64,000 nucleotides of DNA, from contig JAFQOQ010000025.1 of the NCBI GenBank assembly GCA_017403085.1, positions 1 to 64,000 on the forward strand, written 5' to 3'. The position numbers and the translations under genes are program-made. This DNA comes from Alphaproteobacteria bacterium. Its GTDB lineage: Bacteria; Pseudomonadota; Alphaproteobacteria; Rs-D84. Of this stretch, positions 1-64,000 are shown piece after piece. How positions within the stretch are numbered: the first letter of the stretch is position 1; the number at the start of each line of letters is the position of its first letter. The notes under the pieces are model-generated. The model saw only the letters and a program-made list of their open reading frames with translations. It searched no databases and had not been told where the DNA came from.

Positions 1-16
1 ATTCAGATTATATCGT

Positions 17-529
17 TCAATCGTCCGTCGAATAGGTACAGTTAGAATCTAGTTTCCATGTACCCTTTTCATTTGTACCCGTTGTGCCGGCCGGCAGATA
101 GCAACTGGTTATCGACGTATTGGCTGGGACCAAAAACTCGCCAGGGTCACTGGTGCCATTGTCGGGGCATTTTGTGCATGTGGGTACGGTGGTAGGGTAT
201 AAAAAACTGCCACCATAATAACCCGCGGCACAACGATAGTTGGTTGTTGGACGACACAAGCAGGAAACCGTATTTAACTCATAACAAATCCTGGTCTGGA
301 CACCTTCTGTTGTCCAGTCCATCCAATCGCCACATGGGTCGCATACTTTTGTACAATCACCAAAACCCGGGTTGGGTGTTGGGGTAATCGTACCTTGGGG
401 GGTGCAGCTGCACGTTATAAGATTCACCAAATACCCTTCGGGGCATTCTAAAACGGCGCAATCTCTGATATCCGCCATGGCAGATAGTGGTAATAGCATT
501 ATGCCAAATGCAAATAAAATTTTTTTCAT
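17..529 (-). CDS. Cysteine-rich secreted protein, function unknown
   Basis: The protein has 170 residues. It starts with a signal peptide (MKKILFAFGIMLLPLSAMA, likely cleaved after AMA) and continues as a cysteine-rich chain with CxxxxCPEGY, CxxxCxxC and CAAGYYGG motifs resembling extracellular disulphide-knotted repeats. I chose the internal ATG at 529 because AGGGGG lies just upstream and the signal peptide begins there. A similar cysteine-rich protein lies at the far end of the window (62773-63996). It is probably exported to the periplasm or surface. I do not recognise a family with a known function. Confidence 0.7.
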   Translation of the reverse strand: MKKILFAFGIMLLPLSAMADIRDCAVLECPEGYLVNLITCSCTPQGTITPTPNPGFGDCTKVCDPCGDWMDWTTEGVQTRICYELNTVSCLCRPTTNYRCAAGYYGGSFLYPTTVPTCTKCPDNGTSDPGEFLVPANTSITSCYLPAGTTGTNEKGTWKLDSNCTYSTDD

Positions 530-562
530 TGAATCCCCCTGTATTCCTTTGTGCAAAGAAAA

Positions 563-584
563 AACCACCAAATATAGGGTGGTT
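563..584 (-). terminator. Hairpin in the leader of the cysteine-rich gene
   Basis: Read on the minus strand, AACCACC and GGTGGTT form a 7-bp stem followed by TTTTCTTT. It lies upstream of the start at 529, so it is either the terminator of an upstream minus-strand transcript or an attenuator in the leader. Confidence 0.5.
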
Positions 585-654
585 GGAGGTTCAAGACTAT
601 AAATCAGTATAGTGTGCTTATTTTGCGCATATAATATGCACATTATTCACAACC

Positions 655-746
655 CTCCAACCCACGTGGTTGGAGACAAATATCCGAACAAAGTTCGGTT
701 CCTGATTTCCGGGTCTTGACACCCCAACGACAGAATACCTGTCGTC
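655..746. ncRNA. Candidate structured RNA with four adjacent hairpins
   Basis: Four short perfect or near-perfect inverted repeats follow each other: CTCCAACC/GGTTGGAG, CGAAC/GTTCG, GGGT/ACCC and ACGACAG/CTGTCGT. No convincing protein start covers the stretch, and minus-strand promoter-like TATTAT sequence lies near 630. The density of stems suggests an RNA gene or structured leader. I could not match it to SRP, 6S or tmRNA consensus by eye. The strand is unresolved. Confidence 0.35.
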
Positions 747-835
747 AATGTGTATTCTATAACAATCAACATGGCAGTGCAAGTAAAATTCCAAACAGAC
801 TTGATTTTATATCGCAAAGTTTGCATGATTGCAGT

Positions 836-1216
836 ATGGCGATGAAACAACTGACAGATTCTGATATTAAACAAATGATTGGCGATGTATTTCAGCCAGA
901 TGATGCACAAACACGCAAAAATGTACGCAGCGAACTGAGGCTAAGTACCAGAATTCCACATACACCAATCGCCCCGCCCCAGCATACAACACTGGATTTA
1001 CACCAATTTACCGAAGAACAGGCATGGGCGGCAATTATGAATCTGGCAACATCGGGTGTGCGTACTGCAAATATCATTACAGGGGCCAGTGGGATACTGC
1101 GTCAGAAATTTCCACAATGGGCAACAGAAAGCGTATTGAGCCCGTATATAATTTCTTTTCGACCGATAAATAACGGCAGTTTTTCTGTGAAATTTAAGAA
1201 AATCAGTAAAATCTAG
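836..1216 (+). CDS. Smr (MutS2 C-terminal) domain protein
   Basis: The protein has 126 residues. The C-terminal half shows the Smr pattern: LDLHQFTEEQAW around residues 53-64, then an ITGASG..LRQKFPQW segment. Smr domains are small nicking nucleases that act on DNA or RNA. The canonical LDLHG and GxGxHS glycines are partly altered (LDLHQ, ITGASG), so activity is uncertain. The start is unclear: ATG at 836 or 842 has no good ribosome-binding site, and an in-frame TTG at 716 would extend it through the hairpin region. Its stop overlaps the convergent M23 gene by 4 nt. Confidence 0.65.
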   Translation: MAMKQLTDSDIKQMIGDVFQPDDAQTRKNVRSELRLSTRIPHTPIAPPQHTTLDLHQFTEEQAWAAIMNLATSGVRTANIITGASGILRQKFPQWATESVLSPYIISFRPINNGSFSVKFKKISKI

Positions 1217-2097
1217 CGTCCCATAACCGTCATTGGGTCAAATGCAACGCCGTCACGTTTGGTCCCATAGTGCAGATGTGGGCCCGTGCTGCGCCCCGTA
1301 TTACCAGACAGACCAATGCGACAGCCCGCACCAACATTGTCGCCTGCGCTGACCAATTGCTGGCTAAGATGACAATAGACAGTTTGATAGCCACCACTGT
1401 GATTAACCACAATGCCACGGCCGCATGTACTATCCGTCCAAACACGCGAAACCGTACCAGACGCGGGTGTAAAAACATTGGTACCAGATGGAACAGATAA
1501 ATCAACGCCACTGTGATTCTGGCGGTTGCCGGTCACCGGATGAATACGCGATCCAAATGGCGATGAAATCCGCGGATGCCCCGTCACAGGTTCGCCCAAG
1601 GGCAATGTCTGACCGGCGGGGATTGCAGGATGACTGGGGTAACATGATACGTGTGACGCAATTTGAACCGCCGGCTGAGACGGCTGGGGCGATGCAGGTT
1701 GTGTGGGTGGGGTCGGCTGATAGGCCGATGGCATATTTGATGATACAACTTGGTGTATTTTATCCCTGAACTGAATATTCTGGGATGGCAATACGCCCGC
1801 CGCCTGTAAATCGGCGCGAACCTGTTCTGTTTTGCGCGCCAGCATGGCGGATTCTTCTTCGATTGTCATGCCCTGGTATGCGCAGCCGCTGATACAACGG
1901 CCACTGGCGTCGAATTCAGATTCCCACGGTTCATAGCCGGCCGCCAATACCGCGTTACGCGTGGTAAAAGGCAAATCGTTAAATGTCTGGGGGAATGATG
2001 TGGCGGTTAAAAAACTTTTACCCGCGCGGGATACGTCTGTATCCGCCAGCGCAGAACCGAACATCAGTAAAAAGAGAAAAAATCCCACAGACCTCAT
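1213..2097 (-). CDS. Secreted M23 (LytM-type) peptidase
   Basis: The protein has 294 residues. A signal peptide (ending SALA) precedes a linker rich in proline and glutamine (about residues 125-150) and a C-terminal LytM domain. The domain carries zinc-ligand motifs NHSGVDL and HLHYG, with the glycine-rich GLSGNTGRSTG segment before the second. It likely cleaves peptidoglycan cross-links in the periplasm. The start has no Shine-Dalgarno, but TATAAT ends 7 nt before ATG, suggesting a leaderless mRNA. A second M23 protein lies at 5508. Confidence 0.85.
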   Translation of the reverse strand: MRSVGFFLFLLMFGSALADTDVSRAGKSFLTATSFPQTFNDLPFTTRNAVLAAGYEPWESEFDASGRCISGCAYQGMTIEEESAMLARKTEQVRADLQAAGVLPSQNIQFRDKIHQVVSSNMPSAYQPTPPTQPASPQPSQPAVQIASHVSCYPSHPAIPAGQTLPLGEPVTGHPRISSPFGSRIHPVTGNRQNHSGVDLSVPSGTNVFTPASGTVSRVWTDSTCGRGIVVNHSGGYQTVYCHLSQQLVSAGDNVGAGCRIGLSGNTGRSTGPHLHYGTKRDGVAFDPMTVMGR

Positions 2098-2127
2098 GCG
2101 GGATATTATAGCATATTTTTAAGCCAG

Positions 2128-3282
2128 TTAAAACGTAATCTTTATATTCAAGGCCCCTGTGTGGGCAATATAGTCACTGCGGATGTCCAATCGATAATCC
2201 AGACCGATGGAAAAATCATTTGCGAGAAAGTCAATACCCAATGCGCCATTTAGTGCGGTTCTGTGTGGGGTATCAATTGGAATATTATACGTCTGACCAC
2301 TGATAACACGAACGCTGATTGCGTCCGTACCGTGCGTCAAGGCGTCATAGCCGACCCCCAACGCCATTGACGGGCGCATAATGTACCAATCGCCAATAAA
2401 ATCAAAATCTATTAACATCTGGGCGCGTGTCGTCAATGTGTTATACCACCATTTTTGAAATTCTTGGGCAGCAGAATCGATATGTTTATCTGACGACAGG
2501 CGGACATAGCGTACGCCAATTTGCGGCGTGATGCCAATACGACCACGCGACAATTGTATGCCTGATGTTATCTGGCCGGCAATAAAGTCTGCGTCATAGG
2601 CGGCTGAATTCTCAATTCCAGCGATTGATTTATCATTTGCCCAATTTATGCGACCACCATTTACACCCATGTTAATAAACAGACCAGATGTGCCAAGATA
2701 TTCAGAAAATAATGTTAAACTGTCGGTGGTGGCATCTGCGTAAATGGGCGTACGACGTGTATTTGTTTCTGTGCGGGTATAGGCAACGCCAACACTTAGG
2801 CCGTCTGTTAAATATCCACTGGCGCGGACGTGGGTACCGGTGGTTCGCGTTTTAAATTCTGTGTTATTTTTGTCTGTGTCCCACTGGGCATACGTTCCAA
2901 TGCCAGATATCATAATGTCTAGCATTCGCGTGTCATGGCGACAATCTGGCAAATTGTGGGTACATGCGTGACGACGTGACGATAACGGCGTGCCAACCGG
3001 CGTTAAGCCAACGTCAATGTGATGAAATGCGTTGTATAGTGTCAGGGCACTGGTGTTATATGCCAATGACGATATCATTTTACGAAATGATGCCAAATCT
3101 GATGTGTGGGCCGTATTCAGTTCATAGGCAATTGCGCCACTGGGGCCGAAAGTTTGCAAGACATTTGCCCATGCGTCTGCGGCGGCGTCTAGATATGGCG
3201 CGCCAGATACCAATGACGCAGCCTGCGCAGAAGATAAATTAAATAAAAATAAGAGCATGCCAATGGCGAAAATATTTTTCAT
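2128..3282 (-). CDS. Autotransporter-type outer-membrane beta-barrel protein
   Basis: The protein has 384 residues, with a signal peptide ending in SSAQA. From about residue 120 there are alternating hydrophobic/polar strands (for example SGYLTDGLSVGVAYTRTE), and the chain ends in ITF, the aromatic C-terminal signature of barrels inserted by BAM. There is no large passenger: about 100 residues precede the barrel. This resembles the beta domain of autotransporters kept as a stand-alone porin-like protein. Passenger loss is inference. It is divergent from tdk. Confidence 0.75.
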   Translation of the reverse strand: MKNIFAIGMLLFLFNLSSAQAASLVSGAPYLDAAADAWANVLQTFGPSGAIAYELNTAHTSDLASFRKMISSLAYNTSALTLYNAFHHIDVGLTPVGTPLSSRRHACTHNLPDCRHDTRMLDIMISGIGTYAQWDTDKNNTEFKTRTTGTHVRASGYLTDGLSVGVAYTRTETNTRRTPIYADATTDSLTLFSEYLGTSGLFINMGVNGGRINWANDKSIAGIENSAAYDADFIAGQITSGIQLSRGRIGITPQIGVRYVRLSSDKHIDSAAQEFQKWWYNTLTTRAQMLIDFDFIGDWYIMRPSMALGVGYDALTHGTDAISVRVISGQTYNIPIDTPHRTALNGALGIDFLANDFSIGLDYRLDIRSDYIAHTGALNIKITF

Positions 3283-3374
3283 GACTTGTGTATCTTTTTA
3301 TGTTAATGATATCAGGAAAGCTGATTTGTATTTACAGGAAGCATTTACTATTAACAAGGAAGGGGTTAGAAAAG

Positions 3375-3956
3375 ATGGCAAGATTGCATTTTCATTATGG
3401 CGTAATGAGCAGTTCTAAATCGGCCAGTTTGTTGATAAACGCACATAACTTAAAAAACAATGGGATTAAGGTTGAAATTATTAAGCCTGCATTTGATAAG
3501 CGTTTTTCGGCGTCACAGATTGTATCGCGTATCGGACTGTCGGGGGATGCGATGGCGATGCCAAACCTGATGGAATACCAGCCAAAGGAAGATACAGATT
3601 TTGTTCTGATTGATGAAGTACAGTTCTTTGCACCAAATGACATAGATAAACTGGTGCATATTGCCGATATGCAGGGAAAAACCGTTATGTGCTATGGACT
3701 GATGGTTGATAGTAATGAAGAAATGTTCCCAGCATCAAAAAGACTTATCGAAGTTGGGGCCAAATTGCACCGTATGGAATCAACGTGCCAGATAAATGGA
3801 TGTCAAAAACTGGCAACCCATCATCTGCGGTTTGACCCAAATGGCGCGGTTATTCGCGCCGGTGACCAATTCGCACTGGGGGACAGTAATTACAAATCAG
3901 TATGTCGCCAGCACTATAACGAAATGTATCGCGGTATTAAACAAAAGGTGAAATAG
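3375..3956 (+). CDS. tdk: Thymidine kinase (class II)
   Basis: The protein has 193 residues. It phosphorylates thymidine to dTMP in the salvage pathway. Visible motifs are an N-terminal P-loop region (GVMSSSKS, residues 9-16), the Walker-B-like LIDEVQFF, and C-terminal zinc ligands (CQINGC and CRQH). ATG at 3375 is chosen because AAGGAAGGGG precedes it and the MARLHFHYG start matches the family. The next gene starts two bases after the stop. Confidence 0.92.
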   Translation: MARLHFHYGVMSSSKSASLLINAHNLKNNGIKVEIIKPAFDKRFSASQIVSRIGLSGDAMAMPNLMEYQPKEDTDFVLIDEVQFFAPNDIDKLVHIADMQGKTVMCYGLMVDSNEEMFPASKRLIEVGAKLHRMESTCQINGCQKLATHHLRFDPNGAVIRAGDQFALGDSNYKSVCRQHYNEMYRGIKQKVK

Positions 3957-3957
3957 T

Positions 3958-4512
3958 ATGAAAATGACTAAAATTATCTTGGTGGCTGTATTCGCGGGGT
4001 TGGTTTCCAACGCAAATGCAATAACACCGTATTTTTCTGCGGGCGGGTCACTGGGGATTGGTGGTGGCGACAGCAGTGTGCGCAGTGGCGGATTCTCAGG
4101 TACGGTGGGCGTACGATATAAACTTGCAGATATAAATATGCGCACAGAATTTGAATATAATAATCTGGTGTTTAATAAAAAATATACGTATGCCAGCAAC
4201 GAATATGACTATGATTTAAAAACACAGTTGTATCTGGTAAATGTCTTGGCGGATATATATGGAAATGTGCTGAAATCCGGCCTGCATTTTGGCATCAGCG
4301 TTGGGGCAGCCGACTATAAACGCGATTTGCCAGAATACTGGGATATAGACGACAGGGATAAATTATCGTTCGTATATGGCGCAACCGCCGGCGTCGGTAT
4401 TTATATGCTAGCGGGGCTATATGCCGATGTTGGGGTCAGATATCTGCGCACACTGGACGATGATGCAATAGATAGTTTTAACCCATATTTTGGACTGAGA
4501 TACGGTTTTTAG
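3958..4512 (+). CDS. Small outer-membrane beta-barrel protein
   Basis: The protein has 184 residues. The signal peptide ends near SNANA, then amphipathic strands run to a C-terminal YGF, as expected for an outer-membrane barrel of roughly eight strands (OmpA/opacity-protein-like). It begins two bases after the tdk stop and is probably co-transcribed. The exact subfamily is not recognisable. Confidence 0.75.
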   Translation: MKMTKIILVAVFAGLVSNANAITPYFSAGGSLGIGGGDSSVRSGGFSGTVGVRYKLADINMRTEFEYNNLVFNKKYTYASNEYDYDLKTQLYLVNVLADIYGNVLKSGLHFGISVGAADYKRDLPEYWDIDDRDKLSFVYGATAGVGIYMLAGLYADVGVRYLRTLDDDAIDSFNPYFGLRYGF

Positions 4513-4580
4513 GACGCATTAAAAAAATGTGATATTTTTTCTTGCATTCTGAATATTTTAATATACAATATAAGACCGTT

Positions 4581-4657
4581 GCATCCATAGCTTAACTGGA
4601 TAAAGCATCTGACTACGGATCAGAAGACTGAGGGTTCGAATCCTTCTGGATGCGCCA
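4581..4657 (+). tRNA. tRNA-Arg (ACG)
   Basis: This is a 77-nt cloverleaf. Acceptor GCATCCA pairs with TGGATGC, the anticodon loop CTACGGA carries ACG, the T-loop is GGTTCGAATCC, and CCA is encoded. Confidence 0.97.
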
Positions 4658-4664
4658 CGAATTC

Positions 4665-4689
4665 AAACACCGCCGTTTGGCGGTGTTTT
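4665..4689 (+). terminator. Terminator after tRNA-Arg
   Basis: ACACCGCC-GTTT-GGCGGTGT stem followed by TTTTA. It could also serve the convergent prmC transcript. Confidence 0.85.
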
Positions 4690-4706
4690 AATTTAAGTTA
4701 TGCTTT

Positions 4707-5486
4707 TTATTTGTTTAAGGTAAAAATCAGCACACGTTCAGTGCCAGATAGGTCACATTCAGAACGAAGAAAAGACCAACCGGCGCATAAAAAGATATTT
4801 CTGACGTCAGGACCCTGGCCAGCGCCAATTTCCAGGTATATATTGCCGCGCTTTTTTAGCCACTTTTTGGCGTTTTTCGCGATAATTTCATATGCCGCCA
4901 GTCCATTATTGTCGGCATAAAGTGCAATGTCAGGGTCATGCATCGCGCCCGAATCAACACGCGTATCGTTACGTGCAATATATGGCGGATTTGAAACAAT
5001 AATATCAAATTTCTCGTTAAAATTGTGTGCATAGTTGAAACTAAGCCGGCGTATCTGAACCCGATTTGACAGCCCCAGCGTGCGCATATTGTGACGCGCA
5101 ACACGTACCGCCCCGCGCGACTTGTCGATGCCAACGCCAGTTGCGTTATGAATATTTTTTACCAATGCGCCAATAATACACCCAGTCCCGGTTCCTAAAT
5201 CCAGAATTCGTGGGGCATTATGGTCCGTATCACAATCTGATATAACGGCCGAAACCAGGGTTTCTGTGTCAGGTCGCGGGTCAAGTGTGTATTTATTGGT
5301 ATAGAAACGCAGGCCATAAAACCATTTTTGACCAATTATCTTGGCAACCGGGGTGCCACGACGCAATGCACGCGACATGCGCCAGACGTTAAACCATGAT
5401 AAATTTTTAGTGTTTTCTGTGATAACGCGCGCAGCACGTATGCCACCTGATTTTTGTAATGCGTCGAATGCTTGATTTATTTTCAT
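4707..5486 (-). CDS. prmC: Peptide-chain release factor N5-glutamine methyltransferase
   Basis: The protein has 259 residues. It methylates the GGQ glutamine of release factors RF1/RF2 using S-adenosylmethionine. It shows the SAM motif DLGTGTGCIIGAL and the catalytic NPPY motif, in the usual PrmC/HemK order with an N-terminal helical domain. ATG at 5486 gives the expected length. The M23 gene is divergent with its start 21 nt away, so the two promoters must overlap. Confidence 0.93.
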   Translation of the reverse strand: MKINQAFDALQKSGGIRAARVITENTKNLSWFNVWRMSRALRRGTPVAKIIGQKWFYGLRFYTNKYTLDPRPDTETLVSAVISDCDTDHNAPRILDLGTGTGCIIGALVKNIHNATGVGIDKSRGAVRVARHNMRTLGLSNRVQIRRLSFNYAHNFNEKFDIIVSNPPYIARNDTRVDSGAMHDPDIALYADNNGLAAYEIIAKNAKKWLKKRGNIYLEIGAGQGPDVRNIFLCAGWSFLRSECDLSGTERVLIFTLNK

Positions 5487-5507
5487 AAAGACATTATAAT
5501 CGGTGTC

Positions 5508-6761
5508 ATGAAAAAAGCAAAAGATATTATAAACACCACCAATTTGACACGCATGGTTATGGCGTTGGCTGTACTGCTGTCGTTGGTTGCAATATTCTTG
5601 GTCGCGACACATCGCACACCATCTGCAATGCGTCGGGCAAATGAATGTAAATCTGTGGTTATGGTGGCATCGGGGGATACACTGTCTAAGTTGTTATTGG
5701 AACAGGGGTTAAGCCATAACGACGTTAATACAATCGCAAAAGTGTTAAAGTCAGACGCAGAAATTTCAACACTGCGCGCGGATCGGGATAAACTGGAATT
5801 CGTGCGTGAAAATGATGACGCGCCAGTCACAAAGATTGTCGTAATTCCATCGCCGTGGCGTCAAGTGGAACTGACGTGCAATGACGAAGGTGCCTGGGAT
5901 TGCAAAACAGTCGATATAGAACGCGACGTGCGTGCAACGTACCGCAGTGGCGAAATTTTAGATGGCGATAGTTTCTATCTGGCCGGACAGCGCGCGGGGA
6001 TTCCAGCCGGAATCTTGGCAGACGTTTATGATTTATTGGCGTTTGAAATGGACTTTGAACGTGACGTGCGCGCGGGACAAAAGTTTTCCGTGTTGTATGA
6101 AGAAAACTTTTCTGAGGGTGAAAAAATCGACAATGGGCGCGTGTTGGCCGTAGCATTCGAGGCATTGCGTGGCAATGTAAAAATGTATCGGTTCCGTAAA
6201 TCTGACGGCACAACAGGATATTATGACGAAGATGGAAATGGCGCAATTAAGTCACTGAAACGTACGCCAATCAATAACGCCAAAGTGACAAGCAGCTTTT
6301 CAAACAAGCGCAAACACCCGGTTCTGGGATATACACGTGCGCACAAGGGCGTGGATTTCCGCGCATCAACGGGCACACCAATTCCGGCCGCCGGCGCAGG
6401 ACGCGTTGTTGCGCGCAGCTATAACCGCGGGCATGGAAACTATGTAAAAATTCGCCATAACGGGTCATACGAAACACTGTATGCACACATGTCTAAATTT
6501 GCCAAGGGCGTAAATGTTGGCACAACTGTACGCCAGGGACAGACAATTGGATACGTTGGTTCAACCGGTATTTCAACAGGGCCACATTTGCACTATGAAA
6601 TTATCAAAGATGGCAAACACGTGAATCCGATGACGGTTAAGTTGCCCGCAATCAGCAATCTGGACAAGGCGGATAAAAAGAAGTTTGTTGAATATCGTAA
6701 AATACTGGACGAAGGTATTGAAAAGTTATCAGAAAATCCGTCGTTATTTATTCAATTGTAA
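5508..6761 (+). CDS. Membrane-anchored M23 peptidase (MepM/OapA-like)
   Basis: The protein has 417 residues. One N-terminal transmembrane helix (about residues 17-35) is followed by a LysM/OapA-like region (GDTLSKLLLEQGLS) and a C-terminal M23 domain with HKGVDFRA, LYAHMSKF and HLHYEI, carrying the zinc and catalytic histidines. It probably cleaves peptidoglycan cross-links during growth. The promoter is clear: TTGATT (5472)-N17-TATAAT (5495-5500), and ATG follows after only 7 nt without a Shine-Dalgarno, implying a leaderless mRNA. Confidence 0.9.
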   Translation: MKKAKDIINTTNLTRMVMALAVLLSLVAIFLVATHRTPSAMRRANECKSVVMVASGDTLSKLLLEQGLSHNDVNTIAKVLKSDAEISTLRADRDKLEFVRENDDAPVTKIVVIPSPWRQVELTCNDEGAWDCKTVDIERDVRATYRSGEILDGDSFYLAGQRAGIPAGILADVYDLLAFEMDFERDVRAGQKFSVLYEENFSEGEKIDNGRVLAVAFEALRGNVKMYRFRKSDGTTGYYDEDGNGAIKSLKRTPINNAKVTSSFSNKRKHPVLGYTRAHKGVDFRASTGTPIPAAGAGRVVARSYNRGHGNYVKIRHNGSYETLYAHMSKFAKGVNVGTTVRQGQTIGYVGSTGISTGPHLHYEIIKDGKHVNPMTVKLPAISNLDKADKKKFVEYRKILDEGIEKLSENPSLFIQL

Positions 6762-6763
6762 AG

Positions 6764-6788
6764 AAACCGCCAAACGGCGGTTTTCTTT
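6764..6788 (+). terminator. Bidirectional terminator
   Basis: AAACCGCC-AAAC-GGCGGTTTTCTTTT stem-loop between the convergent M23 and metallo-hydrolase genes. Confidence 0.85.
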
Positions 6789-7435
6789 TAAGCCTTAAAA
6801 TACGGGTTATTTTTGTATAGCCAATCAATTGTTGTTGCCATACCGTGCCCATGTACAATTTCGGTATCAACTGGCAATTTCATGTTATAAATGTTAGAAA
6901 TAGATTGAAACAACATTCCCATATCGCCGCCAGGCAAATCATATCGGCCGATTGATTCCTGGAACAATGTATCGCCAATCAGCAGCATTTTTTCATCGGG
7001 AAAATGGTATGCAACGCCACCTGGCGTGTGTCCAGGTGTTTCAATAACGTCCATAAATATATTTGGCAGTATTTCCGTGCGCGATAAATCCAAAGTCGTT
7101 GGACGAACGTCATCTAATTTAATCGGGGGCAACCCAAAATAAGCCAGCAAATCATTGCCCCAGCCAACCAATCTGAAATCGCCAGAATGCAAATACCATG
7201 GAATATTATATTTTTTGGCCAGTGCAGGTGCGGCACTGATATGATCGGGATGTCCGTGCGTCGCATAAATTGCACGCAATGTCAATCCACGGTCTGATAA
7301 AATTTGCGCCCAATCGTCTGCCCTGCCCCAGGGGTCAAAAATAACGCAATCGCCACCCGACGACACAATCACAGACTGTGTATTCTGGGGTGGCATTTGT
7401 ATCAATTCAAATTTACTGTTTTTTAACTTTTGCAT
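6788..7435 (-). CDS. MBL-fold hydrolase (glyoxalase II-like)
   Basis: The protein has 215 residues. The metallo-beta-lactamase fold is marked by THGHPDHIS (HxHxDH), a later ETPGHTPGG histidine, IGDTLF (bridging aspartate) and VHGHG. The length and motif order match YcbL/glyoxalase-II-like thioester hydrolases. The substrate is unknown. ATG at 7435 overlaps the end of ftsH by 23 nt, so translation is probably coupled. It is the last gene of the tilS-ftsH run. Confidence 0.85.
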   Translation of the reverse strand: MQKLKNSKFELIQMPPQNTQSVIVSSGGDCVIFDPWGRADDWAQILSDRGLTLRAIYATHGHPDHISAAPALAKKYNIPWYLHSGDFRLVGWGNDLLAYFGLPPIKLDDVRPTTLDLSRTEILPNIFMDVIETPGHTPGGVAYHFPDEKMLLIGDTLFQESIGRYDLPGGDMGMLFQSISNIYNMKLPVDTEIVHGHGMATTIDWLYKNNPYFKA

Positions 7436-9320
7436 TTTTACGTGTGGCAGATTTTGGTGTTGATTTCTTTTTACCGAAAACAATTTCGCGAATTTCTTCG
7501 CCAGTTAATGTTTCGCGGTTTAATAATTCGTTTGCCAATTTTTCTACCACTTTTTTATTCTTGGTCAAATGCTTGGTTGCGTCCGCGTGTGCCGCATCCA
7601 ACCATGCCTTGATTTCGTTATCAACGATTTCTGCGGTTTTTTCCGATGCATTTTCCAATGCGCCGCGTGTGCCAAATGTGCCGACCTGGTTAATGGCCGC
7701 CAGACCAACTTTCTTGGACAGACCCGCGGTTGTAATCGAATAGCGCGCCAGACGTGTTGCCATTGCAATATCACTTTCTGCGCCGGTTGTGATTTTATCT
7801 GAACCAAAGAATATCTCTTCGGCACTGCGTCCCGCCAAGGCGATGGAGAGATTGGCGCGAACCTCGGCCAGGGTCATTGAAACCTTGTCATCAATTGGCA
7901 GATGCTGCACCATACCCAAGGCGCGACCACGTGGGATAATCGTTGCCTTGTGTATCGGGTCAGCAACATCTTCGTACATCAGCGAGACGAACGCATGTCC
8001 AGCCTCGTGATAGGCGGTTAATTTGATATCTTCGGGACGCATTTTGCGAACCTTGCGTGGCCCCATGATGATTTTGTCGCGCGCTTCTTCGATGTCATCT
8101 GGGGTCACTTGGTCGCGCCCATTTCGAACGGCATGCAAGGCGGCTTCGTTCAATAAGTTTTCTAAATCAGCACCAGAAAAGCCAGTTGTGCCACGTGCCA
8201 AATCTTGCAGATTAACGGTGTCACTGACCTTGACCTTTTTGGCATATAAATCTAAAATTTCACGACGGCCGGACATATCAGGCAATTCAATATAAACCTG
8301 GCGGTCAAAGCGGCCCGGACGCAACAGAGCCTGGTCCAGCATATCTGGGCGATTTGTCGCACCAATAACAATAATGCCACTTTCATTTGCAAAACCATCC
8401 ATTTCAATCAACAGTTGATTTAATGTCTGTTCGCGGTCTTGGTCATTATATGAATGTGTTGATCGTTTTTGCCCGATGGCGTCTATTTCGTCGATAAACA
8501 AAATACATGGGGCGTTGCGTTTTGCCATTTCAAATATTTCTTTGATTTTGGCAACACCCAACCCGACGATAATTCCAGAAAAATCAGAACCAGATGCCGC
8601 AAAAAATGGTACGTTTGCCTCGCCTGCGATTGCACGCGCCAATAATGTTTTACCAGTACCAGGTTGGCCGGACAACAATACGCCACGCGGAACGCGCGCA
8701 CCCAGATTTTTATATTTGTCTTTATTTTTTAAGAAATCGACGATTTCAGACAGTTCTTGTTTTTCAGAGTCAATACCGGCAACATCTGCAAATGTTGTCT
8801 TAGGCTTGCCCGTGGTGATTTTTGTTGGATTTTGATTTACCAGACTGCGACTTAACCCGCCAGACGCACCACCGCGCAACCCGCGGAAAATCCAAAAGAT
8901 AAACAATAATGTTAATACCAATGGCGCAAATGTGGCAACACTTTCAACCCATGATTTAGATGTATCAATCTTGATTGAAGTGCCGGCGTCTGCCAGTTTA
9001 GTTAATAATTCTGGGTCATATGCAATTGTCGCGCGGTATTTTGTGCCGTCTGATAATACGCCCGTGGCGTCACTGCCATTGATTGTCATGGTCTTGATTT
9101 CGTCACCACGGCGTAAAACGTCCGAAAAAGATAATTCAATCGGACGAGTTGGGGCAACCATCTGGCCATTTTGAGTTGGAACCGGGGCATTGCCACCCAT
9201 AAATATCACACGACCAATCATGGCAATAAACATTATGCCAAATATCATTAAAAATATATTTGATGTGTCGCGCTTTTTATTATTTTTTATTTGATTTTTT
9301 ACGTTGTTCATTTTTCTCAT
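7413..9320 (-). CDS. ftsH: ATP-dependent zinc metalloprotease FtsH
   Basis: The protein has 635 residues and is membrane-anchored, degrading unfolded membrane and regulatory proteins. There are two N-terminal TM helices around a periplasmic domain, then an AAA module with Walker A GQPGTGKT, Walker B ILFIDEIDAIG, the second region of homology GATNRPDMLDQALLRPGRFDR, and zinc motif HEAGH. Oddity: the pore loop usually reads EMFVGVG, but here it is GIIVGLG, so the conserved phenylalanine is replaced by isoleucine. ATG at 9320 is chosen because AGGA lies 6 nt upstream; the start overlaps tilS by 41 nt. Confidence 0.95.
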   Translation of the reverse strand: MRKMNNVKNQIKNNKKRDTSNIFLMIFGIMFIAMIGRVIFMGGNAPVPTQNGQMVAPTRPIELSFSDVLRRGDEIKTMTINGSDATGVLSDGTKYRATIAYDPELLTKLADAGTSIKIDTSKSWVESVATFAPLVLTLLFIFWIFRGLRGGASGGLSRSLVNQNPTKITTGKPKTTFADVAGIDSEKQELSEIVDFLKNKDKYKNLGARVPRGVLLSGQPGTGKTLLARAIAGEANVPFFAASGSDFSGIIVGLGVAKIKEIFEMAKRNAPCILFIDEIDAIGQKRSTHSYNDQDREQTLNQLLIEMDGFANESGIIVIGATNRPDMLDQALLRPGRFDRQVYIELPDMSGRREILDLYAKKVKVSDTVNLQDLARGTTGFSGADLENLLNEAALHAVRNGRDQVTPDDIEEARDKIIMGPRKVRKMRPEDIKLTAYHEAGHAFVSLMYEDVADPIHKATIIPRGRALGMVQHLPIDDKVSMTLAEVRANLSIALAGRSAEEIFFGSDKITTGAESDIAMATRLARYSITTAGLSKKVGLAAINQVGTFGTRGALENASEKTAEIVDNEIKAWLDAAHADATKHLTKNKKVVEKLANELLNRETLTGEEIREIVFGKKKSTPKSATRKNAKVKKQ

Positions 9321-10272
9321 GCTTTTTCCTAAAACTTGTTTTTGCACCTTCGGAGACGATTAAAATCCGACCATTTAATCGACGTATCGTACAATGCCCC
9401 AATGTAAATTTACAATCTGATTGTAATTTATCTAGTGCGCCATGTAACGATTTCAAGCGTGGCTGATAATCATCCCCCCCAATACGCTGAATTAGTGTTC
9501 CAAGAAACTTTAATCTAATATCGGGGCGCAGGTCAAATAGAAAAGAATCTGAAAATAACGCGTAACCGTCATGTAAAACATCTGATACGGCACATTCTGC
9601 GGAACCTTCCAATGCATCGCGGGCGCGCGTCAGGTTTTCAATCGCCAATAAAATACGCGCGTCAGATATGCCCAGACGTTCTGACAACAAATGACGATTT
9701 TGACGAATTTTAACGCGGGTGTATTTATCATCATAATTCATTTCGTCTGAAAAATATTTAATATTATGCGCATCACAATATGCAACTAATTCACTGCGAA
9801 AAACACCCAGTAATGGTCGGACAATCTGAATACCATCGCGATACGATATGGCGCGCATTGCGGACAATCCAGAAACACCACTGCCACGGGATAAATTCAT
9901 TAAAAATGTTTCAATTTGATCGTCGGCCTGGTGCGCAACCATTAAAACGTCAATGTTATTATCATGACAAAAATCTGTCATGAATTTGTAACGGGCGGCG
10001 CGGGCGGCGGCCTCTAGTCCAGAGGTGGGCTTGTCATCCGTCCAATTAAAAATATGACATGGTATATTTAAGGCGGAACATAGGTGTGATACATATTCAG
10101 CCTCGGTCGTGGCGGCAGGACGCAATCCATGATTTACATGCAATGCAGTTATGTCCATATTCAATTGTGACAGCCAGTGTAACAGACAGACAGAATCGAC
10201 GCCACCACTGACTGCAACGGCAATGCGGCGGCCAGAAAAATTACGAACAAAATCCACAAACTTTTCATTCAT
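9280..10272 (-). CDS. tilS: tRNA(Ile)-lysidine synthase
   Basis: The protein has 330 residues. It converts C34 of the CAU-anticodon tRNA-Ile to lysidine. The PP-loop motif SGGVDSVCLL lies near residue 19 and HxADDQIETFLMNLSRGSGVSGL is typical of the family. The C-terminal substrate-binding part is short. ATG at 10272 has a TAAAAT box nine bases upstream and no Shine-Dalgarno. It overlaps ftsH, as in other alphaproteobacteria. Confidence 0.93.
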   Translation of the reverse strand: MNEKFVDFVRNFSGRRIAVAVSGGVDSVCLLHWLSQLNMDITALHVNHGLRPAATTEAEYVSHLCSALNIPCHIFNWTDDKPTSGLEAAARAARYKFMTDFCHDNNIDVLMVAHQADDQIETFLMNLSRGSGVSGLSAMRAISYRDGIQIVRPLLGVFRSELVAYCDAHNIKYFSDEMNYDDKYTRVKIRQNRHLLSERLGISDARILLAIENLTRARDALEGSAECAVSDVLHDGYALFSDSFLFDLRPDIRLKFLGTLIQRIGGDDYQPRLKSLHGALDKLQSDCKFTLGHCTIRRLNGRILIVSEGAKTSFRKKHEKNEQRKKSNKK

Positions 10273-10320
10273 TGTAGCGTTATTTTATGCTATAATTTAC
10301 AAAAATAAAGGGAAAAAGAA

Positions 10321-10875
10321 ATGGCGGTAAAATTAAAATCTATTGCGGTATATTGCGGCCACCAAATGGGTACAGACCCGCAATTTAAACGCGATGCGGC
10401 GGCGGTGGGACGCATGCTGGCCAAGAATGGGATTCGTATGGTGTTTGGCGGGGGCGATGTTGGTCTGATGGGAACTGTTGCGACGGCGTGTCTGAAAAAC
10501 GGGGGTGACGTTATCGGCGTTTCGACCAATGATGTTATCGCAATGCAAGAACCGGCACATGATGATATCGATGTTCAGGTCGTTGATGGTGTTAATGAAC
10601 GAAAACAGATTATGTTTGACGCATCGGATGCATTTATAATTCTGCCGGGGGGAATTGGGACACTAAATGAACTGACCGATATTATGACAATGCAGCAAAT
10701 TGGAGAGACAGATAAACCGCTGTTCTTTTTGAATACAAATGGGTTCTGGAATCCATTGGCACGACTGATAAAGCATATGAGAAAGCATGGATTTATGGTT
10801 GCTGATTTAGATGTATATAATATGCATAGTGCAGATACTGTGGCAGAATTAAAAAAGCAAATAATGAAATATTAA
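10321..10875 (+). CDS. LOG-family nucleotide 5'-monophosphate phosphoribohydrolase
   Basis: The protein has 184 residues. It has the LOG signature PGGIGTLNE and the GGGDVGLMG nucleotide loop. Family members release a base from nucleoside 5'-monophosphates (cytokinin-activating type in plants; YgdH/PpnN-related in bacteria). The physiological substrate here is unknown. AAGGGAAAA precedes the start. The stop overlaps the convergent DUF167 gene by 4 nt. Confidence 0.88.
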   Translation: MAVKLKSIAVYCGHQMGTDPQFKRDAAAVGRMLAKNGIRMVFGGGDVGLMGTVATACLKNGGDVIGVSTNDVIAMQEPAHDDIDVQVVDGVNERKQIMFDASDAFIILPGGIGTLNELTDIMTMQQIGETDKPLFFLNTNGFWNPLARLIKHMRKHGFMVADLDVYNMHSADTVAELKKQIMKY

Positions 10876-11087
10876 ATTTCAAAAACCTTGTCGCGGGATG
10901 TCGCGCCACGAACTAATTTAATGCTGGTCTTTGGAACACCATAATGTTCTGCCAGCATTTTTATTACGTCATTTGTTGCCTTGCCATCAGTTGGGGCCGT
11001 TGTTGTATGCACACGCAACGTGCCATCGGGCTGAACCTCAACCCGATTAAGTTTAGCACGTGGAATAACACGAACATTTATGCGCAT
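10872..11087 (-). CDS. DUF167 (YggU-family) protein
   Basis: The protein has 71 residues. It shows the compact DUF167 pattern: VRVIPRAKLNRVE..., then LRVHTTTAPTDGKATNDVIKMLAEHYGVPKTSIKLVRGATSRDKVFEI. The function of the family is not established. It starts 2 nt after the HIT gene stop, so the two are likely one operon. Confidence 0.88.
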   Translation of the reverse strand: MRINVRVIPRAKLNRVEVQPDGTLRVHTTTAPTDGKATNDVIKMLAEHYGVPKTSIKLVRGATSRDKVFEI

Positions 11088-11089
11088 GG

Positions 11090-11470
11090 TTATTGCTCAA
11101 TCTCGGCAATCAGATTTTTAAATGCGCCCGTCTTGTGCCCGGCGACCAGATGCAAATGAAAATGAAATACAGATTGCTTTACAAACGGTGCATCTGCCCC
11201 CGCATTTGCCAGGCAATTAAATTCGCATTTAATGCCCAATATGTCTGCTGTTTTTGCAAAGCATTCCCAGAATCCTGCCTGTTCGTCTGCGGTCGCATTT
11301 TTTGCGAAATCCAGTATGTTTTGATATGGCCCCTTGGGTATAACCAACACATGTGTTTTAAACATAGGATTGATATCATGAAAACTCATCGCGTAATCAT
11401 TTTCGAAAATCTTGTTTGTTGGAATTTCACCGCGTACCATTTTTGCAAAGACATTATTTGTATCGTACAT
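11090..11470 (-). CDS. HIT-family nucleotide hydrolase (HinT-like)
   Basis: The protein has 126 residues. The histidine triad HFHLHLVAG is near the C-terminus, and MVRGEIPTNKIFEND at the N-terminus fits HinT/PKCI-type purine nucleoside phosphoramidases. ATG at 11470 has AAGGGGAAT upstream. Confidence 0.9.
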   Translation of the reverse strand: MYDTNNVFAKMVRGEIPTNKIFENDYAMSFHDINPMFKTHVLVIPKGPYQNILDFAKNATADEQAGFWECFAKTADILGIKCEFNCLANAGADAPFVKQSVFHFHLHLVAGHKTGAFKNLIAEIEQ

Positions 11471-11516
11471 CTTTTTATTCCCCTTGTTTTTCATTTTCAG
11501 CATATTAAAATATGGA

Positions 11517-11547
11517 CTTGAAATCAATAAATTTCAGACTATATCAG
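11517..11547 (+). promoter_or_regulatory. RpoH (sigma-32) heat-shock promoter of groESL
   Basis: CTTG (11517-11520), a 17-nt spacer, then ACTATATCAG (11538-11547) matches nearly all of the alphaproteobacterial RpoH consensus CTTG-N17-CYTATNTNNG. No CIRCE inverted repeat is present between it and groES, so control is probably by sigma factor alone. Confidence 0.8.
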
Positions 11548-11576
11548 TCTTACAGGTTTTATGAAGGAGTTTATTT

Positions 11577-11864
11577 ATGTTTAAACCATTACATAATTAT
11601 GTTCTGCTGGAAAGAATAGAAGAGGAAAATAAAACCGCCGGCGGAATTATTATACCAGATAACGCAAAAGAAAAACCATCACGCGGGCGTGTCATCGCAA
11701 CTGGCGCAGGAATATATGCAGAAGACAAACTGATTCCAATGACTGTGAAAAATGGCGATGTGGTTCTGTTCGCAAAATGGGCGGCAAGCGCAAATGAAAT
11801 CAAACTGGATGGCAAGGATTATGTACTTGTCAAAGAAACAGATATTCTGGGAATTATTGAATAA
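11577..11864 (+). CDS. groES: Co-chaperonin GroES
   Basis: The protein has 95 residues. It forms the heptameric lid of the GroEL folding chamber. It shows the start FKPLHNYVLLERIEEENKTAGGI, the mobile loop IIIPDNAKEKPSRGRV, and the terminal VKETDILGIIE. AAGGAG precedes the start. groEL follows after 9 nt. Confidence 0.98.
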   Translation: MFKPLHNYVLLERIEEENKTAGGIIIPDNAKEKPSRGRVIATGAGIYAEDKLIPMTVKNGDVVLFAKWAASANEIKLDGKDYVLVKETDILGIIE

Positions 11865-11873
11865 GGATTAAAA

Positions 11874-13493
11874 ATGGCAAAAGATATTGTTTTTGATACG
11901 GATAAATTGGCGGCGGGGGTCGATAAACTGGCAAACGCCGTAAGAATTACTATGGGGCCAAAAGGACGCACAGTCGTTATTGAAAAATCATATGGCGCAC
12001 CAGTTGCAACCAAAGACGGTGTGACTGTTGCCAAGGCAGTGTCTTTGAAAGACCCGACTGAAAATATCGGTGCGCGCATGGTTCAGGAAGTTGCAAAAAA
12101 GGCTGGCGATGACGCAGGGGACGGCACAACAACGGCAACTGTGTTGGCACAAAAACTAATCCGCGAAGGACGACGTATGATTGCAGCAGGTATGAATCCG
12201 ATGGATGTAAAACGCGGTATTGATTTGGCAACTGCAGAAGTAATAAAAGATATTGAAAAACATGCACGACCAGTTAAAGATAGCGCAGAAATAGCACAGG
12301 TTGCGACAATTTCTGCAAATTCTGACCGTGATATCGGTGAAAAAATCGCAAGCGCAATGGAACGCGTCGGCAAAGAAGGCGTTATAACCGTCGAAGAAGC
12401 CAAGGGATTAGAAACAGAAATCGATGTTGTCGAAGGAATGCAATTCGATCAGGGATTTATGTCGCCCTATTTCGTGACAAACAGTGAAAAAATGCTGGCG
12501 GAATTGGACGGGGCCCAGATATTGGTTTCTGAAAAGAAAATTACAGGACTACAGGCGTTGTTGCCAATACTGGAACCAATCGCACAGGCCGGAAAACCAT
12601 TGTTAATTATCGCAGAAGATGTTGAATCCGAAGCGTTGGCGACATTGGTGTTGAACCGGTTACGCGGGGGACTGAAAGTGTGCGCCGTCAAGGCACCTGG
12701 GTTTGGTGACAGACGTAAAGAAATGCTGAAAGATATCGCAATTGTGACGGGCGCAACGGTTATATCTGATGATATGGGGATGACGTTCGAAAATATTACG
12801 CCGGCCGTTCTGGGCAGCGCAAAAAAAGTTGTTGTGTCCAAAGATTCAACACTGTTGGCGCATGGCGCAGGTGATAAAAATGCAATCGCGGCGCGTGCCG
12901 CAGAAATTCGCCAGGCCTTGTCCGTGACAACCAGCGAATATGATAAAGAAAAACTGTCTGAAAGACTGGCCAAATTGGTTGGCGGTGTCGCAGTTATCAA
13001 AGTTGGCGGTATGACCGAAGTTGAAGTAAAAGAAAAGAAAGACCGTGTTGATGACGCACTGGCGGCAACACGCGCGGCCGTCGCAGAAGGTATTGTTGCG
13101 GGTGGTGGCGTTGCATTACTGCGTGCAACGGCGGCACTAAGCGATTTACATGGCGCAAACAGTGACCAAGATGTTGGTATCGACATTGTGCGTCGTGCAA
13201 TCATTGCACCATGCGCACAAATCGCAGACAATGCCGGCGTATCTGGGGAAATCGTCGTCGGCAAAGTCATGGATAACGCCGAATATAACTTTGGATACAA
13301 TGCGCAGACTGGCGAATATGTCAATATGATGGCGGCAGGCATCATTGATCCGGCCAAAGTTGTGAAAACTGCAATTCAGGCCGCAGCATCTACGGCGGGC
13401 GTAATGCTGACAACGGGCGCAGTTATGACAGAGATACCAGAAGAAAAAACGACCACACCACAAATGGGTGGCGCAATGCCTGGGATGATGTAA
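11874..13493 (+). CDS. groEL: Chaperonin GroEL
   Basis: The protein has 539 residues. It is an ATP-driven folding chaperonin. It has [12 protein letters not shown], the DGDGTTTA-like segment [21 protein letters not shown], and a shortened C-terminal tail ending GGAMPGMM. It is complete. Confidence 0.98.
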
Positions 13494-13502
13494 AAAACAA
13501 GA

Positions 13503-13526
13503 ACGCCCCATTTGGGGCGTTTTTTT
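13503..13526 (+). terminator. groESL terminator
   Basis: ACGCCCCA-TT-TGGGGCGT stem with seven T's. Confidence 0.9.
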
Positions 13527-13527
13527 G

Positions 13528-14271
13528 TTATCTGGAATGTAATATTTCACGGTGCGCGATGTAATTTTGCGCTTCGCTTGTCAGGACACGACGCGACCAA
13601 TCGGCCGGATGATTGCATTTTGTTTTCAAAACCATCAATCTGCTTGCATCTGGATTGGTTGTTGCATAACCCAGAATCTGGCCATCTATATCAACATACA
13701 CCCACATGGGTAAATATGCACCCGTGAATACGTCAATATTAAAATCCGGCGAAACAACATTGCAAGCACGGGCAATTTTCGTGTTACAATTGAAAATCGG
13801 TATGCATGCACAGCGGCCCTTGCCCTGGATATTCTTGGTATATCGATTGGTACCAATCAATGATTTATATTGTTTGGATTTATAGAACGACTCTGCATTT
13901 CCCAGTGATACCAATTCAATGTTATTGGTATATAAACTAGCCGTATTTTCTGCCAGGGCCAACAAACGCGTCCCAACGTGCAAATTCTGATATTCGGGTA
14001 ATACATATAAACAACCAAGTTCCGTGCGTCCCCCCGTGCAAGAGGCGCGCACAAAACCAATCATATCATGGCCTGCATACGCGCCAAACGCAATGTTCGT
14101 TGAACGCTTGCGCCATGAATCCAGATATTCTTTGCGATATTGCACAATTTCTGCATCGGTTAATTTGCTGTTATAATTATATTCCATCGTCGCCATGCGA
14201 ATACGCAAAAAATCATCCCAGATACCTGGGGTCGCTTGATTAAATATAGGAACAATCTTTATACTCTTCAT
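13528..14271 (-). CDS. GNAT-family acetyltransferase
   Basis: The protein has 247 residues. An N-terminal GNAT domain shows the acetyl-CoA loop ahead of the motif LYVLPEYQNLHVGTRLLALAE. The roughly 100 C-terminal residues (cysteine and aromatic rich, ending HREILHSR) are not recognised. The acceptor substrate is unknown. ATG at 14271 is preferred as it begins the conserved KIVPIFNQATP strand. Confidence 0.72.
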   Translation of the reverse strand: MKSIKIVPIFNQATPGIWDDFLRIRMATMEYNYNSKLTDAEIVQYRKEYLDSWRKRSTNIAFGAYAGHDMIGFVRASCTGGRTELGCLYVLPEYQNLHVGTRLLALAENTASLYTNNIELVSLGNAESFYKSKQYKSLIGTNRYTKNIQGKGRCACIPIFNCNTKIARACNVVSPDFNIDVFTGAYLPMWVYVDIDGQILGYATTNPDASRLMVLKTKCNHPADWSRRVLTSEAQNYIAHREILHSR

Positions 14272-14312
14272 ACTACACATATAAGACAAACATTTCTATT
14301 TGTCAATACAAA

Positions 14313-15038
14313 TTAAAAATCCAGTTCTATGTTCGAAAATTCTGAATGGGTGGCGTTTGTTATTAAATGCGCAGGACGTGGCGCAATCCACTTAAAAGAC
14401 AATGCGTTTGGAACAATTTTATCGCCGTCAATGATGTAATGCGACTGATTTATTTGCGGCAATTCGTTCATGGATAATGAGGCAGATAGTGGCGTATCTT
14501 TGAAATATGACGTCCAATCAGCATGATTTAATACGCCCGCAATCGTTATCCAATGCGTGACATTTAAATCAGGCGTACGTTCAATAACCAGTCCTGACAC
14601 CATCGCCCCACCCGAATAACCAATCAACACAACCGGGCGGCCAGATGATATTGACTTAATCGCAATTGACATAGAATCAATAATGCGTTCTGAAAAACGA
14701 CCATCGGTCCAATCAATCGTATTGCATGCATCAGACATTACATACTGACACGGGCGTGCCATATAAACAACGTTTGGATGCGTGTCAGACATTGCTAAAT
14801 TTCTGAACGATTCACCACGGGGGGTCGGATTTCGCGTCGGCTGTCCCCGATTATTAAATGCATTTCCGTCGCCTTCGATATAAATGTGTATTGGTTGGGT
14901 GGCGTCTAAAATTCGCTGATATGTGACAATCGTATATTGGGGCGTTGATATTTCACGATATTCAAAATCGTCAGAAAACGTCAGTTTCCCAGCACACCCA
15001 GATAACATCAGAAAAAATACAGCACAACAATAACGCAT
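14313..15038 (-). CDS. Lipoprotein with alpha/beta-hydrolase fold
   Basis: The protein has 241 residues. A lipobox LSGC lies about 15 residues in. The hydrolase features are IYIEGDGNAF (strand/oxyanion region), a nucleophile elbow GYSGGA and a late histidine (ATHSEFSN). It may act as an esterase or thioesterase on the periplasmic face. There is no Shine-Dalgarno; a TTGACT-N18-TACGCT promoter ends 9 nt before ATG. Confidence 0.7.
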   Translation of the reverse strand: MRYCCAVFFLMLSGCAGKLTFSDDFEYREISTPQYTIVTYQRILDATQPIHIYIEGDGNAFNNRGQPTRNPTPRGESFRNLAMSDTHPNVVYMARPCQYVMSDACNTIDWTDGRFSERIIDSMSIAIKSISSGRPVVLIGYSGGAMVSGLVIERTPDLNVTHWITIAGVLNHADWTSYFKDTPLSASLSMNELPQINQSHYIIDGDKIVPNALSFKWIAPRPAHLITNATHSEFSNIELDF

Positions 15039-15089
15039 AACACAAATAGCGTATGATAAATGCAAAAAAAAGTCAATCAGTGTTATTTT

Positions 15090-15131
15090 TTGACAAAAAC
15101 ACTTGACAAATAGATTGACAAATATTATTTT
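15090..15131 (+). promoter_or_regulatory. Promoter with repeated TTGACA boxes
   Basis: Three TTGACA or TTGAC-like boxes occur (15090, 15103, 15115) ahead of TATTAT/TATTTT. The segment GACAAAA(A)CACTTGACAAAT is almost the same as upstream of the small RNA at 40741-40760, suggesting a shared strong promoter type. Confidence 0.55.
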
Positions 15132-15175
15132 TAGGTTAGAAATCTTAATCGATAACGATTACAAAGGACGATACA

Positions 15176-15946
15176 ATGTTCAAAAAAATGAAAATGAATA
15201 TGGCAGCACGCAACGTAAAGAATACTAAACGCAAGCCGGCCACCAAGAAAAACAAACGCCCAAGTTTCTGGGGACGCGTATGGGGCGTGATATGCTGGCC
15301 TTTTCGTAAAATCGCGCAATTGGCACGTCGCCTGTGGGCATGGGTCAAGACACTGGATTTAATTGCGTTGGCAAATCTGGCGCTGTTGGTTGCAATTATC
15401 GTTCTGTTTTCTATGCTGATTATCGATATTGTTGGATGCCGCAAAAAACCGGTTGTCGTTATCGCAGAACCGGTTCCTGTTGTGCAACAGGCAAATACAG
15501 CACAAAGTGCCACAACCCGCAAGGTATCACAGCGCAAACCAGTATTGCCATTAAAGCAAAATGCAGTAAAAAACCAAGTGGCAACCGAACGCGCACCAAT
15601 GGCAGTTAATGTTGTACCTGTAAAAAAATGCGAAGTTGAAATCGCAAAGAAGCAGATTGCACGTCAAAACAACAAATTCTATGGCGATGTAATTATCGAC
15701 AGCCGTGGCGCAGGCCGTATGTTGGGCAACGGCGCAATGGTTAAGGGTAATTTGTATTTGCAAAATATGCGCAAATATACATTGCCATGTGATATTCGCG
15801 TCGATGGGAATTTATTCCTGCGCGATGTAAATATGTTGCAGTTTTGTGGTGACTTTGTCGTCACAGGCAACATTTATGTCAGCCCGCGTTCTTCGTTCGG
15901 ACCAATTCCAAAGAACGCAAGACTGGGCGGACAAGTGGTTCTGTAA
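15176..15946 (+). CDS. Inner-membrane protein with basic N-terminus and beta-helical C-terminus
   Basis: The protein has 256 residues. A very basic N-terminal tail (about 45 residues of K/R-rich sequence) precedes one transmembrane helix (about residues 62-85) and a low-complexity linker. The C-terminal domain (about 160-256) has repeated short strands, such as DVIIDSRGAGRML and GDFVVTGNIYVSPRSSFGPIP, reminiscent of bactofilin-like or polymer-forming beta-helices. A cytoskeletal or envelope scaffold role is inference. AAAGGACG precedes the ATG. Confidence 0.6.
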   Translation: MFKKMKMNMAARNVKNTKRKPATKKNKRPSFWGRVWGVICWPFRKIAQLARRLWAWVKTLDLIALANLALLVAIIVLFSMLIIDIVGCRKKPVVVIAEPVPVVQQANTAQSATTRKVSQRKPVLPLKQNAVKNQVATERAPMAVNVVPVKKCEVEIAKKQIARQNNKFYGDVIIDSRGAGRMLGNGAMVKGNLYLQNMRKYTLPCDIRVDGNLFLRDVNMLQFCGDFVVTGNIYVSPRSSFGPIPKNARLGGQVVL

Positions 15947-15993
15947 TCCATAAAAAAATACAGAAATTTGTTCATATCTCCCTAAAAAAAGTA

Positions 15994-16021
15994 AAAAGGC
16001 CGTATTATTACGGTCTTTTTT
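15994..16021 (+). terminator. Terminator
   Basis: AAAGGCCGTA-TTAT-TACGGTCTTTTTT stem-loop after the membrane protein gene. Confidence 0.8.
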
Positions 16022-16081
16022 GTACCAAACGTAAAAAACATGTGATATAATGCATATGTCCAAACCGAGAGGGAAAATAAA

Positions 16082-16327
16082 ATGTTCGAAAAAATACTTA
16101 GTGTTCTGTCTAAAAATCTGGGCTATACCGTTGTGTTGGCCGTGTCGATTTTACTGTTTGCAGTGTTTTCTGATGGGTTGATTGCGGGCTTAATCACGGC
16201 TGTGTCGGCGTTGCTGGCATATACATGCGTGGAGGCCCTGTATAAAGAATACAAAAAGCAGCCTGTTAAAAAGGCACCTGCAACGAAAGCAGTAGCAAAG
16301 CCAGCCAAGAAAAAGGCAAAAAAATAA
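16082..16327 (+). CDS. Small two-helix membrane protein with lysine/alanine tail
   Basis: The protein has 81 residues. Two hydrophobic segments (about residues 13-31 and 32-50) are followed by a charged tail ending in PAKKKAKK. The tail composition resembles the histone-like KKA protein at 37249, though this is a common low-complexity composition. Function unknown. GAGAGGGAAAAT precedes the ATG. Confidence 0.65.
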   Translation: MFEKILSVLSKNLGYTVVLAVSILLFAVFSDGLIAGLITAVSALLAYTCVEALYKEYKKQPVKKAPATKAVAKPAKKKAKK

Positions 16328-16328
16328 A

Positions 16329-16353
16329 AAAACGCGCCAATGGCGCGTTTTTT
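16329..16353 (+). terminator. Terminator
   Basis: AAAAACGCGCCA-TGGCGCGTTTTTTTT. Confidence 0.88.
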
Positions 16354-16422
16354 TTATTTCAAGCCCACAACTTTTTGTAAATAGCAAAAAATATGATATA
16401 ATTCCCCTATAAAAGGAGTTTT

Positions 16423-17736
16423 ATGATGGATTCTGTAAAAACAAAATTTAAACAAGGCGCCCAAAAAATTATGGCTAATGCGCCAGCGACACCACAACAA
16501 TCAGAAGAACAATATATGTCATCAATTGATAATTGGATGCTGGTACATGCAACAAAGTATATGCCGTTGAAAAACGAAGCCGGCCAGATGTATATCCCGA
16601 CAACTGCAATGGCAACAAATTTTGAAATTCCGCGTGGTACGGTTCATTTTACGCTAAATCATGTGGTGACCGGTCATGGAACAAATTCGTGGGATGCGGC
16701 AAATATCGTTGTTCTGGCACCATTTGACAAAACCAAGGAAATAAATGGTGCGCCTGCGGAACTGGCACTAAGAGACACGTACTTTTTCCCAGAAATAGAA
16801 CAAGGTGTCTTATTGCCAGAAGGTACGCGGATTGTTCGGCCTGTGTCAGATTTGCCAGACGGCGAAATATTTGAAATACGCGGGAACGAAACGGTATATA
16901 AAACAACTGATTTTACCGAAGAACAGGAAAAATTATTGATAAAAAAACTGCCTTGGTATATGGAGGCCCAATACCAGACGTGGGTGACGGGCGATATGCC
17001 GGACTATGAGGTACAGGCAGAAATAGCCAAACTGGATGAACGGGGCAAAAAAATGTATGCGGCCGCCAAGGATAAAAAAACATTTATGCGGGGGCTGATG
17101 GAATCAGCACGGCAAGATGCATTGGCACAGGCTGCCCGCCAGGTCGCAGTAGAAGCCACAGCAAACGCTATGGGATATAGGTATATTGAGACCACAGACG
17201 AATTCTCGGAAACGTCTATGATGGTCGAAAACACTGCAATAAATGCCGGCATGAATGGGAATAGCAGCGACAAGGGACACAGCAACAGTGTATATAAAGT
17301 CGCAGAAGGTATTTGGCGCGATTTTGATAGCATATTGTATGGTGGCATAGGTTGGGACACAGGGATGAAAGATATCGCAGAAAGCGATGATTCGCTGGAA
17401 GGCCTGTATGAATACATTGACGAACATATTGGTAATAGTGGCATAATGCAACCGTATGCAGAAAGCATAATTCACGGAACGCCAATCGATTTTCATCAAA
17501 CATTAAAACGATACGTTGCCAGAGAAAATAATTTGCATAAAAACAATCCACTGGTGATTGACGAAAAATTACACGCACTGTTTGATAAATGGGCGACGCG
17601 TGCAAATCAAGAATTTAAGGCATTCTGTGACAGTCTGAAAACCAAACCAGGATACGACAATTTTGTTAAAAAATTGCGTAAAATGCCGACACATGCAGAA
17701 CGCGAGGCAATAAAATATGGATACAGATACAGATAA
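16423..17736 (+). CDS. Unrecognised 437-residue soluble protein
   Basis: The protein has 437 residues with no signal peptide or TM helix. Its middle (about 180-260) is helical and charged. The C-terminus is basic (AEREAIKYGYRYR). I see no familiar catalytic motif. It has its own ribosome-binding site (AAAGGAG) and is bracketed by two strong GCGCCA hairpin terminators, so it is monocistronic. Its coding composition matches its neighbours. A secreted effector without a canonical signal is one possibility, but nothing in the sequence proves it. Confidence 0.7.
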   Translation: MMDSVKTKFKQGAQKIMANAPATPQQSEEQYMSSIDNWMLVHATKYMPLKNEAGQMYIPTTAMATNFEIPRGTVHFTLNHVVTGHGTNSWDAANIVVLAPFDKTKEINGAPAELALRDTYFFPEIEQGVLLPEGTRIVRPVSDLPDGEIFEIRGNETVYKTTDFTEEQEKLLIKKLPWYMEAQYQTWVTGDMPDYEVQAEIAKLDERGKKMYAAAKDKKTFMRGLMESARQDALAQAARQVAVEATANAMGYRYIETTDEFSETSMMVENTAINAGMNGNSSDKGHSNSVYKVAEGIWRDFDSILYGGIGWDTGMKDIAESDDSLEGLYEYIDEHIGNSGIMQPYAESIIHGTPIDFHQTLKRYVARENNLHKNNPLVIDEKLHALFDKWATRANQEFKAFCDSLKTKPGYDNFVKKLRKMPTHAEREAIKYGYRYR

Positions 17737-17738
17737 TT

Positions 17739-17766
17739 AAAAACGCGCCATTGGCGCGTTTTTTTA
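17739..17766. terminator. Bidirectional terminator
   Basis: AAAAACGCGCCA-TTGGCGCGTTTTTTT between convergent genes. Confidence 0.88.
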
Positions 17767-17768
17767 TC

Positions 17769-18098
17769 TTATTCTGCCACAGGTGCATCGGGCGCAGGAT
17801 TTGGCGCATCCGCGTTTTCTTGCAATATAATTTCTGTACGCAAATTACTTTGCTGCGTTGCCATATCTGATTTAGAAGACACCAATGCCAACAGCGCGCA
17901 TAATACAAAAAATATTGTCGCCAACCATGCGGTCGCCTTGGTTAAAAAATTACCCGCCGCCGCGCCGGTTAATGCGCCACCAAACATGGATGCCGCGGTT
18001 GAGCCAGACATGCCAGTCCCTTCGGATTTCTGTAATAAAATTAAACCAATCATGCAGATTGCAACGATGATTAACAAAACCAATAAAATTGAAAACAT
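17769..18098 (-). CDS. secG: Protein translocase subunit SecG
   Basis: The protein has 109 residues. It has two TM helices around the conserved LLQKSEGTGMSGSTAASMFGG loop, followed by a hydrophilic tail rich in Asn, Pro and Ala. It stimulates SecYEG-dependent export. AAGGAATAAAG precedes the ATG. Confidence 0.93.
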   Translation of the reverse strand: MFSILLVLLIIVAICMIGLILLQKSEGTGMSGSTAASMFGGALTGAAAGNFLTKATAWLATIFFVLCALLALVSSKSDMATQQSNLRTEIILQENADAPNPAPDAPVAE

Positions 18099-18143
18099 CT
18101 TTATTCCTTAATTTGTTTATGCCTGATTTTATACACCAAAAAC

Positions 18144-18776
18144 CTAAAAAGCAAGAATTTTCAACAATTCTTGTGCGGCGGCAATACTGGCTGACTTTTT
18201 GGATGCCCCCTGCCCCATGGCAGATTGCCCCATTGCCGTAACACGAACCCGAAACACAGGACTGTGCGACGCGCCAGTTGCATCCAAATACTCATATACC
18301 GGTAATGCACCATTATCAGATTTTTGAACGAATTCTTGTAATGCGGTTTTTGGATCCTTGGGTGCGGTTGCGTCCGCCAATGCCAAATCATGCCACAGTT
18401 GCGAAATTATACGACGCGCCGCATCAAAACCGCCGTCAAGGAAGATTGCGCCAAGGACAGCCTCCATCGCGTCGGCCAAAATATGCTGAATACGGCCGGC
18501 CGTCATGTGACCGTGACGAACATGTTTATCCAGACCAACCTGGCATGCAACACGCCACAAAGTATTGGTAGAAACCAACATCGCATGACGGCGCGCCAAT
18601 TCGCCTTCGCTTTCATTTGGAAACATTTCGTATAACATGGTGGCAACTGTCAGCCCAAGCACACGGTCACCAACAAATTCCAGACGCTCGTTATTATGTG
18701 TGGCGTCAGCCCCCGATTGGGTTAATGCCAAGTCCAACAGTTCTTTGTTTTTAAAATCGTATTTCAAATCTGTCAT
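18144..18776 (-). CDS. rnc: Ribonuclease III
   Basis: The protein has 210 residues. It cuts double-stranded RNA in rRNA maturation. The RNase III signature NERLEFVGDRVLGL and a second acidic cluster ADAMEAVLGAIFLDGGF form the metal site. A C-terminal dsRNA-binding domain (about 140-210) ends in SKKSASIAAAQELLKIL. It starts 1 nt after the lepB stop. Confidence 0.95.
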   Translation of the reverse strand: MTDLKYDFKNKELLDLALTQSGADATHNNERLEFVGDRVLGLTVATMLYEMFPNESEGELARRHAMLVSTNTLWRVACQVGLDKHVRHGHMTAGRIQHILADAMEAVLGAIFLDGGFDAARRIISQLWHDLALADATAPKDPKTALQEFVQKSDNGALPVYEYLDATGASHSPVFRVRVTAMGQSAMGQGASKKSASIAAAQELLKILAF

Positions 18777-18777
18777 A

Positions 18778-19656
18778 TTAGTCTATACCCATTCCAAATC
18801 TGTCCCAGCGCATTTTATTGCCCCACGACCAAATTGACAACATTGGCGCATAATAGTTGTGTGAATACCAAATAAACCACACCTGGCCCAAGATATTGTC
18901 GCGCGGAACTGCCCCAATGTCGCCACGACTGTCGCCACTGTTGTCGCGATTGTCGCCAATAAAGAAGTAATGATTTTCAGGCACCGTAAATGCCGGCGTG
19001 TTATCAAATCGGGCGTCGTCGCTGAATTCAATAATACTGTGACGAACACCGTTTGGCAAGATTTCTGTATATTCTGTCAGGTTGAATACCCCGCATGCCC
19101 CATTGTACATATGGCAATAATCATCTGGCTTGTATTCAATCGTATAACCAAATGGCGCAGGTTCATTATCAATCCATATTTTATTGCCCTTAATCGACAT
19201 GTTGTCTTTGTAATATCCAACACCACGCATAGACTTTGGTAATGTCGCAACAATATATGGACGCGGATTTTCACGTGGAACCTGGGTACCGTTAATGTGC
19301 AGACGACCGTTTATCATCTGGATAGTGTCACCAGGTTTGCCAATCAAGCGTTTTACAAAATCCTGGGATTCGTTTATAGGATTTCTGAACACAATAACGT
19401 CGCCAACTTCTGGTTCGGTGGCCCAAAAGCGACCATTCCACAATTTCCACGAACCAAATGGGAACGAATAACGCGAATAACCGTATGACCATTTCGTCAC
19501 AAAAATATGATCGCCCACATGTAATGTCGGTATCATTGACCCAGACGGAATATTAAATGGTTCAAGCAAAAAACTGCGAAAAACGATGGCAATCAAGGCG
19601 CCATAGAATATCGTGTTAAACCATTCGCGTGCAACGTTTGTCTTTTTAGCTGGCAT
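18778..19656 (-). CDS. lepB: Signal peptidase I
   Basis: The protein has 292 residues. An N-terminal TM helix precedes the catalytic serine in PSGSMIPTL and the lysine in DFVKRLIGKPGD; the GDNRDNSGDSRGDIG box is intact. It cleaves signal peptides of exported proteins. It heads the conserved lepB-rnc pair. Confidence 0.95.
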   Translation of the reverse strand: MPAKKTNVAREWFNTIFYGALIAIVFRSFLLEPFNIPSGSMIPTLHVGDHIFVTKWSYGYSRYSFPFGSWKLWNGRFWATEPEVGDVIVFRNPINESQDFVKRLIGKPGDTIQMINGRLHINGTQVPRENPRPYIVATLPKSMRGVGYYKDNMSIKGNKIWIDNEPAPFGYTIEYKPDDYCHMYNGACGVFNLTEYTEILPNGVRHSIIEFSDDARFDNTPAFTVPENHYFFIGDNRDNSGDSRGDIGAVPRDNILGQVWFIWYSHNYYAPMLSIWSWGNKMRWDRFGMGID

Positions 19657-19725
19657 GAAAAATCCTTTCTGTTAAGTGATATATTAGAACTTGCGCAGAA
19701 TCAATTCAAGTTCTAATATGCAAAT

Positions 19726-21249
19726 ATGATATCGCTGAATTCAATTATATTTAATGGGATGGACGCAACGCCGATTGATGTACAGGTGCAATTGTCGGCA
19801 GGACTGTCTAAGCCAGAATTTAACATTATCGGGTTGGCCGATCGGGCCGTCAAAGAATCTGCCGAACGCATTAGAAATGTGCTGGCGGCGTTAAATCTGG
19901 CGTTGCCACCAAAACGATTGACGGTTAATCTGTCGCCGGCAGACGTTGAAAAAAGCGGTTCGCATTTTGATTTACCGATACTGTGCGGAATATTATGCGC
20001 AATTGGCATTTTGCCTGAGGCGGAATTAGTAAAATATGTAATCATGGGCGAAGTTGGACTGGATGGCGCAATCGTTAAGACAGACGCTGTGCTGCCTGCC
20101 AGTGTTTGGGCAAAAAAACACAATCTGGGGATTATTTGCCCTGCGGCCCAAGGCAATGAGGCACGATGGGCGGGGCATGATAAGATTCTGGCGCCACAGC
20201 ATGTATTAGACCTGATAAATCATTTCAAGGGTATGGTGACACTGACTGCGCCAGAAATGATTGCGCCAACTGGCACAAATGTTGCCGTGGGCGATATGTC
20301 AGAAGTGCATGGACAAGCTGCAGCAAAGCGCGCATTAGAAATCGCTGCGGCGGGCGGGCATGCAATGCTGATGGTGGGGCCGCCGGGGTCGGGAAAAACA
20401 ATGCTGGCGTCGCGACTGCCAACGATTATGCCGGAAATGACCGCCGAAGAGATATTAGAGACATCTATTATATATTCAATCGCAGGACAACTGAATAACC
20501 AGACCCTGATGTCGTCACGACCATTTCGCAGTGTGCATCATACGTCTAGTCCGGTGGCACTGGCCGGTGGTGGTTCGGATGCACGTCCCGGGGAAATATC
20601 GCTGGCGCATAATGGCGTATTATTCTTGGACGAATTACCAGAATTCAATCGGGCAACATTAGAAATTCTGCGCCAGCCAATGGAATCTGGTCGTATATTG
20701 ATATCGCGCGCACGCAAAAACGCAACCTATCCTGCGCGCTTTCAATTAATTGCGGCAATGAATCCGTGCCCGTGCGGACATCTGGGGAACGCGGCCCTGT
20801 CTTGTTCGCGCGCACCACGATGCGCCGAGGCATATCAAAACAAAATATCGGGACCATTGCTGGACAGAATTGATTTACATGTTGATGTCGATGCGGTTAA
20901 TCCATGGGAAATGAATAAAACCGATGGCGTACCACGCGAAACCAGTGCGCAAATCAGACAACGCGTTGTCGCAGCCCGCGACAGACAAATTGCACGCCAG
21001 GGCAAGGTTAATGCCCATCTGGATGGCGCAGAATTAGAAACATATGCAAAATTAAACGATGAATTAACCACGTTCTTGAATACAGCGGCAGAAAAAATGG
21101 GGATGTCTGCCCGTGGATACAATCGCATAAAACGATTGGCGCGGACAATTGCGGACCTGCGTGGGGCAGATGATATAGAAATGGGCGACCTGGCAGAAGC
21201 ACTGTCGTATCGCCCAATAAATCGCGGTAAATATGGTGTTAAGTTATAA
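19726..21249 (+). CDS. comM: YifB/ComM-family Mg-chelatase-like AAA+ ATPase
   Basis: The protein has 507 residues: an N-terminal ChlI-like domain, Walker A VGPPGSGKTML, Walker B GVLFLDELPEF, and a CxC...C zinc-type segment (CPCGHLG...CSRAPRC). ComM is known in naturally competent bacteria as a hexameric helicase that helps branch migration when incoming DNA is integrated. Its presence may matter if the virion cluster at 26-39 kb moves DNA; that link is inference. Confidence 0.9.
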   Translation: MISLNSIIFNGMDATPIDVQVQLSAGLSKPEFNIIGLADRAVKESAERIRNVLAALNLALPPKRLTVNLSPADVEKSGSHFDLPILCGILCAIGILPEAELVKYVIMGEVGLDGAIVKTDAVLPASVWAKKHNLGIICPAAQGNEARWAGHDKILAPQHVLDLINHFKGMVTLTAPEMIAPTGTNVAVGDMSEVHGQAAAKRALEIAAAGGHAMLMVGPPGSGKTMLASRLPTIMPEMTAEEILETSIIYSIAGQLNNQTLMSSRPFRSVHHTSSPVALAGGGSDARPGEISLAHNGVLFLDELPEFNRATLEILRQPMESGRILISRARKNATYPARFQLIAAMNPCPCGHLGNAALSCSRAPRCAEAYQNKISGPLLDRIDLHVDVDAVNPWEMNKTDGVPRETSAQIRQRVVAARDRQIARQGKVNAHLDGAELETYAKLNDELTTFLNTAAEKMGMSARGYNRIKRLARTIADLRGADDIEMGDLAEALSYRPINRGKYGVKL

Positions 21250-22218
21250 TTAGAATTCGAAACGAAGTCCAGCCATTATGTTTGCATAAATGACATTTTC
21301 TGCGGAAAAGAATTCGCGATGATGTGTGTCGTCTGAATTTCGCAAACCCCATTTTATCTTGGGCAGGTATGTCAAACGTGCGCCAAAATCAAAGAACATT
21401 GATTCTGTAATACCATAAGATGCGCCAACCGCCAATAATCCGGCGACATTTGCGGTTGTACGTTTAGATTGATAAAAATCTATCATGCCATCATCGCCAA
21501 CTTCGCCATACTGATCCAATTCCAGTTGATAAGACAGGTCACCGTACGGATCCGCCAAATTTAATACTGTTTTCGTATCTGCATACCCAACACCAAATCC
21601 AACATATGGTATCATGACGCGTGTCGGCTTTTGCAGGCCGTCAAAGAAATCATGATATACCATCGCACTGAAAATATCGGTAGTTAAATGCGAATTAACA
21701 GTTGCACTGGATACACCGACAGATATTTCGCCAACATCACCGCCGACCAATTCAATATCACCATCAAACATAGGCGATGCATTATAATCTGATTCTGAGA
21801 TATGATCCCAGCCAGCCTCAATACGCCACTGGGGACGATTTGGGATTGTCCAACCAATGCTGGCACCGGCAGAAAATGAAAAACTGCGCAAGTCTTTGGC
21901 GGGGGGGACGTCTGACAATTCGCCACGGCCCGCAAATTTCCAGTCGGCACATGCACCCGTAGATGTACAATACGCCTTGGTCGCGATTTCTGTTTCATCG
22001 GGACTGAGGTAATAATCCGTGACAATTGCGCCGGCCTTGTTCTTGATAGAACCAAAGCCAAACGCCGCACCGCCACGAACCGACATCACAAAGCGAGAAC
22101 CGTCGTCTGCATACCAACCGTCACCAACATATGTCCCGGGATACTGCCAATTTGCCAATGCAGGCGTCACGGCCAGGCATGATAAAATCGGCAAAATAGT
22201 AAAAATTCTTTTTCTCAT
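21250..22218 (-). CDS. Outer-membrane beta-barrel protein
   Basis: The protein has 322 residues. The signal peptide ends at PALA, and the chain runs through amphipathic strands to the C-terminal LRFEF. The family is an opacity/porin-like barrel. The start at 22218 has no Shine-Dalgarno, but TATAAT lies 7 nt upstream (leaderless type). Confidence 0.75.
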   Translation of the reverse strand: MRKRIFTILPILSCLAVTPALANWQYPGTYVGDGWYADDGSRFVMSVRGGAAFGFGSIKNKAGAIVTDYYLSPDETEIATKAYCTSTGACADWKFAGRGELSDVPPAKDLRSFSFSAGASIGWTIPNRPQWRIEAGWDHISESDYNASPMFDGDIELVGGDVGEISVGVSSATVNSHLTTDIFSAMVYHDFFDGLQKPTRVMIPYVGFGVGYADTKTVLNLADPYGDLSYQLELDQYGEVGDDGMIDFYQSKRTTANVAGLLAVGASYGITESMFFDFGARLTYLPKIKWGLRNSDDTHHREFFSAENVIYANIMAGLRFEF

Positions 22219-22265
22219 GTGTGATATTATATCACAAAATACGTACAGATAAAAACAAAATTGTA

Positions 22266-22293
22266 ATAAAAAACACCCCGTTTGGGGTGGGAT
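22266..22293 (-). terminator. rph terminator
   Basis: Read on the minus strand: CACCCC-AAAC-GGGGTG followed by TTTTTTATT. Confidence 0.85.
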
Positions 22294-22294
22294 T

Positions 22295-23011
22295 TTATTC
22301 CAGAACCTGATTCTGTAAATCAATCAGTTTTTGGCAACCGGTCTGCGCCAATTCCATCAACGTCATTAATTGGGACTTGTTAAATGGGTGCGCTTCGCCT
22401 GTGGCCTGGATTTCTACGAAATCGCCACTGCCGGATATAACAAAGTTTGCGTCCATATCGGCCGCGCAATCTTCGTCAAAATCTAAATCTAGAATCAGTT
22501 CGTCTTTCCACAGACCCGCAGATACCGCCGCAACATTATCACGGATTGGGTTTTCGGCAATCCGACCATGCGCCAGCAACCAGCGCACCGCCAGTGACAA
22601 TGCGATAAAACCACCAGTAATACTGGCACAGCGCGTGCCGCCGTCAGCCTGAATCACATCACAATCAATTGTAATCGTATGTTTGCCCAACGCGTCCATA
22701 TCAACAACACTGCGCAACGAACGGCCAATCAGGCGCGAAATTTCCGCGCTGCGATTGTCACGCATCATGGCATCACGGTTTTTGCGCGTACCGTTGGCAC
22801 GGGGCAACATAGAATATTCTGCAGTCACCCAGCCACCTGTTTTATTCTGCATACGCTTCCATGTCGGCTGATTCAAATCAACAGACGCAGTACATAATAC
22901 ATGGGTGCCACCAATTTTAATCAGGCACGATCCTTCGGCCCACTTATTAACACCAGTTTCAATCGATACAGGGCGCATTTGATCTGCCTTGCGCAAGGAT
23001 GGACGTAGCAT
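22295..23011 (-). CDS. rph: Ribonuclease PH
   Basis: The protein has 238 residues. It is a phosphorolytic 3'-5' exoribonuclease trimming tRNA ends. It begins with LRPSLRKADQMRPVSIETG and contains CDVIQADGGTRCASITGGFIAL and GSGDFVEIQATGEAHPF, all family signatures. Confidence 0.96.
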   Translation of the reverse strand: MLRPSLRKADQMRPVSIETGVNKWAEGSCLIKIGGTHVLCTASVDLNQPTWKRMQNKTGGWVTAEYSMLPRANGTRKNRDAMMRDNRSAEISRLIGRSLRSVVDMDALGKHTITIDCDVIQADGGTRCASITGGFIALSLAVRWLLAHGRIAENPIRDNVAAVSAGLWKDELILDLDFDEDCAADMDANFVISGSGDFVEIQATGEAHPFNKSQLMTLMELAQTGCQKLIDLQNQVLE

Positions 23012-23135
23012 TTTAAATCCTTTTGTTAATTGTGTTTGTGATTATTATATAAGGCATATTTTATTTTGCAATTTGTTTTGGGGGTTGCTTTTTTATATAA
23101 TATTGTTATCCTATTGTTCTTGAAAAAGGATTTTT

Positions 23136-24158
23136 ATGTCAGCCAAGACAAAACGTCTGTTTAAAAAACTTATAAGTTATTCGGGCATTTTCTTTTTTGT
23201 TCTGGCCGCAGGTATGCTGTGGTGGCAGTTGCGCGATTATAGCCTGCGTGATATTGCACATGCAATTTTAGATATACCGTTTTCTAATCTGGTGTTCGCC
23301 TGCTTTGCGTGTCTGGCGGGGTACGTGGTGTTGTCATTGTATGATTATTTGGCACTGAATTATATTGGCGGCAAAGTCACATGGTGGAAGTGGATGCTGG
23401 CCGGGATGCTGGGGTTTGCAATCAGTAATAATGCGGGACACGCCGTTGTCAGTGGTGGCGCAATTCGATACAGATTATATACCCGTTGGCGAATTCGTGG
23501 TGGTGATATTCTGAAGATGCTGACGATATCTGGAATTACATATTTCCTGGGGACGTCGGCAATTGTGGTTATTGGGTACTTTTTAATTCCGCGCGGTATA
23601 TTTGAAAATTCTGTTGGGGTCAGCATGGGATTGAATACGCTGTTCATATTCTGTATGGCGGTGCTGTTGGCGTATTTTATGACAACCATATTCTTTCACA
23701 AAAAAAGTATCAAAATTGGGCAGATAAAATTCCAAATCCCAAGTATTCAAATGGCGTGCGCACAGACAATACTGGGGATTACAGACAGTGTTCTGGCCGG
23801 GTTGGTTTTGTATGCGTGTATGAGTCCGTTTGTACAAATCCCATTTGGAACATTTATCGGACTGTTTGTTATCGCACAATCAACCGGAGTGTTCAGCCAA
23901 GTCCCAGGTGGAATTGGGGTGTTTGAAAGTGTCTTTTTGGTTGCCATGCCCGACAGTATTGACAAGGCCAGTATATTTGGCGCGTTGCTGGCGTACAGAA
24001 TAATATACTATGTATTGCCACTGATTGGGGTGGGCAGTTTGTTCTTTGTCTATGAAAGATGGTTGCGGTCACGCATGAAAAGATGGCTGAACGAGGCAAA
24101 AGAAAAAATTCCAGCCAAAATCAAAAGCCTGAAATCAGAAATAAAAATTAGAAAATAA
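23136..24158 (+). CDS. UPF0104/MprF-N-terminal-like membrane protein
   Basis: The protein has 340 residues with about eight TM helices. Motifs are NNAGHAVVSGGAIRYRLYTR and FSQVPGGIGVFESVFL, typical of the lysylphosphatidylglycerol synthase transmembrane (flippase-like) family. It lacks the C-terminal aminoacyl-transferase domain, so it more likely flips or transports a lipid than makes lysyl-PG. AAAGGA precedes the ATG. Confidence 0.82.
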   Translation: MSAKTKRLFKKLISYSGIFFFVLAAGMLWWQLRDYSLRDIAHAILDIPFSNLVFACFACLAGYVVLSLYDYLALNYIGGKVTWWKWMLAGMLGFAISNNAGHAVVSGGAIRYRLYTRWRIRGGDILKMLTISGITYFLGTSAIVVIGYFLIPRGIFENSVGVSMGLNTLFIFCMAVLLAYFMTTIFFHKKSIKIGQIKFQIPSIQMACAQTILGITDSVLAGLVLYACMSPFVQIPFGTFIGLFVIAQSTGVFSQVPGGIGVFESVFLVAMPDSIDKASIFGALLAYRIIYYVLPLIGVGSLFFVYERWLRSRMKRWLNEAKEKIPAKIKSLKSEIKIRK

Positions 24159-24363
24159 ATACCTTGCGAAGATATATAATCGCATGTTAAAGTAGTGGCT
24201 GTGTATAACATGGGGTTAATATAAGTGTTTGTATTATCACTGCTTTCAATAACTCGAATTGCGCTGATGGGTATCGTGGCGCGTTCCCTTGGCATGGGCT
24301 TGGACGCCCCATGGGGACGGGTTATTTCCATAGCATACACCGCACAAACAAAAGGATTATTAA
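24159..24363 (+). promoter_or_regulatory. Long leader of the RNase E/G gene
   Basis: About 200 nt without an ORF. It includes a GC-rich stretch around 24280-24325 with CATGG/CCATG complementarity. RNase E leaders often carry autoregulatory stems; the same role here is inference. Confidence 0.35.
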
Positions 24364-26157
24364 ATGTCAAAAAAGATATACGTGGATGCTATTCATCCAG
24401 AGGAAACACGCGTCGTCGTTGTCGATCCAGCGACCAACCGTGTGTCTGATTTTGACGTCGAAACAACTACTAAGCCACAGATAAAGGGAAACATCTATCT
24501 GGCCAAGGTTATTCGCGTCGAACCATCTTTGCAGGCAGCATTTGTTGATTATGGTTCAGGGAAAAATGGATTCTTGCCGTTTTCTGAAATTCATCCAGAT
24601 TATTATCAAGTGACGCCAGAGCAGAAAAAGAAACTATTAGAACTGGCACATGCCAATATCGTTGATGATGACGATGACCCAAATGATGAAGATGACGAAG
24701 TCGCAGAATACGATGACCACAGCGCCGGCGAAGATAACAAAGAATTTGTAAAACGCGCACGCGAATTTAAAATTCAAGACGTTATTAAACCAAAACAGAT
24801 TTTGCTGGTCCAGGGCGTAAAAGAAGAACGCGGTCAAAAAGGCGCGTCGATGACAACTTATTTGTCGTTGGCGGGACGCTTTGCCGTGTTGATGCCAAAT
24901 TCACGCAAACGCAACAGTTATGGTATTTCTAAGAAAATTTCTGATAAGTCAGAACGCGCGCGTCTGCGCGATGTGTTGCATGCACTGAAAATACCAAAAG
25001 GTATGACCGTCGTTCTGCGTACGGCGGCGTTTGGTGCGGCACCTGCGGATATTGCCGCGGATTATGATTATTTGGTAAATCTGTGGAACGAAATTCGCAA
25101 AGTGACACTGGCATCTGTTGCACCAGTGACAATTCATACCGAAGATTCATTGTTGCGTCGCGTGGTTCGTGATTTCTTGTCCGACAAAGAAGATGTTTTA
25201 ATCATCCAGGGTGAAGAAGCCTATGATGCAGCAAAACAATACTTTCAACAAATGTATGGCAAGGCACCACGCAAACAACTGGTACATTACAAGGACGCAG
25301 GCGTACCGTTAATGGTCAAGGCTGGTGTTGAAAAGCAGTTGGAAGGATTGCATGGCCCGTATGTGCAATTGCCGTCCGGCGGTTCGCTGGTGATTAACCA
25401 GACAGAAGCAATGGTGACAATTGACGTAAATTCGTCACGTGCAATCAAAGAAAAAGATATCGAACAGACCGCGTTAAATACCAATCTGGAAGCGGCCGAA
25501 GAAATCGCACTGCAGTTGCGTCTGCGTGATTTGGCGGGAATTGTGGCGGTCGATTTTATCGATATGGAAGAAGAAAAGAATAATCGCAAATTGGAACTGA
25601 AGATGCGCGAAGTTATGAAACGCGATCGCGCGCGCACCCAAGTGGCAAAAATTAATAACTTTGGTGTATTGATGTTGTCGCGCCAACGTCTGCGCAGCAG
25701 TTTCATGGAATCATCATACGTACAGTGTCCGCACTGTATGGGTGCCGGTGTTGTGCCGTCTATTCAGACTGCGGCCATTATACTGTTCCGTCATTTACAG
25801 GAAAAGCTGTTGGCAAAATCTGCACAGAAAATTATTATGACAGTTCCAACCGATGTCGCGATATATCTGTTGAATCATAAGCGCGCAGAACTGGCCGAGA
25901 TGGAGGCAAAGTTCGAAACAGAAATCGTCATCGTTGGTGATGACAGTCTGATGAACATAGACCAATATTCAATCCAGCGTGTTGCGCCAGAACAGAATAA
26001 AACCGAAGAACTGTTAAGTGCATATGCGCCATCGACGGACGCGAAAAAGAAAAATTCGCAACATGTCGAGGCCAAAAAGACAACTGTGTCTGCACAGCGT
26101 CGCAAACGCAAAAAGCAGCCGCAAAAGAAAACATTTTGGCAAAAATTAGTTAGTTAA
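24364..26157 (+). CDS. rne: Ribonuclease E/G
   Basis: The protein has 597 residues. It is an endoribonuclease of mRNA decay and rRNA processing. It has an S1-type domain (KGNIYLAKVIRVEPSLQAAFVDYGSGKNGFL) interrupted by a long acidic insert (about 95-125), a 5'-sensor/DNase-I-like core with VDFIDMEEEKNNRKLE, and a zinc-link CPHCMGAG. The tail is basic but short, so there is no large degradosome scaffold as in E. coli RNase E; the name rng is also possible. Confidence 0.92.
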   Translation: MSKKIYVDAIHPEETRVVVVDPATNRVSDFDVETTTKPQIKGNIYLAKVIRVEPSLQAAFVDYGSGKNGFLPFSEIHPDYYQVTPEQKKKLLELAHANIVDDDDDPNDEDDEVAEYDDHSAGEDNKEFVKRAREFKIQDVIKPKQILLVQGVKEERGQKGASMTTYLSLAGRFAVLMPNSRKRNSYGISKKISDKSERARLRDVLHALKIPKGMTVVLRTAAFGAAPADIAADYDYLVNLWNEIRKVTLASVAPVTIHTEDSLLRRVVRDFLSDKEDVLIIQGEEAYDAAKQYFQQMYGKAPRKQLVHYKDAGVPLMVKAGVEKQLEGLHGPYVQLPSGGSLVINQTEAMVTIDVNSSRAIKEKDIEQTALNTNLEAAEEIALQLRLRDLAGIVAVDFIDMEEEKNNRKLELKMREVMKRDRARTQVAKINNFGVLMLSRQRLRSSFMESSYVQCPHCMGAGVVPSIQTAAIILFRHLQEKLLAKSAQKIIMTVPTDVAIYLLNHKRAELAEMEAKFETEIVIVGDDSLMNIDQYSIQRVAPEQNKTEELLSAYAPSTDAKKKNSQHVEAKKTTVSAQRRKRKKQPQKKTFWQKLVS

Positions 26158-26182
26158 AAATGCCCCAATTGGGGCATTTTTA
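26158..26182 (+). terminator. Terminator of rne
   Basis: AAAATGCCCCAA-TTGGGGCATTTTTATTT. It faces the last gene of the virion cluster. Confidence 0.88.
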
Positions 26183-26437
26183 TTTAATAACGGCACCCTT
26201 GATAAGGTTTAAGTCTTCTTTGATGTCGTCAATTTTTATTTGTATCTGGCCAATGCCAGTTTCTAATATTGTTGTACGATTTTCCAGGACTGTTATGCGA
26301 TTATCAACACGTTCCAGTTCTGCAACAGATGCGTCTTGGCGCGCAACCCAATAAATACAGCCGCCAACAAATGCAATTAAAAACCAGGAACTGCGCAAGA
26401 AATCAAGAATGCCCAACGGCGTTATGTCTGATGTCAT
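26180..26437 (-). CDS. Phage-type small protein: one TM helix plus coiled coil
   Basis: The protein has 85 residues. A TM helix (about 17-31) is followed by heptad-like VAELERVDNRITVLENRTTILETGIGQIQIKIDDIKEDLNLI. This layout fits holin-accessory or inner-spanin-like proteins of phages; the exact role is not proven. Its ATG overlaps the stop of the Bbp19-like gene by 4 nt, so translation is coupled. It is the last gene of the virion cluster. Confidence 0.65.
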   Translation of the reverse strand: MTSDITPLGILDFLRSSWFLIAFVGGCIYWVARQDASVAELERVDNRITVLENRTTILETGIGQIQIKIDDIKEDLNLIKGAVIK

Positions 26438-26631
26438 GACTGTGTCCCCCGCGATATCATGGTTTCTATTTGGCGCACAAGGGCACGTTGGCCCTCTAGG
26501 GTTCTTAGTTCTGCATCCGTGGCATTCGGCCCCAGTGTTCGCCCCACAGTTATTCGACGCAAATGCTGTAAAACCGCAATGCCAGATGCACCAGAAAATG
26601 TACGTGTGTAGTGGCGTTCTAAATCTGTCAT
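26434..26631 (-). CDS. Bbp19-like small phage protein
   Basis: The protein has 65 residues. The pattern FSGASGIAVLQHL...GPNATDAELRTLEGQRALVRQIETMI fits the Bbp19 family of podoviruses, which sits next to the portal gene. Its precise role is unknown. It overlaps the portal stop and the next start by 4 nt each. Confidence 0.65.
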   Translation of the reverse strand: MTDLERHYTRTFSGASGIAVLQHLRRITVGRTLGPNATDAELRTLEGQRALVRQIETMISRGTQS

Positions 26632-27869
26632 AGCGTATCACCCCCGGCAAGTGGCGTTGTGCCATTGGCAACCAGTTGAGTAATTGGCGCAACGTATTTT
26701 AATTCTGCGTCACTATTTAACTGGATGGGCGCGATGACGCCACGGCGTGATAGTATTTGCAGGCCACGATCGCACAGGGGTCGAATAAACTCGTGCAAAA
26801 TGCGTCCATATGTCGCACCCAAGACGCGCATCATATCGGCATTACGCGCCAAAATTTCTGTGGCCGTCATTTCTTTATCACTTAACAGCCCCAATCTGTC
26901 GGCAAGCAATGCGTGGCGGATGCGTTCGCGCAGGTCTTTTAATATAATCTGGGACACATCAAAGTCTGCGCCACTGGATAACGGTGTCAGACCAGATGAA
27001 CCAACCGCCTTGGGAATAATTGCACCAGGTGTCAAGTTAATGTTATTCAGGTTGATGACACCATCATCGTCGGCCTGCCAGATTCCAGATACGGCAATGG
27101 TTGCATTCTTTAATACCAATTCAACGACCTTGTTCGCGGTTTTTATATCCGGCAATGCGCGCATAACAGGACTGCGACCGTATGTTTCGCCACTGGCCAA
27201 AGACCACCGGAAAATAATGTACGGATTGGTTTCAAATGTGCCACGGGACACAATATTATTTTCAATATCACCACCAACATCCAGCCATGCGGTAAATTCT
27301 GTGTCGATTAAACTTTGTACCAATTTTAACGGCATATCCATGTCGTTCTTTATCGCGTCACGGATATTTGCAGGTGGCGTCCAGGTTGGAAAACGCGCCA
27401 AGACATCACGCGCGGGCATCGATGTTGTATGAAAAACTGCGTTTGGTAATATCGCAATATCCGACATGGGAATCGCAGTAAATGTAAATGCAGACGATGC
27501 ACCAATTGGCGTTTCTGCCATGAACAGGCACGCCGTACCCAATACAACTAAATCCAGATAACACTGATGTATTACTGTGTAAAAGTTTGAATCGTTCAGA
27601 TTGGCACGTAATGCAACAGTCGCGGCATCAACATCAGGCGACATGGGGCCTTCGGCAGATAGCGACACCCACAAAGATTCAGGTGGTGTCAATAATGTAT
27701 AAATCGATGCAGCCAAATTATCAACCGCATCTGATGCCGTGCCGTCAAATAATGTTGCATTGTCGTCATCGGCCAGTGGGATTGTATAGCGACGCGCATC
27801 GTCCCATCGATTTATCCATGGGCTGCGCATATCCAGGGCGCGTTTATACAAGTTTTGCAAATTTTGCAT
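26628..27869 (-). CDS. Podovirus portal (head-to-tail connector) protein
   Basis: The protein has 413 residues. The start LYKRALDMRSPWINRWDDARRYTIPLAD and the body match the T7 gp8-like connector family, which forms the dodecameric portal that binds terminase and the tail. It is shorter than T7 gp8 (about 536 residues). The ORF is intact. AAGGAGAAACAAC precedes the ATG. It lies downstream of the terminase nuclease half. Confidence 0.85.
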   Translation of the reverse strand: MQNLQNLYKRALDMRSPWINRWDDARRYTIPLADDDNATLFDGTASDAVDNLAASIYTLLTPPESLWVSLSAEGPMSPDVDAATVALRANLNDSNFYTVIHQCYLDLVVLGTACLFMAETPIGASSAFTFTAIPMSDIAILPNAVFHTTSMPARDVLARFPTWTPPANIRDAIKNDMDMPLKLVQSLIDTEFTAWLDVGGDIENNIVSRGTFETNPYIIFRWSLASGETYGRSPVMRALPDIKTANKVVELVLKNATIAVSGIWQADDDGVINLNNINLTPGAIIPKAVGSSGLTPLSSGADFDVSQIILKDLRERIRHALLADRLGLLSDKEMTATEILARNADMMRVLGATYGRILHEFIRPLCDRGLQILSRRGVIAPIQLNSDAELKYVAPITQLVANGTTPLAGGDTL

Positions 27870-27900
27870 GTTGTTTCTCCTTTGTTTTGGTTATGTGTTG

Positions 27901-28749
27901 TTAAATCTTGAAATTCGTATTCGCAGCAAACATTCGTGTTGTGGTGCCTGATGGGCGTATCGGGCTGGGCGTTTGCACAATTGCGCCCGCAAGCGCATCA
28001 ATACCGTCGTCATGTCCCGTCATGCCCAATGGCGAAAAGCCCAACATTTCAGATAACAGTGGCGTTTGCTGAATACGGGCGTGCGCATACATGCGACCAG
28101 TTGATAAAATCGGTTCGATAGCGTTAAGTATTCGTTCTGATTTGGATTTGTTGTTTGATATTCTTTGGATGTATATGTTCTGGCCATGCCGACATGCGGT
28201 ATTACGCAGAATATCTGGCAGGCCACCGCCGATACCATTTGTTTCAACCGAAATGCGCCGAATATCACGATTACGCATAAATTCCAGCACCATTTCGCAT
28301 TGACGTGACAATGGATATTCTTCTTCGTCTGGGACAGACAAATATAAAATATCATGCACAAATACATTGCGCGATGCATCGTCGCGATATAGTAAAACGC
28401 ATGTACTGTTATCGCGCCGTTTGCGCCCTGTTGATGGATCCCAATATAATACCATACCGGTAATTTGATGCGTCCCAATTCGGGCAGTACGAACATCAAA
28501 TTCTGAATCGTAAAAATGTATGCCACCAGGATCCAAACGCGCCTTGTCCGGTGAAACAAATTCCAGCATCATTTGGGCGGAAAAATGTCGTGGTCCGACG
28601 GTCAATCGCATTTGTTCAATCTTTTCCAGTGGAAATAATTGGGGCCAAATGGGGACACCATCGGCCGAAACAATTGGAATTCTTAGTGTTTTATAGCCGG
28701 TCAAAAAAGGCGTTGAAAAACCAATTTTTTTATATACTATATCAGACAT
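27901..28749 (-). CDS. Terminase large subunit, nuclease half (split gene)
   Basis: The protein has 282 residues if it starts at 28749 (MSDIVYKKIGFSTPF). The sequence picks up exactly where the ATPase half at 32068 stops: GYKTLRIPI..PIWPQLFPLEKIEQMRLTVGPRHFSAQMML is the usual linker after GTPHTxDTIY. The RNase-H-like nuclease acidic residues are in place: YWDPS, VETNG and GHDDGIDALAGA. The start codon shares the palindrome CATG with the divergent dnaB start, and its ribosome-binding site (GGGAG, 8 nt upstream) lies inside dnaB. The two halves total about 483 residues, a normal terminase length, so nothing appears lost. It probably works by assembling with the other half. Confidence 0.85.
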   Translation of the reverse strand: MSDIVYKKIGFSTPFLTGYKTLRIPIVSADGVPIWPQLFPLEKIEQMRLTVGPRHFSAQMMLEFVSPDKARLDPGGIHFYDSEFDVRTARIGTHQITGMVLYWDPSTGRKRRDNSTCVLLYRDDASRNVFVHDILYLSVPDEEEYPLSRQCEMVLEFMRNRDIRRISVETNGIGGGLPDILRNTACRHGQNIYIQRISNNKSKSERILNAIEPILSTGRMYAHARIQQTPLLSEMLGFSPLGMTGHDDGIDALAGAIVQTPSPIRPSGTTTRMFAANTNFKI

Positions 28750-30316
28750 GGACTTTACTCCCAAAACTTTACCGACAAATTTAGAGGCCGAACAAGCCGT
28801 TCTGGCGGCGGTACTGATGAACAACCGCGCATTGGAACGCGTGTCTGAATTCTTAAATTCGGAACATTTTTCACATCCTGCACACAAGGAAATCTATAAA
28901 TTGGCCGAACGTCAATTTGCGGCCGGTATTCCGTTCGATATCATTACCGCCAAGAATTATTTGGATCAACAAGGAACACTGGAATCTGTTGGCGGGGTCG
29001 ATTATCTGACCAAATTGTCCAGTGCGGGCGCAACAGTTGTTAATGTTGAACAATACGGACGTATCGTATATGAAAATGCGCTACGTCGCGATTTGATTTC
29101 ATTGGGGCAATCCATTGTCGATAAAGCTTTTGTCGAAGATCTGGACAACCCAGTGGCGCGTCAAATCGAATTGGCCGAACAAGAATTGTTTAATATGGCC
29201 ACCGCAGGTTCGTCCGAACGTGAAGTGACCGCAATTTCAACCGCATTGCAAAACGCATTGGCCGAGGCAGAAATCGCATACAAGGCAGATGGACAGTTGT
29301 CGGGTCTGACCACGGGGTTGAACGCACTAGACAAATCAATCAGCGGTCTGCACCATTCTGACCTGATTATTATCGCAGGTCGTCCGGCGATGGGAAAAAC
29401 CACACTGGCCATGAATATTGCTTTTAATGCGGCAAATGCAATTGCATATGGGCGCGCAAATAAAAACTATAAGGGCGCAGTTGTGTTTTTCAGTCTTGAA
29501 ATGTCAGCATCACAATTGGCGGCACGTGTATTGTCGTCACAATCCAAGGTGCCCGCATCGGCAATGCGCGAAGGAACACTGACCGACGAAGATTTCTTGA
29601 AAATGTCACAGTATTCTGCCGCGATCGGCAAGGTACCATTGTTTATTGATGACACGCCCGGGATGTCTGTGCCAATGATGCGAACGCGCGCACGACGGCT
29701 GGCACGCAAACATGATGGAATTGCACTGATTGTGATTGACTATCTGCAACTGATGACCGCCCCAGGTGGCAAACGTAGTGATAACCGCGTACAGGAAATT
29801 TCTGAAATTACAAGAGGCCTGAAAATGCTGGCCAAGGAATTAGATGTGCCGGTTATTGCACTGTCGCAGTTGTCACGTAGTGTTGAAGCGCGCGATGATA
29901 AACGACCACAATTGGCAGACCTGCGTGAATCTGGTTCTATTGAACAAGACGCGGACATTGTTATGTTTACGTATCGCGAAGAATATTATCTGCAAAACCG
30001 CGACCCGTCGGAAAGATTGTCAAACACAACCAATAATTCCATGGTCGAAAGTTGGCAAAAACGTCTGGAACGCGCACGTGGCAAGGCAGATATTATCATC
30101 GGAAAAAACCGTCATGGACGTCCAGAAACTGTTCGCACGGCGTTCTTTGGCGATTATAGTTTGTTCGATAATCTGGATGAATTTGAAGCACGTGGCGCAA
30201 ATAATGAATTTGCACAACCTGCCCCAACGGTGTCCGCCAGCAGTCTGGGACCAGATGCAGAATATGAACCAACACCAATTGACGCAGACGCAATCCCTGA
30301 CGATATGCCACTGTAA
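28748..30316 (+). CDS. dnaB: Replicative DNA helicase DnaB
   Basis: The protein has 522 residues. It unwinds DNA at the replication fork. It has the N-terminal domain LEAEQAVLAAVLMNNRALE, Walker A GRPAMGKTT, Walker B LIVIDYLQLM, then a QLSRSVEARDDKRPQLADLRESGSIEQDAD block and IIGKNRHGRPETVRTAFF. It looks like the housekeeping enzyme, not a phage primase-helicase. It lies between the two halves of the phage terminase on the opposite strand. A TTGAAA-N16-TACTAT promoter ends 7 nt before ATG, so the mRNA may be leaderless. Confidence 0.95.
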   Translation: MDFTPKTLPTNLEAEQAVLAAVLMNNRALERVSEFLNSEHFSHPAHKEIYKLAERQFAAGIPFDIITAKNYLDQQGTLESVGGVDYLTKLSSAGATVVNVEQYGRIVYENALRRDLISLGQSIVDKAFVEDLDNPVARQIELAEQELFNMATAGSSEREVTAISTALQNALAEAEIAYKADGQLSGLTTGLNALDKSISGLHHSDLIIIAGRPAMGKTTLAMNIAFNAANAIAYGRANKNYKGAVVFFSLEMSASQLAARVLSSQSKVPASAMREGTLTDEDFLKMSQYSAAIGKVPLFIDDTPGMSVPMMRTRARRLARKHDGIALIVIDYLQLMTAPGGKRSDNRVQEISEITRGLKMLAKELDVPVIALSQLSRSVEARDDKRPQLADLRESGSIEQDADIVMFTYREEYYLQNRDPSERLSNTTNNSMVESWQKRLERARGKADIIIGKNRHGRPETVRTAFFGDYSLFDNLDEFEARGANNEFAQPAPTVSASSLGPDAEYEPTPIDADAIPDDMPL

Positions 30317-30343
30317 TTATTTTGCTTGCTAAGTCTTTTAAAA

Positions 30344-30362
30344 TTGACTATTATTTTGTCAA
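30344..30362 (+). promoter_or_regulatory. Inverted repeat before the double-HTH regulator
   Basis: TTGAC-N9-GTCAA lies 23 nt upstream of the regulator start and just before its AAGGAGA site. This is a plausible operator for autoregulation. Confidence 0.5.
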
Positions 30363-30384
30363 GAAATCTTAAGGAGACTTGCAC

Positions 30385-31392
30385 ATGGCCCAAGAAGAAA
30401 TCATCTTTCCTAATAATATCAGAAATATTCGTTTGGCAAACGGCATGAAAATGACCGAACTGGCACGTCAGGCAGGACTTAGTTTGTCCGCAGTGTCCAA
30501 AATTGAAAAAGGTGTGCGACGCCTGAATCAGAAACAATTGCTGAATATCTGTAATATCTTGGGTTGCAAATTGTCTGATATTTTCATCAAGGAATCTGAT
30601 GAAGTGGCAGACCAATGGCAAAGCGAAATTAAACGACGCCTGACCGATAATGAAAATAGCGGACTGAAAATATTCGGCAGTGGGTTACGCAAAATTCGCC
30701 AAAAATCTGGCAAAACAATCGCACAGGCCGCAAAAGACGCTGGGATGACACTGTCTGTGTATCACAAGATAGAAGTTGGCCAACGTGAAATCTATGTAAA
30801 TGAAATCGAACCGTTGGCACAATCTTTCGCAATGAGCGCGGAAAAACTGTTCGACGAAGTGGCAGAACTGTATAAATCTGGCGCATTAACCAAACAGATT
30901 AACAAGGTTAAAGAACGTGTAAAATCTGTGTTGGTACCCGGGAATCCTTTGTCGGGCATCGACATGCACGGCAGTTTATATGGCGCAAAATTGTATGATA
31001 GCGCACGAAAAAAACTGGTTCCTGTGTTCGGAAATCCTGCGGGCAAGGCAATCGCGTTCAAAAAATCTGATAAAACCATGATTGTGTCCCCACTGTCATT
31101 AGAAGGACGTCAGGGTATATATGCCGTTATTCCAAACGCAAAGCGTTTGGGTGGAATTATCCCAGAAAAATCATACGTGTTGGCAGATGCAATGACGCCT
31201 GCACAAGTCGGTGATATGGCCGTGTGTATTGATACAGACTTTGATTCATTGGACGAAGAAACGTCTGCGGTGGCACATGTTGTTAGTGTTAAACAGGATT
31301 CCAAAGGCAAAGTATATGGTCATGTGTGCGCCCCAGATGAAAAAATTTCCGGGAAAACAATGCACAAGGTTATCATGATTATTACAGAATAA
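30385..31392 (+). CDS. Transcription regulator with two XRE HTH domains
   Basis: The protein has 335 residues. HTH 1 (about 8-65) contains MTELARQAGLSLSAVSKIEKG and HTH 2 (about 98-155) contains KTIAQAAKDAGMTLSVYHKIEVG. A C-terminal part (about 190-335) has strands and an S24/LexA-like look but no clear Ser-Lys dyad that I can verify. ATG at 30385 is chosen for AAGGAGA. It sits between the two terminase halves, so it may control the virion cluster, the next gene, or itself. Confidence 0.75.
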   Translation: MAQEEIIFPNNIRNIRLANGMKMTELARQAGLSLSAVSKIEKGVRRLNQKQLLNICNILGCKLSDIFIKESDEVADQWQSEIKRRLTDNENSGLKIFGSGLRKIRQKSGKTIAQAAKDAGMTLSVYHKIEVGQREIYVNEIEPLAQSFAMSAEKLFDEVAELYKSGALTKQINKVKERVKSVLVPGNPLSGIDMHGSLYGAKLYDSARKKLVPVFGNPAGKAIAFKKSDKTMIVSPLSLEGRQGIYAVIPNAKRLGGIIPEKSYVLADAMTPAQVGDMAVCIDTDFDSLDEETSAVAHVVSVKQDSKGKVYGHVCAPDEKISGKTMHKVIMIITE

Positions 31393-31420
31393 ATCACGCG
31401 CCACCAAGGAGAGAGAGCAT

Positions 31421-32071
31421 ATGAAAGCAAAAGCCATCGCAACAGCACAAAGATTGTTAAATCTGTACCGCCAAGAACATGTTATTGTCGGTGGGTGGGG
31501 TGCTGTTAATCGGGTATTTGCAGCCGAGGCCACAGATGATGTAATCGCAGAATTAGAATTGTTGCCAACAGGAAAAATGTTGGCGCAACATATTGAAAAT
31601 CTGCGCAGCGGAAAAACACCGATGGATTCAATCGATTCTGACTTGCTGCCATATGGTGGCATGATGGGCGAAGCAATTGCGTCTGTAAAATTGACCCAGG
31701 CACAAATGCAGGAACTGGAAAACGGAATTGAGCATTTTGTTCCCGATCAGACCGGATTAGATGCAATTCAGAATATGTCCGTCGTTCAACAGTTTGGTGA
31801 TGAATGGCCTGTTGCAATTCGTGCCGCGTTGGCTGCGAAACCCGCGTTGCAGGCAAAATGGACGCTGGTTATGCAGACATACAATGCGTATCGCCTGTGG
31901 AATCAAGCAAATAATATTTTAAGCCAGCCATTATCCGAACGTATGCGTGCCGAGGTTCAGGCAGACATGCCAGAATACGAAACATATCTGCCAATGTTCG
32001 GGGATGCGGGCAACGAATTATTGGGTAAATTACGCAATTTTATCAGCAGTATGAAAAATGAAGTGGCCTAG
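31421..32071 (+). CDS. Unrecognised helical protein between the terminase halves
   Basis: The protein has 216 residues, acidic and mostly helical, without TM helices or a signal peptide. No known motif is visible. AAGGAGAGAG precedes the ATG and it lies 28 nt after the double-HTH gene, so they form an operon. Its stop overlaps the stop of the terminase ATPase half by 4 nt (convergent), which places the right-hand edge of the inserted block exactly here. Confidence 0.7.
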   Translation: MKAKAIATAQRLLNLYRQEHVIVGGWGAVNRVFAAEATDDVIAELELLPTGKMLAQHIENLRSGKTPMDSIDSDLLPYGGMMGEAIASVKLTQAQMQELENGIEHFVPDQTGLDAIQNMSVVQQFGDEWPVAIRAALAAKPALQAKWTLVMQTYNAYRLWNQANNILSQPLSERMRAEVQADMPEYETYLPMFGDAGNELLGKLRNFISSMKNEVA

Positions 32072-32673
32072 TCTTCGTCACATGTGCGGTATATGGTGTC
32101 GTTCGTGTGCGGCGTGCCGATGTAAATCATTGTTCCGTTGGGCGATAGTATAAAATCCAATTCGCGCAAACGTTCGCGCAGGTTTTCTCGCTTTTGAGCA
32201 GTGTTTGATGTATTTGGCACTTCTACGTCATCGCATATAATTAAATCTGCACGCATGCCGGTTATGTTGCCATGTACCCCCTGGCAGATTACAGATGGTT
32301 CGCGAATTCCGATTGGACGATTTACTGTTATGTGCCCTGTTGCCCACTCTTTTTTGACGCGCGGTATTAAATCGGTACAGCGTGGATGATTTTCCAAAAT
32401 ATGACGTATGTGCGATACCATACGACTGGCAAGACCATTTTCTGCAGACAATATCAAAATACGTGTTTCTGGGTGCAGATACAAAACACAGGCCGCAAAC
32501 ACGCCAACCACCGTTGATTTACCAGAATGACGAAACGCCATCAGCAATCCACGATGGGGCGCATTTGTCCAAACATCATACAGAAATGACATTATTTGAC
32601 GATGGTGTGCAGGTGTTTCAAAGCCAAGAATCTGATTCCATTCGTCTAAAAATTTATAAAAGTCCGTAATCAT
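32068..32673 (-). CDS. Terminase large subunit, ATPase half (split gene)
   Basis: The protein has 201 residues from ATG 32673. It powers DNA packaging. It carries Walker A AFRHSGKSTVVG, Walker B ADLIICDDVEV and coupling motif MIYIGTPHTND, and then ends DTIYRTCDED at a TAG. In related T7-like terminases the chain continues directly into the linker and nuclease, which here is a separate gene at 27901-28749. The start overlaps the tail-fibre gene by 20 nt. Both halves are free of internal stops, which argues for maintained function. Confidence 0.87.
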   Translation of the reverse strand: MITDFYKFLDEWNQILGFETPAHHRQIMSFLYDVWTNAPHRGLLMAFRHSGKSTVVGVFAACVLYLHPETRILILSAENGLASRMVSHIRHILENHPRCTDLIPRVKKEWATGHITVNRPIGIREPSVICQGVHGNITGMRADLIICDDVEVPNTSNTAQKRENLRERLRELDFILSPNGTMIYIGTPHTNDTIYRTCDED

Positions 32674-33202
32674 CACTGTCTTCGTTTGGTGCGGGTTCGG
32701 TAATGCTGCCGTAATCATTGATTAAGTATGGGCGCGCATTTTCTAAAACAGAAACCAGATTTCGATACAGCCCCAACACCGCCCCGCCCGACAATTTGTC
32801 TTCGATGACAGAATGCGTGTAATCAATCAAAGATTTTATATTGTCGTGCGTGTTCGCCCATTCTGTGACATCCAGATTAATTGTTTGTACGTCTTGTAAT
32901 GCCGCCAGCAAAAAGTTAAAATCCAGGTTTAAATGTTCTGGATCAATTTGGCCGGTGGGCTGGTAATCAATCGTGCGCGACAGGGATACCTGTCGAAAAA
33001 TATCTATCTGGGTGTTGGCCGATGGCGCAACCTCAAACACCACATTGCCACCGGAAAAATCTTCGTTTGGCATAACGGTATATGCAGGTAAATCAGACAA
33101 GGATTCATTCAGCGCAACACGTATATCTGCGGTTTGAAAAAATGGAAATGCGAATGCGAATTCAGTTGTCGTACCATCCGCAACGTAAGATATTTTGTAC
33201 AT
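32654..33202 (-). CDS. Tail-fibre N-terminal anchor (T7 gp17-like), no distal domain
   Basis: The protein has 182 residues. The start YKISYVADGTTTEFAFAFPFFQTADIRVAL and the region SLSRTIDYQPTGQIDPEHLNLDFNFLLAALQ match the T7 tail-fibre anchor domain that binds the tail tube. The receptor-binding C-terminal part found in phage fibres is absent; the protein ends in an acidic tail. It may be an adaptor for a separately encoded fibre, or a degenerate fibre. Confidence 0.8.
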   Translation of the reverse strand: MYKISYVADGTTTEFAFAFPFFQTADIRVALNESLSDLPAYTVMPNEDFSGGNVVFEVAPSANTQIDIFRQVSLSRTIDYQPTGQIDPEHLNLDFNFLLAALQDVQTINLDVTEWANTHDNIKSLIDYTHSVIEDKLSGGAVLGLYRNLVSVLENARPYLINDYGSITEPAPNEDSDDYGLL

Positions 33203-33229
33203 CTTATGTCCCCTATGTTTTTATTAAAA

Positions 33230-33577
33230 CTAGCCAACAATATCTTCAAAGCGTGACAGCCAATTTTTTAATAAGTTCGGTTTGGTCGCCTTTGCTTTTT
33301 TTAACTTTTCTAGGTTTGCTTTGCGCTTTGATTCATATGGTTGTTCTGTTTCTGATTTTATGCGCTTTAACACGGCGCCTTCGGTCATGCTGCGCCCCGT
33401 CATGCCAGACGCACCATATTTAGCACGCTGGGCCGCCAAAGCTTTTTTAACCAGGTTATTTTTTTCAGCATCATCAGCAGCCATTTGTGCCAAAATTTCT
33501 TTGCGCTGCGATTTAGCCGCTTTCTTTGCATCTTTGTAATCTAATAATTCCGTGACGTCGGATACGATTTGTCCCAT
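33230..33577 (-). CDS. Small internal-virion-like protein (gp14-type)
   Basis: The protein has 115 residues. It is lysine and alanine rich and helical, with AAQRAKYGASGMTGRSMTEGAVLKRI, a pattern found in small virion proteins that follow the nozzle gene in T7-like phages. The large internal core proteins (T7 gp15, gp16) are absent from the cluster. Confidence 0.55.
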   Translation of the reverse strand: MGQIVSDVTELLDYKDAKKAAKSQRKEILAQMAADDAEKNNLVKKALAAQRAKYGASGMTGRSMTEGAVLKRIKSETEQPYESKRKANLEKLKKAKATKPNLLKNWLSRFEDIVG

Positions 33578-33601
33578 GTAAATCTCCCTTGGGTTGTAAT
33601 G

Positions 33602-35317
33602 TTAAACAGAGTACCAGCCGTGCATAGTGACGGATAATACGGTTAATGGATATGTATCAGCGCCGTGTATCGTCCATGGCGCATTTATGCAATCGCGAAT
33701 TGTACCCAACTGAGACAGTGATACATCACCACAATAGCCACTGTGTCTGTCGTTATAGATATCATTCGGTAATGTAATGCGCGAACCGTTAATTGATATG
33801 GATTTGGTATTCCAAACGCGTGCAGATATCTTGCGCAATTTTAATCTGTGCGGATTGTGTCCTGATGCACGAAACGGTATGGCAGATGCGCGAAATGCAA
33901 AATTATATTTTCCAGCGTCTTGCATTGCGGTGGCGTCAAATCGTTCCAGACATGCCATACCATCACGCGACACAACAACATACGTCACACCATCAATCGA
34001 TGCGACAGATACAAAATTACCGTGCGTTTGGTACATCCCCCACGCAGATATCCCCAGTGCAGAATTCTGATTTAGCACTGCCATTTTGCCATCAGAACGC
34101 ACAACAAATAACTGATGCGTGGCGGCGTTATATGACAAATCTGTTGGCGATGTAATTAAGTGTTTTGCAAATGCGCACAAGTCGTTCGCGTTATAGTTTT
34201 CGTTTAGTTCATCCAGGCTTAATTCACGAATATCACGACCGCCTGATGACATGAATACGGTTGCGCCTTCTATCTTTTGTGGTGGTAAATAGCGCCCCAT
34301 AAACGAGCCAACCGATGTATGCTGTTTAATATCAACCGATGACGGTGTTAATGGCTTGTTAGATATCGCCCATTCGCCCACAGACGTTAATATCTGCAAA
34401 TTATCACTGCTGACGACGGTACAAATTTGCTGGCGTTGCTGGGATAACAAGGTTATAAATATCGCTTCGTCATCCAGACCAGTGCCAACATCAAAATTAT
34501 TATGTTGGCCAACCTTGGATAGCCATACGCCACCGGGCCAATCGCGCGACCCGCCAAAAACCAATCTATCCTGGTGAAATGTTATACTGCATGGCCAGCC
34601 ACGACGCGTACTAAATACAGATTCGCGCCAATCAGATATTGGGGCCGTTGGTAAAGTATATGCACCATTTGTATAGGCAACGACCTGGGTTGGACTGGTG
34701 TATTCGGTAATAACCCACTGTTTGTCCAACAAATACAAACGGCCATTAACATTATCTGGGGTCCAGAAATCTTGATTGGTTGTAAATGTCGCGAAATTAT
34801 TTCCAGCACTGTTGGATGTCACAGTTATTTTGATATCTGACGCGTCATCAAATTTCATAAACGGAATATTTAACGTCATATCTGCATCGTTGCGCGAAAA
34901 AGAAAACTGCAATAAATCAAAGCCATTGGCCCCAAGGCGCAACGTATATGGCGGAAAATCAGGATGAACAAATATCATCGTGCCAAAACGCTGGGCATAT
35001 TGCAGATGCGATAGTGCATCATAATCCCATGGCGACTGTAACATTTGATACAGCGCATCGTTGTGAAAGATATAAATATACCCATCCATCAACGCCAAGA
35101 TATAGTCTTGTGATTCTGCAACCGAAAACGGTATCAGGCGTGCCGCAGACGGCAAATCTGATACATGTATCAGACCGGCACGACGCGACAAGCCACCACC
35201 AGATAATACGTCCATATTTTCTAGTTTTGATAAACCGTTGATATCATCACGTGAATAAAATTCAGGTGCAACTTCGCCATTGGCAAACGATGTTTGCGTT
35301 TTTATAAAATCTGCCAT
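33602..35317 (-). CDS. Tail tubular protein B (T7 gp12-like nozzle)
   Basis: The protein has 571 residues. It starts with FIKTQTSFANGEVAPEFYSRDDINGLSKLENMDVLSGGGLSRRAGL, the standard opening of gp12-like nozzle proteins. It closes the short tail. It is shorter than T7 gp12 (about 790). The ORF is intact. Confidence 0.85.
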   Translation of the reverse strand: MADFIKTQTSFANGEVAPEFYSRDDINGLSKLENMDVLSGGGLSRRAGLIHVSDLPSAARLIPFSVAESQDYILALMDGYIYIFHNDALYQMLQSPWDYDALSHLQYAQRFGTMIFVHPDFPPYTLRLGANGFDLLQFSFSRNDADMTLNIPFMKFDDASDIKITVTSNSAGNNFATFTTNQDFWTPDNVNGRLYLLDKQWVITEYTSPTQVVAYTNGAYTLPTAPISDWRESVFSTRRGWPCSITFHQDRLVFGGSRDWPGGVWLSKVGQHNNFDVGTGLDDEAIFITLLSQQRQQICTVVSSDNLQILTSVGEWAISNKPLTPSSVDIKQHTSVGSFMGRYLPPQKIEGATVFMSSGGRDIRELSLDELNENYNANDLCAFAKHLITSPTDLSYNAATHQLFVVRSDGKMAVLNQNSALGISAWGMYQTHGNFVSVASIDGVTYVVVSRDGMACLERFDATAMQDAGKYNFAFRASAIPFRASGHNPHRLKLRKISARVWNTKSISINGSRITLPNDIYNDRHSGYCGDVSLSQLGTIRDCINAPWTIHGADTYPLTVLSVTMHGWYSV

Positions 35318-35329
35318 AATTGCCCCCTG

Positions 35330-35848
35330 TTAAAAACGTACGTTAATCAAAGAAAAATTATCAATCGCGGTGGTGGTGGTGGTTGTACTGTCTATGAATT
35401 TCGCAGATTGCATTTCTGATTCATATAATGCCGCCAACATGCGAAATACGCCCTGGTCACCAATTAGCGGGATACAGAATTCCATCGCCAGTTTTGTTGC
35501 GGCCAACGAGACAAAATAACTGGGGAATTTTTCAGGCGCCACGCGCACAACAGATAATATTTTCATATTTTCTGATGGTGCATGGATTAAATTACCTACG
35601 ATCTGCCCAGAACATTTAATTACACGCAAAACATCGCTGGGAATTACAAAATCACCATCGGTCGTTTTGTTTAAATCATATGTCTTGGTTGCAAAACGCC
35701 ATGGATGTGATGCCAATAAACTGTCTATGACCGGGTCAAATAATGTGCGCGATAATTGCGCAGATGCACTGTCATCTGTTAAAGATTGTATCGGTGCTTC
35801 GCCCAATTTTAGCAAAGCCATCGAACATAAATCTATTTTTGTAAGCAC
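35330..35848 (-). CDS. Tail tubular protein A (T7 gp11-like adaptor)
   Basis: The protein has 172 residues. CSMALLKLGEAPIQSLTDDSASAQLSRTLFDPVIDSLLASHPWRFA is a hallmark of the gp11-like portal-tail adaptor. It lies immediately before the nozzle gene, as in T7. Confidence 0.87.
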   Translation of the reverse strand: MLTKIDLCSMALLKLGEAPIQSLTDDSASAQLSRTLFDPVIDSLLASHPWRFATKTYDLNKTTDGDFVIPSDVLRVIKCSGQIVGNLIHAPSENMKILSVVRVAPEKFPSYFVSLAATKLAMEFCIPLIGDQGVFRMLAALYESEMQSAKFIDSTTTTTTAIDNFSLINVRF

Positions 35849-35923
35849 TGTTGCCCCCTTGTTCTATTATAAAAAATAGGCTGGCACTTAAATGTGCCAA
35901 CCCAATCCAGAAAATATACTATG

Positions 35924-36154
35924 TTATGCCAATGCAACCGTTGTCACATTTAATTCTGTGATGTTGATTTGCTTTATAGCAGTGCTATCAGAAGCATTGA
36001 TGATGACAATGTCGCCAATGTTCATCAATGTTTTTACACTGTTAAAATAACCATTCGCAGCAATTGTGCTTAATGTTTCTGGCGCACTGTAATGCCACAA
36101 TGTGAATCCATTTGCATACGCAATGACAGATAAATTTTTATTCTGAAAAGCCAT
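35924..36154 (-). CDS. Small virion protein downstream of capsid (possible decoration protein)
   Basis: The protein has 76 residues with beta-rich sequence (NGFTLWHYSAPETLSTI, NIGDIVIIN). Small proteins of this kind sit directly after the capsid gene in many podoviruses. A decoration or head-stabilising role is inferred from position only. Confidence 0.55.
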   Translation of the reverse strand: MAFQNKNLSVIAYANGFTLWHYSAPETLSTIAANGYFNSVKTLMNIGDIVIINASDSTAIKQINITELNVTTVALA

Positions 36155-36189
36155 CTGTTTATTCCTTTTGGTTTATGTTAATTGTGACC

Positions 36190-37011
36190 CTAGGCTGCGT
36201 CAGCGCATTTAACGCGAACAATACCATCACCGTCAATCAGAACAGCGCCCTGGGACATGCTGTTGCTGATAAAGTGTGCAGCGCGTTCGCCGTGCCATGA
36301 AATATCTGTTTTAACTTCTTGACCACATGCATGACCAATGCTGGATGCGTGATAGATAAAGCAGTCGCGATTTGATTCTGACAGTGGCAAACCATTGCAC
36401 AATACCCACGTAATACCCAACCATTTGCGGGCCTCGCAGCCATTTAACAGTGGTGTTGTATTGCCAACGTAATCCGCAGATACGAATTCATCCATGGACA
36501 ATAATTCATTCCACTGATGTACGCCAACAACGGCAAAACGACGGCCATCATCTGGGACATCGTTCGAATTCAAGATTTCAACCGCAGACAAAACCAAATC
36601 TTTGGTCAGGCCAGTTGAATAATCGCCAACGTTCGCTGTTGCGGAATTCATCGCAGAAATGATTAATTCATCTGTTTTGCGACCTAATGCATATGCACCC
36701 GCAGATGCAACAACACGACGTTCGTCGATATTTGTCTTTAATTCATCCAAACTATCAACCCAATCACCGGCATAGTAATCCTGCAACATGCATTCAACCG
36801 GTTCATGATTCAAATTCATCACAGGGACAATACCGTGACGTGATTTTGTGCTGGCGGTGCCTTTGCCAACCTTTTGAAAAGTAGTAGATGCGCCAATTAC
36901 GCCTGTTTTACTGCGAATAGTTGAACGCAATTTTGTTCCCATTTGCTGATAAGCCAAATGGACGTCTGCTTCGAATTGTTTTACAAAAACATTATCGATT
37001 GAAACGGACAT
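36190..37011 (-). CDS. Podovirus major capsid protein
   Basis: The protein has 273 residues. The opening IDNVFVKQFEADVHLAYQQMGTKLRSTIR and the segment DYYAGDWVDSLDELKTNIDERRVVASAGAYALGRKTDELII match capsid proteins of T7-like/alphaproteobacterial podoviruses (HK97 fold). The ORF is intact. The capsid gene is separated from the gene upstream by tandem terminators, so it needs its own promoter. Confidence 0.85.
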   Translation of the reverse strand: MSVSIDNVFVKQFEADVHLAYQQMGTKLRSTIRSKTGVIGASTTFQKVGKGTASTKSRHGIVPVMNLNHEPVECMLQDYYAGDWVDSLDELKTNIDERRVVASAGAYALGRKTDELIISAMNSATANVGDYSTGLTKDLVLSAVEILNSNDVPDDGRRFAVVGVHQWNELLSMDEFVSADYVGNTTPLLNGCEARKWLGITWVLCNGLPLSESNRDCFIYHASSIGHACGQEVKTDISWHGERAAHFISNSMSQGAVLIDGDGIVRVKCADAA

Positions 37012-37148
37012 TATTAAATCCTTTGGTTAAAAATTAATTTAATTGATGATTTATCTTTGTGATGCGGTTGTGCAAATAAATGCGCCACATAACAAAAAAA
37101 ATAATTCGGGGCCGAATATAAAACGCAACTTGTCCGAATAAAAAATTC

Positions 37149-37213
37149 AGTCAGACTGTGATATCATCTGACTGAAATTTTTAATAAAAACGCCCGCGAA
37201 TAATCGCAGGCGT
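37149..37213 (-). terminator. Tandem terminators between histone-like and capsid genes
   Basis: On the minus strand two hairpins occur: ACGCCTGCG...CGCGGGCGT followed by T's, then TTCAGTCAGA...TCTGACTGAA followed by TTTTTT. A third small stem (CCCCA/TGGGG) is at about 37223-37240. They would isolate capsid transcription from the gene upstream. Confidence 0.75.
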
Positions 37214-37248
37214 AAAAACAAATTACCCCAACACTGTGGGGAATATAA

Positions 37249-37644
37249 TTATTTTTTCTTTGCTACTTTTTTCGCAGGTGCTTTTTTTGCAACTGGCTTT
37301 TTTGCAGCAACTTTTTTAACTGCTACTTTTTTCGCAGGTGCTTTCTTTGCAACTGGTTTTTTTGCAGCAACTTTTTTAACCGCTACTTTCTTTGCAGGTG
37401 CTTTCTTTGCAACTGGTTTTTTTGCAGCAACTTTTTTAACTGCTACTTTCTTTGCAGGTGCTTTCTTTGCAACTGGTTTTTTTGCAGCAACTTTTTTAAC
37501 TGCTACTTTCTTTGCAGGTGCTTTTTTTGCAACTGGTTTTTTTGCAGCCGCTTTCTTTGCAGGTGCAGCTTTCTTTTCAGCTGGTTTCACAACTGCTTTT
37601 TTTGCAGCCGCTTTTTTAGCTGGTTTTAAGAATGTGAATGCCAT
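37249..37644 (-). CDS. Histone-H1-like lysine/alanine repeat protein
   Basis: The protein has 131 residues, almost wholly built from K, A, V and P. A 20-residue unit ([20 protein letters not shown]) is repeated four to five times. Such PAKKA repeats bind DNA as in H1 tails and bacterial AlgP/HctB-like proteins. It is encoded inside the virion cluster between scaffold and capsid genes, so DNA compaction in particles or in the producing cell is an attractive inference. AAGGAGAGAAG precedes the ATG. Confidence 0.8.
37252..37560. repeat. 60-bp tandem repeat coding the KKA units
   Basis: Five successive 60-bp blocks are nearly identical, with only synonymous-type T/C changes (such as ctttttt versus ctttctt). 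Very low divergence suggests recent expansion or gene conversion. Confidence 0.9.
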
Positions 37645-37669
37645 TCTTCTCTCCTTCTTATTTTTGCAT

Positions 37670-37690
37670 AGAACAAATTCGTTTTGTTCT
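37670..37690. promoter_or_regulatory. Inverted repeat upstream of the histone-like gene
   Basis: AGAACAAA-N5-TTTGTTCT, 26 nt before the ATG. A closely similar element (AGAACAAATATGTATGTTCT) is at 40630-40649 before a small HTH gene, making a shared operator likely. Confidence 0.55.
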
Positions 37691-37747
37691 TACTTTATAT
37701 TTTATCGGAAACACAAAAATTAGTAAAGAAGAAAGTGCATTTTTTTA

Positions 37748-38404
37748 TTACGAATATAATTTTTTAAATCCGTTTTCTATTTTTCTGATGTATTCTGCGT
37801 CGTTGTCACGCCAATATTTTGGATCGCGCATCATGCGTCGCAAGTCACTGTCTGATAAATTTTCTGAAATATTTTTATCTGTTTGAACAGTTGGTTCGAT
37901 TGATTGCATCATCTTATAAATGCTTTGGATTCCCTGGGGTGTAGCGCACAGTGCATCAAATGCATCATGTGGTAAAAACTTTTGACCAAACGAATTTATT
38001 GCACGCATTGCATCGTTCATTTTATCTGTTCCACCAAAAAAGTTTTTTAATTCTGTCATTGCAGAAATTTCATCACGCGCACTAAATAAGTCTGATACAA
38101 CTGGTGATAAAAATTCATTTGCAATTTCATAAATTTTTGCAACTTGTGTTTTTGTTAAACCAATTTCATGAAATTTTTTTCTGACATTTTCATCATCAAA
38201 TAATTCATCTGTTGGATATTCAGACGAATCGTCCGGGACACCAATTGCACGATTAAATTTTAAACGCGCGTCATCATCAGATTCAGAATCAGGAACTGAT
38301 ATCATCGAACCAATTTTCTTTTCCAATGCAAGATACGATTTTAATAACGAATCTGAATTTAATGTACCGTCTTGATTTTGAAATTTTTCAGGAATCTTTT
38401 CCAT
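37748..38404 (-). CDS. Podovirus scaffolding protein
   Basis: The protein has 218 residues, acidic and helical. The C-terminal motif MMRDPKYWRDNDAEYIRKIENGFKKLYS is characteristic of T7-type scaffolds, and it contains GQKFLPHDAFDALCATPQGIQSIYKM. It templates capsid assembly. ATG at 38404 follows AAGGGGGGAAAT. The order scaffold then capsid is as in T7, apart from the inserted histone-like gene. Confidence 0.75.
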   Translation of the reverse strand: MEKIPEKFQNQDGTLNSDSLLKSYLALEKKIGSMISVPDSESDDDARLKFNRAIGVPDDSSEYPTDELFDDENVRKKFHEIGLTKTQVAKIYEIANEFLSPVVSDLFSARDEISAMTELKNFFGGTDKMNDAMRAINSFGQKFLPHDAFDALCATPQGIQSIYKMMQSIEPTVQTDKNISENLSDSDLRRMMRDPKYWRDNDAEYIRKIENGFKKLYS

Positions 38405-38597
38405 TATTTCCCCCCTTGTGTTCATTCGAACGACGTAAAAAATATATGCCGCCCAATGTAAAAATTGCCTGTAACATAGTGAATATATCGGAATCGCCAA
38501 CAAGATATGCAGCAATCGCAGATATAATCCCAGCCCCAGATATAATGTATGTGCGATACCCAGACAGATAACCGCCCTTGATTATTTTATTTGCCAT
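38388..38597 (-). CDS. Small membrane protein, holin candidate
   Basis: The protein has 69 residues. Two hydrophobic segments (about 17-33 and 39-54) are followed by a charged tail. Its position between a cell-wall hydrolase and virion genes fits a holin. It overlaps the scaffold start by 17 nt. Confidence 0.6.
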   Translation of the reverse strand: MANKIIKGGYLSGYRTYIISGAGIISAIAAYLVGDSDIFTMLQAIFTLGGIYFLRRSNEHKGGNNGKDS

Positions 38598-38607
38598 GAA
38601 ATTCGCC

Positions 38608-39018
38608 TTATAAATAAAACAAGATGCCATCAATGTCTGCAATATATCCGCGCGATGTCGCCCACGATGGTATTGTGTCGGCATAATGAAAACGCGTGGC
38701 ACCATAACACGTATCTGGCAATACACCCGACAGCATGCGCTGTGCGGTGCGCAGACACATCTGAAATGCACGATTGTTTGCGGGTACCGATAAATATTCA
38801 TGATTGGCAGAATTAACATCGTTGGCATCAAAAATGTTTTTGTCCGAAATAATATCTAAGACACTTAAACCAGATGCACGTGATATATTCGCAATCATTG
38901 ACGCAAACGCTTCGACGGCGGTCAATGACGAACCATGTGTCTGGGCATAGATGATACGAGCGATTTTATATGCCGGCGAAATCGTGGCGTCGGGATTCTT
39001 TATCAGTGTAAGTTGCAT
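38608..39018 (-). CDS. SleB-like cell-wall hydrolase (endolysin candidate)
   Basis: The protein has 136 residues. The region around AQRMLSGVLPDTCYGATRFHYADTIPSWATSRGYIADIDGILFY resembles the Hydrolase_2/SleB domain used as an endolysin in alphaproteobacterial phages and gene-transfer agents. There is no signal peptide, so release would need the neighbouring holin candidate. It is the first gene of the virion cluster on the minus strand. Confidence 0.65.
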   Translation of the reverse strand: MQLTLIKNPDATISPAYKIARIIYAQTHGSSLTAVEAFASMIANISRASGLSVLDIISDKNIFDANDVNSANHEYLSVPANNRAFQMCLRTAQRMLSGVLPDTCYGATRFHYADTIPSWATSRGYIADIDGILFYL

Positions 39019-39051
39019 ATTTGATAACCCTTGTTATAAAAACAAAGCCAC

Positions 39052-39100
39052 GACAAAATGTCGTGGCAATAAAAAAACCGCATCTGAGTGCGGATACTAT
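39052..39100 (-). terminator. Two hairpins separating birA from the virion cluster
   Basis: On the minus strand, CCGCA-CTCAGA-TGCGG followed by TTTTTTT fits the birA terminator. A second stem GCCACGAC-ATTTT-GTCGTGGC follows immediately. Confidence 0.75.
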
Positions 39101-39184
39101 CTGTGCTGTTGATGTGTTTAATTGTATCATAAAATCATAAAAAAGTCAAGAACTTTTTTTCAACTGCGCGGATTTCTGGTGTTT

Positions 39185-39868
39185 TTATGCGGTTATTTCA
39201 TCGCCATACACCAATAAATATTGCGTATCACGACGTAAAATCAATGCACCGTTTTCATTTATACCCACCAATTCAACAATGTCGCCGTGATATTTTACAC
39301 GCTTGTGTAATAGTGCGGCCAGTTCGGTCCAACGCGCACGAACAAGCGAAAAATCAACCCGCCCCCATTTATCCAAATTCTTCATCAGACGATTTAAAAC
39401 TTCTATTTTTGGGACATCAGCCGAATAGACATCTAATTTTGTCGTTTTATACGCATCAACCGTTGGATTTGATTTTATGTTAATGCCAATGCCAACGACC
39501 ACAAATGGGCCGGAATATTCAATCAATATGCCCGCAATCTTTTTACCATCTATCAGAATATCATTTGGCCATTTTATCATCGGACGAACCCCAAAGGACG
39601 CCAACGTTTCTGCAACAGCCACCGCAACGCAATACGACAGGCGCGGATCACGTTCTTCGCAGCGATAAATAAAACTGACGTATAAATTGCCGTGGTGCGA
39701 AACCCATTTACGACGATGCCGACCACGACCGGCAGATTGAGCCTCGGCCAGGATGGCAGTATGATCTGTTGCGCCACCCGATGCAATTAATTCATGTGCA
39801 TAGGTTTGAGTGCTGGGGATTTTATCAAATGATATTAATTTATATTTTGCCAAGACTATACACCCCAT
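39185..39868 (-). CDS. birA: Biotin-protein ligase
   Basis: The protein has 227 residues from ATG 39868; a TTG at 39853 with GGGG upstream is an alternative start. It attaches biotin to carboxylase carrier proteins. The motifs GRGRHRRKWVSHHGNLYVSF and KWPNDILIDGKKIAGILIE are clear. It has no N-terminal HTH, so it is a monofunctional enzyme. It overlaps the upstream winged-helix gene. Confidence 0.93.
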   Translation of the reverse strand: MGCIVLAKYKLISFDKIPSTQTYAHELIASGGATDHTAILAEAQSAGRGRHRRKWVSHHGNLYVSFIYRCEERDPRLSYCVAVAVAETLASFGVRPMIKWPNDILIDGKKIAGILIEYSGPFVVVGIGINIKSNPTVDAYKTTKLDVYSADVPKIEVLNRLMKNLDKWGRVDFSLVRARWTELAALLHKRVKYHGDIVELVGINENGALILRRDTQYLLVYGDEITA

Positions 39869-40271
39869 TGTTTGTTTGAATAAACTGACGTCCATAGACC
39901 TTGCGCAATTGATAAATCGCGGTATCCACGGTGTGTGTTGCCGCATCTGGCGCATAGCCCAATGCGTTTTTTAATTCATTTACAGACATACCGCCCGTCT
40001 TGTATAGCCATACAACAATCTGGGCCTGAAGATGAGGCAAGGATACAGAATGCCCAAAAATAGTATTCAGGATTTTGGTGCTGTCTAATGCGTCCAAGAT
40101 TGCAGATTTTAGACCAATTGGACTGATTGGGGTTGTGATGTTTAATTCATCCAGATTAACATCCATCATCGATGGCGCGTCTAAGACACGGGCATTCAAA
40201 TCGGTTAAGATTTGCCGCCATATAATATCAGATGTATAAACGCGAACACCACTTAACATATCTATTATCAT
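39840..40271 (-). CDS. Winged-helix DNA-binding protein (response-regulator effector-domain type)
   Basis: The protein has about 143 residues. The C-terminal half, LPHLQAQIVVWLYKTGGMSVNELKNALGYA..THTVDTAIYQLRKVYG, followed by a beta hairpin NNGVYSLG, matches the OmpR-type winged helix. The N-terminal part lacks the usual phospho-receiver aspartate motifs that I could identify. The start is uncertain (40271 or 40259). It overlaps birA and is likely co-transcribed. Confidence 0.65.
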   Translation of the reverse strand: MIIDMLSGVRVYTSDIIWRQILTDLNARVLDAPSMMDVNLDELNITTPISPIGLKSAILDALDSTKILNTIFGHSVSLPHLQAQIVVWLYKTGGMSVNELKNALGYAPDAATHTVDTAIYQLRKVYGRQFIQTNNGVYSLGKI

Positions 40272-40303
40272 AAACACTGAGAAATGAATTGTCCAACAAA
40301 AAA

Positions 40304-40331
40304 CCACAATGAAACACATTGTGATTTTTTG
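40304..40331 (-). terminator. Terminator of the small HTH gene
   Basis: CACAATG-TGTTT-CATTGTG followed by GTTTTTT on the minus strand; the reverse strand also has a T-run. Confidence 0.75.
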
Positions 40332-40357
40332 CTGGGGTAACCGTGACATAGCCAGAT

Positions 40358-40603
40358 TTATTCGCGACCGGTTTCAGGCGGATCAATAAATTTGGTAAAA
40401 TCTTGGATTTTTGCCCCTGTTGAAGACAATATTTTGGATATACTGTTCGTAGATGGCCATCGTGGTTGGCCTTCTTTGGACCAGCGTTTGCTTTTGTTAA
40501 ATGTAGTTGGATCAAGACCGCTACATTTTGCCAGACCAGAACAAGACATACCGTGTTCTGTTGCAAAGCGTTCTATTGCACGCCACACATCTTCATGTGT
40601 CAT
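40358..40603 (-). CDS. Stand-alone HTH domain of an S24-type repressor
   Basis: The protein has 81 residues. CSGLAKCSGLDPTTFNKSKRWSKEGQPRWPSTNSISKILSSTGA is the N-terminal HTH found in alphaproteobacterial S24 (CI/LexA-like) repressors. The C-terminal peptidase and dimerisation domain is missing, so it cannot be inactivated by self-cleavage. An inverted repeat, AGAACA-N8-TGTTCT, lies just upstream and a similar one precedes the histone-like gene of the virion cluster. Confidence 0.78.
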   Translation of the reverse strand: MTHEDVWRAIERFATEHGMSCSGLAKCSGLDPTTFNKSKRWSKEGQPRWPSTNSISKILSSTGAKIQDFTKFIDPPETGRE

Positions 40604-40629
40604 TTTTCTCTCCCTTCTTTACACGGACC

Positions 40630-40649
40630 AGAACAAATATGTATGTTCT
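40630..40649. promoter_or_regulatory. Inverted repeat upstream of the small HTH gene
   Basis: AGAACA-AATATGTA-TGTTCT, 27 nt before the HTH start. It shares AGAACAAAT with the element at 37670-37690. It is a candidate operator for autoregulation. Confidence 0.55.
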
Positions 40650-40740
40650 AGCATACGTTGATTTTATTCCAGATTTCCGCGCTTTTCCATAAGTACCATT
40701 TCCTAGAATTAGGAACAAAAATATTACACAAAAAATTTTT

Positions 40741-40781
40741 TTGACAAAACACTTGACAAATCGATAAATATGTATTACATT
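40741..40781 (+). promoter_or_regulatory. Promoter of the candidate small RNA
   Basis: TTGACA (40741) and a second TTGACA (40753) precede TAAATA and TACATT -10-like boxes. AAAACACTTGACA is also the -35 context of tRNA-Glu (51456-51468). Confidence 0.6.
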
Positions 40782-40782
40782 T

Positions 40783-40976
40783 CGATTCGTCAGAGGGGCA
40801 AGCCTGATGACCAGATGTGAAAACATCTGTGGGGTTCAGAGGTTCAGACTCCCTCCTACATTCTCTCTCCTCTGGACTCTGGACCCCAGAATAAAGTTTA
40901 GAGTGCCCAATTTCTTTTTCTCCTTTCCTTCCTTTCGGGGCACTCGGAAATACCGCCGGCGACGGCGGTGTTTTTC
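40783..40976 (+). ncRNA. Candidate small RNA with pyrimidine-rich loops
   Basis: Between a strong promoter and a terminator lies about 190 nt with no ribosome-binding site or plausible ORF. Stems: CAGATGT/ACATCTG (40812-40829), a long rod GGGGTTCAGAGGTTCAGA with TCTGGACTCTGGACCCC (40831-40887), GAGTGCCC/GGGCACTC (40901-40945), then the terminator ACCGCC/GGCGGT plus T's. Two loops are almost pure C/U and contain CUCCCUCCU and CUCCUUUCC, able to pair with Shine-Dalgarno sequences. This is typical of trans-acting riboregulators in alphaproteobacteria. I cannot place it in a known family. Confidence 0.65.
40952..40976 (+). terminator. Terminator of the candidate small RNA
   Basis: ACCGCCGGCGACGGCGGTGTTTTTC. 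A further hairpin, AAATCCCCAATGTTTGGGGATTT, at about 40987-41012 serves both directions. Confidence 0.85.
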
Positions 40977-41010
40977 TTTTATTAAAAAATCCCCAATGTT
41001 TGGGGATTTT

Positions 41011-41319
41011 TTAATTTAATAATTTTGATTTCATTGATTCAAATTCGGCCTTGGTTATAACCTTGTCTTTATACAACTGTGACAGTTTTTCCAATTTATC
41101 CAGATTACTTTGCCCAATGCCACATTCGGGTTCCCATATTAACGACAGGCACAACGCAACAACCCATGTGATGCCTAAAAAGATACCCAGCCAAGATAAA
41201 ATTGTAATTGCCGTTTTGCGACCACCACAGATGCCGCGCGCGCCAGCAATCATGATTGGAATCGATATTACCCCAATAAAGACCATTACTAATGTAAAGA
41301 AAAATAAAAATTCTAGCAT
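41011..41319 (-). CDS. Membrane protein with SHOCT domain
   Basis: The protein has 102 residues. Two TM helices (about 3-25 and 37-62) are followed by a C-terminal SHOCT motif, LEKLSQLYKDKVITKAEFESMKSKLL. SHOCT motifs occur in many small envelope proteins and probably mediate oligomerisation. AAGGGGGG precedes ATG 41319. Confidence 0.8.
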   Translation of the reverse strand: MLEFLFFFTLVMVFIGVISIPIMIAGARGICGGRKTAITILSWLGIFLGITWVVALCLSLIWEPECGIGQSNLDKLEKLSQLYKDKVITKAEFESMKSKLLN

Positions 41320-41388
41320 AAATCCCCCCTTTGACTTAGATAAGCGTATTGTACTATAAAATAGCCACCATTTCAATAGGACGCGTTT

Positions 41389-43587
41389 TTACATGAAATT
41401 TATCGGATTCACATCAATTTTCACCCGAATATTTGCAGGCTGTTTTACCTTGGCCAGCCAATGTGCAACAACAGGTTGTAATTGCGCAGTTGCACCACCT
41501 GCAATCAAAAAACGCATGCGGTACCACGTGCGGACCTGATATACCTGGGCGGTAATTGGCCCCATAATTCTGGCACCAGATAAATTTGGCGCAGCAGCCG
41601 CCAGCGCAGCACAATACTGATGCAGGACATGTTCTTTTTCGCCTTCGACAATAAGCGCAATTAACTGGCCATATGGTGGCATTTGGGCAGCACGACGCCC
41701 CGCCATATCGGTTGCCATAAATGTATCCCTATCACAGGCACAAATTGCCGTTAAAACAGGATGGTCTGGCTGGTATGTTTGTAATAAAACCTGGCCTGCG
41801 ATTTCGCCACGACCGGCGCGACCAGCAACCTGAAATAACTGCTGAAAGGTATGTTCTGCGGCACGAAAATCAGTTCCGAATAGCCCCATATCACTATCGA
41901 CCACACCAACCAATGTCAGATTTGGAAAATGGTGCCCCTTGGCCAGAATTTGTGTTCCAATGACAATATCAATTTCACCACATTCCATTTTATGAACCAA
42001 ACGTTCCAACGACTGGCGTGACGAAATAGTATCGCTGGATACCAGTGCAGTTCGGGCCGATGGGAATCTGGCATTTACTTCTTCTTGTATCTTTTCCAGT
42101 CCGACGCCACGCATAGAAACATCTGTGCCACATTCTGGGCATTGCTTTGCCATGGGGGCGGTACGGCCACATATGTGACATAGCAATTTTCCCACGCGTT
42201 TATGGTATGTCATGCCCACACTGCAATCAGAACACGTCGCGACCCAACCGCACTTTTTACACTGAACAATTGGGGCAAAGCCACGACGATTGATAAATAA
42301 CATAACCTGGCGGCCCGCAGATAGGGTTTCTGAAATTTGATGGCATAATGGTTCAGACAGATAACCCGTTTGTTCCGTGCCATTTAACATATAAGGCACA
42401 GGACGATTTTCGCGCAGGTCAATACACTGAATATCTGGCATTTGCGCGCCACCAAACCGTGATGTCAGACGCAGGTGCGTATATTTGCCCTGGGCGACGT
42501 TTTCCAGCGTTTCAGCGGCCGGTGTCGCACTGGCCAAAACAACGGGAAAACCCGCGATTTTCGCCCGCAATATCGCCATATCGCGCGCATGATAATTGCC
42601 CATATCTTCTTGCTTGTACGAAGAATCATGTTCTTCGTCGATTACAATTAGGCCTAAATCTTGCCATGGTAAAAATAACGCACTGCGTGTTCCAACGACC
42701 ATTCGGATTTTACCGTCTAAAACATCGCGCCAAATTTGACGCCGACGCGCAGATGTTAAATTACTGTGCCAAACGACCGGCGGGGCGCCAAAACGCGACG
42801 CAAAACGCGACATAAACTGGGCCGTTAATGCAATTTCTGGCATCATCAACAGTACAGACTTTCCACGACTGTATGCGCGCCAGGCGGCATCAAAATAAAC
42901 CTGGGTTTTACCACTGCCTGTGATACCGTCAAGTAAATGCACCCCAAATCCGCCAGACGCAATCGCAGAACCAATGGCGTCTGCGGCAGATTGCTGTTCT
43001 GAATTTAAAACGATATTCCCAGAATCTTGATACACAAATGTTTCTGTTGGCTTATTTTTTACCTGTTGGCCGGCGGGTATTAAAATGCCGTTCTTTATCA
43101 TTGTGCGAACCACAGACGACGTGACACGCGCAATATTCTGGATATCTGACACGGTCATTGGTTCATTGTCATTTGACGCAAATGCATCACACACAGACTG
43201 GCGAGCGTCTGTCATGCGCGCGGTTGTATCAAAATTAAAACCATATAACGCATCCATCTGGGGGGGCGCAAAAACATCGGGCACATTGACAATCAATCGT
43301 AAAACAGCACCTAGGGGCATTAACGTCCAATCAGACATACGCTGTATCCACTGCAAATCCGTCACAGGCAACGACACATCAAAAACACGTGTAACATCTT
43401 TTATCTTGGTGGCAGGCAAGCCACTGTCACCAATGCCCCAAACAATGCCGACATATGGCCGGTTCATCACCGTGACCATAACAAAAGACCCCAGATTTGC
43501 AGGCGCCGTCAGACGATAGTCATATCCGGTATTAACAATATTAGGTATTAAAACTTTTACAATTGTGCCAGGTTCAAACATATCCAT
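41389..43587 (-). CDS. priA: Primosomal protein N' (helicase PriA)
   Basis: The protein has 732 residues. It restarts stalled replication forks. Helicase motifs are GITGSGKTQVYFD (Walker A) and VIDEEHDSSYKQED (DEEH box), with a zinc cluster of CxxC pairs (CKKCGWVATCSDC, CHICGR, CPECG), then VGTQILAKGHHFPNLTLVG and QVAGRAGR. ATG at 43587 gives the expected N-terminus. Confidence 0.95.
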   Translation of the reverse strand: MDMFEPGTIVKVLIPNIVNTGYDYRLTAPANLGSFVMVTVMNRPYVGIVWGIGDSGLPATKIKDVTRVFDVSLPVTDLQWIQRMSDWTLMPLGAVLRLIVNVPDVFAPPQMDALYGFNFDTTARMTDARQSVCDAFASNDNEPMTVSDIQNIARVTSSVVRTMIKNGILIPAGQQVKNKPTETFVYQDSGNIVLNSEQQSAADAIGSAIASGGFGVHLLDGITGSGKTQVYFDAAWRAYSRGKSVLLMMPEIALTAQFMSRFASRFGAPPVVWHSNLTSARRRQIWRDVLDGKIRMVVGTRSALFLPWQDLGLIVIDEEHDSSYKQEDMGNYHARDMAILRAKIAGFPVVLASATPAAETLENVAQGKYTHLRLTSRFGGAQMPDIQCIDLRENRPVPYMLNGTEQTGYLSEPLCHQISETLSAGRQVMLFINRRGFAPIVQCKKCGWVATCSDCSVGMTYHKRVGKLLCHICGRTAPMAKQCPECGTDVSMRGVGLEKIQEEVNARFPSARTALVSSDTISSRQSLERLVHKMECGEIDIVIGTQILAKGHHFPNLTLVGVVDSDMGLFGTDFRAAEHTFQQLFQVAGRAGRGEIAGQVLLQTYQPDHPVLTAICACDRDTFMATDMAGRRAAQMPPYGQLIALIVEGEKEHVLHQYCAALAAAAPNLSGARIMGPITAQVYQVRTWYRMRFLIAGGATAQLQPVVAHWLAKVKQPANIRVKIDVNPINFM

Positions 43588-43655
43588 AAAGTACTTGTTT
43601 TTTTCTATTTTTTCAATACCATTTATCACATAGTAAAACAAAGGCAAAAATATTG

Positions 43656-44393
43656 ATGTGGCGAATATATTTTGAAGTGTGCGATTTTCTGGCAGGCCTG
43701 ATACCAAACCGCGTAAAGCGCGCACAGATACGCAAAGAAAAACTGTATGATTATCGCAAAAAATATAATGCGTTGCGTTGCGCCCTGCCCCGTGGCGAAT
43801 TTCGTCGCGTGCGCGTTATCAAGGGTGGATGGAACATCGGATTTATCGTCAATAATAAATACGTATGCAAAATCAGAAAATATTATGATAAAAACGCACC
43901 TGTGGAAAAAGTTTTGCGTGAAAAGCGTATAACTGATGCGTTCGCAGATATTGTTCCAATAAAAATACCACGCATAGAAATCGTTAAGTCTAAGGGATTT
44001 ACATTCTATAAATACGATTTTATTCCAGGAAAAAATTTAAATCGCCTGCCACTGCGCACGATTATAGAAAATGGATGGCATTGGGGCAAACAATTGGCCC
44101 AGTTTATTGATGCCATGCATAATGCACGCCCGACAGAAATCAACGATTTGATTAGCGGTGATGGCGATGGATGGAACCATAACGATATATGCAATAATAT
44201 AATTGTTGATAAAAAAACAATGGATATAGTTGGACTAATCGATTGGGAATATTCGGGATGGGGAACGTTAGAGACAGAATTTACCAATTGCACCAAATTT
44301 TCTAAGAAAATGCAGGAATCTGGGATTGGAACCGCGATTCAAATTGAATATCACGTAATTCAAAACAGACGCAAAAAGAATAAGAAAATTTGA
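43656..44393 (+). CDS. APH/choline-kinase-like phosphotransferase
   Basis: The protein has 245 residues. It has the kinase-like lobe GGWNIGFIVNNKYVCKIRKY and catalytic loop features WNHNDICNNIIVDKKTMDIVGLIDWEYSGWGTLETEF (HxDxxxxN is altered to HNDICNN, with DWE as the DFG-equivalent). The substrate is unknown: a sugar, choline or an antibiotic. A second, unrelated-looking APH enzyme is at 59690. Confidence 0.78.
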   Translation: MWRIYFEVCDFLAGLIPNRVKRAQIRKEKLYDYRKKYNALRCALPRGEFRRVRVIKGGWNIGFIVNNKYVCKIRKYYDKNAPVEKVLREKRITDAFADIVPIKIPRIEIVKSKGFTFYKYDFIPGKNLNRLPLRTIIENGWHWGKQLAQFIDAMHNARPTEINDLISGDGDGWNHNDICNNIIVDKKTMDIVGLIDWEYSGWGTLETEFTNCTKFSKKMQESGIGTAIQIEYHVIQNRRKKNKKI

Positions 44394-44466
44394 GTTTATT
44401 CCGTTTTACGCTTGACAAAATAACACTTTCGTCATATGCTTAGCCCTGAAAAAAGAGGTACGTTTT

Positions 44467-45006
44467 ATGACACGAAGAAAAAACACAGCCGCACAAATAG
44501 TATTTGATAAATACGTTAGATTTATAACAGAAGCATTTCTGGCCCAATCTGATGTGTCATACCAAAACCAAGCGACCGTTCGTAATCGCTGGCGTACCGA
44601 ACATGAATACTCGGTCGAGGCCGAAAAATATCTAATCGAACAGTCCAGATTTTACATTCGCATGTTGGATTCACGCGACGCAAAGACACACGACCCTAAA
44701 TTCTTGCTAAGCCTGGTCAAACTAATCGCGGATTATCTGTCTGCATACACAATGCGTGCGGGCGGGCGCACACGCAAAAGTGCGCAAAAACTGTTAATTG
44801 ATGAATTATATACGAACAATAGATATATTCAGAACGTATTGCTAAAAAAGCAAAACGAACAACGAAACATGCCACCAAGACAACGCAAGAAAATCGCATA
44901 CGAAAAACGTCGCAAGGAAGAAGCGGCACGCAATGCATACGACGCCACAGTATCACGTCAGGTTCGCATTGTATTTATAGAAGCAACACAATATAAAAAG
45001 AAGTAA
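44467..45006 (+). CDS. Unrecognised basic protein
   Basis: The protein has 179 residues, rich in Arg and Lys, helical, with a basic tail (RQRKKIAYEKRRKEEAARN). It has a clear promoter, TTGACA-N17-TATGCT (about 44412-44440). Nucleic-acid binding is suggested by charge only. Its stop abuts the convergent miaA stop. Confidence 0.65.
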   Translation: MTRRKNTAAQIVFDKYVRFITEAFLAQSDVSYQNQATVRNRWRTEHEYSVEAEKYLIEQSRFYIRMLDSRDAKTHDPKFLLSLVKLIADYLSAYTMRAGGRTRKSAQKLLIDELYTNNRYIQNVLLKKQNEQRNMPPRQRKKIAYEKRRKEEAARNAYDATVSRQVRIVFIEATQYKKK

Positions 45007-45897
45007 CTATTTAATCGTCAGCACCCCGTCATCAATTGTGGCGGGGACTTTTGTTATGGTAATGTCTGGGTTAAATTGCGTGCGAAACCAAGTGCGCTGG
45101 CGTTTGGCATACTGATTTGTTTTGGTTATCCAATTTTGAATACATTCTGGTTCAGAAATATTACCATTTATAAGTTCAACCAATTGCGATGCCCCAATCG
45201 CACGGCGCGCATCCCACCCAGACCGAATTACCGCGCGCGCTTCGTCCAGCGCACCACCAGATAACATCTGTGGTATGCGTGACGCAATACGTTCGCGTAA
45301 AACATCTGTTGGCGGGGCAATTAAAATACGCGTTGCAGACGGCACAACCGCACCAGTGCGGGGCGCGCGTTGAAATTCTGTGATGTGACGCCCGGTTTCA
45401 AAGAACACCTCTAATGCGCGGGATACACGTTGGGAATCTGTCGCGTGAAATTCAGGTGGCAGCAATCGACGCGCCACATCAATATCTGACGAAACCAATT
45501 CACGCGCACGATTACGACTGGCCGGACTGATGTCTGGCATTGGTGAAATGCCATTTATTAGCGCATTTATATAATATCCCGTACCACCAACAAATATAGG
45601 GCTGCGTCCCGCAGACACGGCGGCATCGTATTCACGACGCGCCATTTCCAGATATTCTGCAACAGAAATCTGTTCCGATAATGGCAAGATAGAAAACAGT
45701 CGATACGGCACACCATCAATATTGTCAGATATATCGCGACCGGCAAATGGACTGGCCGAAATGTTTTCTATTCCGCGATATATTTGAACGCTGTCACAAT
45801 TTATTATTGTGCCGTTAATTTTGCGCGCCAAACGATGGGCAAAATCTGATTTTCCCGATGCAGTTGGCCCCGCAATAATATAAGAACGCATTGTCAT
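45007..45897 (-). CDS. miaA: tRNA dimethylallyltransferase
   Basis: The protein has 296 residues from ATG 45897. It isopentenylates A37 of tRNAs reading UNN codons. It has P-loop GPTASGKSDFAHRLA, NCDSVQIYRG, VGGTGYYINALI and the C-terminal RQRTWFR. TATAAT ends 8 nt before the ATG and no Shine-Dalgarno is present, so the mRNA is probably leaderless. Confidence 0.95.
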   Translation of the reverse strand: MTMRSYIIAGPTASGKSDFAHRLARKINGTIINCDSVQIYRGIENISASPFAGRDISDNIDGVPYRLFSILPLSEQISVAEYLEMARREYDAAVSAGRSPIFVGGTGYYINALINGISPMPDISPASRNRARELVSSDIDVARRLLPPEFHATDSQRVSRALEVFFETGRHITEFQRAPRTGAVVPSATRILIAPPTDVLRERIASRIPQMLSGGALDEARAVIRSGWDARRAIGASQLVELINGNISEPECIQNWITKTNQYAKRQRTWFRTQFNPDITITKVPATIDDGVLTIK

Positions 45898-46012
45898 AAT
45901 ACGCAATTATACCCATGGCACAGACGTTGTAAATAAAATATTGTATTCTTGAAAAAGATGGTGCTATTATGTATCCGTCCAATAATTTATTATATAAACG
46001 AAAGGAAAATAT

Positions 46013-47014
46013 ATGTCAAAAGTAAGAGTTGCAATCAATGGATTCGGACGTATTGGCCGCTTGGTTTTGCGCGCGGCACTGGAATCCAAACGCGAAGATA
46101 TCGAATTTGTTGCCGTAAATGATTTGGCGCCGGCAGAACAAAATGCATATTTGTTAAAGTATGATTCCGTACATGGAAACCTGCCAATGGATGTAAAGTT
46201 AGATGGCGAATATATCGTTGTTGGCAATCAAAAAATCAAATGTATCGCAGAACGCGACCCTGCAAAATTGCCTTGGGGCGAAATGGATATTGATATCGTT
46301 ATGGAATGTACAGGTATCTTTACCGCCGCAGACAAGGCGCGCGTTCATCTGGATGCGGGCGCAAAGCGCGTATTGGTGTCTGCACCATCAGCAGGGGCCG
46401 ACGCAACAATCGTGTATGGCGTTAATCAGGACACCCTGACCAGCAAGGATTTAATTGTTTCAAATGCATCTTGCACAACAAATTGCTTGGCACCAGTGGT
46501 CAAAGTATTGAACGATAAATTCGGCGTTGTGTCAGGCTGGATGACAACAGTTCATGCATATACCGGCGACCAACAATTACTGGATAAAAACCACAAGGAT
46601 TTTCGTCGCGCACGTGCGGCAAACTTGTCCATGATTCCAACAAGTACAGGTGCCGCCAAGGCAATTGGATTGGTTCTGCCAGAATTGGCGGGGAAATTGG
46701 ACGGCATGGCGATACGCGTTCCAACACCAGACGTATCTGTTGTTGAATTAGTTGCCAATCTGGAAAAAGACGCAACCGCAGACGAAATTAACAACGCAAT
46801 GAAGGCCGCAGAATCCAAGACATTTGGATACAATGACCAACCATTGGTGTCAATTGATTTTACACATGACGCACACAGTTCAATATTTGACGCCGGCCAG
46901 ACCAAGGTCTTGGGCGACAAATTGGTTCATGTGACCGCATGGTATGACAACGAATGGGGCTTTTCAAACCGCATGTGTGATACGGCCGTTGCAATGGGCA
47001 AGTTAATCAAATAA
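46013..47014 (+). CDS. gap: Glyceraldehyde-3-phosphate dehydrogenase
   Basis: The protein has 333 residues. It is a glycolytic enzyme with Rossmann start VAINGFGRIGRLVLRA, catalytic cysteine in SNASCTTNCLAP, and WYDNEWGFSNRM at the end. GAAAGGAAAAT precedes the ATG. Confidence 0.98.
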   Translation: MSKVRVAINGFGRIGRLVLRAALESKREDIEFVAVNDLAPAEQNAYLLKYDSVHGNLPMDVKLDGEYIVVGNQKIKCIAERDPAKLPWGEMDIDIVMECTGIFTAADKARVHLDAGAKRVLVSAPSAGADATIVYGVNQDTLTSKDLIVSNASCTTNCLAPVVKVLNDKFGVVSGWMTTVHAYTGDQQLLDKNHKDFRRARAANLSMIPTSTGAAKAIGLVLPELAGKLDGMAIRVPTPDVSVVELVANLEKDATADEINNAMKAAESKTFGYNDQPLVSIDFTHDAHSSIFDAGQTKVLGDKLVHVTAWYDNEWGFSNRMCDTAVAMGKLIK

Positions 47015-47042
47015 AAAATCCCCCAAACGGGGGATTTTTTTA
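47015..47042 (+). terminator. gap terminator
   Basis: AAATCCCCC-AAAC-GGGGGATTTTTTT. Confidence 0.88.
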
Positions 47043-47279
47043 ACGTTCTTTGTCATTACCGGCAGCATTCCGAGAAAACAGAGCCTTGACCCCACGAAAG
47101 AAGGCCTTTATCTTCTTTTCACGGGCATCGGCACGGGCAACCGCACGTTCCAACCGTTCGTTTTCGCGACGCTCGGCCTCGGCCAGTTTTTCAGCCTCGT
47201 ATTTCTTGTATTCCGCATCACGTTCGCTGGTATCTGGGCGAAAATTTGGGTCTGTGACGACAATTTCATCTTTATCCAT
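47040..47279 (-). CDS. Small charged coiled-coil protein
   Basis: The protein has 79 residues with a central run of E, K, R and A (about 18-60) predicted as a coiled coil. AAAGGAGATTTT precedes the ATG. It follows the VirB11-like gene by 25 nt and is probably co-transcribed. No family recognised. Confidence 0.6.
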   Translation of the reverse strand: MDKDEIVVTDPNFRPDTSERDAEYKKYEAEKLAEAERRENERLERAVARADAREKKIKAFFRGVKALFSRNAAGNDKER

Positions 47280-47304
47280 ATTAAAATCTCCTTTGTTTTA
47301 TTTC

Positions 47305-48264
47305 TTAGACGACTTCGGTGACTGCGCGCAACGCACCATCGCGCGACAATTGCACCACACGAATCTTCTTTTTCATTTCACGCATTAAATCTGCCCTGTC
47401 ATACGCAGGCTGGGTATGCAGAATACGGTCTGCGAAGGCGGCATATGCGGCCTCGGCACTTTCGGCATGAATTGTTGTGTAAAAGTGATCATGGCCCGTG
47501 CCCAACATTTCCCACAGCACAGATGCATTATCCGTTGAAATTTCACCACCAATAATTACATCAGGCGTCATACGAACAACCAAATCTAACAGGCGCGCAT
47601 AGTTAAAATCATTATTCTGTTCCGTGCGTGACAATATGAAATGTACGCGATTTGCCTGGGGCACACGAATTTCACGCGCGTCTTCGACCGTTATGACACG
47701 ACTATTCTGGTCAATCAAGGTCAGCATATGATTCAAAAATGTTGTTTTACCAGTCGCAGTTGCACCAGATATTAAAATCGGACTGCCGTCGTTGATGGCG
47801 GACATCAATCGGTCATACGGATCATCAGGACGCGTACTTTCACGCGGTTTTACCTTTAACAATGCCTGGCCACGTTTCAAATGATAGTTTTCAAAACTGG
47901 TACTGGGGGCGCCACCACCACGAATATTTAGCGCAACACCGCCCGTGACGTCACGTTCATCATACTGAACATTTGGACCCGCAATCGCAGTAAAACGATG
48001 ATTCCCAGGCAATGTCGCATAAACAACCGGCATTCCGTGAATGGGATCAAATGGCCGCTCGTATATGTTTGCGACGGTATGAATCAAATCAACTAAATAC
48101 TGCTTGCTTAGCACTTCGGCATTATAGGATACCCATGGGACACGTGCGCCATGCAGACGCATCCAAACCTGGCCAGCGTGATTTATGGCAATTTCTTCTA
48201 CAAATGATGGCTTGTAGAATTCTTCCAGTGGTTTTAACAAAGATTCAAGTACAACGTTTGACAT
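47305..48264 (-). CDS. virB11: VirB11-type secretion ATPase
   Basis: The protein has 319 residues. It is a hexameric ATPase that energises type IV secretion or conjugation. It has Walker A SGATATGKTTFLN, the Asp box ITVEDAREIRVP, Walker B VRMTPDVIIGGEIST and the His box TTIHAESAEAAY. No other vir gene lies in the window, so it is either an orphan or part of a dispersed T4SS as in Rickettsiales. A PilT/CpaF-like ATPase is the alternative, but the length and motifs favour VirB11. Confidence 0.85.
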   Translation of the reverse strand: MSNVVLESLLKPLEEFYKPSFVEEIAINHAGQVWMRLHGARVPWVSYNAEVLSKQYLVDLIHTVANIYERPFDPIHGMPVVYATLPGNHRFTAIAGPNVQYDERDVTGGVALNIRGGGAPSTSFENYHLKRGQALLKVKPRESTRPDDPYDRLMSAINDGSPILISGATATGKTTFLNHMLTLIDQNSRVITVEDAREIRVPQANRVHFILSRTEQNNDFNYARLLDLVVRMTPDVIIGGEISTDNASVLWEMLGTGHDHFYTTIHAESAEAAYAAFADRILHTQPAYDRADLMREMKKKIRVVQLSRDGALRAVTEVV

Positions 48265-48342
48265 CAATGTTTATTTTATCATAAATCCTGACTTGAATCA
48301 AAAAGGTTTATTTGATAAAATTAAAAAAAAGAGAGATTGAAC

Positions 48343-48903
48343 ATGAAAAAATCTATTTTATTTGCATTGTGTGGTACGCTGGCGTTGGCTGGATGTACAA
48401 CAGGTGATACACCATATAACACACGCGATTTTGCACAGGGGGGCGCAGATGCACCACTGTATAACGAACGCACCAGTGAATTTATGCAGGCAGACAACCA
48501 ATATGCAAATATTGATTCGTACAAACCAAAGACTGCCGCAGAAAAGGAAAAGAACAGCAATCGATGGAATACATCGCGTATGGAAACACGCTGGCAAGAA
48601 TACAAGGGAACAATGGTGCGCGTGCAAATATTGCTGGGGAATACTGATTTGCGCGAAATGCGCCTGCGCCTGATGCAGAATGCCGACGGTATGGATGTTG
48701 ATGGCGATACACGCTCTATATTGGCGGCGGTCGCAGACTATGAAATGAAACGCGTGTGCGGACGCAATGCAGATAGCATTGTTATGGTATATGACCAACC
48801 ATCATTTGATACAATGCGTCCAACACCTTATTTTGATTACCGTATCGAGGCCGAAGGCGCAACAATGCGCGAATATGGCTTTAGATGCGTGTATAACAAG
48901 TAA
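48343..48903 (+). CDS. Lipoprotein of unknown function
   Basis: The protein has 186 residues. The signal sequence ends in a lipobox LAGC (about residue 18). The mature part has a soluble domain ending FDYRIEAEGATMREYGFRCVYNK. No family recognised. The next gene, also a lipoprotein, follows after 30 nt. Confidence 0.72.
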   Translation: MKKSILFALCGTLALAGCTTGDTPYNTRDFAQGGADAPLYNERTSEFMQADNQYANIDSYKPKTAAEKEKNSNRWNTSRMETRWQEYKGTMVRVQILLGNTDLREMRLRLMQNADGMDVDGDTRSILAAVADYEMKRVCGRNADSIVMVYDQPSFDTMRPTPYFDYRIEAEGATMREYGFRCVYNK

Positions 48904-48933
48904 TATAAAAAACAGGAAAAAAAGGAACAAGGC

Positions 48934-49302
48934 ATGAAAAAATTAGCGTCTGTAATTGGTATTTGTGCGGCGTTGGGATTGACCGCGTGTGACAGCAATG
49001 CAGAAAACAAAGAGGAAGTAGCAGTGGTAGAACAAGAAGTAGCGCGCAGCGCACAAAATGGCGATACGGTTATTATAAACTTTGCAGGATTCTTGGGTGA
49101 CGAACAATTCCAGGGCGGCACAGCAGAAAAATACCCATTGGTACTGGGCAGCGGTTCGTTTGTGCCAGGATTTGAAGAACAAGTCGTCGGGATGAAGGTT
49201 GGCGAAGAACGCGATATCAATATTACGTTCCCAACGAATTATTATCCAGAATTAGCCGGCAAGGCAGTTGTGTTCAAAGTAAAAGTATTGGAAATACAAT
49301 AA
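48934..49302 (+). CDS. FKBP-type peptidyl-prolyl isomerase lipoprotein
   Basis: The protein has 122 residues. The lipobox LTAC is followed by a trigger-factor/FKBP-like domain: DTVIINFAGFLGDEQFQGGTAEKYPLVLGSGSFVPGFEEQVVGMKVGEERDI...VFKVKVLEIQ. It likely assists folding at the membrane. AAAAGGAACAAGGC precedes the ATG. Confidence 0.85.
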   Translation: MKKLASVIGICAALGLTACDSNAENKEEVAVVEQEVARSAQNGDTVIINFAGFLGDEQFQGGTAEKYPLVLGSGSFVPGFEEQVVGMKVGEERDINITFPTNYYPELAGKAVVFKVKVLEIQ

Positions 49303-49318
49303 ACAAACAAATAAACAA

Positions 49319-49346
49319 AAAGCGCGCCATTGGCGCGTTTTTTTTA
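49319..49346. terminator. Bidirectional terminator
   Basis: AAAGCGCGCCA-TTGGCGCGTTTTTTTT between the FKBP gene and the tiny lipoprotein gene. Confidence 0.88.
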
Positions 49347-49463
49347 ATATATCGGATAATTGCGCGGAAATGACGAATCAGGACGCGCCAAGTCAGATTT
49401 AACCCCACAACCAGATATGGCCAAAACAGCAACAACTAAAAATCCAAAGAATATTCTTTTCAT
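49344..49463 (-). CDS. lptM: Tiny lipoprotein, LptM (YifL)-like
   Basis: The protein has 39 residues. MKRIFFGFLVVAVLAISGC gives a signal with lipobox ISGC at residue 19, and the mature peptide CGVKSDLARPDS...NYPIY has the CGxKxxL...P...YP pattern of LptM, a small lipoprotein that helps LptD mature. Note the lack of a strong Shine-Dalgarno. The small size makes the call tentative. Confidence 0.65.
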   Translation of the reverse strand: MKRIFFGFLVVAVLAISGCGVKSDLARPDSSFPRNYPIY

Positions 49464-49575
49464 AGTTTGAATTGTAATAACTTAATATGCGGCTGTCAAA
49501 TTTTTCAAACACAGGTTTTATTCCTGTGAAAAATATGCTATTATACAACGTGAAGAAAAAAAGAGAGAGATTTCT

Positions 49576-50772
49576 ATGCACGCGCCACGTTTGACACGCG
49601 ACTTAAAGTTAATGATTACATTTTCTGGGTTGCGCAATGTTGCAGATCTGTTTTTAGGCACATTTTTGATTTCATTTATAATGCAACTGTCTGAAAATGA
49701 ATTAGTCGCGACATCAACGTACAAATTGTGCGAATATGCCGCAACGTGCGCAGGATTCTTTTTATTTGCCAACTGGTGCAAAAGATATAACAAGGTCGCA
49801 GTATTCGCATTAAATCTGATTCCCAAAATTATATTACTGGTGTCAATTATATTGCTGGGCAATCGTGTGGCAGAATTTGTTATTCCATTGGGGCTGCTGT
49901 ACGGGATTGGGGCGGCAATGTACCACCTGCCGATGAACGCCATGATTGGCGAAAAGAATACTGCCGCAACAACGGCCAAATATGTCGGATTTAAAAACGC
50001 GATGTCATATACCGCAAAAATTGTAGCACCAATTGTATTGGGGTTCTTTATCAATACGGCTTCATACACGGAAATGGCGTATGCATTACTGGGGATAGCA
50101 ATTATAGAGTTGGTAATGGTATGCTTTTTGACGCCATCACATCATCGCAGCACACAACCAATTGATTTTGGGGGCTTTGCCAGGTGTATGATGCGATTCC
50201 CAATCATTCGAAAAATATTTGCAATGGAAGCCCTGCGCGGTTTTGGGATTGGTCTGCTGGGGACAGTTATAACGATATATACGGTATATATGTTCAAAAC
50301 CGACTTAAATTTAGGTATATTTACAACCATATTTGCAGCGTGTTCTGGATTAACATCGTGGTTGCTGGGACAATATGGCAAACAAAAGCACTATCCGCGC
50401 ATATTGAACATAAGTGTTCTGGCAATCTTGATAACATTGATGTTGTTTGTATGGCGCACAACACCGGCAACGTTCTTGTTGTATAATTTTATATACGCAA
50501 CCGCGATAGTGGTGTTAGACCAATTATGCGGCGTGAATATGTTCAACCTATCAAAGTCACGTTGTGTGACACGCAATCATAAGATTGAATATTTTGTATT
50601 TCGGGACTTTGCCCTATTTATCGGGCGTTGGGTGGGATTTACTGGTCTGATGTACATTGGTGTATTTGGCGGATACGATTGGCTGCGGTGGTATTTGATT
50701 CCAATTACAGCGTCTATATTGGCCGCCGGCATCATTGCAATACGTATCAGCCCCCATATACGCGGCAGATAG
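49576..50772 (+). CDS. Major-facilitator-superfamily transporter
   Basis: The protein has 398 residues with about 12 TM helices and the short basic loops typical of MFS carriers. The start ATGCACGCGCC follows AAAGAGAGAG. No substrate motif can be read by eye. Confidence 0.8.
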   Translation: MHAPRLTRDLKLMITFSGLRNVADLFLGTFLISFIMQLSENELVATSTYKLCEYAATCAGFFLFANWCKRYNKVAVFALNLIPKIILLVSIILLGNRVAEFVIPLGLLYGIGAAMYHLPMNAMIGEKNTAATTAKYVGFKNAMSYTAKIVAPIVLGFFINTASYTEMAYALLGIAIIELVMVCFLTPSHHRSTQPIDFGGFARCMMRFPIIRKIFAMEALRGFGIGLLGTVITIYTVYMFKTDLNLGIFTTIFAACSGLTSWLLGQYGKQKHYPRILNISVLAILITLMLFVWRTTPATFLLYNFIYATAIVVLDQLCGVNMFNLSKSRCVTRNHKIEYFVFRDFALFIGRWVGFTGLMYIGVFGGYDWLRWYLIPITASILAAGIIAIRISPHIRGR

Positions 50773-50853
50773 CCAATAAATAACCTTTTTTAAAATACAG
50801 TAAAAAAGTACTTGCATTTATTCCAAGAACATTATATTATATGCAACGCTTTA

Positions 50854-50930
50854 GGGGTTGTAGCTCAGCTGGTTAGAGCGTCTGCCTGTCACGCAGAAGG
50901 TCGCGGGTTCGAGCCCCGTCAATCCCGCCA
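50854..50930 (+). tRNA. tRNA-Asp (GTC)
   Basis: This is a 77-nt cloverleaf. Acceptor GGGGTTG pairs with CAATCCC, the anticodon loop is CTGTCAC, the T-arm GGTTCGAGCCC, and CCA is encoded. TTGCAT and TATATT boxes lie upstream. Confidence 0.97.
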
Positions 50931-50936
50931 GTATTT

Positions 50937-50963
50937 ACACCGTCGTTTGACGGTGTTTTTTCT
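50937..50963 (+). terminator. Terminator of tRNA-Asp
   Basis: ACACCGTC-GTTT-GACGGTGTTTTTT. Confidence 0.85.
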
Positions 50964-51020
50964 TGTTTATAAATATAAAAAATGTGTTTATACTGATATC
51001 AACCCAGCAAAGGAGATAAT

Positions 51021-51446
51021 ATGAAATTTAAACTGATTGCGGCGGCAACATGCGCGCTGGCACTGGCGGCATGTGGCGATAATGCACAAAACCCAGAAAT
51101 GTTAAAAGGCACAAACTTTGTTTCTGCCCAACCGGGTGTCGATATCAGCCTATCGTTCGACCCAGAAGAAATGCGCGTATATGGCCGCGTTGTAAATCTG
51201 TACAACGGCGGATATCAGGCAGATGGCAATGAAATTAAATTTGGCGAAATCGCATCTACTATGATGATGGGGCCAGCCGACGCCATGGAAACCGAACAAG
51301 AATATTTTCAATTCATCCCAACGGTTGAAAAATACGAATTCGCCGATGGAAAATTGACACTGATTGGCAATGACGGCAAGGAAATCATATTCGTGCAAGT
51401 CGAAGAATTGCCTGGCGACGGTGCGACCGAAACAACTGCGGAATAA
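51021..51446 (+). CDS. META-domain lipoprotein (HslJ-like)
   Basis: The protein has 141 residues. The lipobox LAAC is followed by a META domain: ISLSFDPEEMRVYGRVVNLYNGGYQADGNEIKFGEIASTMMMGPADAMETEQEYF. META proteins are stress-linked envelope proteins. AAGGAGATAAT precedes the ATG. Confidence 0.83.
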   Translation: MKFKLIAAATCALALAACGDNAQNPEMLKGTNFVSAQPGVDISLSFDPEEMRVYGRVVNLYNGGYQADGNEIKFGEIASTMMMGPADAMETEQEYFQFIPTVEKYEFADGKLTLIGNDGKEIIFVQVEELPGDGATETTAE

Positions 51447-51462
51447 AATCGTTGCAAAACAC

Positions 51463-51491
51463 TTGACAATGGGTCAAAACCCAGTTATAAT
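51463..51491 (+). promoter_or_regulatory. Consensus promoter of tRNA-Glu
   Basis: TTGACA-N17-TATAAT, a perfect match in both boxes and spacing. Confidence 0.9.
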
Positions 51492-51524
51492 TTGCCGGCG
51501 TTCGATTAAGGACATGGCAGTTTT

Positions 51525-51600
51525 GGCCCCATCGTCTAGAGGCCTAGGACACCGCCCTTTCAAGGCGAGAACACCGGTTCGAATCCGGTTGGGGCTGCCA
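51525..51600 (+). tRNA. tRNA-Glu (TTC)
   Basis: This is a 76-nt cloverleaf. Acceptor GGCCCCA pairs with TGGGGCT, the anticodon loop is CTTTCAA, the T-arm GGTTCGAATCC, and CCA is encoded. Its 3' end (GGGCTGCCAAA) is repeated at 57241, so it appears to be the integration target of the island. Confidence 0.97.
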
Positions 51601-53137
51601 AATCTGATTTTCCGTCCTTTTGGGCGGATTTTTTATTGAAAATCCAAGGGGTTGCGGCGGTTCGAAATCCACTCTCTATACAAAAAACAGGTTTTTGCTC
51701 AAAAAGTATATGAACCAATCGCTTGCGCTGGTTTAAACTTCCATTTTTCCACAGAATTGCGGGATTTTTGAAGAAACTATGCCCACGTTCCATGGCGGTT
51801 CGAAATTTCTGGGTGGCCGACATTGGCAACACATCTTTTAGTTGCTGTTCCAACTCTCGCTTCTTTGCTGATGCATGGCGTAACTGTTCAGAATATACTG
51901 CAACCATATCTTGGTCATCATTTCTATTTGCATCTGCCGCCAAACGACCAAACTGAACTATATCTTGTTCCAATTTTTCTATTTCCTTGTTCCATTTTTT
52001 GCGCTGCGCCAACACTTCATCATCCTTGGCTCTGCAAACACGCTGCAACACCACGTCGAATAAAAGAATCACATCATCTGGGGTCTGCATGCCATTCAAA
52101 CATTCCATAAAAGCATCTTCAACCAGCGCACGTTTAATTGATTTATTACGATGAACGCACCCCTTGTTATAGCATCGGTAATATGGATGTTTATTTTTAC
52201 GCCCCCTGGCAAAATATCCACTTAATGGATTACCGCAATATTCACAACAAATTTCATTACGCAAGGGAAATTCATATGCTAAATCTGAACGATGCGGCTG
52301 TCGCTTGTGTTTGTTTAGTTTGTTTTGAACTGCCTGAAACAAGTCCTGTGGGATAATTTTATCCATTTGCCATTCCCGACGTTCGATTCCCCAACGCCCG
52401 TATGCAAAGACACCAGTATAAACCTCGTTCTGTAACATATTAGAAACCTTGGTGTCATTTAACTTAACGTTATTAAACGCCCCTGATGCACGTAAGAATT
52501 CTGTAACATCATGCTTGGTTTCTAATTCCCCAGATGCGTATTTAGCAAATGCTTGGTAAATAACACTGGCTTTCGGCTCATCACGCACCAAAATAGTGCG
52601 TTTATGTTCATTTTTTACGCGTTTAAGCCCCGATGGCGGATTTAACGGATAAAATCCCAGTGTGCATAATGCACGCATGCTGTTAGTTGTTTTTTCTGCC
52701 AATTCATCACTATACATTTGTGCGCGCAACACATCAAAACCACGCATAAATCGCCCCATGGCATTATTTTCCGATTTGCCACCGACCACCGTTTGTAATT
52801 CCAAGTCATATTTCATAATAACATTTTCAATTGCCGTGTAATAAACACCCATATTGCGCGCCAAGCGCGACATGTCATAACACAGAATGCGAATATGTTT
52901 ATGTTTGTGATTTTTTTCGATATATTCAACCATGGCGTCCAGTCCAGGGCGGTTTGTTTTCCACCCCGACACCCCGTCTTCATAAAAGAATTTATCTATT
53001 TTGAAACCATTGTTGTTTGCATAGTTCAAACACGCCTGTTTTTGTGATGTTATTGTTTCGTTTTTCGCTTGTTTATCCGATGAAACACGACAAAGGCACA
53101 ATGTTTCTATTGGCAGGTTTTTAGTTGTTTGGGACAT
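51560..53137 (-). CDS. Large serine recombinase (integrase of the island)
   Basis: The protein has 525 residues. The N-terminal resolvase domain has the nucleophile in CRVSSDKQ (about residues 16-23) and DMSRLARN. A recombinase domain and a zinc ribbon (CEYCGNPLSGYF...YYRCYNKGC, about 286-320) follow, then a coiled coil (about 380-440). The last 13 codons (AAPTGFEPVFSP) are antisense to the tRNA-Glu 3' half, so the C-terminus depends on the integration junction. It likely integrates and excises the element. Confidence 0.92.
   Translation of the reverse strand: MSQTTKNLPIETLCLCRVSSDKQAKNETITSQKQACLNYANNNGFKIDKFFYEDGVSGWKTNRPGLDAMVEYIEKNHKHKHIRILCYDMSRLARNMGVYYTAIENVIMKYDLELQTVVGGKSENNAMGRFMRGFDVLRAQMYSDELAEKTTNSMRALCTLGFYPLNPPSGLKRVKNEHKRTILVRDEPKASVIYQAFAKYASGELETKHDVTEFLRASGAFNNVKLNDTKVSNMLQNEVYTGVFAYGRWGIERREWQMDKIIPQDLFQAVQNKLNKHKRQPHRSDLAYEFPLRNEICCEYCGNPLSGYFARGRKNKHPYYRCYNKGCVHRNKSIKRALVEDAFMECLNGMQTPDDVILLFDVVLQRVCRAKDDEVLAQRKKWNKEIEKLEQDIVQFGRLAADANRNDDQDMVAVYSEQLRHASAKKRELEQQLKDVLPMSATQKFRTAMERGHSFFKNPAILWKNGSLNQRKRLVHILFEQKPVFCIESGFRTAATPWIFNKKSAQKDGKSDLAAPTGFEPVFSP
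51591..51637. repeat. Attachment-site candidate attL: tRNA-Glu 3' end plus hairpin
   Basis: GGGGCTGCCAAATCTGATTTTCCGTCC... contains the tRNA end followed by a TCCGTCC-TTTT-GGGCGGA terminator hairpin. GGGCTGCCAAA recurs at 57241-57251. Confidence 0.5.
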
Positions 53138-53162
53138 ATCATCACCCCTTTAATTGCAATTT

Positions 53163-53297
53163 TTATTTTGTTAATAAAGTCCAGGCAAGTTCCTCCATAA
53201 TCTCCACAAGTTTTGCCAACTGCTCATCTGTTAATTTGGTATGTTTCAAATACTTTCTTGCATCAGACACCGACATAATCGCCATCGCATATACCAT
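53163..53297 (-). CDS. Tiny ORF upstream of the recombinase
   Basis: The ORF encodes 44 residues, ending SVSDARKYLKHTKLTDEQLAKLVEIMEELAWTLLTK. A small helical protein of this type often accompanies recombinases (excisionase or accessory factor). No clear ribosome-binding site. An overlapping 38-residue frame at 53246-53362 (MKKSNGNLVLIIGSTEAKTQ...) starts within the stop of the MerR-like gene (ATGA) and is an alternative. Confidence 0.45.
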   Translation of the reverse strand: MVYAMAIMSVSDARKYLKHTKLTDEQLAKLVEIMEELAWTLLTK

Positions 53298-53358
53298 TTA
53301 GGTTGCGTTTTGGCTTCGGTGCTTCCGATAATCAAAACAAGATTTCCATTGGACTTTT

Positions 53359-54216
53359 TCATTTTGTCACCTTTCTTTTCTTTACTTGTTTGATGTGTAT
53401 AATATTACCGTTACGTATCGATACTTCGACACTACCAAACCCTATTCCGTTTATGATTTTATGCAATTCGTCTTCTGGCGACTTGTTATGCGAATATTCT
53501 ATTTCTAAACAATCTATTTGACCATCGTGTTTTTTTGCGCTGACAGTACTGTTTTTTGGTGCTTCATTTACTGCATCAATTAAATCTTTTTCGCCATTAT
53601 TTAACCACGTTGTGTTTTCAACATGCTTTGCTATTTCCCGATTTATAAATGTTTCATCAAAAACATCATTCAAATTCATTGTAATGTATGTACTTGGCAT
53701 ACACCCGCTTTGTTGATTTTTTAATATATCGCGTTGAGTCATAATCGCCGCACCGCCATCATCAAAAACCAGCAAATAAATATTACCGTCACCAGACATG
53801 CAAATGGAACGCCACAGCGCGAATTCTAACAACGTTAATGATTCTTGGCGTTTCTCATAATAATCATCTGTATTCGGTTCTATATCCGTATCTAACACTA
53901 AACAAAATAACGCCCGATATGTTCTTTTTAGCGCCCCATTGGATAAACCAATTTTACGCAACCTTGTTGCAATACCAACGAACAAAATGTCCATAAGTGT
54001 AAATTTATGCCATCCACGGTCATCAGAACGAATATCTGTTAATACCCCCGTTTGCAACCAGTAATTTATTACCCGCGAAGAAATACCCGTGTTATTAGCG
54101 GTATATTGTTTTTTTCGCCACGTATTTATTGTTTCCCAGTTATCTTCTGTTGCAGCCGCATGTCCAAGCCCCATTTCACGCAGCGTTTCATCGGTATATT
54201 CCAGCATGATGGTCAT
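53359..54216 (-). CDS. MerR-like regulator
   Basis: The protein has about 285 residues. A winged-helix segment, GISSRVINYWLQTGVLTDIRSDDRGWHKFTLMDILFVGIATRLRKIGLS, fits the MerR/HTH_17 type. The C-terminal 200 residues are unrecognised and probably bind a ligand or partner. ATG at 54216 is favoured by AAGGGG about 7 nt upstream. Its stop overlaps a small downstream frame (ATGA). Confidence 0.7.
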   Translation of the reverse strand: MTIMLEYTDETLREMGLGHAAATEDNWETINTWRKKQYTANNTGISSRVINYWLQTGVLTDIRSDDRGWHKFTLMDILFVGIATRLRKIGLSNGALKRTYRALFCLVLDTDIEPNTDDYYEKRQESLTLLEFALWRSICMSGDGNIYLLVFDDGGAAIMTQRDILKNQQSGCMPSTYITMNLNDVFDETFINREIAKHVENTTWLNNGEKDLIDAVNEAPKNSTVSAKKHDGQIDCLEIEYSHNKSPEDELHKIINGIGFGSVEVSIRNGNIIHIKQVKKRKVTK

Positions 54217-54299
54217 TATCATTCCCCTTATGAACTCATGACCATAATAGGAACGAATAAACATAAAAGCAAGAAAAACATTACATTATTGTAATATTT

Positions 54300-55481
54300 T
54301 TATTTCGTGCCGAATTTCTTTTGTTGCATTTTGCGATATTCTGCCTTGGCGGTGATATTCGGGGTAATTTTGATTAATTCATCCCAATCATCATAACTGA
54401 AAAACCTATCCCTGAAATCATGTGCGGCGGCGATGAAACGCTTTTCTCTGGCGTTGTCATTATTGTATGCATATACACTCCACAAATATTTATAATACAG
54501 GAATTGGGCAACATTTTGCGAAACCATGTCACACTCGTCATAGAAACGGTTTGCGAAATTTCTTCCCGGTTCATTATGCAATATTTCTACGCCGTTGCCG
54601 CAAAAGGCATAAGAAGCGGGTTTGTCATAAATGTCCCACGCTTCTTCACCGTTGCCCCAGCGATATTGCCCCTGACACTCCAAAATATAATGCGGTTCAA
54701 TAAATTCAACAGGTTGCGCTGGCACAGGTTCATACACTTTATATTCTTGCCAAAAACCAATAAAACGGATTTCGCGAAACGATTGCGCTTTAACGCTAGT
54801 ATCTTTGCACAACCAGTCCCACACATCATCCAGTGCACCCGCACGCAATAAAATCAGTTCTTTTTGTGCGTTTTCATGGGTCGCTGGCTGTGACCGAACA
54901 ATTTCCAATGGTGTCTTTTTTGTCCCGTCTATCATCGTGGCAGCATTTACATTTGCACCGTTAGCAACCAGCATTTCAATGATTTCAACTGATGAATTCT
55001 GTCGCAGTGCGTTGGTTAACGGACTATCCCCAACGTCATACTCATCAACCCAATCTACGATTTCGCCACGCTGTATATGTTTGTTTAATTCGTCTGGCGT
55101 TATTTTAGACCAATCTTCAATATTCAATAAATCATGACCTGGCGTGTCTGGATTGATATTTTTACGTCTGGCCGAATAAATTTCAGGTTTTATGATATTC
55201 TCAATGTTATCAACATCAGGTTCGTTCAATTCAGATTCTATTGCCATTTCCACCATATAATCTATACTTGACTGGCGGTTTTCAAATACATCAATATCCA
55301 TCCCGCCATCAAATATATTTTCGGCTCTTTTGGCAACATTATACTTTGATTCAACCCATTTTCCACCGATAAACACCTCTGTTTTACCAGAACCATCCAC
55401 ACGATAGACATAGCCATCACCATAATAATCATACTTGGAAAAATCCAAATCTAATGCTTTTAAGATTTCATCTTTGTTCAT
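54300..55481 (-). CDS. Ankyrin-repeat protein
   Basis: The protein has 393 residues. The N-terminal part (about 1-130) is acidic and unrecognised. Central ankyrin repeats are at about 150-235 (SPLTNALRQNSSVEIIEMLVANGANVNAAT, TPLEIVRSQ...). The C-terminal part (about 240-390) is aromatic-rich. ATG at 55481 is used because AAAAGG precedes it; an in-frame GTG lies 9 nt upstream. It sits 54 nt from the nuclease-like gene and may function with it. Confidence 0.78.
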   Translation of the reverse strand: MNKDEILKALDLDFSKYDYYGDGYVYRVDGSGKTEVFIGGKWVESKYNVAKRAENIFDGGMDIDVFENRQSSIDYMVEMAIESELNEPDVDNIENIIKPEIYSARRKNINPDTPGHDLLNIEDWSKITPDELNKHIQRGEIVDWVDEYDVGDSPLTNALRQNSSVEIIEMLVANGANVNAATMIDGTKKTPLEIVRSQPATHENAQKELILLRAGALDDVWDWLCKDTSVKAQSFREIRFIGFWQEYKVYEPVPAQPVEFIEPHYILECQGQYRWGNGEEAWDIYDKPASYAFCGNGVEILHNEPGRNFANRFYDECDMVSQNVAQFLYYKYLWSVYAYNNDNAREKRFIAAAHDFRDRFFSYDDWDELIKITPNITAKAEYRKMQQKKFGTK

Positions 55482-55535
55482 TTTGTTCACCTTTTCTCAT
55501 TTTTTTAATATACGACCAAGCAGCGTGTTATTATG

Positions 55536-56462
55536 TTATTCATCGTATTTGGCCAGCGCATTCTTAAATTTAAACGCCGCATCCATATACCAATCAAAAA
55601 TTGCTTGTTCAGACGTAGCCAAATCTTTTGGCATTTCCCAGCGGATGGTGCATGTGTTTTCAGATTCTTTCCATTTTAATTTTGTGCCAAGTTCATTTTC
55701 AATATTGCCTGCATTGGCCTTTAAATGGTCATACAGTGGCTTTTGATTAATCATATACGCGGTTATACTGCAACCCTTTTTGCTGGGTTGTGCGATGTTT
55801 GCAACATAGAAATGATAGCGTTTATCACCAAAGGTTAAATCCAGGTATGATTTGGAACTGATTTTACGATTGCGAAACACATCGGTAAAATGTTTATTCT
55901 TGGATGCGTATTCTACAAAACGTTCCCAAAATCCCATACGTTCTTTTTGAATGTCGTTCATGGAACTTTTGTATTTGATATTTCGTTCCCAATCATTTGG
56001 GCTTTCCACAATCTCAAATATTGGGGCAGGATTAGAATTGTCTATCTGAATCAGTTTAATCGTCATCAAAAAGAATGCAACATCTTCGTCCGTATGTTCG
56101 TTTAGCCATTGTATGGCACTGCGATGTTCGTCACCCGCCTTTTCGGCAACCCAGATAACAATATTAGCCCGTTTCCCAGAACCATAGGTGATAATCTTTC
56201 CCAAATGGTCGTGATTTGTTTGACCATACTGGTTTTCAATAATAACGTTGCGACCATCTGTGCTGTTTTCAGTTGTAAAAATGTCCGCACGATATGCCCC
56301 AACGGGCACTTCAACAGTTGCAGGCCCAAAGGGTATGCCAATTTTGTCACTTAACTTATCTAAATTTTCTGGTTGTGCCAACCATGGTGTAAAGTCCGAT
56401 GATTCACTGGGCCATACATCACGTATTGATACTTCTTTTATATTTCCGAGAGTTTTTTTCAC
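55536..56462 (-). CDS. DUF4268 protein with PD-(D/E)XK nuclease-like N-terminus
   Basis: The protein has 308 residues. The N-terminal part, VPVGAYRADIFT...RNVIIENQYGQTNHDHLGKIITYGSG, holds the D...ExQ pattern of PD-(D/E)XK nucleases. The C-terminal DUF4268 domain includes FWERFVEYASKNKHFTDVF and SYLDLTFGDKRYHFYVANIAQPSKKGCSITAYM. GTG start at 56462 with AAAGGAT upstream. Such proteins are found in restriction or defence settings, but the target here is unknown. Confidence 0.8.
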   Translation of the reverse strand: MKKTLGNIKEVSIRDVWPSESSDFTPWLAQPENLDKLSDKIGIPFGPATVEVPVGAYRADIFTTENSTDGRNVIIENQYGQTNHDHLGKIITYGSGKRANIVIWVAEKAGDEHRSAIQWLNEHTDEDVAFFLMTIKLIQIDNSNPAPIFEIVESPNDWERNIKYKSSMNDIQKERMGFWERFVEYASKNKHFTDVFRNRKISSKSYLDLTFGDKRYHFYVANIAQPSKKGCSITAYMINQKPLYDHLKANAGNIENELGTKLKWKESENTCTIRWEMPKDLATSEQAIFDWYMDAAFKFKNALAKYDE

Positions 56463-56469
56463 ACAATAT

Positions 56470-56655
56470 CCTTTTGCTGTATTCGACCCACAAAAGGATG
56501 GTGCGGGGTGTTAAAGAAATCACAGTAAGATGACCCTGATGGTCTTTGGGCAAGCCCTGTTGTATAACCATCAGCACCCCGCGTACAGGACGCAGGGATA
56601 TATGATTTAGGTGCATATCAACCACCCTTACTGCGAGGTTCTTTATGCCTCGGCA
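56470..56655. other. Highly structured leader/intergenic region
   Basis: It holds nested inverted repeats. The core is GCGGGGTG (56503) ... CTGATGGT (56536) ... GGGC AA GCCC ... ACCATCAG (56567) CACCCCGC (56575). Outer stems are CCTTTTG/CAAAAGG (56470/56491) and CGAGG/CCTCG (about 56633-56655). It may be an RNA leader of the nuclease-like gene or a DNA structure such as a replication or recombination origin. Confidence 0.55.
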
Positions 56656-56713
56656 TCCGTTCATGGATACATCAATATTATAGTACAAATTCAGTAAATT
56701 TCAATGGAGTTTC

Positions 56714-57031
56714 TTAAAATTCCCAGGAAGATAAATTTAATTCATCATCTGTTGCCATTTGTTGCAGTTCTGTGGGCGTTTCACCGACAAATTTCATAAT
56801 GGTAACAAAGGCACGAACATCACCCTTTAACGCCCGATTAATCAGCGCAACAGCCATGGCATCTTTTATGCTTTGACCATCTTCATGTGGTAATAACAAT
56901 GCTTCGGTTAAAATCTGACGCATTTTACGCTTTTCACGTCTTGTAATACCACTGGCAACACCACCTTTTCGGCCTTTTTCTCTCGCTTCATTCACGCTTT
57001 GTATCGGATGTAGGTTTTGTTCATTTGCCAT
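56714..57031 (-). CDS. Small GRKGG-motif protein
   Basis: The protein has 105 residues. The pattern NEAREKGRKGGVASGITRREKRKMRQILTEALL...AMAVALINRALKGDVRAFVTIMKFVGETP is common in small proteins carried by mobile elements and phages (DUF5681-like, sometimes near terminases). Function unproven. CGAGG precedes the ATG. Confidence 0.6.
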   Translation of the reverse strand: MANEQNLHPIQSVNEAREKGRKGGVASGITRREKRKMRQILTEALLLPHEDGQSIKDAMAVALINRALKGDVRAFVTIMKFVGETPTELQQMATDDELNLSSWEF

Positions 57032-57240
57032 ATAAACCTCGTTATGGTTATGTATTTGTTGCCCATATATACTGTATATAAAACATATTATAATCTGGGT
57101 AGGGATAGTATATCGTGGAATCCTGCGGCTTTTGTAAAAACATCAGTTATTCCCCCTGTACAGCGAAACATCAGCATCCGTAAGCAATTCCGCGATTTTT
57201 ATAATCTGGTCAATAATTTGGTTAGCATTTTTTTCTATGT

Positions 57241-57289
57241 GGGCTGCCAAAAATCAAAAACACCCGTTTGGGTGTTTTTTATTTTTGTT
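57241..57289 (+). repeat. Att-like repeat R1 (candidate attR of the recombinase element)
   Basis: GGGCTGCCAAA is an 11-bp match to the 3' end of tRNA-Glu. It is followed, like the tRNA, by a rho-independent hairpin. Confidence 0.5.
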
Positions 57290-57480
57290 AAAGCAGACCC
57301 AACCGGATACGCCAGAGTGCCAACATTGGTGCGTATGCACCATATGAAAACGCAGTTTTCGTGGGCAACGCCTACAGGCACGCATGGCGAATACGAGAAT
57401 ACACAATTAGAAAAATCTTAAAAAATCGACCGGGTGAGATTTTTTTGATTTTTATTATTGTGTATCGAGGGGGCGATGTT

Positions 57481-57600
57481 GGCCCTGCCAAAAATCAAAA
57501 TCACCCGTTTGGGTGATTTTTTATTCGTTTTCAAATACTTTCACAAGTTCGTAAGTTAGGAGGTATAAACAGCCACCGTTTTACAGATTTACAAACTTTT
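57481..57600 (+). repeat. Att-like repeat R2
   Basis: CCCTGCCAAAAATCAAAA, hairpin TCACCCG-TTT-GGGTGA, then GTTCGTAAGT...CCACCGTTTTACAGATTTACAAAC. The second half resembles R3 and R4. Confidence 0.5.
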
Positions 57601-57657
57601 TAAATAAAAAACTCGCCAAAATGACGAGTTTTTATAGTTTTTGCATATCAACCAAAA

Positions 57658-59172
57658 CTATGCGACACGTTGATATTCACAGCATTTTTGTTGGTACATT
57701 TTTGTATATTTTTGCATACGCAACAAGTTGTATTCACGTTCGCATTTTTCTTTGTACGCCTGGGCCCGGACTTTATTATTAACACAGGCAGACCAAGTCA
57801 TCTCGGCTTTTCTTAAGCGCTGTGCCAACATTTGTTTCTTTGGGTCATTGGCCGGTGTTCTGGCGTATTCATTTTTGATTCTTTCTTTTTCTGCTGTGGC
57901 GGCTTTTAATCTGTCCACCGCACAATCATAATCACGAATAGCCTGCTGCAATTTATTCCATGCCTGTTGCATCCGATTAACATGTTCAGGACGAGGCTGA
58001 CGTGGCTGCTCTGGACGAGATTGTCCCCCACGATTTCTGATGTATCGCGACATAACACTGTACGCCTCGTTTATTTGTTGCATCTTGCGTTTTGCTGCTT
58101 CTTCATTACCCTGGTTTCTGTCTGGGTGCCAGATTTTGCACAATTTACGATACGCCGCTTTTACATCTTGCTCGGTTGCGTTCAAGGACACGCCTAAAAT
58201 GCTTGCAGCCTGTTGCGGTGTCATAATAGCCTTGGCAAACGATTTTATATTCTGGGTATTTTGTTTCGTTTTCTGGGCGGCTTTATATATATCCTGATAA
58301 TTTTCTGTTCCTTGCTGGGTACTGCTTTGTGGTTTGCCCTGCTCATCATAGGTTACAGAAGACACAACCTTGCCGTCTTGGTAATTTGTTATCGTGCACA
58401 AATTTCCAGATGGATAATAAGTTGTTTGGGATACAGTTTCCAGACTATCACCTTTCTTAACACGTCTGGTGATACATGCAACTTTATCGCCATTAAAGTT
58501 AACCTCATCCGTTTCCTTTAATTGTGCACTGATAACAACTTTGCCTTCTTCATCATATTGCGCTATGGATGCGATATAAGACGCACCATGTTTTTCATCG
58601 TACAAGTCATTACTAAATCCGCCACTTGTGGTAACATTAAAATTCGATATCCACACAGCTTTTTGTTGATATGTTACTACTGACTGAAGCTTTCCATTAG
58701 CATGATATTGCTTTGTCTCTGATGTTAACCAGAATGCTTTGTCGTGCACCCACACTTTAACTTTTTGTGTAGAAGATCGTTTTCGCCCTTTATCATCAAA
58801 TACAATTTCTTGGATAGAATTATTACGAGGTTGTGTCACCGATTGAATATACCCATTACAAAAAGTAACAACATCATCTTTATCTATCGTTATTTGGCTG
58901 ACGATATTGCAATTGCTGTCGTACTGTGTAATTACATTACGATGTTTGATAGAAGCGACACGTCCATTATGATATGTGATATCTTTGTCTGAAATTCCTG
59001 TTATTTGTTCTTTGAACAAAACATGTCCATCAGAATCATACTGGATTAACCACATACCGCTGTACAAAGAATCTATAATCTGTGTAGCTAATTTTCCATC
59101 CGGACTGAAAGTCTCGTTACGAACAATCCCTTCCATACGTTGGTGTTGTTTATTTTGATTTACTTTTGTCAT
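57658..59172 (-). CDS. MORN-like repeat protein fused to a DnaJ domain
   Basis: The protein has 504 residues. Residues about 30-290 are YwqK/MORN-type antitoxin-like beta repeats (GKLQSVVTYQ..., GNLCTITNYQDGKVVSSVTYDEQGKPQSS). A J domain follows at about 318-380 with HPDRN. A long coiled coil (about 400-500) ends the chain. J domains recruit DnaK, so the protein could bring a chaperone to a bound target. No signal peptide. AAGGAG precedes ATG 59172. Confidence 0.78.
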   Translation of the reverse strand: MTKVNQNKQHQRMEGIVRNETFSPDGKLATQIIDSLYSGMWLIQYDSDGHVLFKEQITGISDKDITYHNGRVASIKHRNVITQYDSNCNIVSQITIDKDDVVTFCNGYIQSVTQPRNNSIQEIVFDDKGRKRSSTQKVKVWVHDKAFWLTSETKQYHANGKLQSVVTYQQKAVWISNFNVTTSGGFSNDLYDEKHGASYIASIAQYDEEGKVVISAQLKETDEVNFNGDKVACITRRVKKGDSLETVSQTTYYPSGNLCTITNYQDGKVVSSVTYDEQGKPQSSTQQGTENYQDIYKAAQKTKQNTQNIKSFAKAIMTPQQAASILGVSLNATEQDVKAAYRKLCKIWHPDRNQGNEEAAKRKMQQINEAYSVMSRYIRNRGGQSRPEQPRQPRPEHVNRMQQAWNKLQQAIRDYDCAVDRLKAATAEKERIKNEYARTPANDPKKQMLAQRLRKAEMTWSACVNNKVRAQAYKEKCEREYNLLRMQKYTKMYQQKCCEYQRVA

Positions 59173-59270
59173 AGCAAACTCCTTTATTTTTATAAAATTC
59201 AATTTAATTAACAGACAATTTAAATCGGATCTATGCAGTAGTGCCGGAATCTATATTTGTGGATATTTAA

Positions 59271-59372
59271 CTAAATACTGGCATTAACACATAAATCCAA
59301 TGTGTTTGCCAACCTTTCAGGAGTTTTGCTTTGTTCTGTATTGAAAGATTTTCTAAGTTTATTTGCGGTCAT
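59271..59372 (-). CDS. 33-residue micro-ORF with its own promoter
   Basis: The ORF begins MTANKLRKSFNTEQSKTPERL and ends LDLCVNASI. AGAGGTG sits 6 nt upstream of the ATG, and a TTGACA-N18-TATATT promoter is at 59424-59453. A perfect 12-bp inverted repeat lies between promoter and ORF. No family known. Confidence 0.5.
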   Translation of the reverse strand: MTANKLRKSFNTEQSKTPERLANTLDLCVNASI

Positions 59373-59395
59373 GATAGCACCTCTTGGTTATGCTG

Positions 59396-59425
59396 TTCAT
59401 GATACGGTTCTCTCCGTATCATGAA
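59396..59425. promoter_or_regulatory. Perfect palindromic operator
   Basis: TTCATGATACGG-TTCTCT-CCGTATCATGAA: two 12-bp arms around a 6-bp loop. It overlaps the expected transcription start of the micro-ORF promoter (TTGACA at 59448-59453, TATATT at 59424-59429). Confidence 0.7.
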
Positions 59426-59565
59426 TATATAGCACAACAATTGTATTTGTCAAGCCGTTTTATAAAATTTTATACATTTCTTTTCTATATGCTAAAAACG
59501 CCTTTATTTCTTTCCCAAACAACAACATGTCATGTATAAAATCAGCTCGTGAATTGTATAGTATG

Positions 59566-59690
59566 CCCTGCCAAAAATCAAAAACACCCGTTTGGGTGTT
59601 TTTTTGATTGGTTTTTCAATCGTTTTGTGAGTTCGTAAATCGGGCGCCAAAAACACCCACCGTTTTACATATTTACGAACTTTTTTTAAT
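59566..59690 (+). repeat. Att-like repeat R3 with inverted arms
   Basis: CCCTGCCAAAAATCAAAA, hairpin ACACCCG-TTT-GGGTGT, then GTTCGTAAAT...ATTTACGAAC, a 10-bp inverted repeat spanning about 50 bp. Confidence 0.55.
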
Positions 59691-60547
59691 TATAAAATAT
59701 GTAACAACTTTTGTATTTCATTATCTGGGGATAAATTTTCTTGTATATATCCACCAATATTTTCCAGAAAGTTTGTTACAGAATGGAATTTCTGACGTTC
59801 TGGTAAATAAGTATCTCGGGTTTTACCATAACCTTCCAAAATATGTTTTATATCTTCGCCATAGTAATAATGCATATCACGTGCTGGTTCTGAGAAATGT
59901 GCAGCGCCAAAATCTATTAAACCAGTAATCTTTTTGTGTTCTATATCAAACATAAAATTACCAAAATGCATATCAGCATGCACCAAAACCAATTCAATAG
60001 GATAATGAGTAGAGAGATATTCATATCTTTCACGAACAGCATTTATTCGTTTAATATCTAATTGGTTGAAACATTGTTTAACTTCGTCAGAAAAGTATTC
60101 GTTAAACATAGCAATATTTTGTTTATAATCACCAACGAATAACAATTTCTTGTCGTCATCGACTTTGACAGAATGTAATTCACGCATAATTTTACCAATC
60201 TGTCGTAAAATATCTATCTGAGTATCTTTATCAAAACTGTTGTGTAATTCTTTGGAATAAGTGATTCCTGGCAATAAACTTTCACCAAATACCCAACCAC
60301 CATTGTTTATTTTACCGTCATAAAGAATTTTAGGGATATTAAATGACAAATTATGATTTATCAGTTTCAAAAGATATATTTCGTGTTCCGTATCTTTAAG
60401 GGCTTTTTCACTTGAACCTGTAATTTTGAAAACAATGTTTTTATTGACTAAACAAGTTGCTGCTAAATTACCTTTTCCAAGAACAGAAAAATCTTGAATA
60501 TCTAATTCAGGAAATGTTTCTTTGATAATTGCTAGATAATCATTCAT
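59690..60547 (-). CDS. Aminoglycoside-phosphotransferase-family kinase
   Basis: The protein has 285 residues. It has LVLVHADMHFGNFMFD (catalytic HxDxxxxN) and ITGLIDFGAAHFSEPARDM (DFG-like metal site) of the APH fold. Base composition is more AT-rich than the flanking core genes. It might inactivate an antibiotic or phosphorylate a sugar. It follows a GNAT enzyme in the same direction with 11 nt spacing. Confidence 0.83.
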   Translation of the reverse strand: MNDYLAIIKETFPELDIQDFSVLGKGNLAATCLVNKNIVFKITGSSEKALKDTEHEIYLLKLINHNLSFNIPKILYDGKINNGGWVFGESLLPGITYSKELHNSFDKDTQIDILRQIGKIMRELHSVKVDDDKKLLFVGDYKQNIAMFNEYFSDEVKQCFNQLDIKRINAVRERYEYLSTHYPIELVLVHADMHFGNFMFDIEHKKITGLIDFGAAHFSEPARDMHYYYGEDIKHILEGYGKTRDTYLPERQKFHSVTNFLENIGGYIQENLSPDNEIQKLLHIL

Positions 60548-60558
60548 ATTAAAACCTA

Positions 60559-61083
60559 TTAGAATTTCTTTGACATATAGATAATAACGTCGTCGTCATA
60601 TTTTATATCTGTATAATTTTCTAAATGTTCGTCATTTCTCCACAAACCAGTACCGTCTGGGACAAAGCCGTGTTTAACATACATTCTGAATGCAGAACCA
60701 TAATTACTATTTACACCAACACCCAAATAAACAGTATCAGAATATTTTTTTGATATATCTTCTGCAACATTCATTAACATATTGCCAACACCATTCTTTT
60801 GATATTTCTCCAGCACTCTCATATCAATAATTTCTGGCCAACCTTTACCAGCAAATGCACCCCATTGTGAATCAAAATAGACATTGATATAACCAGCAAG
60901 ATTACCTTTGTATTCAGCAACCAAGGAAACACATTTACCATTTGCAACATCATTTAATCTACGGAAATATCTTTCTGGTTTCTTATCTAACAGACCCTGT
61001 AATTGTTCCTGATGTGCAAGTACTTCAGCATCAGCTTCCGCCAAATCTCTGATTAAAATATCGTTTTTATTATAATAAATCAT
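60559..61083 (-). CDS. GNAT-family N-acetyltransferase
   Basis: The protein has 174 residues. It contains WPEIIDMRVLEKYQKNGVGNMLMNVAEDISKK (acetyl-CoA pyrophosphate loop) and a final VNSNYGSAFRMYVKHGFVPDG. Together with the APH gene it resembles a small antibiotic-modifying or metabolite-modifying operon. ATG at 61083 follows CGAGGAAAAA. Confidence 0.82.
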   Translation of the reverse strand: MIYYNKNDILIRDLAEADAEVLAHQEQLQGLLDKKPERYFRRLNDVANGKCVSLVAEYKGNLAGYINVYFDSQWGAFAGKGWPEIIDMRVLEKYQKNGVGNMLMNVAEDISKKYSDTVYLGVGVNSNYGSAFRMYVKHGFVPDGTGLWRNDEHLENYTDIKYDDDVIIYMSKKF

Positions 61084-61196
61084 TTTTTCCTCGTTGTTTA
61101 TGTGGGTAATTATATCACAAAATCTGTAAAAATGTTTTAATATCCTTTCCAAACCGCAACAATTCACGAATAAAATAAACTCGTGAGTTGCAACGT

Positions 61197-61475
61197 ATGT
61201 CGCCCACAGATTGGATTATTGGTTGGTCACGACTGTTGAGCGAAGATTTGGGAGGCAAATGGCCGGGTTCTGAATATTCATGGGGCAATTCACGTGTATG
61301 GTTGGATCCATCAAAAGAAACCAACACATATGATCGAAGTGGTTTTAGCGTACATGGTGGGGCAGAACCTGGCTCGGCAGGCTGTATCGATTTAACACAT
61401 CATATTGATGAATTTACACAATGGTTTGAAAATAATGGACTGGATTTGATTTTAAGTGTAAAATACAACCAATGA
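61197..61475 (+). pseudogene. 5'-truncated Tlde1-like (DUF2778) L,D-transpeptidase effector
   Basis: 92 residues remain. WGNSRVWLDPSKETNTYDRSGFSVHGGAEPGSAGCIDL carries the catalytic HGG and SxGCID cysteine motif of Tlde1/YkuD-like enzymes, which attack peptidoglycan and occur as secreted toxins. The N-terminal domain is missing: the ORF begins at a junction that resembles the att-like repeats. It may be non-functional or a recombining toxin tip. Confidence 0.65.
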
Positions 61476-61825
61476 AACACATGAAGTCTATATTATATAT
61501 TTTGGCACTACTGATATTACTGGGCTTATCAGCTCTTGCAATGCTAGTGCCAATCTCTGAACTTCACTATATTTCTGTTATGGCACCATACCCATATATA
61601 CTAGATGGTGAATGTTGTAAATATATTGAATTTATGGGCTTAGAAATACGCACTATATATTATGTGGCCTTGTTGGTAATATATACAATTGCACAATTGG
61701 TATTTGTGTGTTTTGGGATATATAAAGCCTTCACGAAAAAGTACTTTGTTGCACTGGCATATCTGTTTGCCCCTGTTGCGATGGAAATATTTATGAGTTT
61801 GCTGCACTTACTGATATATGGCTAA
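61472..61825 (+). CDS. Small membrane protein, possible immunity protein
   Basis: The protein has 117 residues with three TM helices (about 7-27, 55-80 and 88-112). Its ATG overlaps the stop of the transpeptidase-like gene (ATGA), so the two are translationally coupled. A partner immunity protein is inferred from that position only; a second ATG lies at 61481. Confidence 0.6.
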   Translation: MKHMKSILYILALLILLGLSALAMLVPISELHYISVMAPYPYILDGECCKYIEFMGLEIRTIYYVALLVIYTIAQLVFVCFGIYKAFTKKYFVALAYLFAPVAMEIFMSLLHLLIYG

Positions 61826-61932
61826 GCAAGACTTATCACTTGTTATTTTCAATCCATTCTGAAAGTTCGTTGATATTTCGAGCTATTTCGTCATAGTCGC
61901 GCAGCAGTAAAGTTCGAAAGTTGCACAGTTGG

Positions 61933-62036
61933 TCCTGCCAAAATTAAAAAATCGGGTTTTATGCCCGATTTTTATTTGTTTTCTAATACTTGCACGAGTT
62001 CGTAAGTTGGGCAGTAAAAACGACCACCATTTCACC
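61933..62036 (+). repeat. Att-like repeat R4
   Basis: TCCTGCCAAAATTAAAAAATCGGG hairpin followed by GAGTTCGTAAGTTGGG...CCACCATTTCACC; the same layout as R2 and R3. Confidence 0.45.
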
Positions 62037-62100
62037 AATTCACGTGTATGGTTGGGGCCATCAAAATAAACCCAAACATACGGTTGTGATGATTTTAGTA
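62033..62100 (+). pseudogene. Remnant of a second transpeptidase-like gene
   Basis: AATTCACGTGTATGGTTGG...CCATCAAAA.AAACC.AACA matches 61287-61350 of the Tlde1-like gene over about 65 bp with scattered changes, then stops. It is a decayed duplicate. Confidence 0.6.
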
Positions 62101-62128
62101 TTCATGACAGATTATTTTGACGCAACTA

Positions 62129-62695
62129 TTAGTATGATAATGTGCGATTTAGGCGATCTAATTCTTGTTGTAATTCATTATATTTCTGACAATAACTTTC
62201 GTAATCAATGCATGCCTGGTCATGGACATCACGGCCATAGGCGCGGGCATTCATATTGATTTCACATGCCGCAATCGCGTCATCTAAACGCCATAATTGG
62301 TCACAGACCTCGTCACGGCGCGCATAAAGCGACGTTAAATCCAATGGACGCTCTTTACTTTTTCTGATGGCATATTCATATGTTCGATTAAAACTGATGA
62401 CCGCAGGCATTTGTGTTGCAGCCGCCTTGCCAGCAGCAATTTTTTCTTCGACACCACGAACCTGGGCCTCGTAATCGGCCAGTTCATCTTCGGCTTCGCG
62501 TGCAGATTCGCGATCATAACGGTTCGCACTGATATAACTTTCCAAATTTGCAATATGAGTGTGTAAAACGTCTTTTTCAGACTGGGCCGCCTGCCCTGCC
62601 GATATCGTATGGGATAACTTTTTCGCCTTGGAATCCATTACAGATTTCAAGATATTAAAAACGTTAATAGAAACTGTTTTATTCGGTTTTGCCAT
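62129..62695 (-). CDS. Coiled-coil protein of unknown function
   Basis: The protein has 188 residues, mostly long helices with heptads (for example REAEDELADYEAQVRGVEEKIAAGKAA and DYESYCQKYNELQQELDRLNRTL). No signal peptide or TM. GAGGGTCGCAG precedes the ATG. No family recognised. Confidence 0.65.
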   Translation of the reverse strand: MAKPNKTVSINVFNILKSVMDSKAKKLSHTISAGQAAQSEKDVLHTHIANLESYISANRYDRESAREAEDELADYEAQVRGVEEKIAAGKAAATQMPAVISFNRTYEYAIRKSKERPLDLTSLYARRDEVCDQLWRLDDAIAACEINMNARAYGRDVHDQACIDYESYCQKYNELQQELDRLNRTLSY

Positions 62696-62772
62696 TCTGC
62701 GACCCTCGCTTTTTATACACTTCCTAGATAGATATAGTACATAAACTATTTTTTGTCAAGTATCAGTATGTC

Positions 62773-63996
62773 TTATTTACATACTGCGACATATGGCGGA
62801 AGCGAGCGACTGACATCAATTTCGCCGGCCCCACAATCAAGGCAATTAAATTTACGATTTTGGGAATGCGCCCTGTCTATTGGAATCGCAATGTTTTCAA
62901 CCGCGGTGACGTTAGTGGCATATACCTGATTTGGAAAGCCAAAATAAAATGCACGTGATGGGCCACTGCACGCGTCGGGCGACCCAGGATAGCATTTTGC
63001 ATCTGTAATCTTGGATGCGTCAGGCACGCAAACTGATGTACAGGTGTCGTAATCTGTTACCAAAACCTCGCAATCAGTGCAAGATGTTTGCGGAATCAAC
63101 AGTGTCGCACCAACCGAACCATACACCGCGCCCTGGGTTATATTTTTACATTTCTTGGTATCAGGTATGCTATTTGGATCAACGACACATTCCCATTCCA
63201 ACGTATTGTAATTCAGGCGCGCAACCATTTTATCTGGGCAACTTTTTTCAGGAAACGGATTGATGCATTCCCATACGCTATCCACCATGACAGCCGTCTG
63301 AGAATCTGCGCATAATGGCTTTCTGGATTCATCGGCCACACATTCCAGCAAATCAGAATCCCATATCATGTCGCCACCACAATCTGTTTTTGCGTTATAG
63401 GCAATACACTGCCAGCGACCAAATCGATAAACCTTGGCCATGCCAGTCGGACAGACGATGTTTTCATCAACAACCGTGTCATAGGTCGTTATAGTGTCAG
63501 GTATTTCATACTGGGTAAAATATATCAATTGGCCGTCAATCAGTTCCATTTTATCAATAATCGCAGACGGCACAACACGTTTTGACGATGTGCCACCAGA
63601 CATGATTTTACCCTCTTGAAACAGGCCAAATGTGCCGGCATCGGAATAATAGCGCTCTAAAATTTCCATCATGCCGTTATACAAATTTTCTTCCAGTGGG
63701 GCAGTTGCAGTTATGATATAACTAAAATCTGGCTTTTTACCCTTAACAATTTCACATTTGGTTTCTTTTAACCGTTTATCCAGACAGATAAACTGACTGT
63801 CAATCATGTTACGCGAAACACATTCGTCGGTAAAATCAAGCCCGTTAATCTGGGCATTGTGAAGTGCCGCCGCACACTGGGCAATGGCACGTAAATCAGA
63901 TTGGGTAATCGCATATTCGGTTTCGTGCGGAGATACACGCTGGCTGGGGCTGTCGAACATATAGTAGCCGGCCATAAATATTACTACTAAAAACAT
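62773..63996 (-). CDS. Partial cysteine-rich envelope protein
   Basis: 407 residues are visible; the frame stays open to the window edge, so the start may lie outside. An N-terminal hydrophobic segment (about 1-14) is followed by a region like a pilin/prepilin-type anchor (YAITQSDLRAIAQCAAALHNAQ) and then many cysteines in CPTG, CADSQT, CPDKM, CTDCEVL patterns. It is similar in style to the protein at 17-529. It is probably a surface or pilus-related protein; function unknown. Confidence 0.65.
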   Translation of the reverse strand: MFLVVIFMAGYYMFDSPSQRVSPHETEYAITQSDLRAIAQCAAALHNAQINGLDFTDECVSRNMIDSQFICLDKRLKETKCEIVKGKKPDFSYIITATAPLEENLYNGMMEILERYYSDAGTFGLFQEGKIMSGGTSSKRVVPSAIIDKMELIDGQLIYFTQYEIPDTITTYDTVVDENIVCPTGMAKVYRFGRWQCIAYNAKTDCGGDMIWDSDLLECVADESRKPLCADSQTAVMVDSVWECINPFPEKSCPDKMVARLNYNTLEWECVVDPNSIPDTKKCKNITQGAVYGSVGATLLIPQTSCTDCEVLVTDYDTCTSVCVPDASKITDAKCYPGSPDACSGPSRAFYFGFPNQVYATNVTAVENIAIPIDRAHSQNRKFNCLDCGAGEIDVSRSLPPYVAVCK

Positions 63997-64000
63997 AATA

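Follow-up and report, generated by a model that had tools for sequence, protein, structure and literature searches.

The window analysed here comprises 64,000 nucleotides at the start of a contig from an alphaproteobacterial genome of 1.04 Mb in 34 contigs. The genome belongs to the order Rs-D84, which includes Enterousia and has reduced genomes of about 0.7-1.6 Mb throughout (PMC12306168). The window contains a podoviral virion gene cluster and, next to it, the gene of a predicted non-coding RNA of about 195 nt, which is flanked on one side by a divergently transcribed HTH gene and on the other by a gene for a small membrane protein with a SHOCT domain and then by priA. The respective features are compiled in Table 1.

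Table 1. Features of the RNA locus and the virion gene cluster, with candidate target sites
Feature	Position	Strand	Remarks
Non-coding RNA, predicted transcript	40782-40980	+	Start predicted from promoter, end from terminator
Upstream TTGACA of conserved twin -35 motif	40741-40746	+	12 nt 5' of second TTGACA
-35 element TTGACA	40753-40758	+	Present in relatives too
-10 element TACATT	40776-40781	+	17-nt spacer after TTGACA; present in relatives too
Hairpin P1	40789-40811	+	Fold, covariation
Hairpin P2	40812-40829	+	Fold; variable, several relatives without P2
Hairpin P3	40830-40888	+	Presents loop 1; fold, covariation
Loop 1 with closing bases, CUCCCUCCUACAUUCUCUCUCCUC	40849-40872	+	No change in 31 genus sequences
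Hairpin P4	40901-40945	+	Presents loop 2; compensatory changes in 6 of 8 pairs
Loop 2, AAUUUCUUUUUCUCCUUUCCUUCCUUUC	40909-40936	+	Contains CUCCUUU, the complement of AAAGGAG
Intrinsic terminator, T-tailed	40946-40975	+	Sequence and fold
Divergent HTH gene, Cro/C1-like	40358-40603	-	Weak Pfam match; identity mostly 72-100% where adjacent to the RNA in the genus
Podoviral virion gene cluster	26628-39018	-	Portal/head-tail connector, terminase halves, tail, capsid, scaffold, endolysin; interrupted by host genes
Major capsid gene	36190-37011	-	Part of virion cluster
Terminase large subunit, ATPase half	32068-32718	-	PHROG 38 positions 270-460
Terminase large subunit, nuclease half	27901-28749	-	PHROG 38 positions 469-713
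Candidate target: start of AKP-rich histone-like gene, AAGGAGAGAAGAAUG	37642-37658	-	Complementary to loop 1
Candidate target: start of ORF 31421-32071, AAGGAGAGAGAGCAUAUG	31403-31423	+	10 nt complementary to loop 1

The initial annotation of the window had described a small RNA gene with a strong promoter, three stems, two loops composed of C and U only and a terminator, but without an ORF. The promoter was recovered as TTGACA and TACATT at a distance of 17 nt, along with the second TTGACA; it is kept in relatives, nearly all of which possess the twin motif, and the terminator was found as well. The stems, in contrast, number four (P1 to P4) in addition to the terminator hairpin. The two pyrimidine stretches originally named, CUCCCUCCU and CUCCUUUCC, are both present but represent parts of the much longer loops CUCCCUCCUACAUUCUCUCUCCUC and AAUUUCUUUUUCUCCUUUCCUUCCUUUC, and loop 1 contains ACA, contrary to the description as a C/U-only loop. 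The fold of the RNA strand was more stable than that of all 200 shuffled sequences (z -5.0), and that of the opposite strand was unremarkable when compared with shuffles (z -1.9). With respect to the lack of an ORF, mechanically derived ORFs do run through the region, but species differ in their frames and sequences, and indels disrupt the frame. A reading frame conserved across relatives, which had been named in advance as evidence against an RNA gene, was sought in the genus alignment, and no common frame was found.

A BLAST comparison with 59 relatives yielded long matches in 33 genomes of the genus 'Candidatus Enterousia' (genomes of about 1 Mb), including the source genome, and 33 of the 35 genus genomes in this first search contain the RNA. 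In an alignment of 31 genus sequences, loop 1 (CUCCCUCCUACAUUCUCUCUCCUC) is invariant at 33 of 33 columns and loop 2 (AUUUCUUUUUCUCCUUUCCUUCCUUUC) at 26 of 26, whereas elsewhere only 25 of 165 columns are invariant and 140 vary. Covariation was examined in four helices against 500 shuffles, with the exclusion of P2 because in some species this hairpin is absent or aligned incorrectly. In the alignment, 18 pairs changed on both sides (mean of 7.8 in shuffles) and 61 doubly changed cells (15.0 in shuffles) were counted, and the covariation score amounted to 0.209 (0.132 in shuffles); none of these values was reached by any of the 500 shuffles. Pairing was observed in 93% of the cells and dropped to 37-54% when the partners were slid by one to three columns; in P4 alone, six of the eight pairs are compensated and pairing is complete (100%). 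The conservation, the covariation, the separate promoter and terminator and the lack of a conserved ORF thus strongly support a real structured non-coding RNA gene at this locus.

The RNA is previously uncatalogued and matches no Rfam family: a search of the window with the gathering cut-offs gave no relevant match, and a permissive search of the locus (E <= 10) revealed no alphaproteobacterial sRNA family, no 6S RNA and no phage pRNA family. An identity with 6S RNA was rejected, as RF00013 matched neither the locus nor any other part of the source genome but was detected in the control genomes. Moreover, no sRNA from the order Rs-D84 was found in a search of the literature.

The covariance search with a model built from relatives, which the initial annotation had suggested as a check, was performed with a profile of hairpin P3 (model R1). 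This model, representing the first loop-bearing hairpin with loop 1, found matches in 168 of the 201 order genomes (113 of the 126 good ones) and in 13 of 23 genera. The matches occur nearly always as a single copy per genome and, with one exception, within the same family; among 385 genomes from the class, only those of the own genus were matched. When 21 genomes, the majority of them from other families, were searched permissively, 12 weak matches with E values from 5e-6 to 0.9 were obtained. Nine of these (L196-L198 and L200-L205) represent a hairpin whose loop follows the same plan, usually with CCCUCCUUAUUUUCUCUCUCCUC replacing CCCUCCUACAUUCUCUCUCCUC, and the other three (L199, L206 and L207) are doubtful. 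Weaker yet recognisable forms of the RNA are accordingly present in four other families, and the shared build of their loops identifies loop 1 as the ancestral unit. Loop 2 is regular within the family, and outside of it only doubtful instances were detected. In the non-Enterousia genera of the family, the stem sequences are unrelated to those of Enterousia and loop 1 is exact; the contig scan behind this set was queried with the exact 24-mer, so that the identity of loop 1 is there partly due to selection, but the BLAST and model searches are free of this selection and agree with an exact loop 1. The RNA is kept by nearly all sequenced members of this family of gut bacteria with very small genomes, with loops that are less changeable than the surrounding protein genes. 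In L198 and L201 (family f4), the 3' half of the loop-1 hairpin is partly duplicated (TCTCTCTCCTCGA) a short distance downstream.

The proposed neighbourhood of the RNA, the HTH gene and the virion cluster holds throughout the genus, in which the gene order capsid, BirA, winged-helix-like ORF, HTH and RNA is conserved. The cluster additionally encodes a T7-type capsid assembly protein, and the nuclease half of its terminase shows a match to the T7 RNase H-like domain just under the Pfam cut-off. The capsid protein was detected in 178 of the 201 genomes and in 22 of the 23 genera of the order, and the cluster is therefore old and domesticated in the manner of a gene transfer agent; it is a candidate for such an agent with T7-like ancestry. 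The terminase is also split in families f2 (L202 and L204) and f5 (L196), and in these three sampled genomes the RNA hairpin is located between the ATPase and nuclease halves on the same strand, preceded in L196 by its own TTGACA promoter. In L198 and L201, the ATPase half is immediately followed by the hairpin. Accordingly, the RNA is physically associated with the cluster in several lineages. In several other genera, the RNA is located beside housekeeping genes, and in the genome G576 (98% complete, 10 contigs) it is intact with both loops, the promoter and the terminator, whereas neither capsid nor portal was found in this genome. Its persistence in G576 makes it unlikely that silencing of the virion cluster is the whole role of the RNA, which is probably wider.

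Both loops carry CCU/CUCC elements, and the ribosome-binding motifs ahead of the starts in these genomes are AAAGG, AAGGA and AGGAG; AAAGG precedes 98 of 434 genes and was counted four times in the control interval. In loop 2, an unpaired CU-rich segment is thus complementary to the Shine-Dalgarno sequences of its own genome. The target scan covered 858 genes from the window and from 400 kb each of the genomes G437 and G003 (about 40% of these two genomes). Complements of loop 2 of at least 9 nt were detected in 46 of the 858 start regions versus three of 858 control positions inside genes. The reversed loop gave 24 sites, and shuffled pyrimidine loops gave 24 on average and 73 at most; the count for loop 2 is therefore above the shuffle mean but below the best shuffles, and its specificity is limited. 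The earlier proposal that the loops could block the ribosome-binding sites of many mRNAs thus appears plausible with regard to the fit of loop 2 to AAAGGAG, although some shuffled loops fit more start regions. In the suggested target prediction for the cluster, the virion start regions pair better than those of other genes, a difference reached by one of 60 shuffles. Across all sampled genes, loop 1 showed no excess of pairing over shuffles. Taken together, the pairing statistics are no more than suggestive of an anti-Shine-Dalgarno role.

Two candidate targets were selected from the scan. The first is the AKP-rich histone-like gene, the start of which reads AAAGGAGAGA in nearly all genus loci examined; its mean pairing energy with loop 1 is -18.7, compared with -14.2 for dinucleotide shuffles, and none of 150 shuffles reached the observed value. 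This gene extends from 37249 to 37644 between the capsid and scaffold genes. The second is an envelope gene which we take to be a periplasmic SIMPL-domain gene. In G437, its start region AAGGAAAGGAGAAA forms 14 contiguous pairs within a nearly perfect 22-nt duplex with loop 2 (-30.1 kcal/mol), and elsewhere, including the source genome, AGGAGAGAGAAU pairs with loop 1 and relatives have similar sites; the gene start in the source genome is AGGAGAGAGAAUAUG, which pairs with loop 1. The pairing energy with the best loop was reached by only three of 150 shuffles. Since both targets were selected once the scan results were known, and since orthologs do not count as independent evidence, these cases are regarded as leads. 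A regulon of exported proteins was rejected, as its enrichment among the predicted targets was equal with shuffled loops. The succession of GGAG and AGAG was found at four start regions versus 1.1 expected (p 0.027), a weak effect that was defined post hoc. A weak tblastn search for Hfq, which covered parts of the genomes, gave no convincing match.

The exact 24-mer of loop 1 was also detected in five IMG/VR contigs (L302-L306). Three of them (L302, L305 and L306) represent the host virion cluster itself, and the others are different elements: the phage contig L303 (231 kb, loop at 4113-4136) and L304 (31 kb, loop at 7907-7930), which carries an Erf-like annealing gene. A shorter pattern additionally identified 22 nt of loop 1 at about 11647-11668 in L311, a contig of 36 kb encoding a podoviral tail protein, and loop 1 is also carried by the 4-kb contig L061 with HNH-like genes that were named by eye. 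In all four elements (L303, L304, L311 and L061), loop 1 is presented by a hairpin with arms unrelated to those of the host, and the stability of these hairpins was reached by arm shuffles in 0, 0, 0 and 1 of 200 trials. L303 and L311 possess consensus TTGACA-17-TATAAT promoters in the right orientation, each with a T-run after a hairpin. The phage-borne copies may act like the host RNA. In six further contigs (L307-L310, L312 and L313), a 19-mer or degenerate form of loop 1 is not presented by a hairpin and was judged to occur by chance. Among cultured phages, the search for relatives produced nothing beyond a weak match of low complexity in Bacteroides phages, and among plasmids it produced none.

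The explanation that we favour, with moderate confidence, is that the RNA is an anti-Shine-Dalgarno riboregulator, a single-copy sRNA that silences several mRNAs in trans. It would be transcribed independently from its one copy, and the covarying stems would hold the two long unpaired pyrimidine loops open. The loops would then most likely pair with the purine-rich Shine-Dalgarno and start regions (AAAGGAGA and GGAGAGAGAA) of several mRNAs, and this pairing would block the loading of ribosomes and thereby repress translation, with the histone-like gene of the linked virion cluster and the SIMPL-domain envelope gene as candidate targets. The invariance at all 24-27 loop positions argues against this model, as it exceeds the need of a short seed. 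If the model is true, one ancient RNA would hold a central place in the post-transcriptional regulation of a minimal genome. A tentative extension, which is possible rather than probable, regards the 24-nt loop as the stand-alone functional unit of an order-wide riboregulator of gut Alphaproteobacteria that controls the domesticated, gene-transfer-agent-like podovirus and envelope genes. Unrelated phages (the 231-kb contig, the podophage and the Erf-encoding element) would encode small hairpin RNAs in which stems of their own present this loop, and would thereby mimic the regulator or subvert it; consensus promoters precede two of these hairpins. With its link to a podovirus-derived cluster and the reappearance of its loop on phage stems, the RNA offers a case in which the imitation of a host RNA by phages can be tested.

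The proposed principle is known from alphar14/NfeR1, in which conservation is confined to loops with anti-Shine-Dalgarno motifs and NfeR1 silences mRNAs by pairing with their start regions (PMC10746234, PMC3927594). Like the RNA described here, alphar14/NfeR1 (models SmelA075 and SmelA099; Rhizobiales) is alphaproteobacterial and consists of several hairpins with diverging stems and ultraconserved anti-Shine-Dalgarno loops. However, its three hairpins each present the loop CCUCCUCCC, which is absent here, and its loops measure 9 nt, whereas those of the present RNA measure 24-27 nt and differ from each other; the latter is furthermore distinguished by its occurrence in another order, the lack of an Rfam match, the linkage with a virion cluster and the copies of loop 1 in phage contigs. 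The cyanobacterial Yfr1 RNA (54-69 nt) displays an 11-nt motif, ACUCCUCACAC, between two stem-loops and shares with the present RNA the single ancient copy per genome, the small-genome lineage, an invariant unpaired pyrimidine-rich stretch and a Rho-independent terminator (PMC2190773). Unlike Yfr1, the RNA of about 195 nt carries its two loops within hairpins and has another motif, and ACUCCUCACAC is absent. Since the motif tests for alphar14/NfeR1 and Yfr1 failed and no Rfam family matched, the RNA is classed as a new family that probably follows a known principle.

The main rival to the anti-Shine-Dalgarno reading is that the loops bind a protein, with Rho, S1, a cold-shock protein or one specific to the order as possible partners, and that the RNA titrates or carries this protein in a manner comparable to CsrB and CsrA. 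Rho prefers YC dinucleotides. Such a decoy would account for the invariance of the whole loops beyond the CCU seeds and for the lack of genome-wide loop-1 pairing above shuffles, and it predicts that loop 1 alone is copied on foreign stems, as observed in the phage contigs. The close fit of loop 2 to the local Shine-Dalgarno sequences speaks against it, and no partner protein was identified in a protein search limited to the weak tblastn for Hfq on part of the sequence; we consider this explanation unlikely.

A role confined to the virion cluster, either as a translational brake on particle production or as part of a packaging motor like the phi29 pRNA, appears distinctly improbable. Such a role would agree with the synteny throughout the genus, with the order-wide occurrence of both cluster and RNA, with the positions between the terminase halves or downstream of the ATPase half, and with the loop-1 hairpin encoded by the podophage contig L311, but it is contradicted by the intact RNA in G576 and by the housekeeping neighbourhoods in other genera. 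The likeness to phi29 pRNA, a structured RNA gene associated with the packaging genes of podovirus-like elements, is one of location only, and its placement between the two parts of the terminase in L196, L202 and L204 is only circumstantial evidence for a component of the packaging motor. In contrast to phi29 pRNA, the RNA has no complementary loops, since two all-pyrimidine loops cannot engage in loop-loop contacts of the pRNA type, and neither a sequence match nor a covariance match to the phage pRNA family was obtained at E <= 10.

It is very improbable that the RNA acts as an antisense regulator with a single dedicated mRNA target. The long invariant loops and the loop-2 duplex at the SIMPL gene start of G437 would suit such a function, but the source genome contains no complement of loop 1 at up to three mismatches, sites resembling loop 2 are no commoner there than in the control, and the SIMPL start pairs with different loops in different species. 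That the locus yields an mRNA encoding a small protein, or is an inverted repeat that arose by chance, is hardly credible, and both readings were rejected, as the ORFs that can be drawn across the region share no conserved frame and the covariation is far above that of shuffled and slid controls.

The HTH protein encoded beside the RNA is usually more conserved within the genus than the neighbouring BirA, and it is possible that this protein regulates the RNA. A threefold TTGACA(A) motif resembling the twin promoter motif of the RNA is located at 15091-15123, upstream of the ORF 15176-15946.
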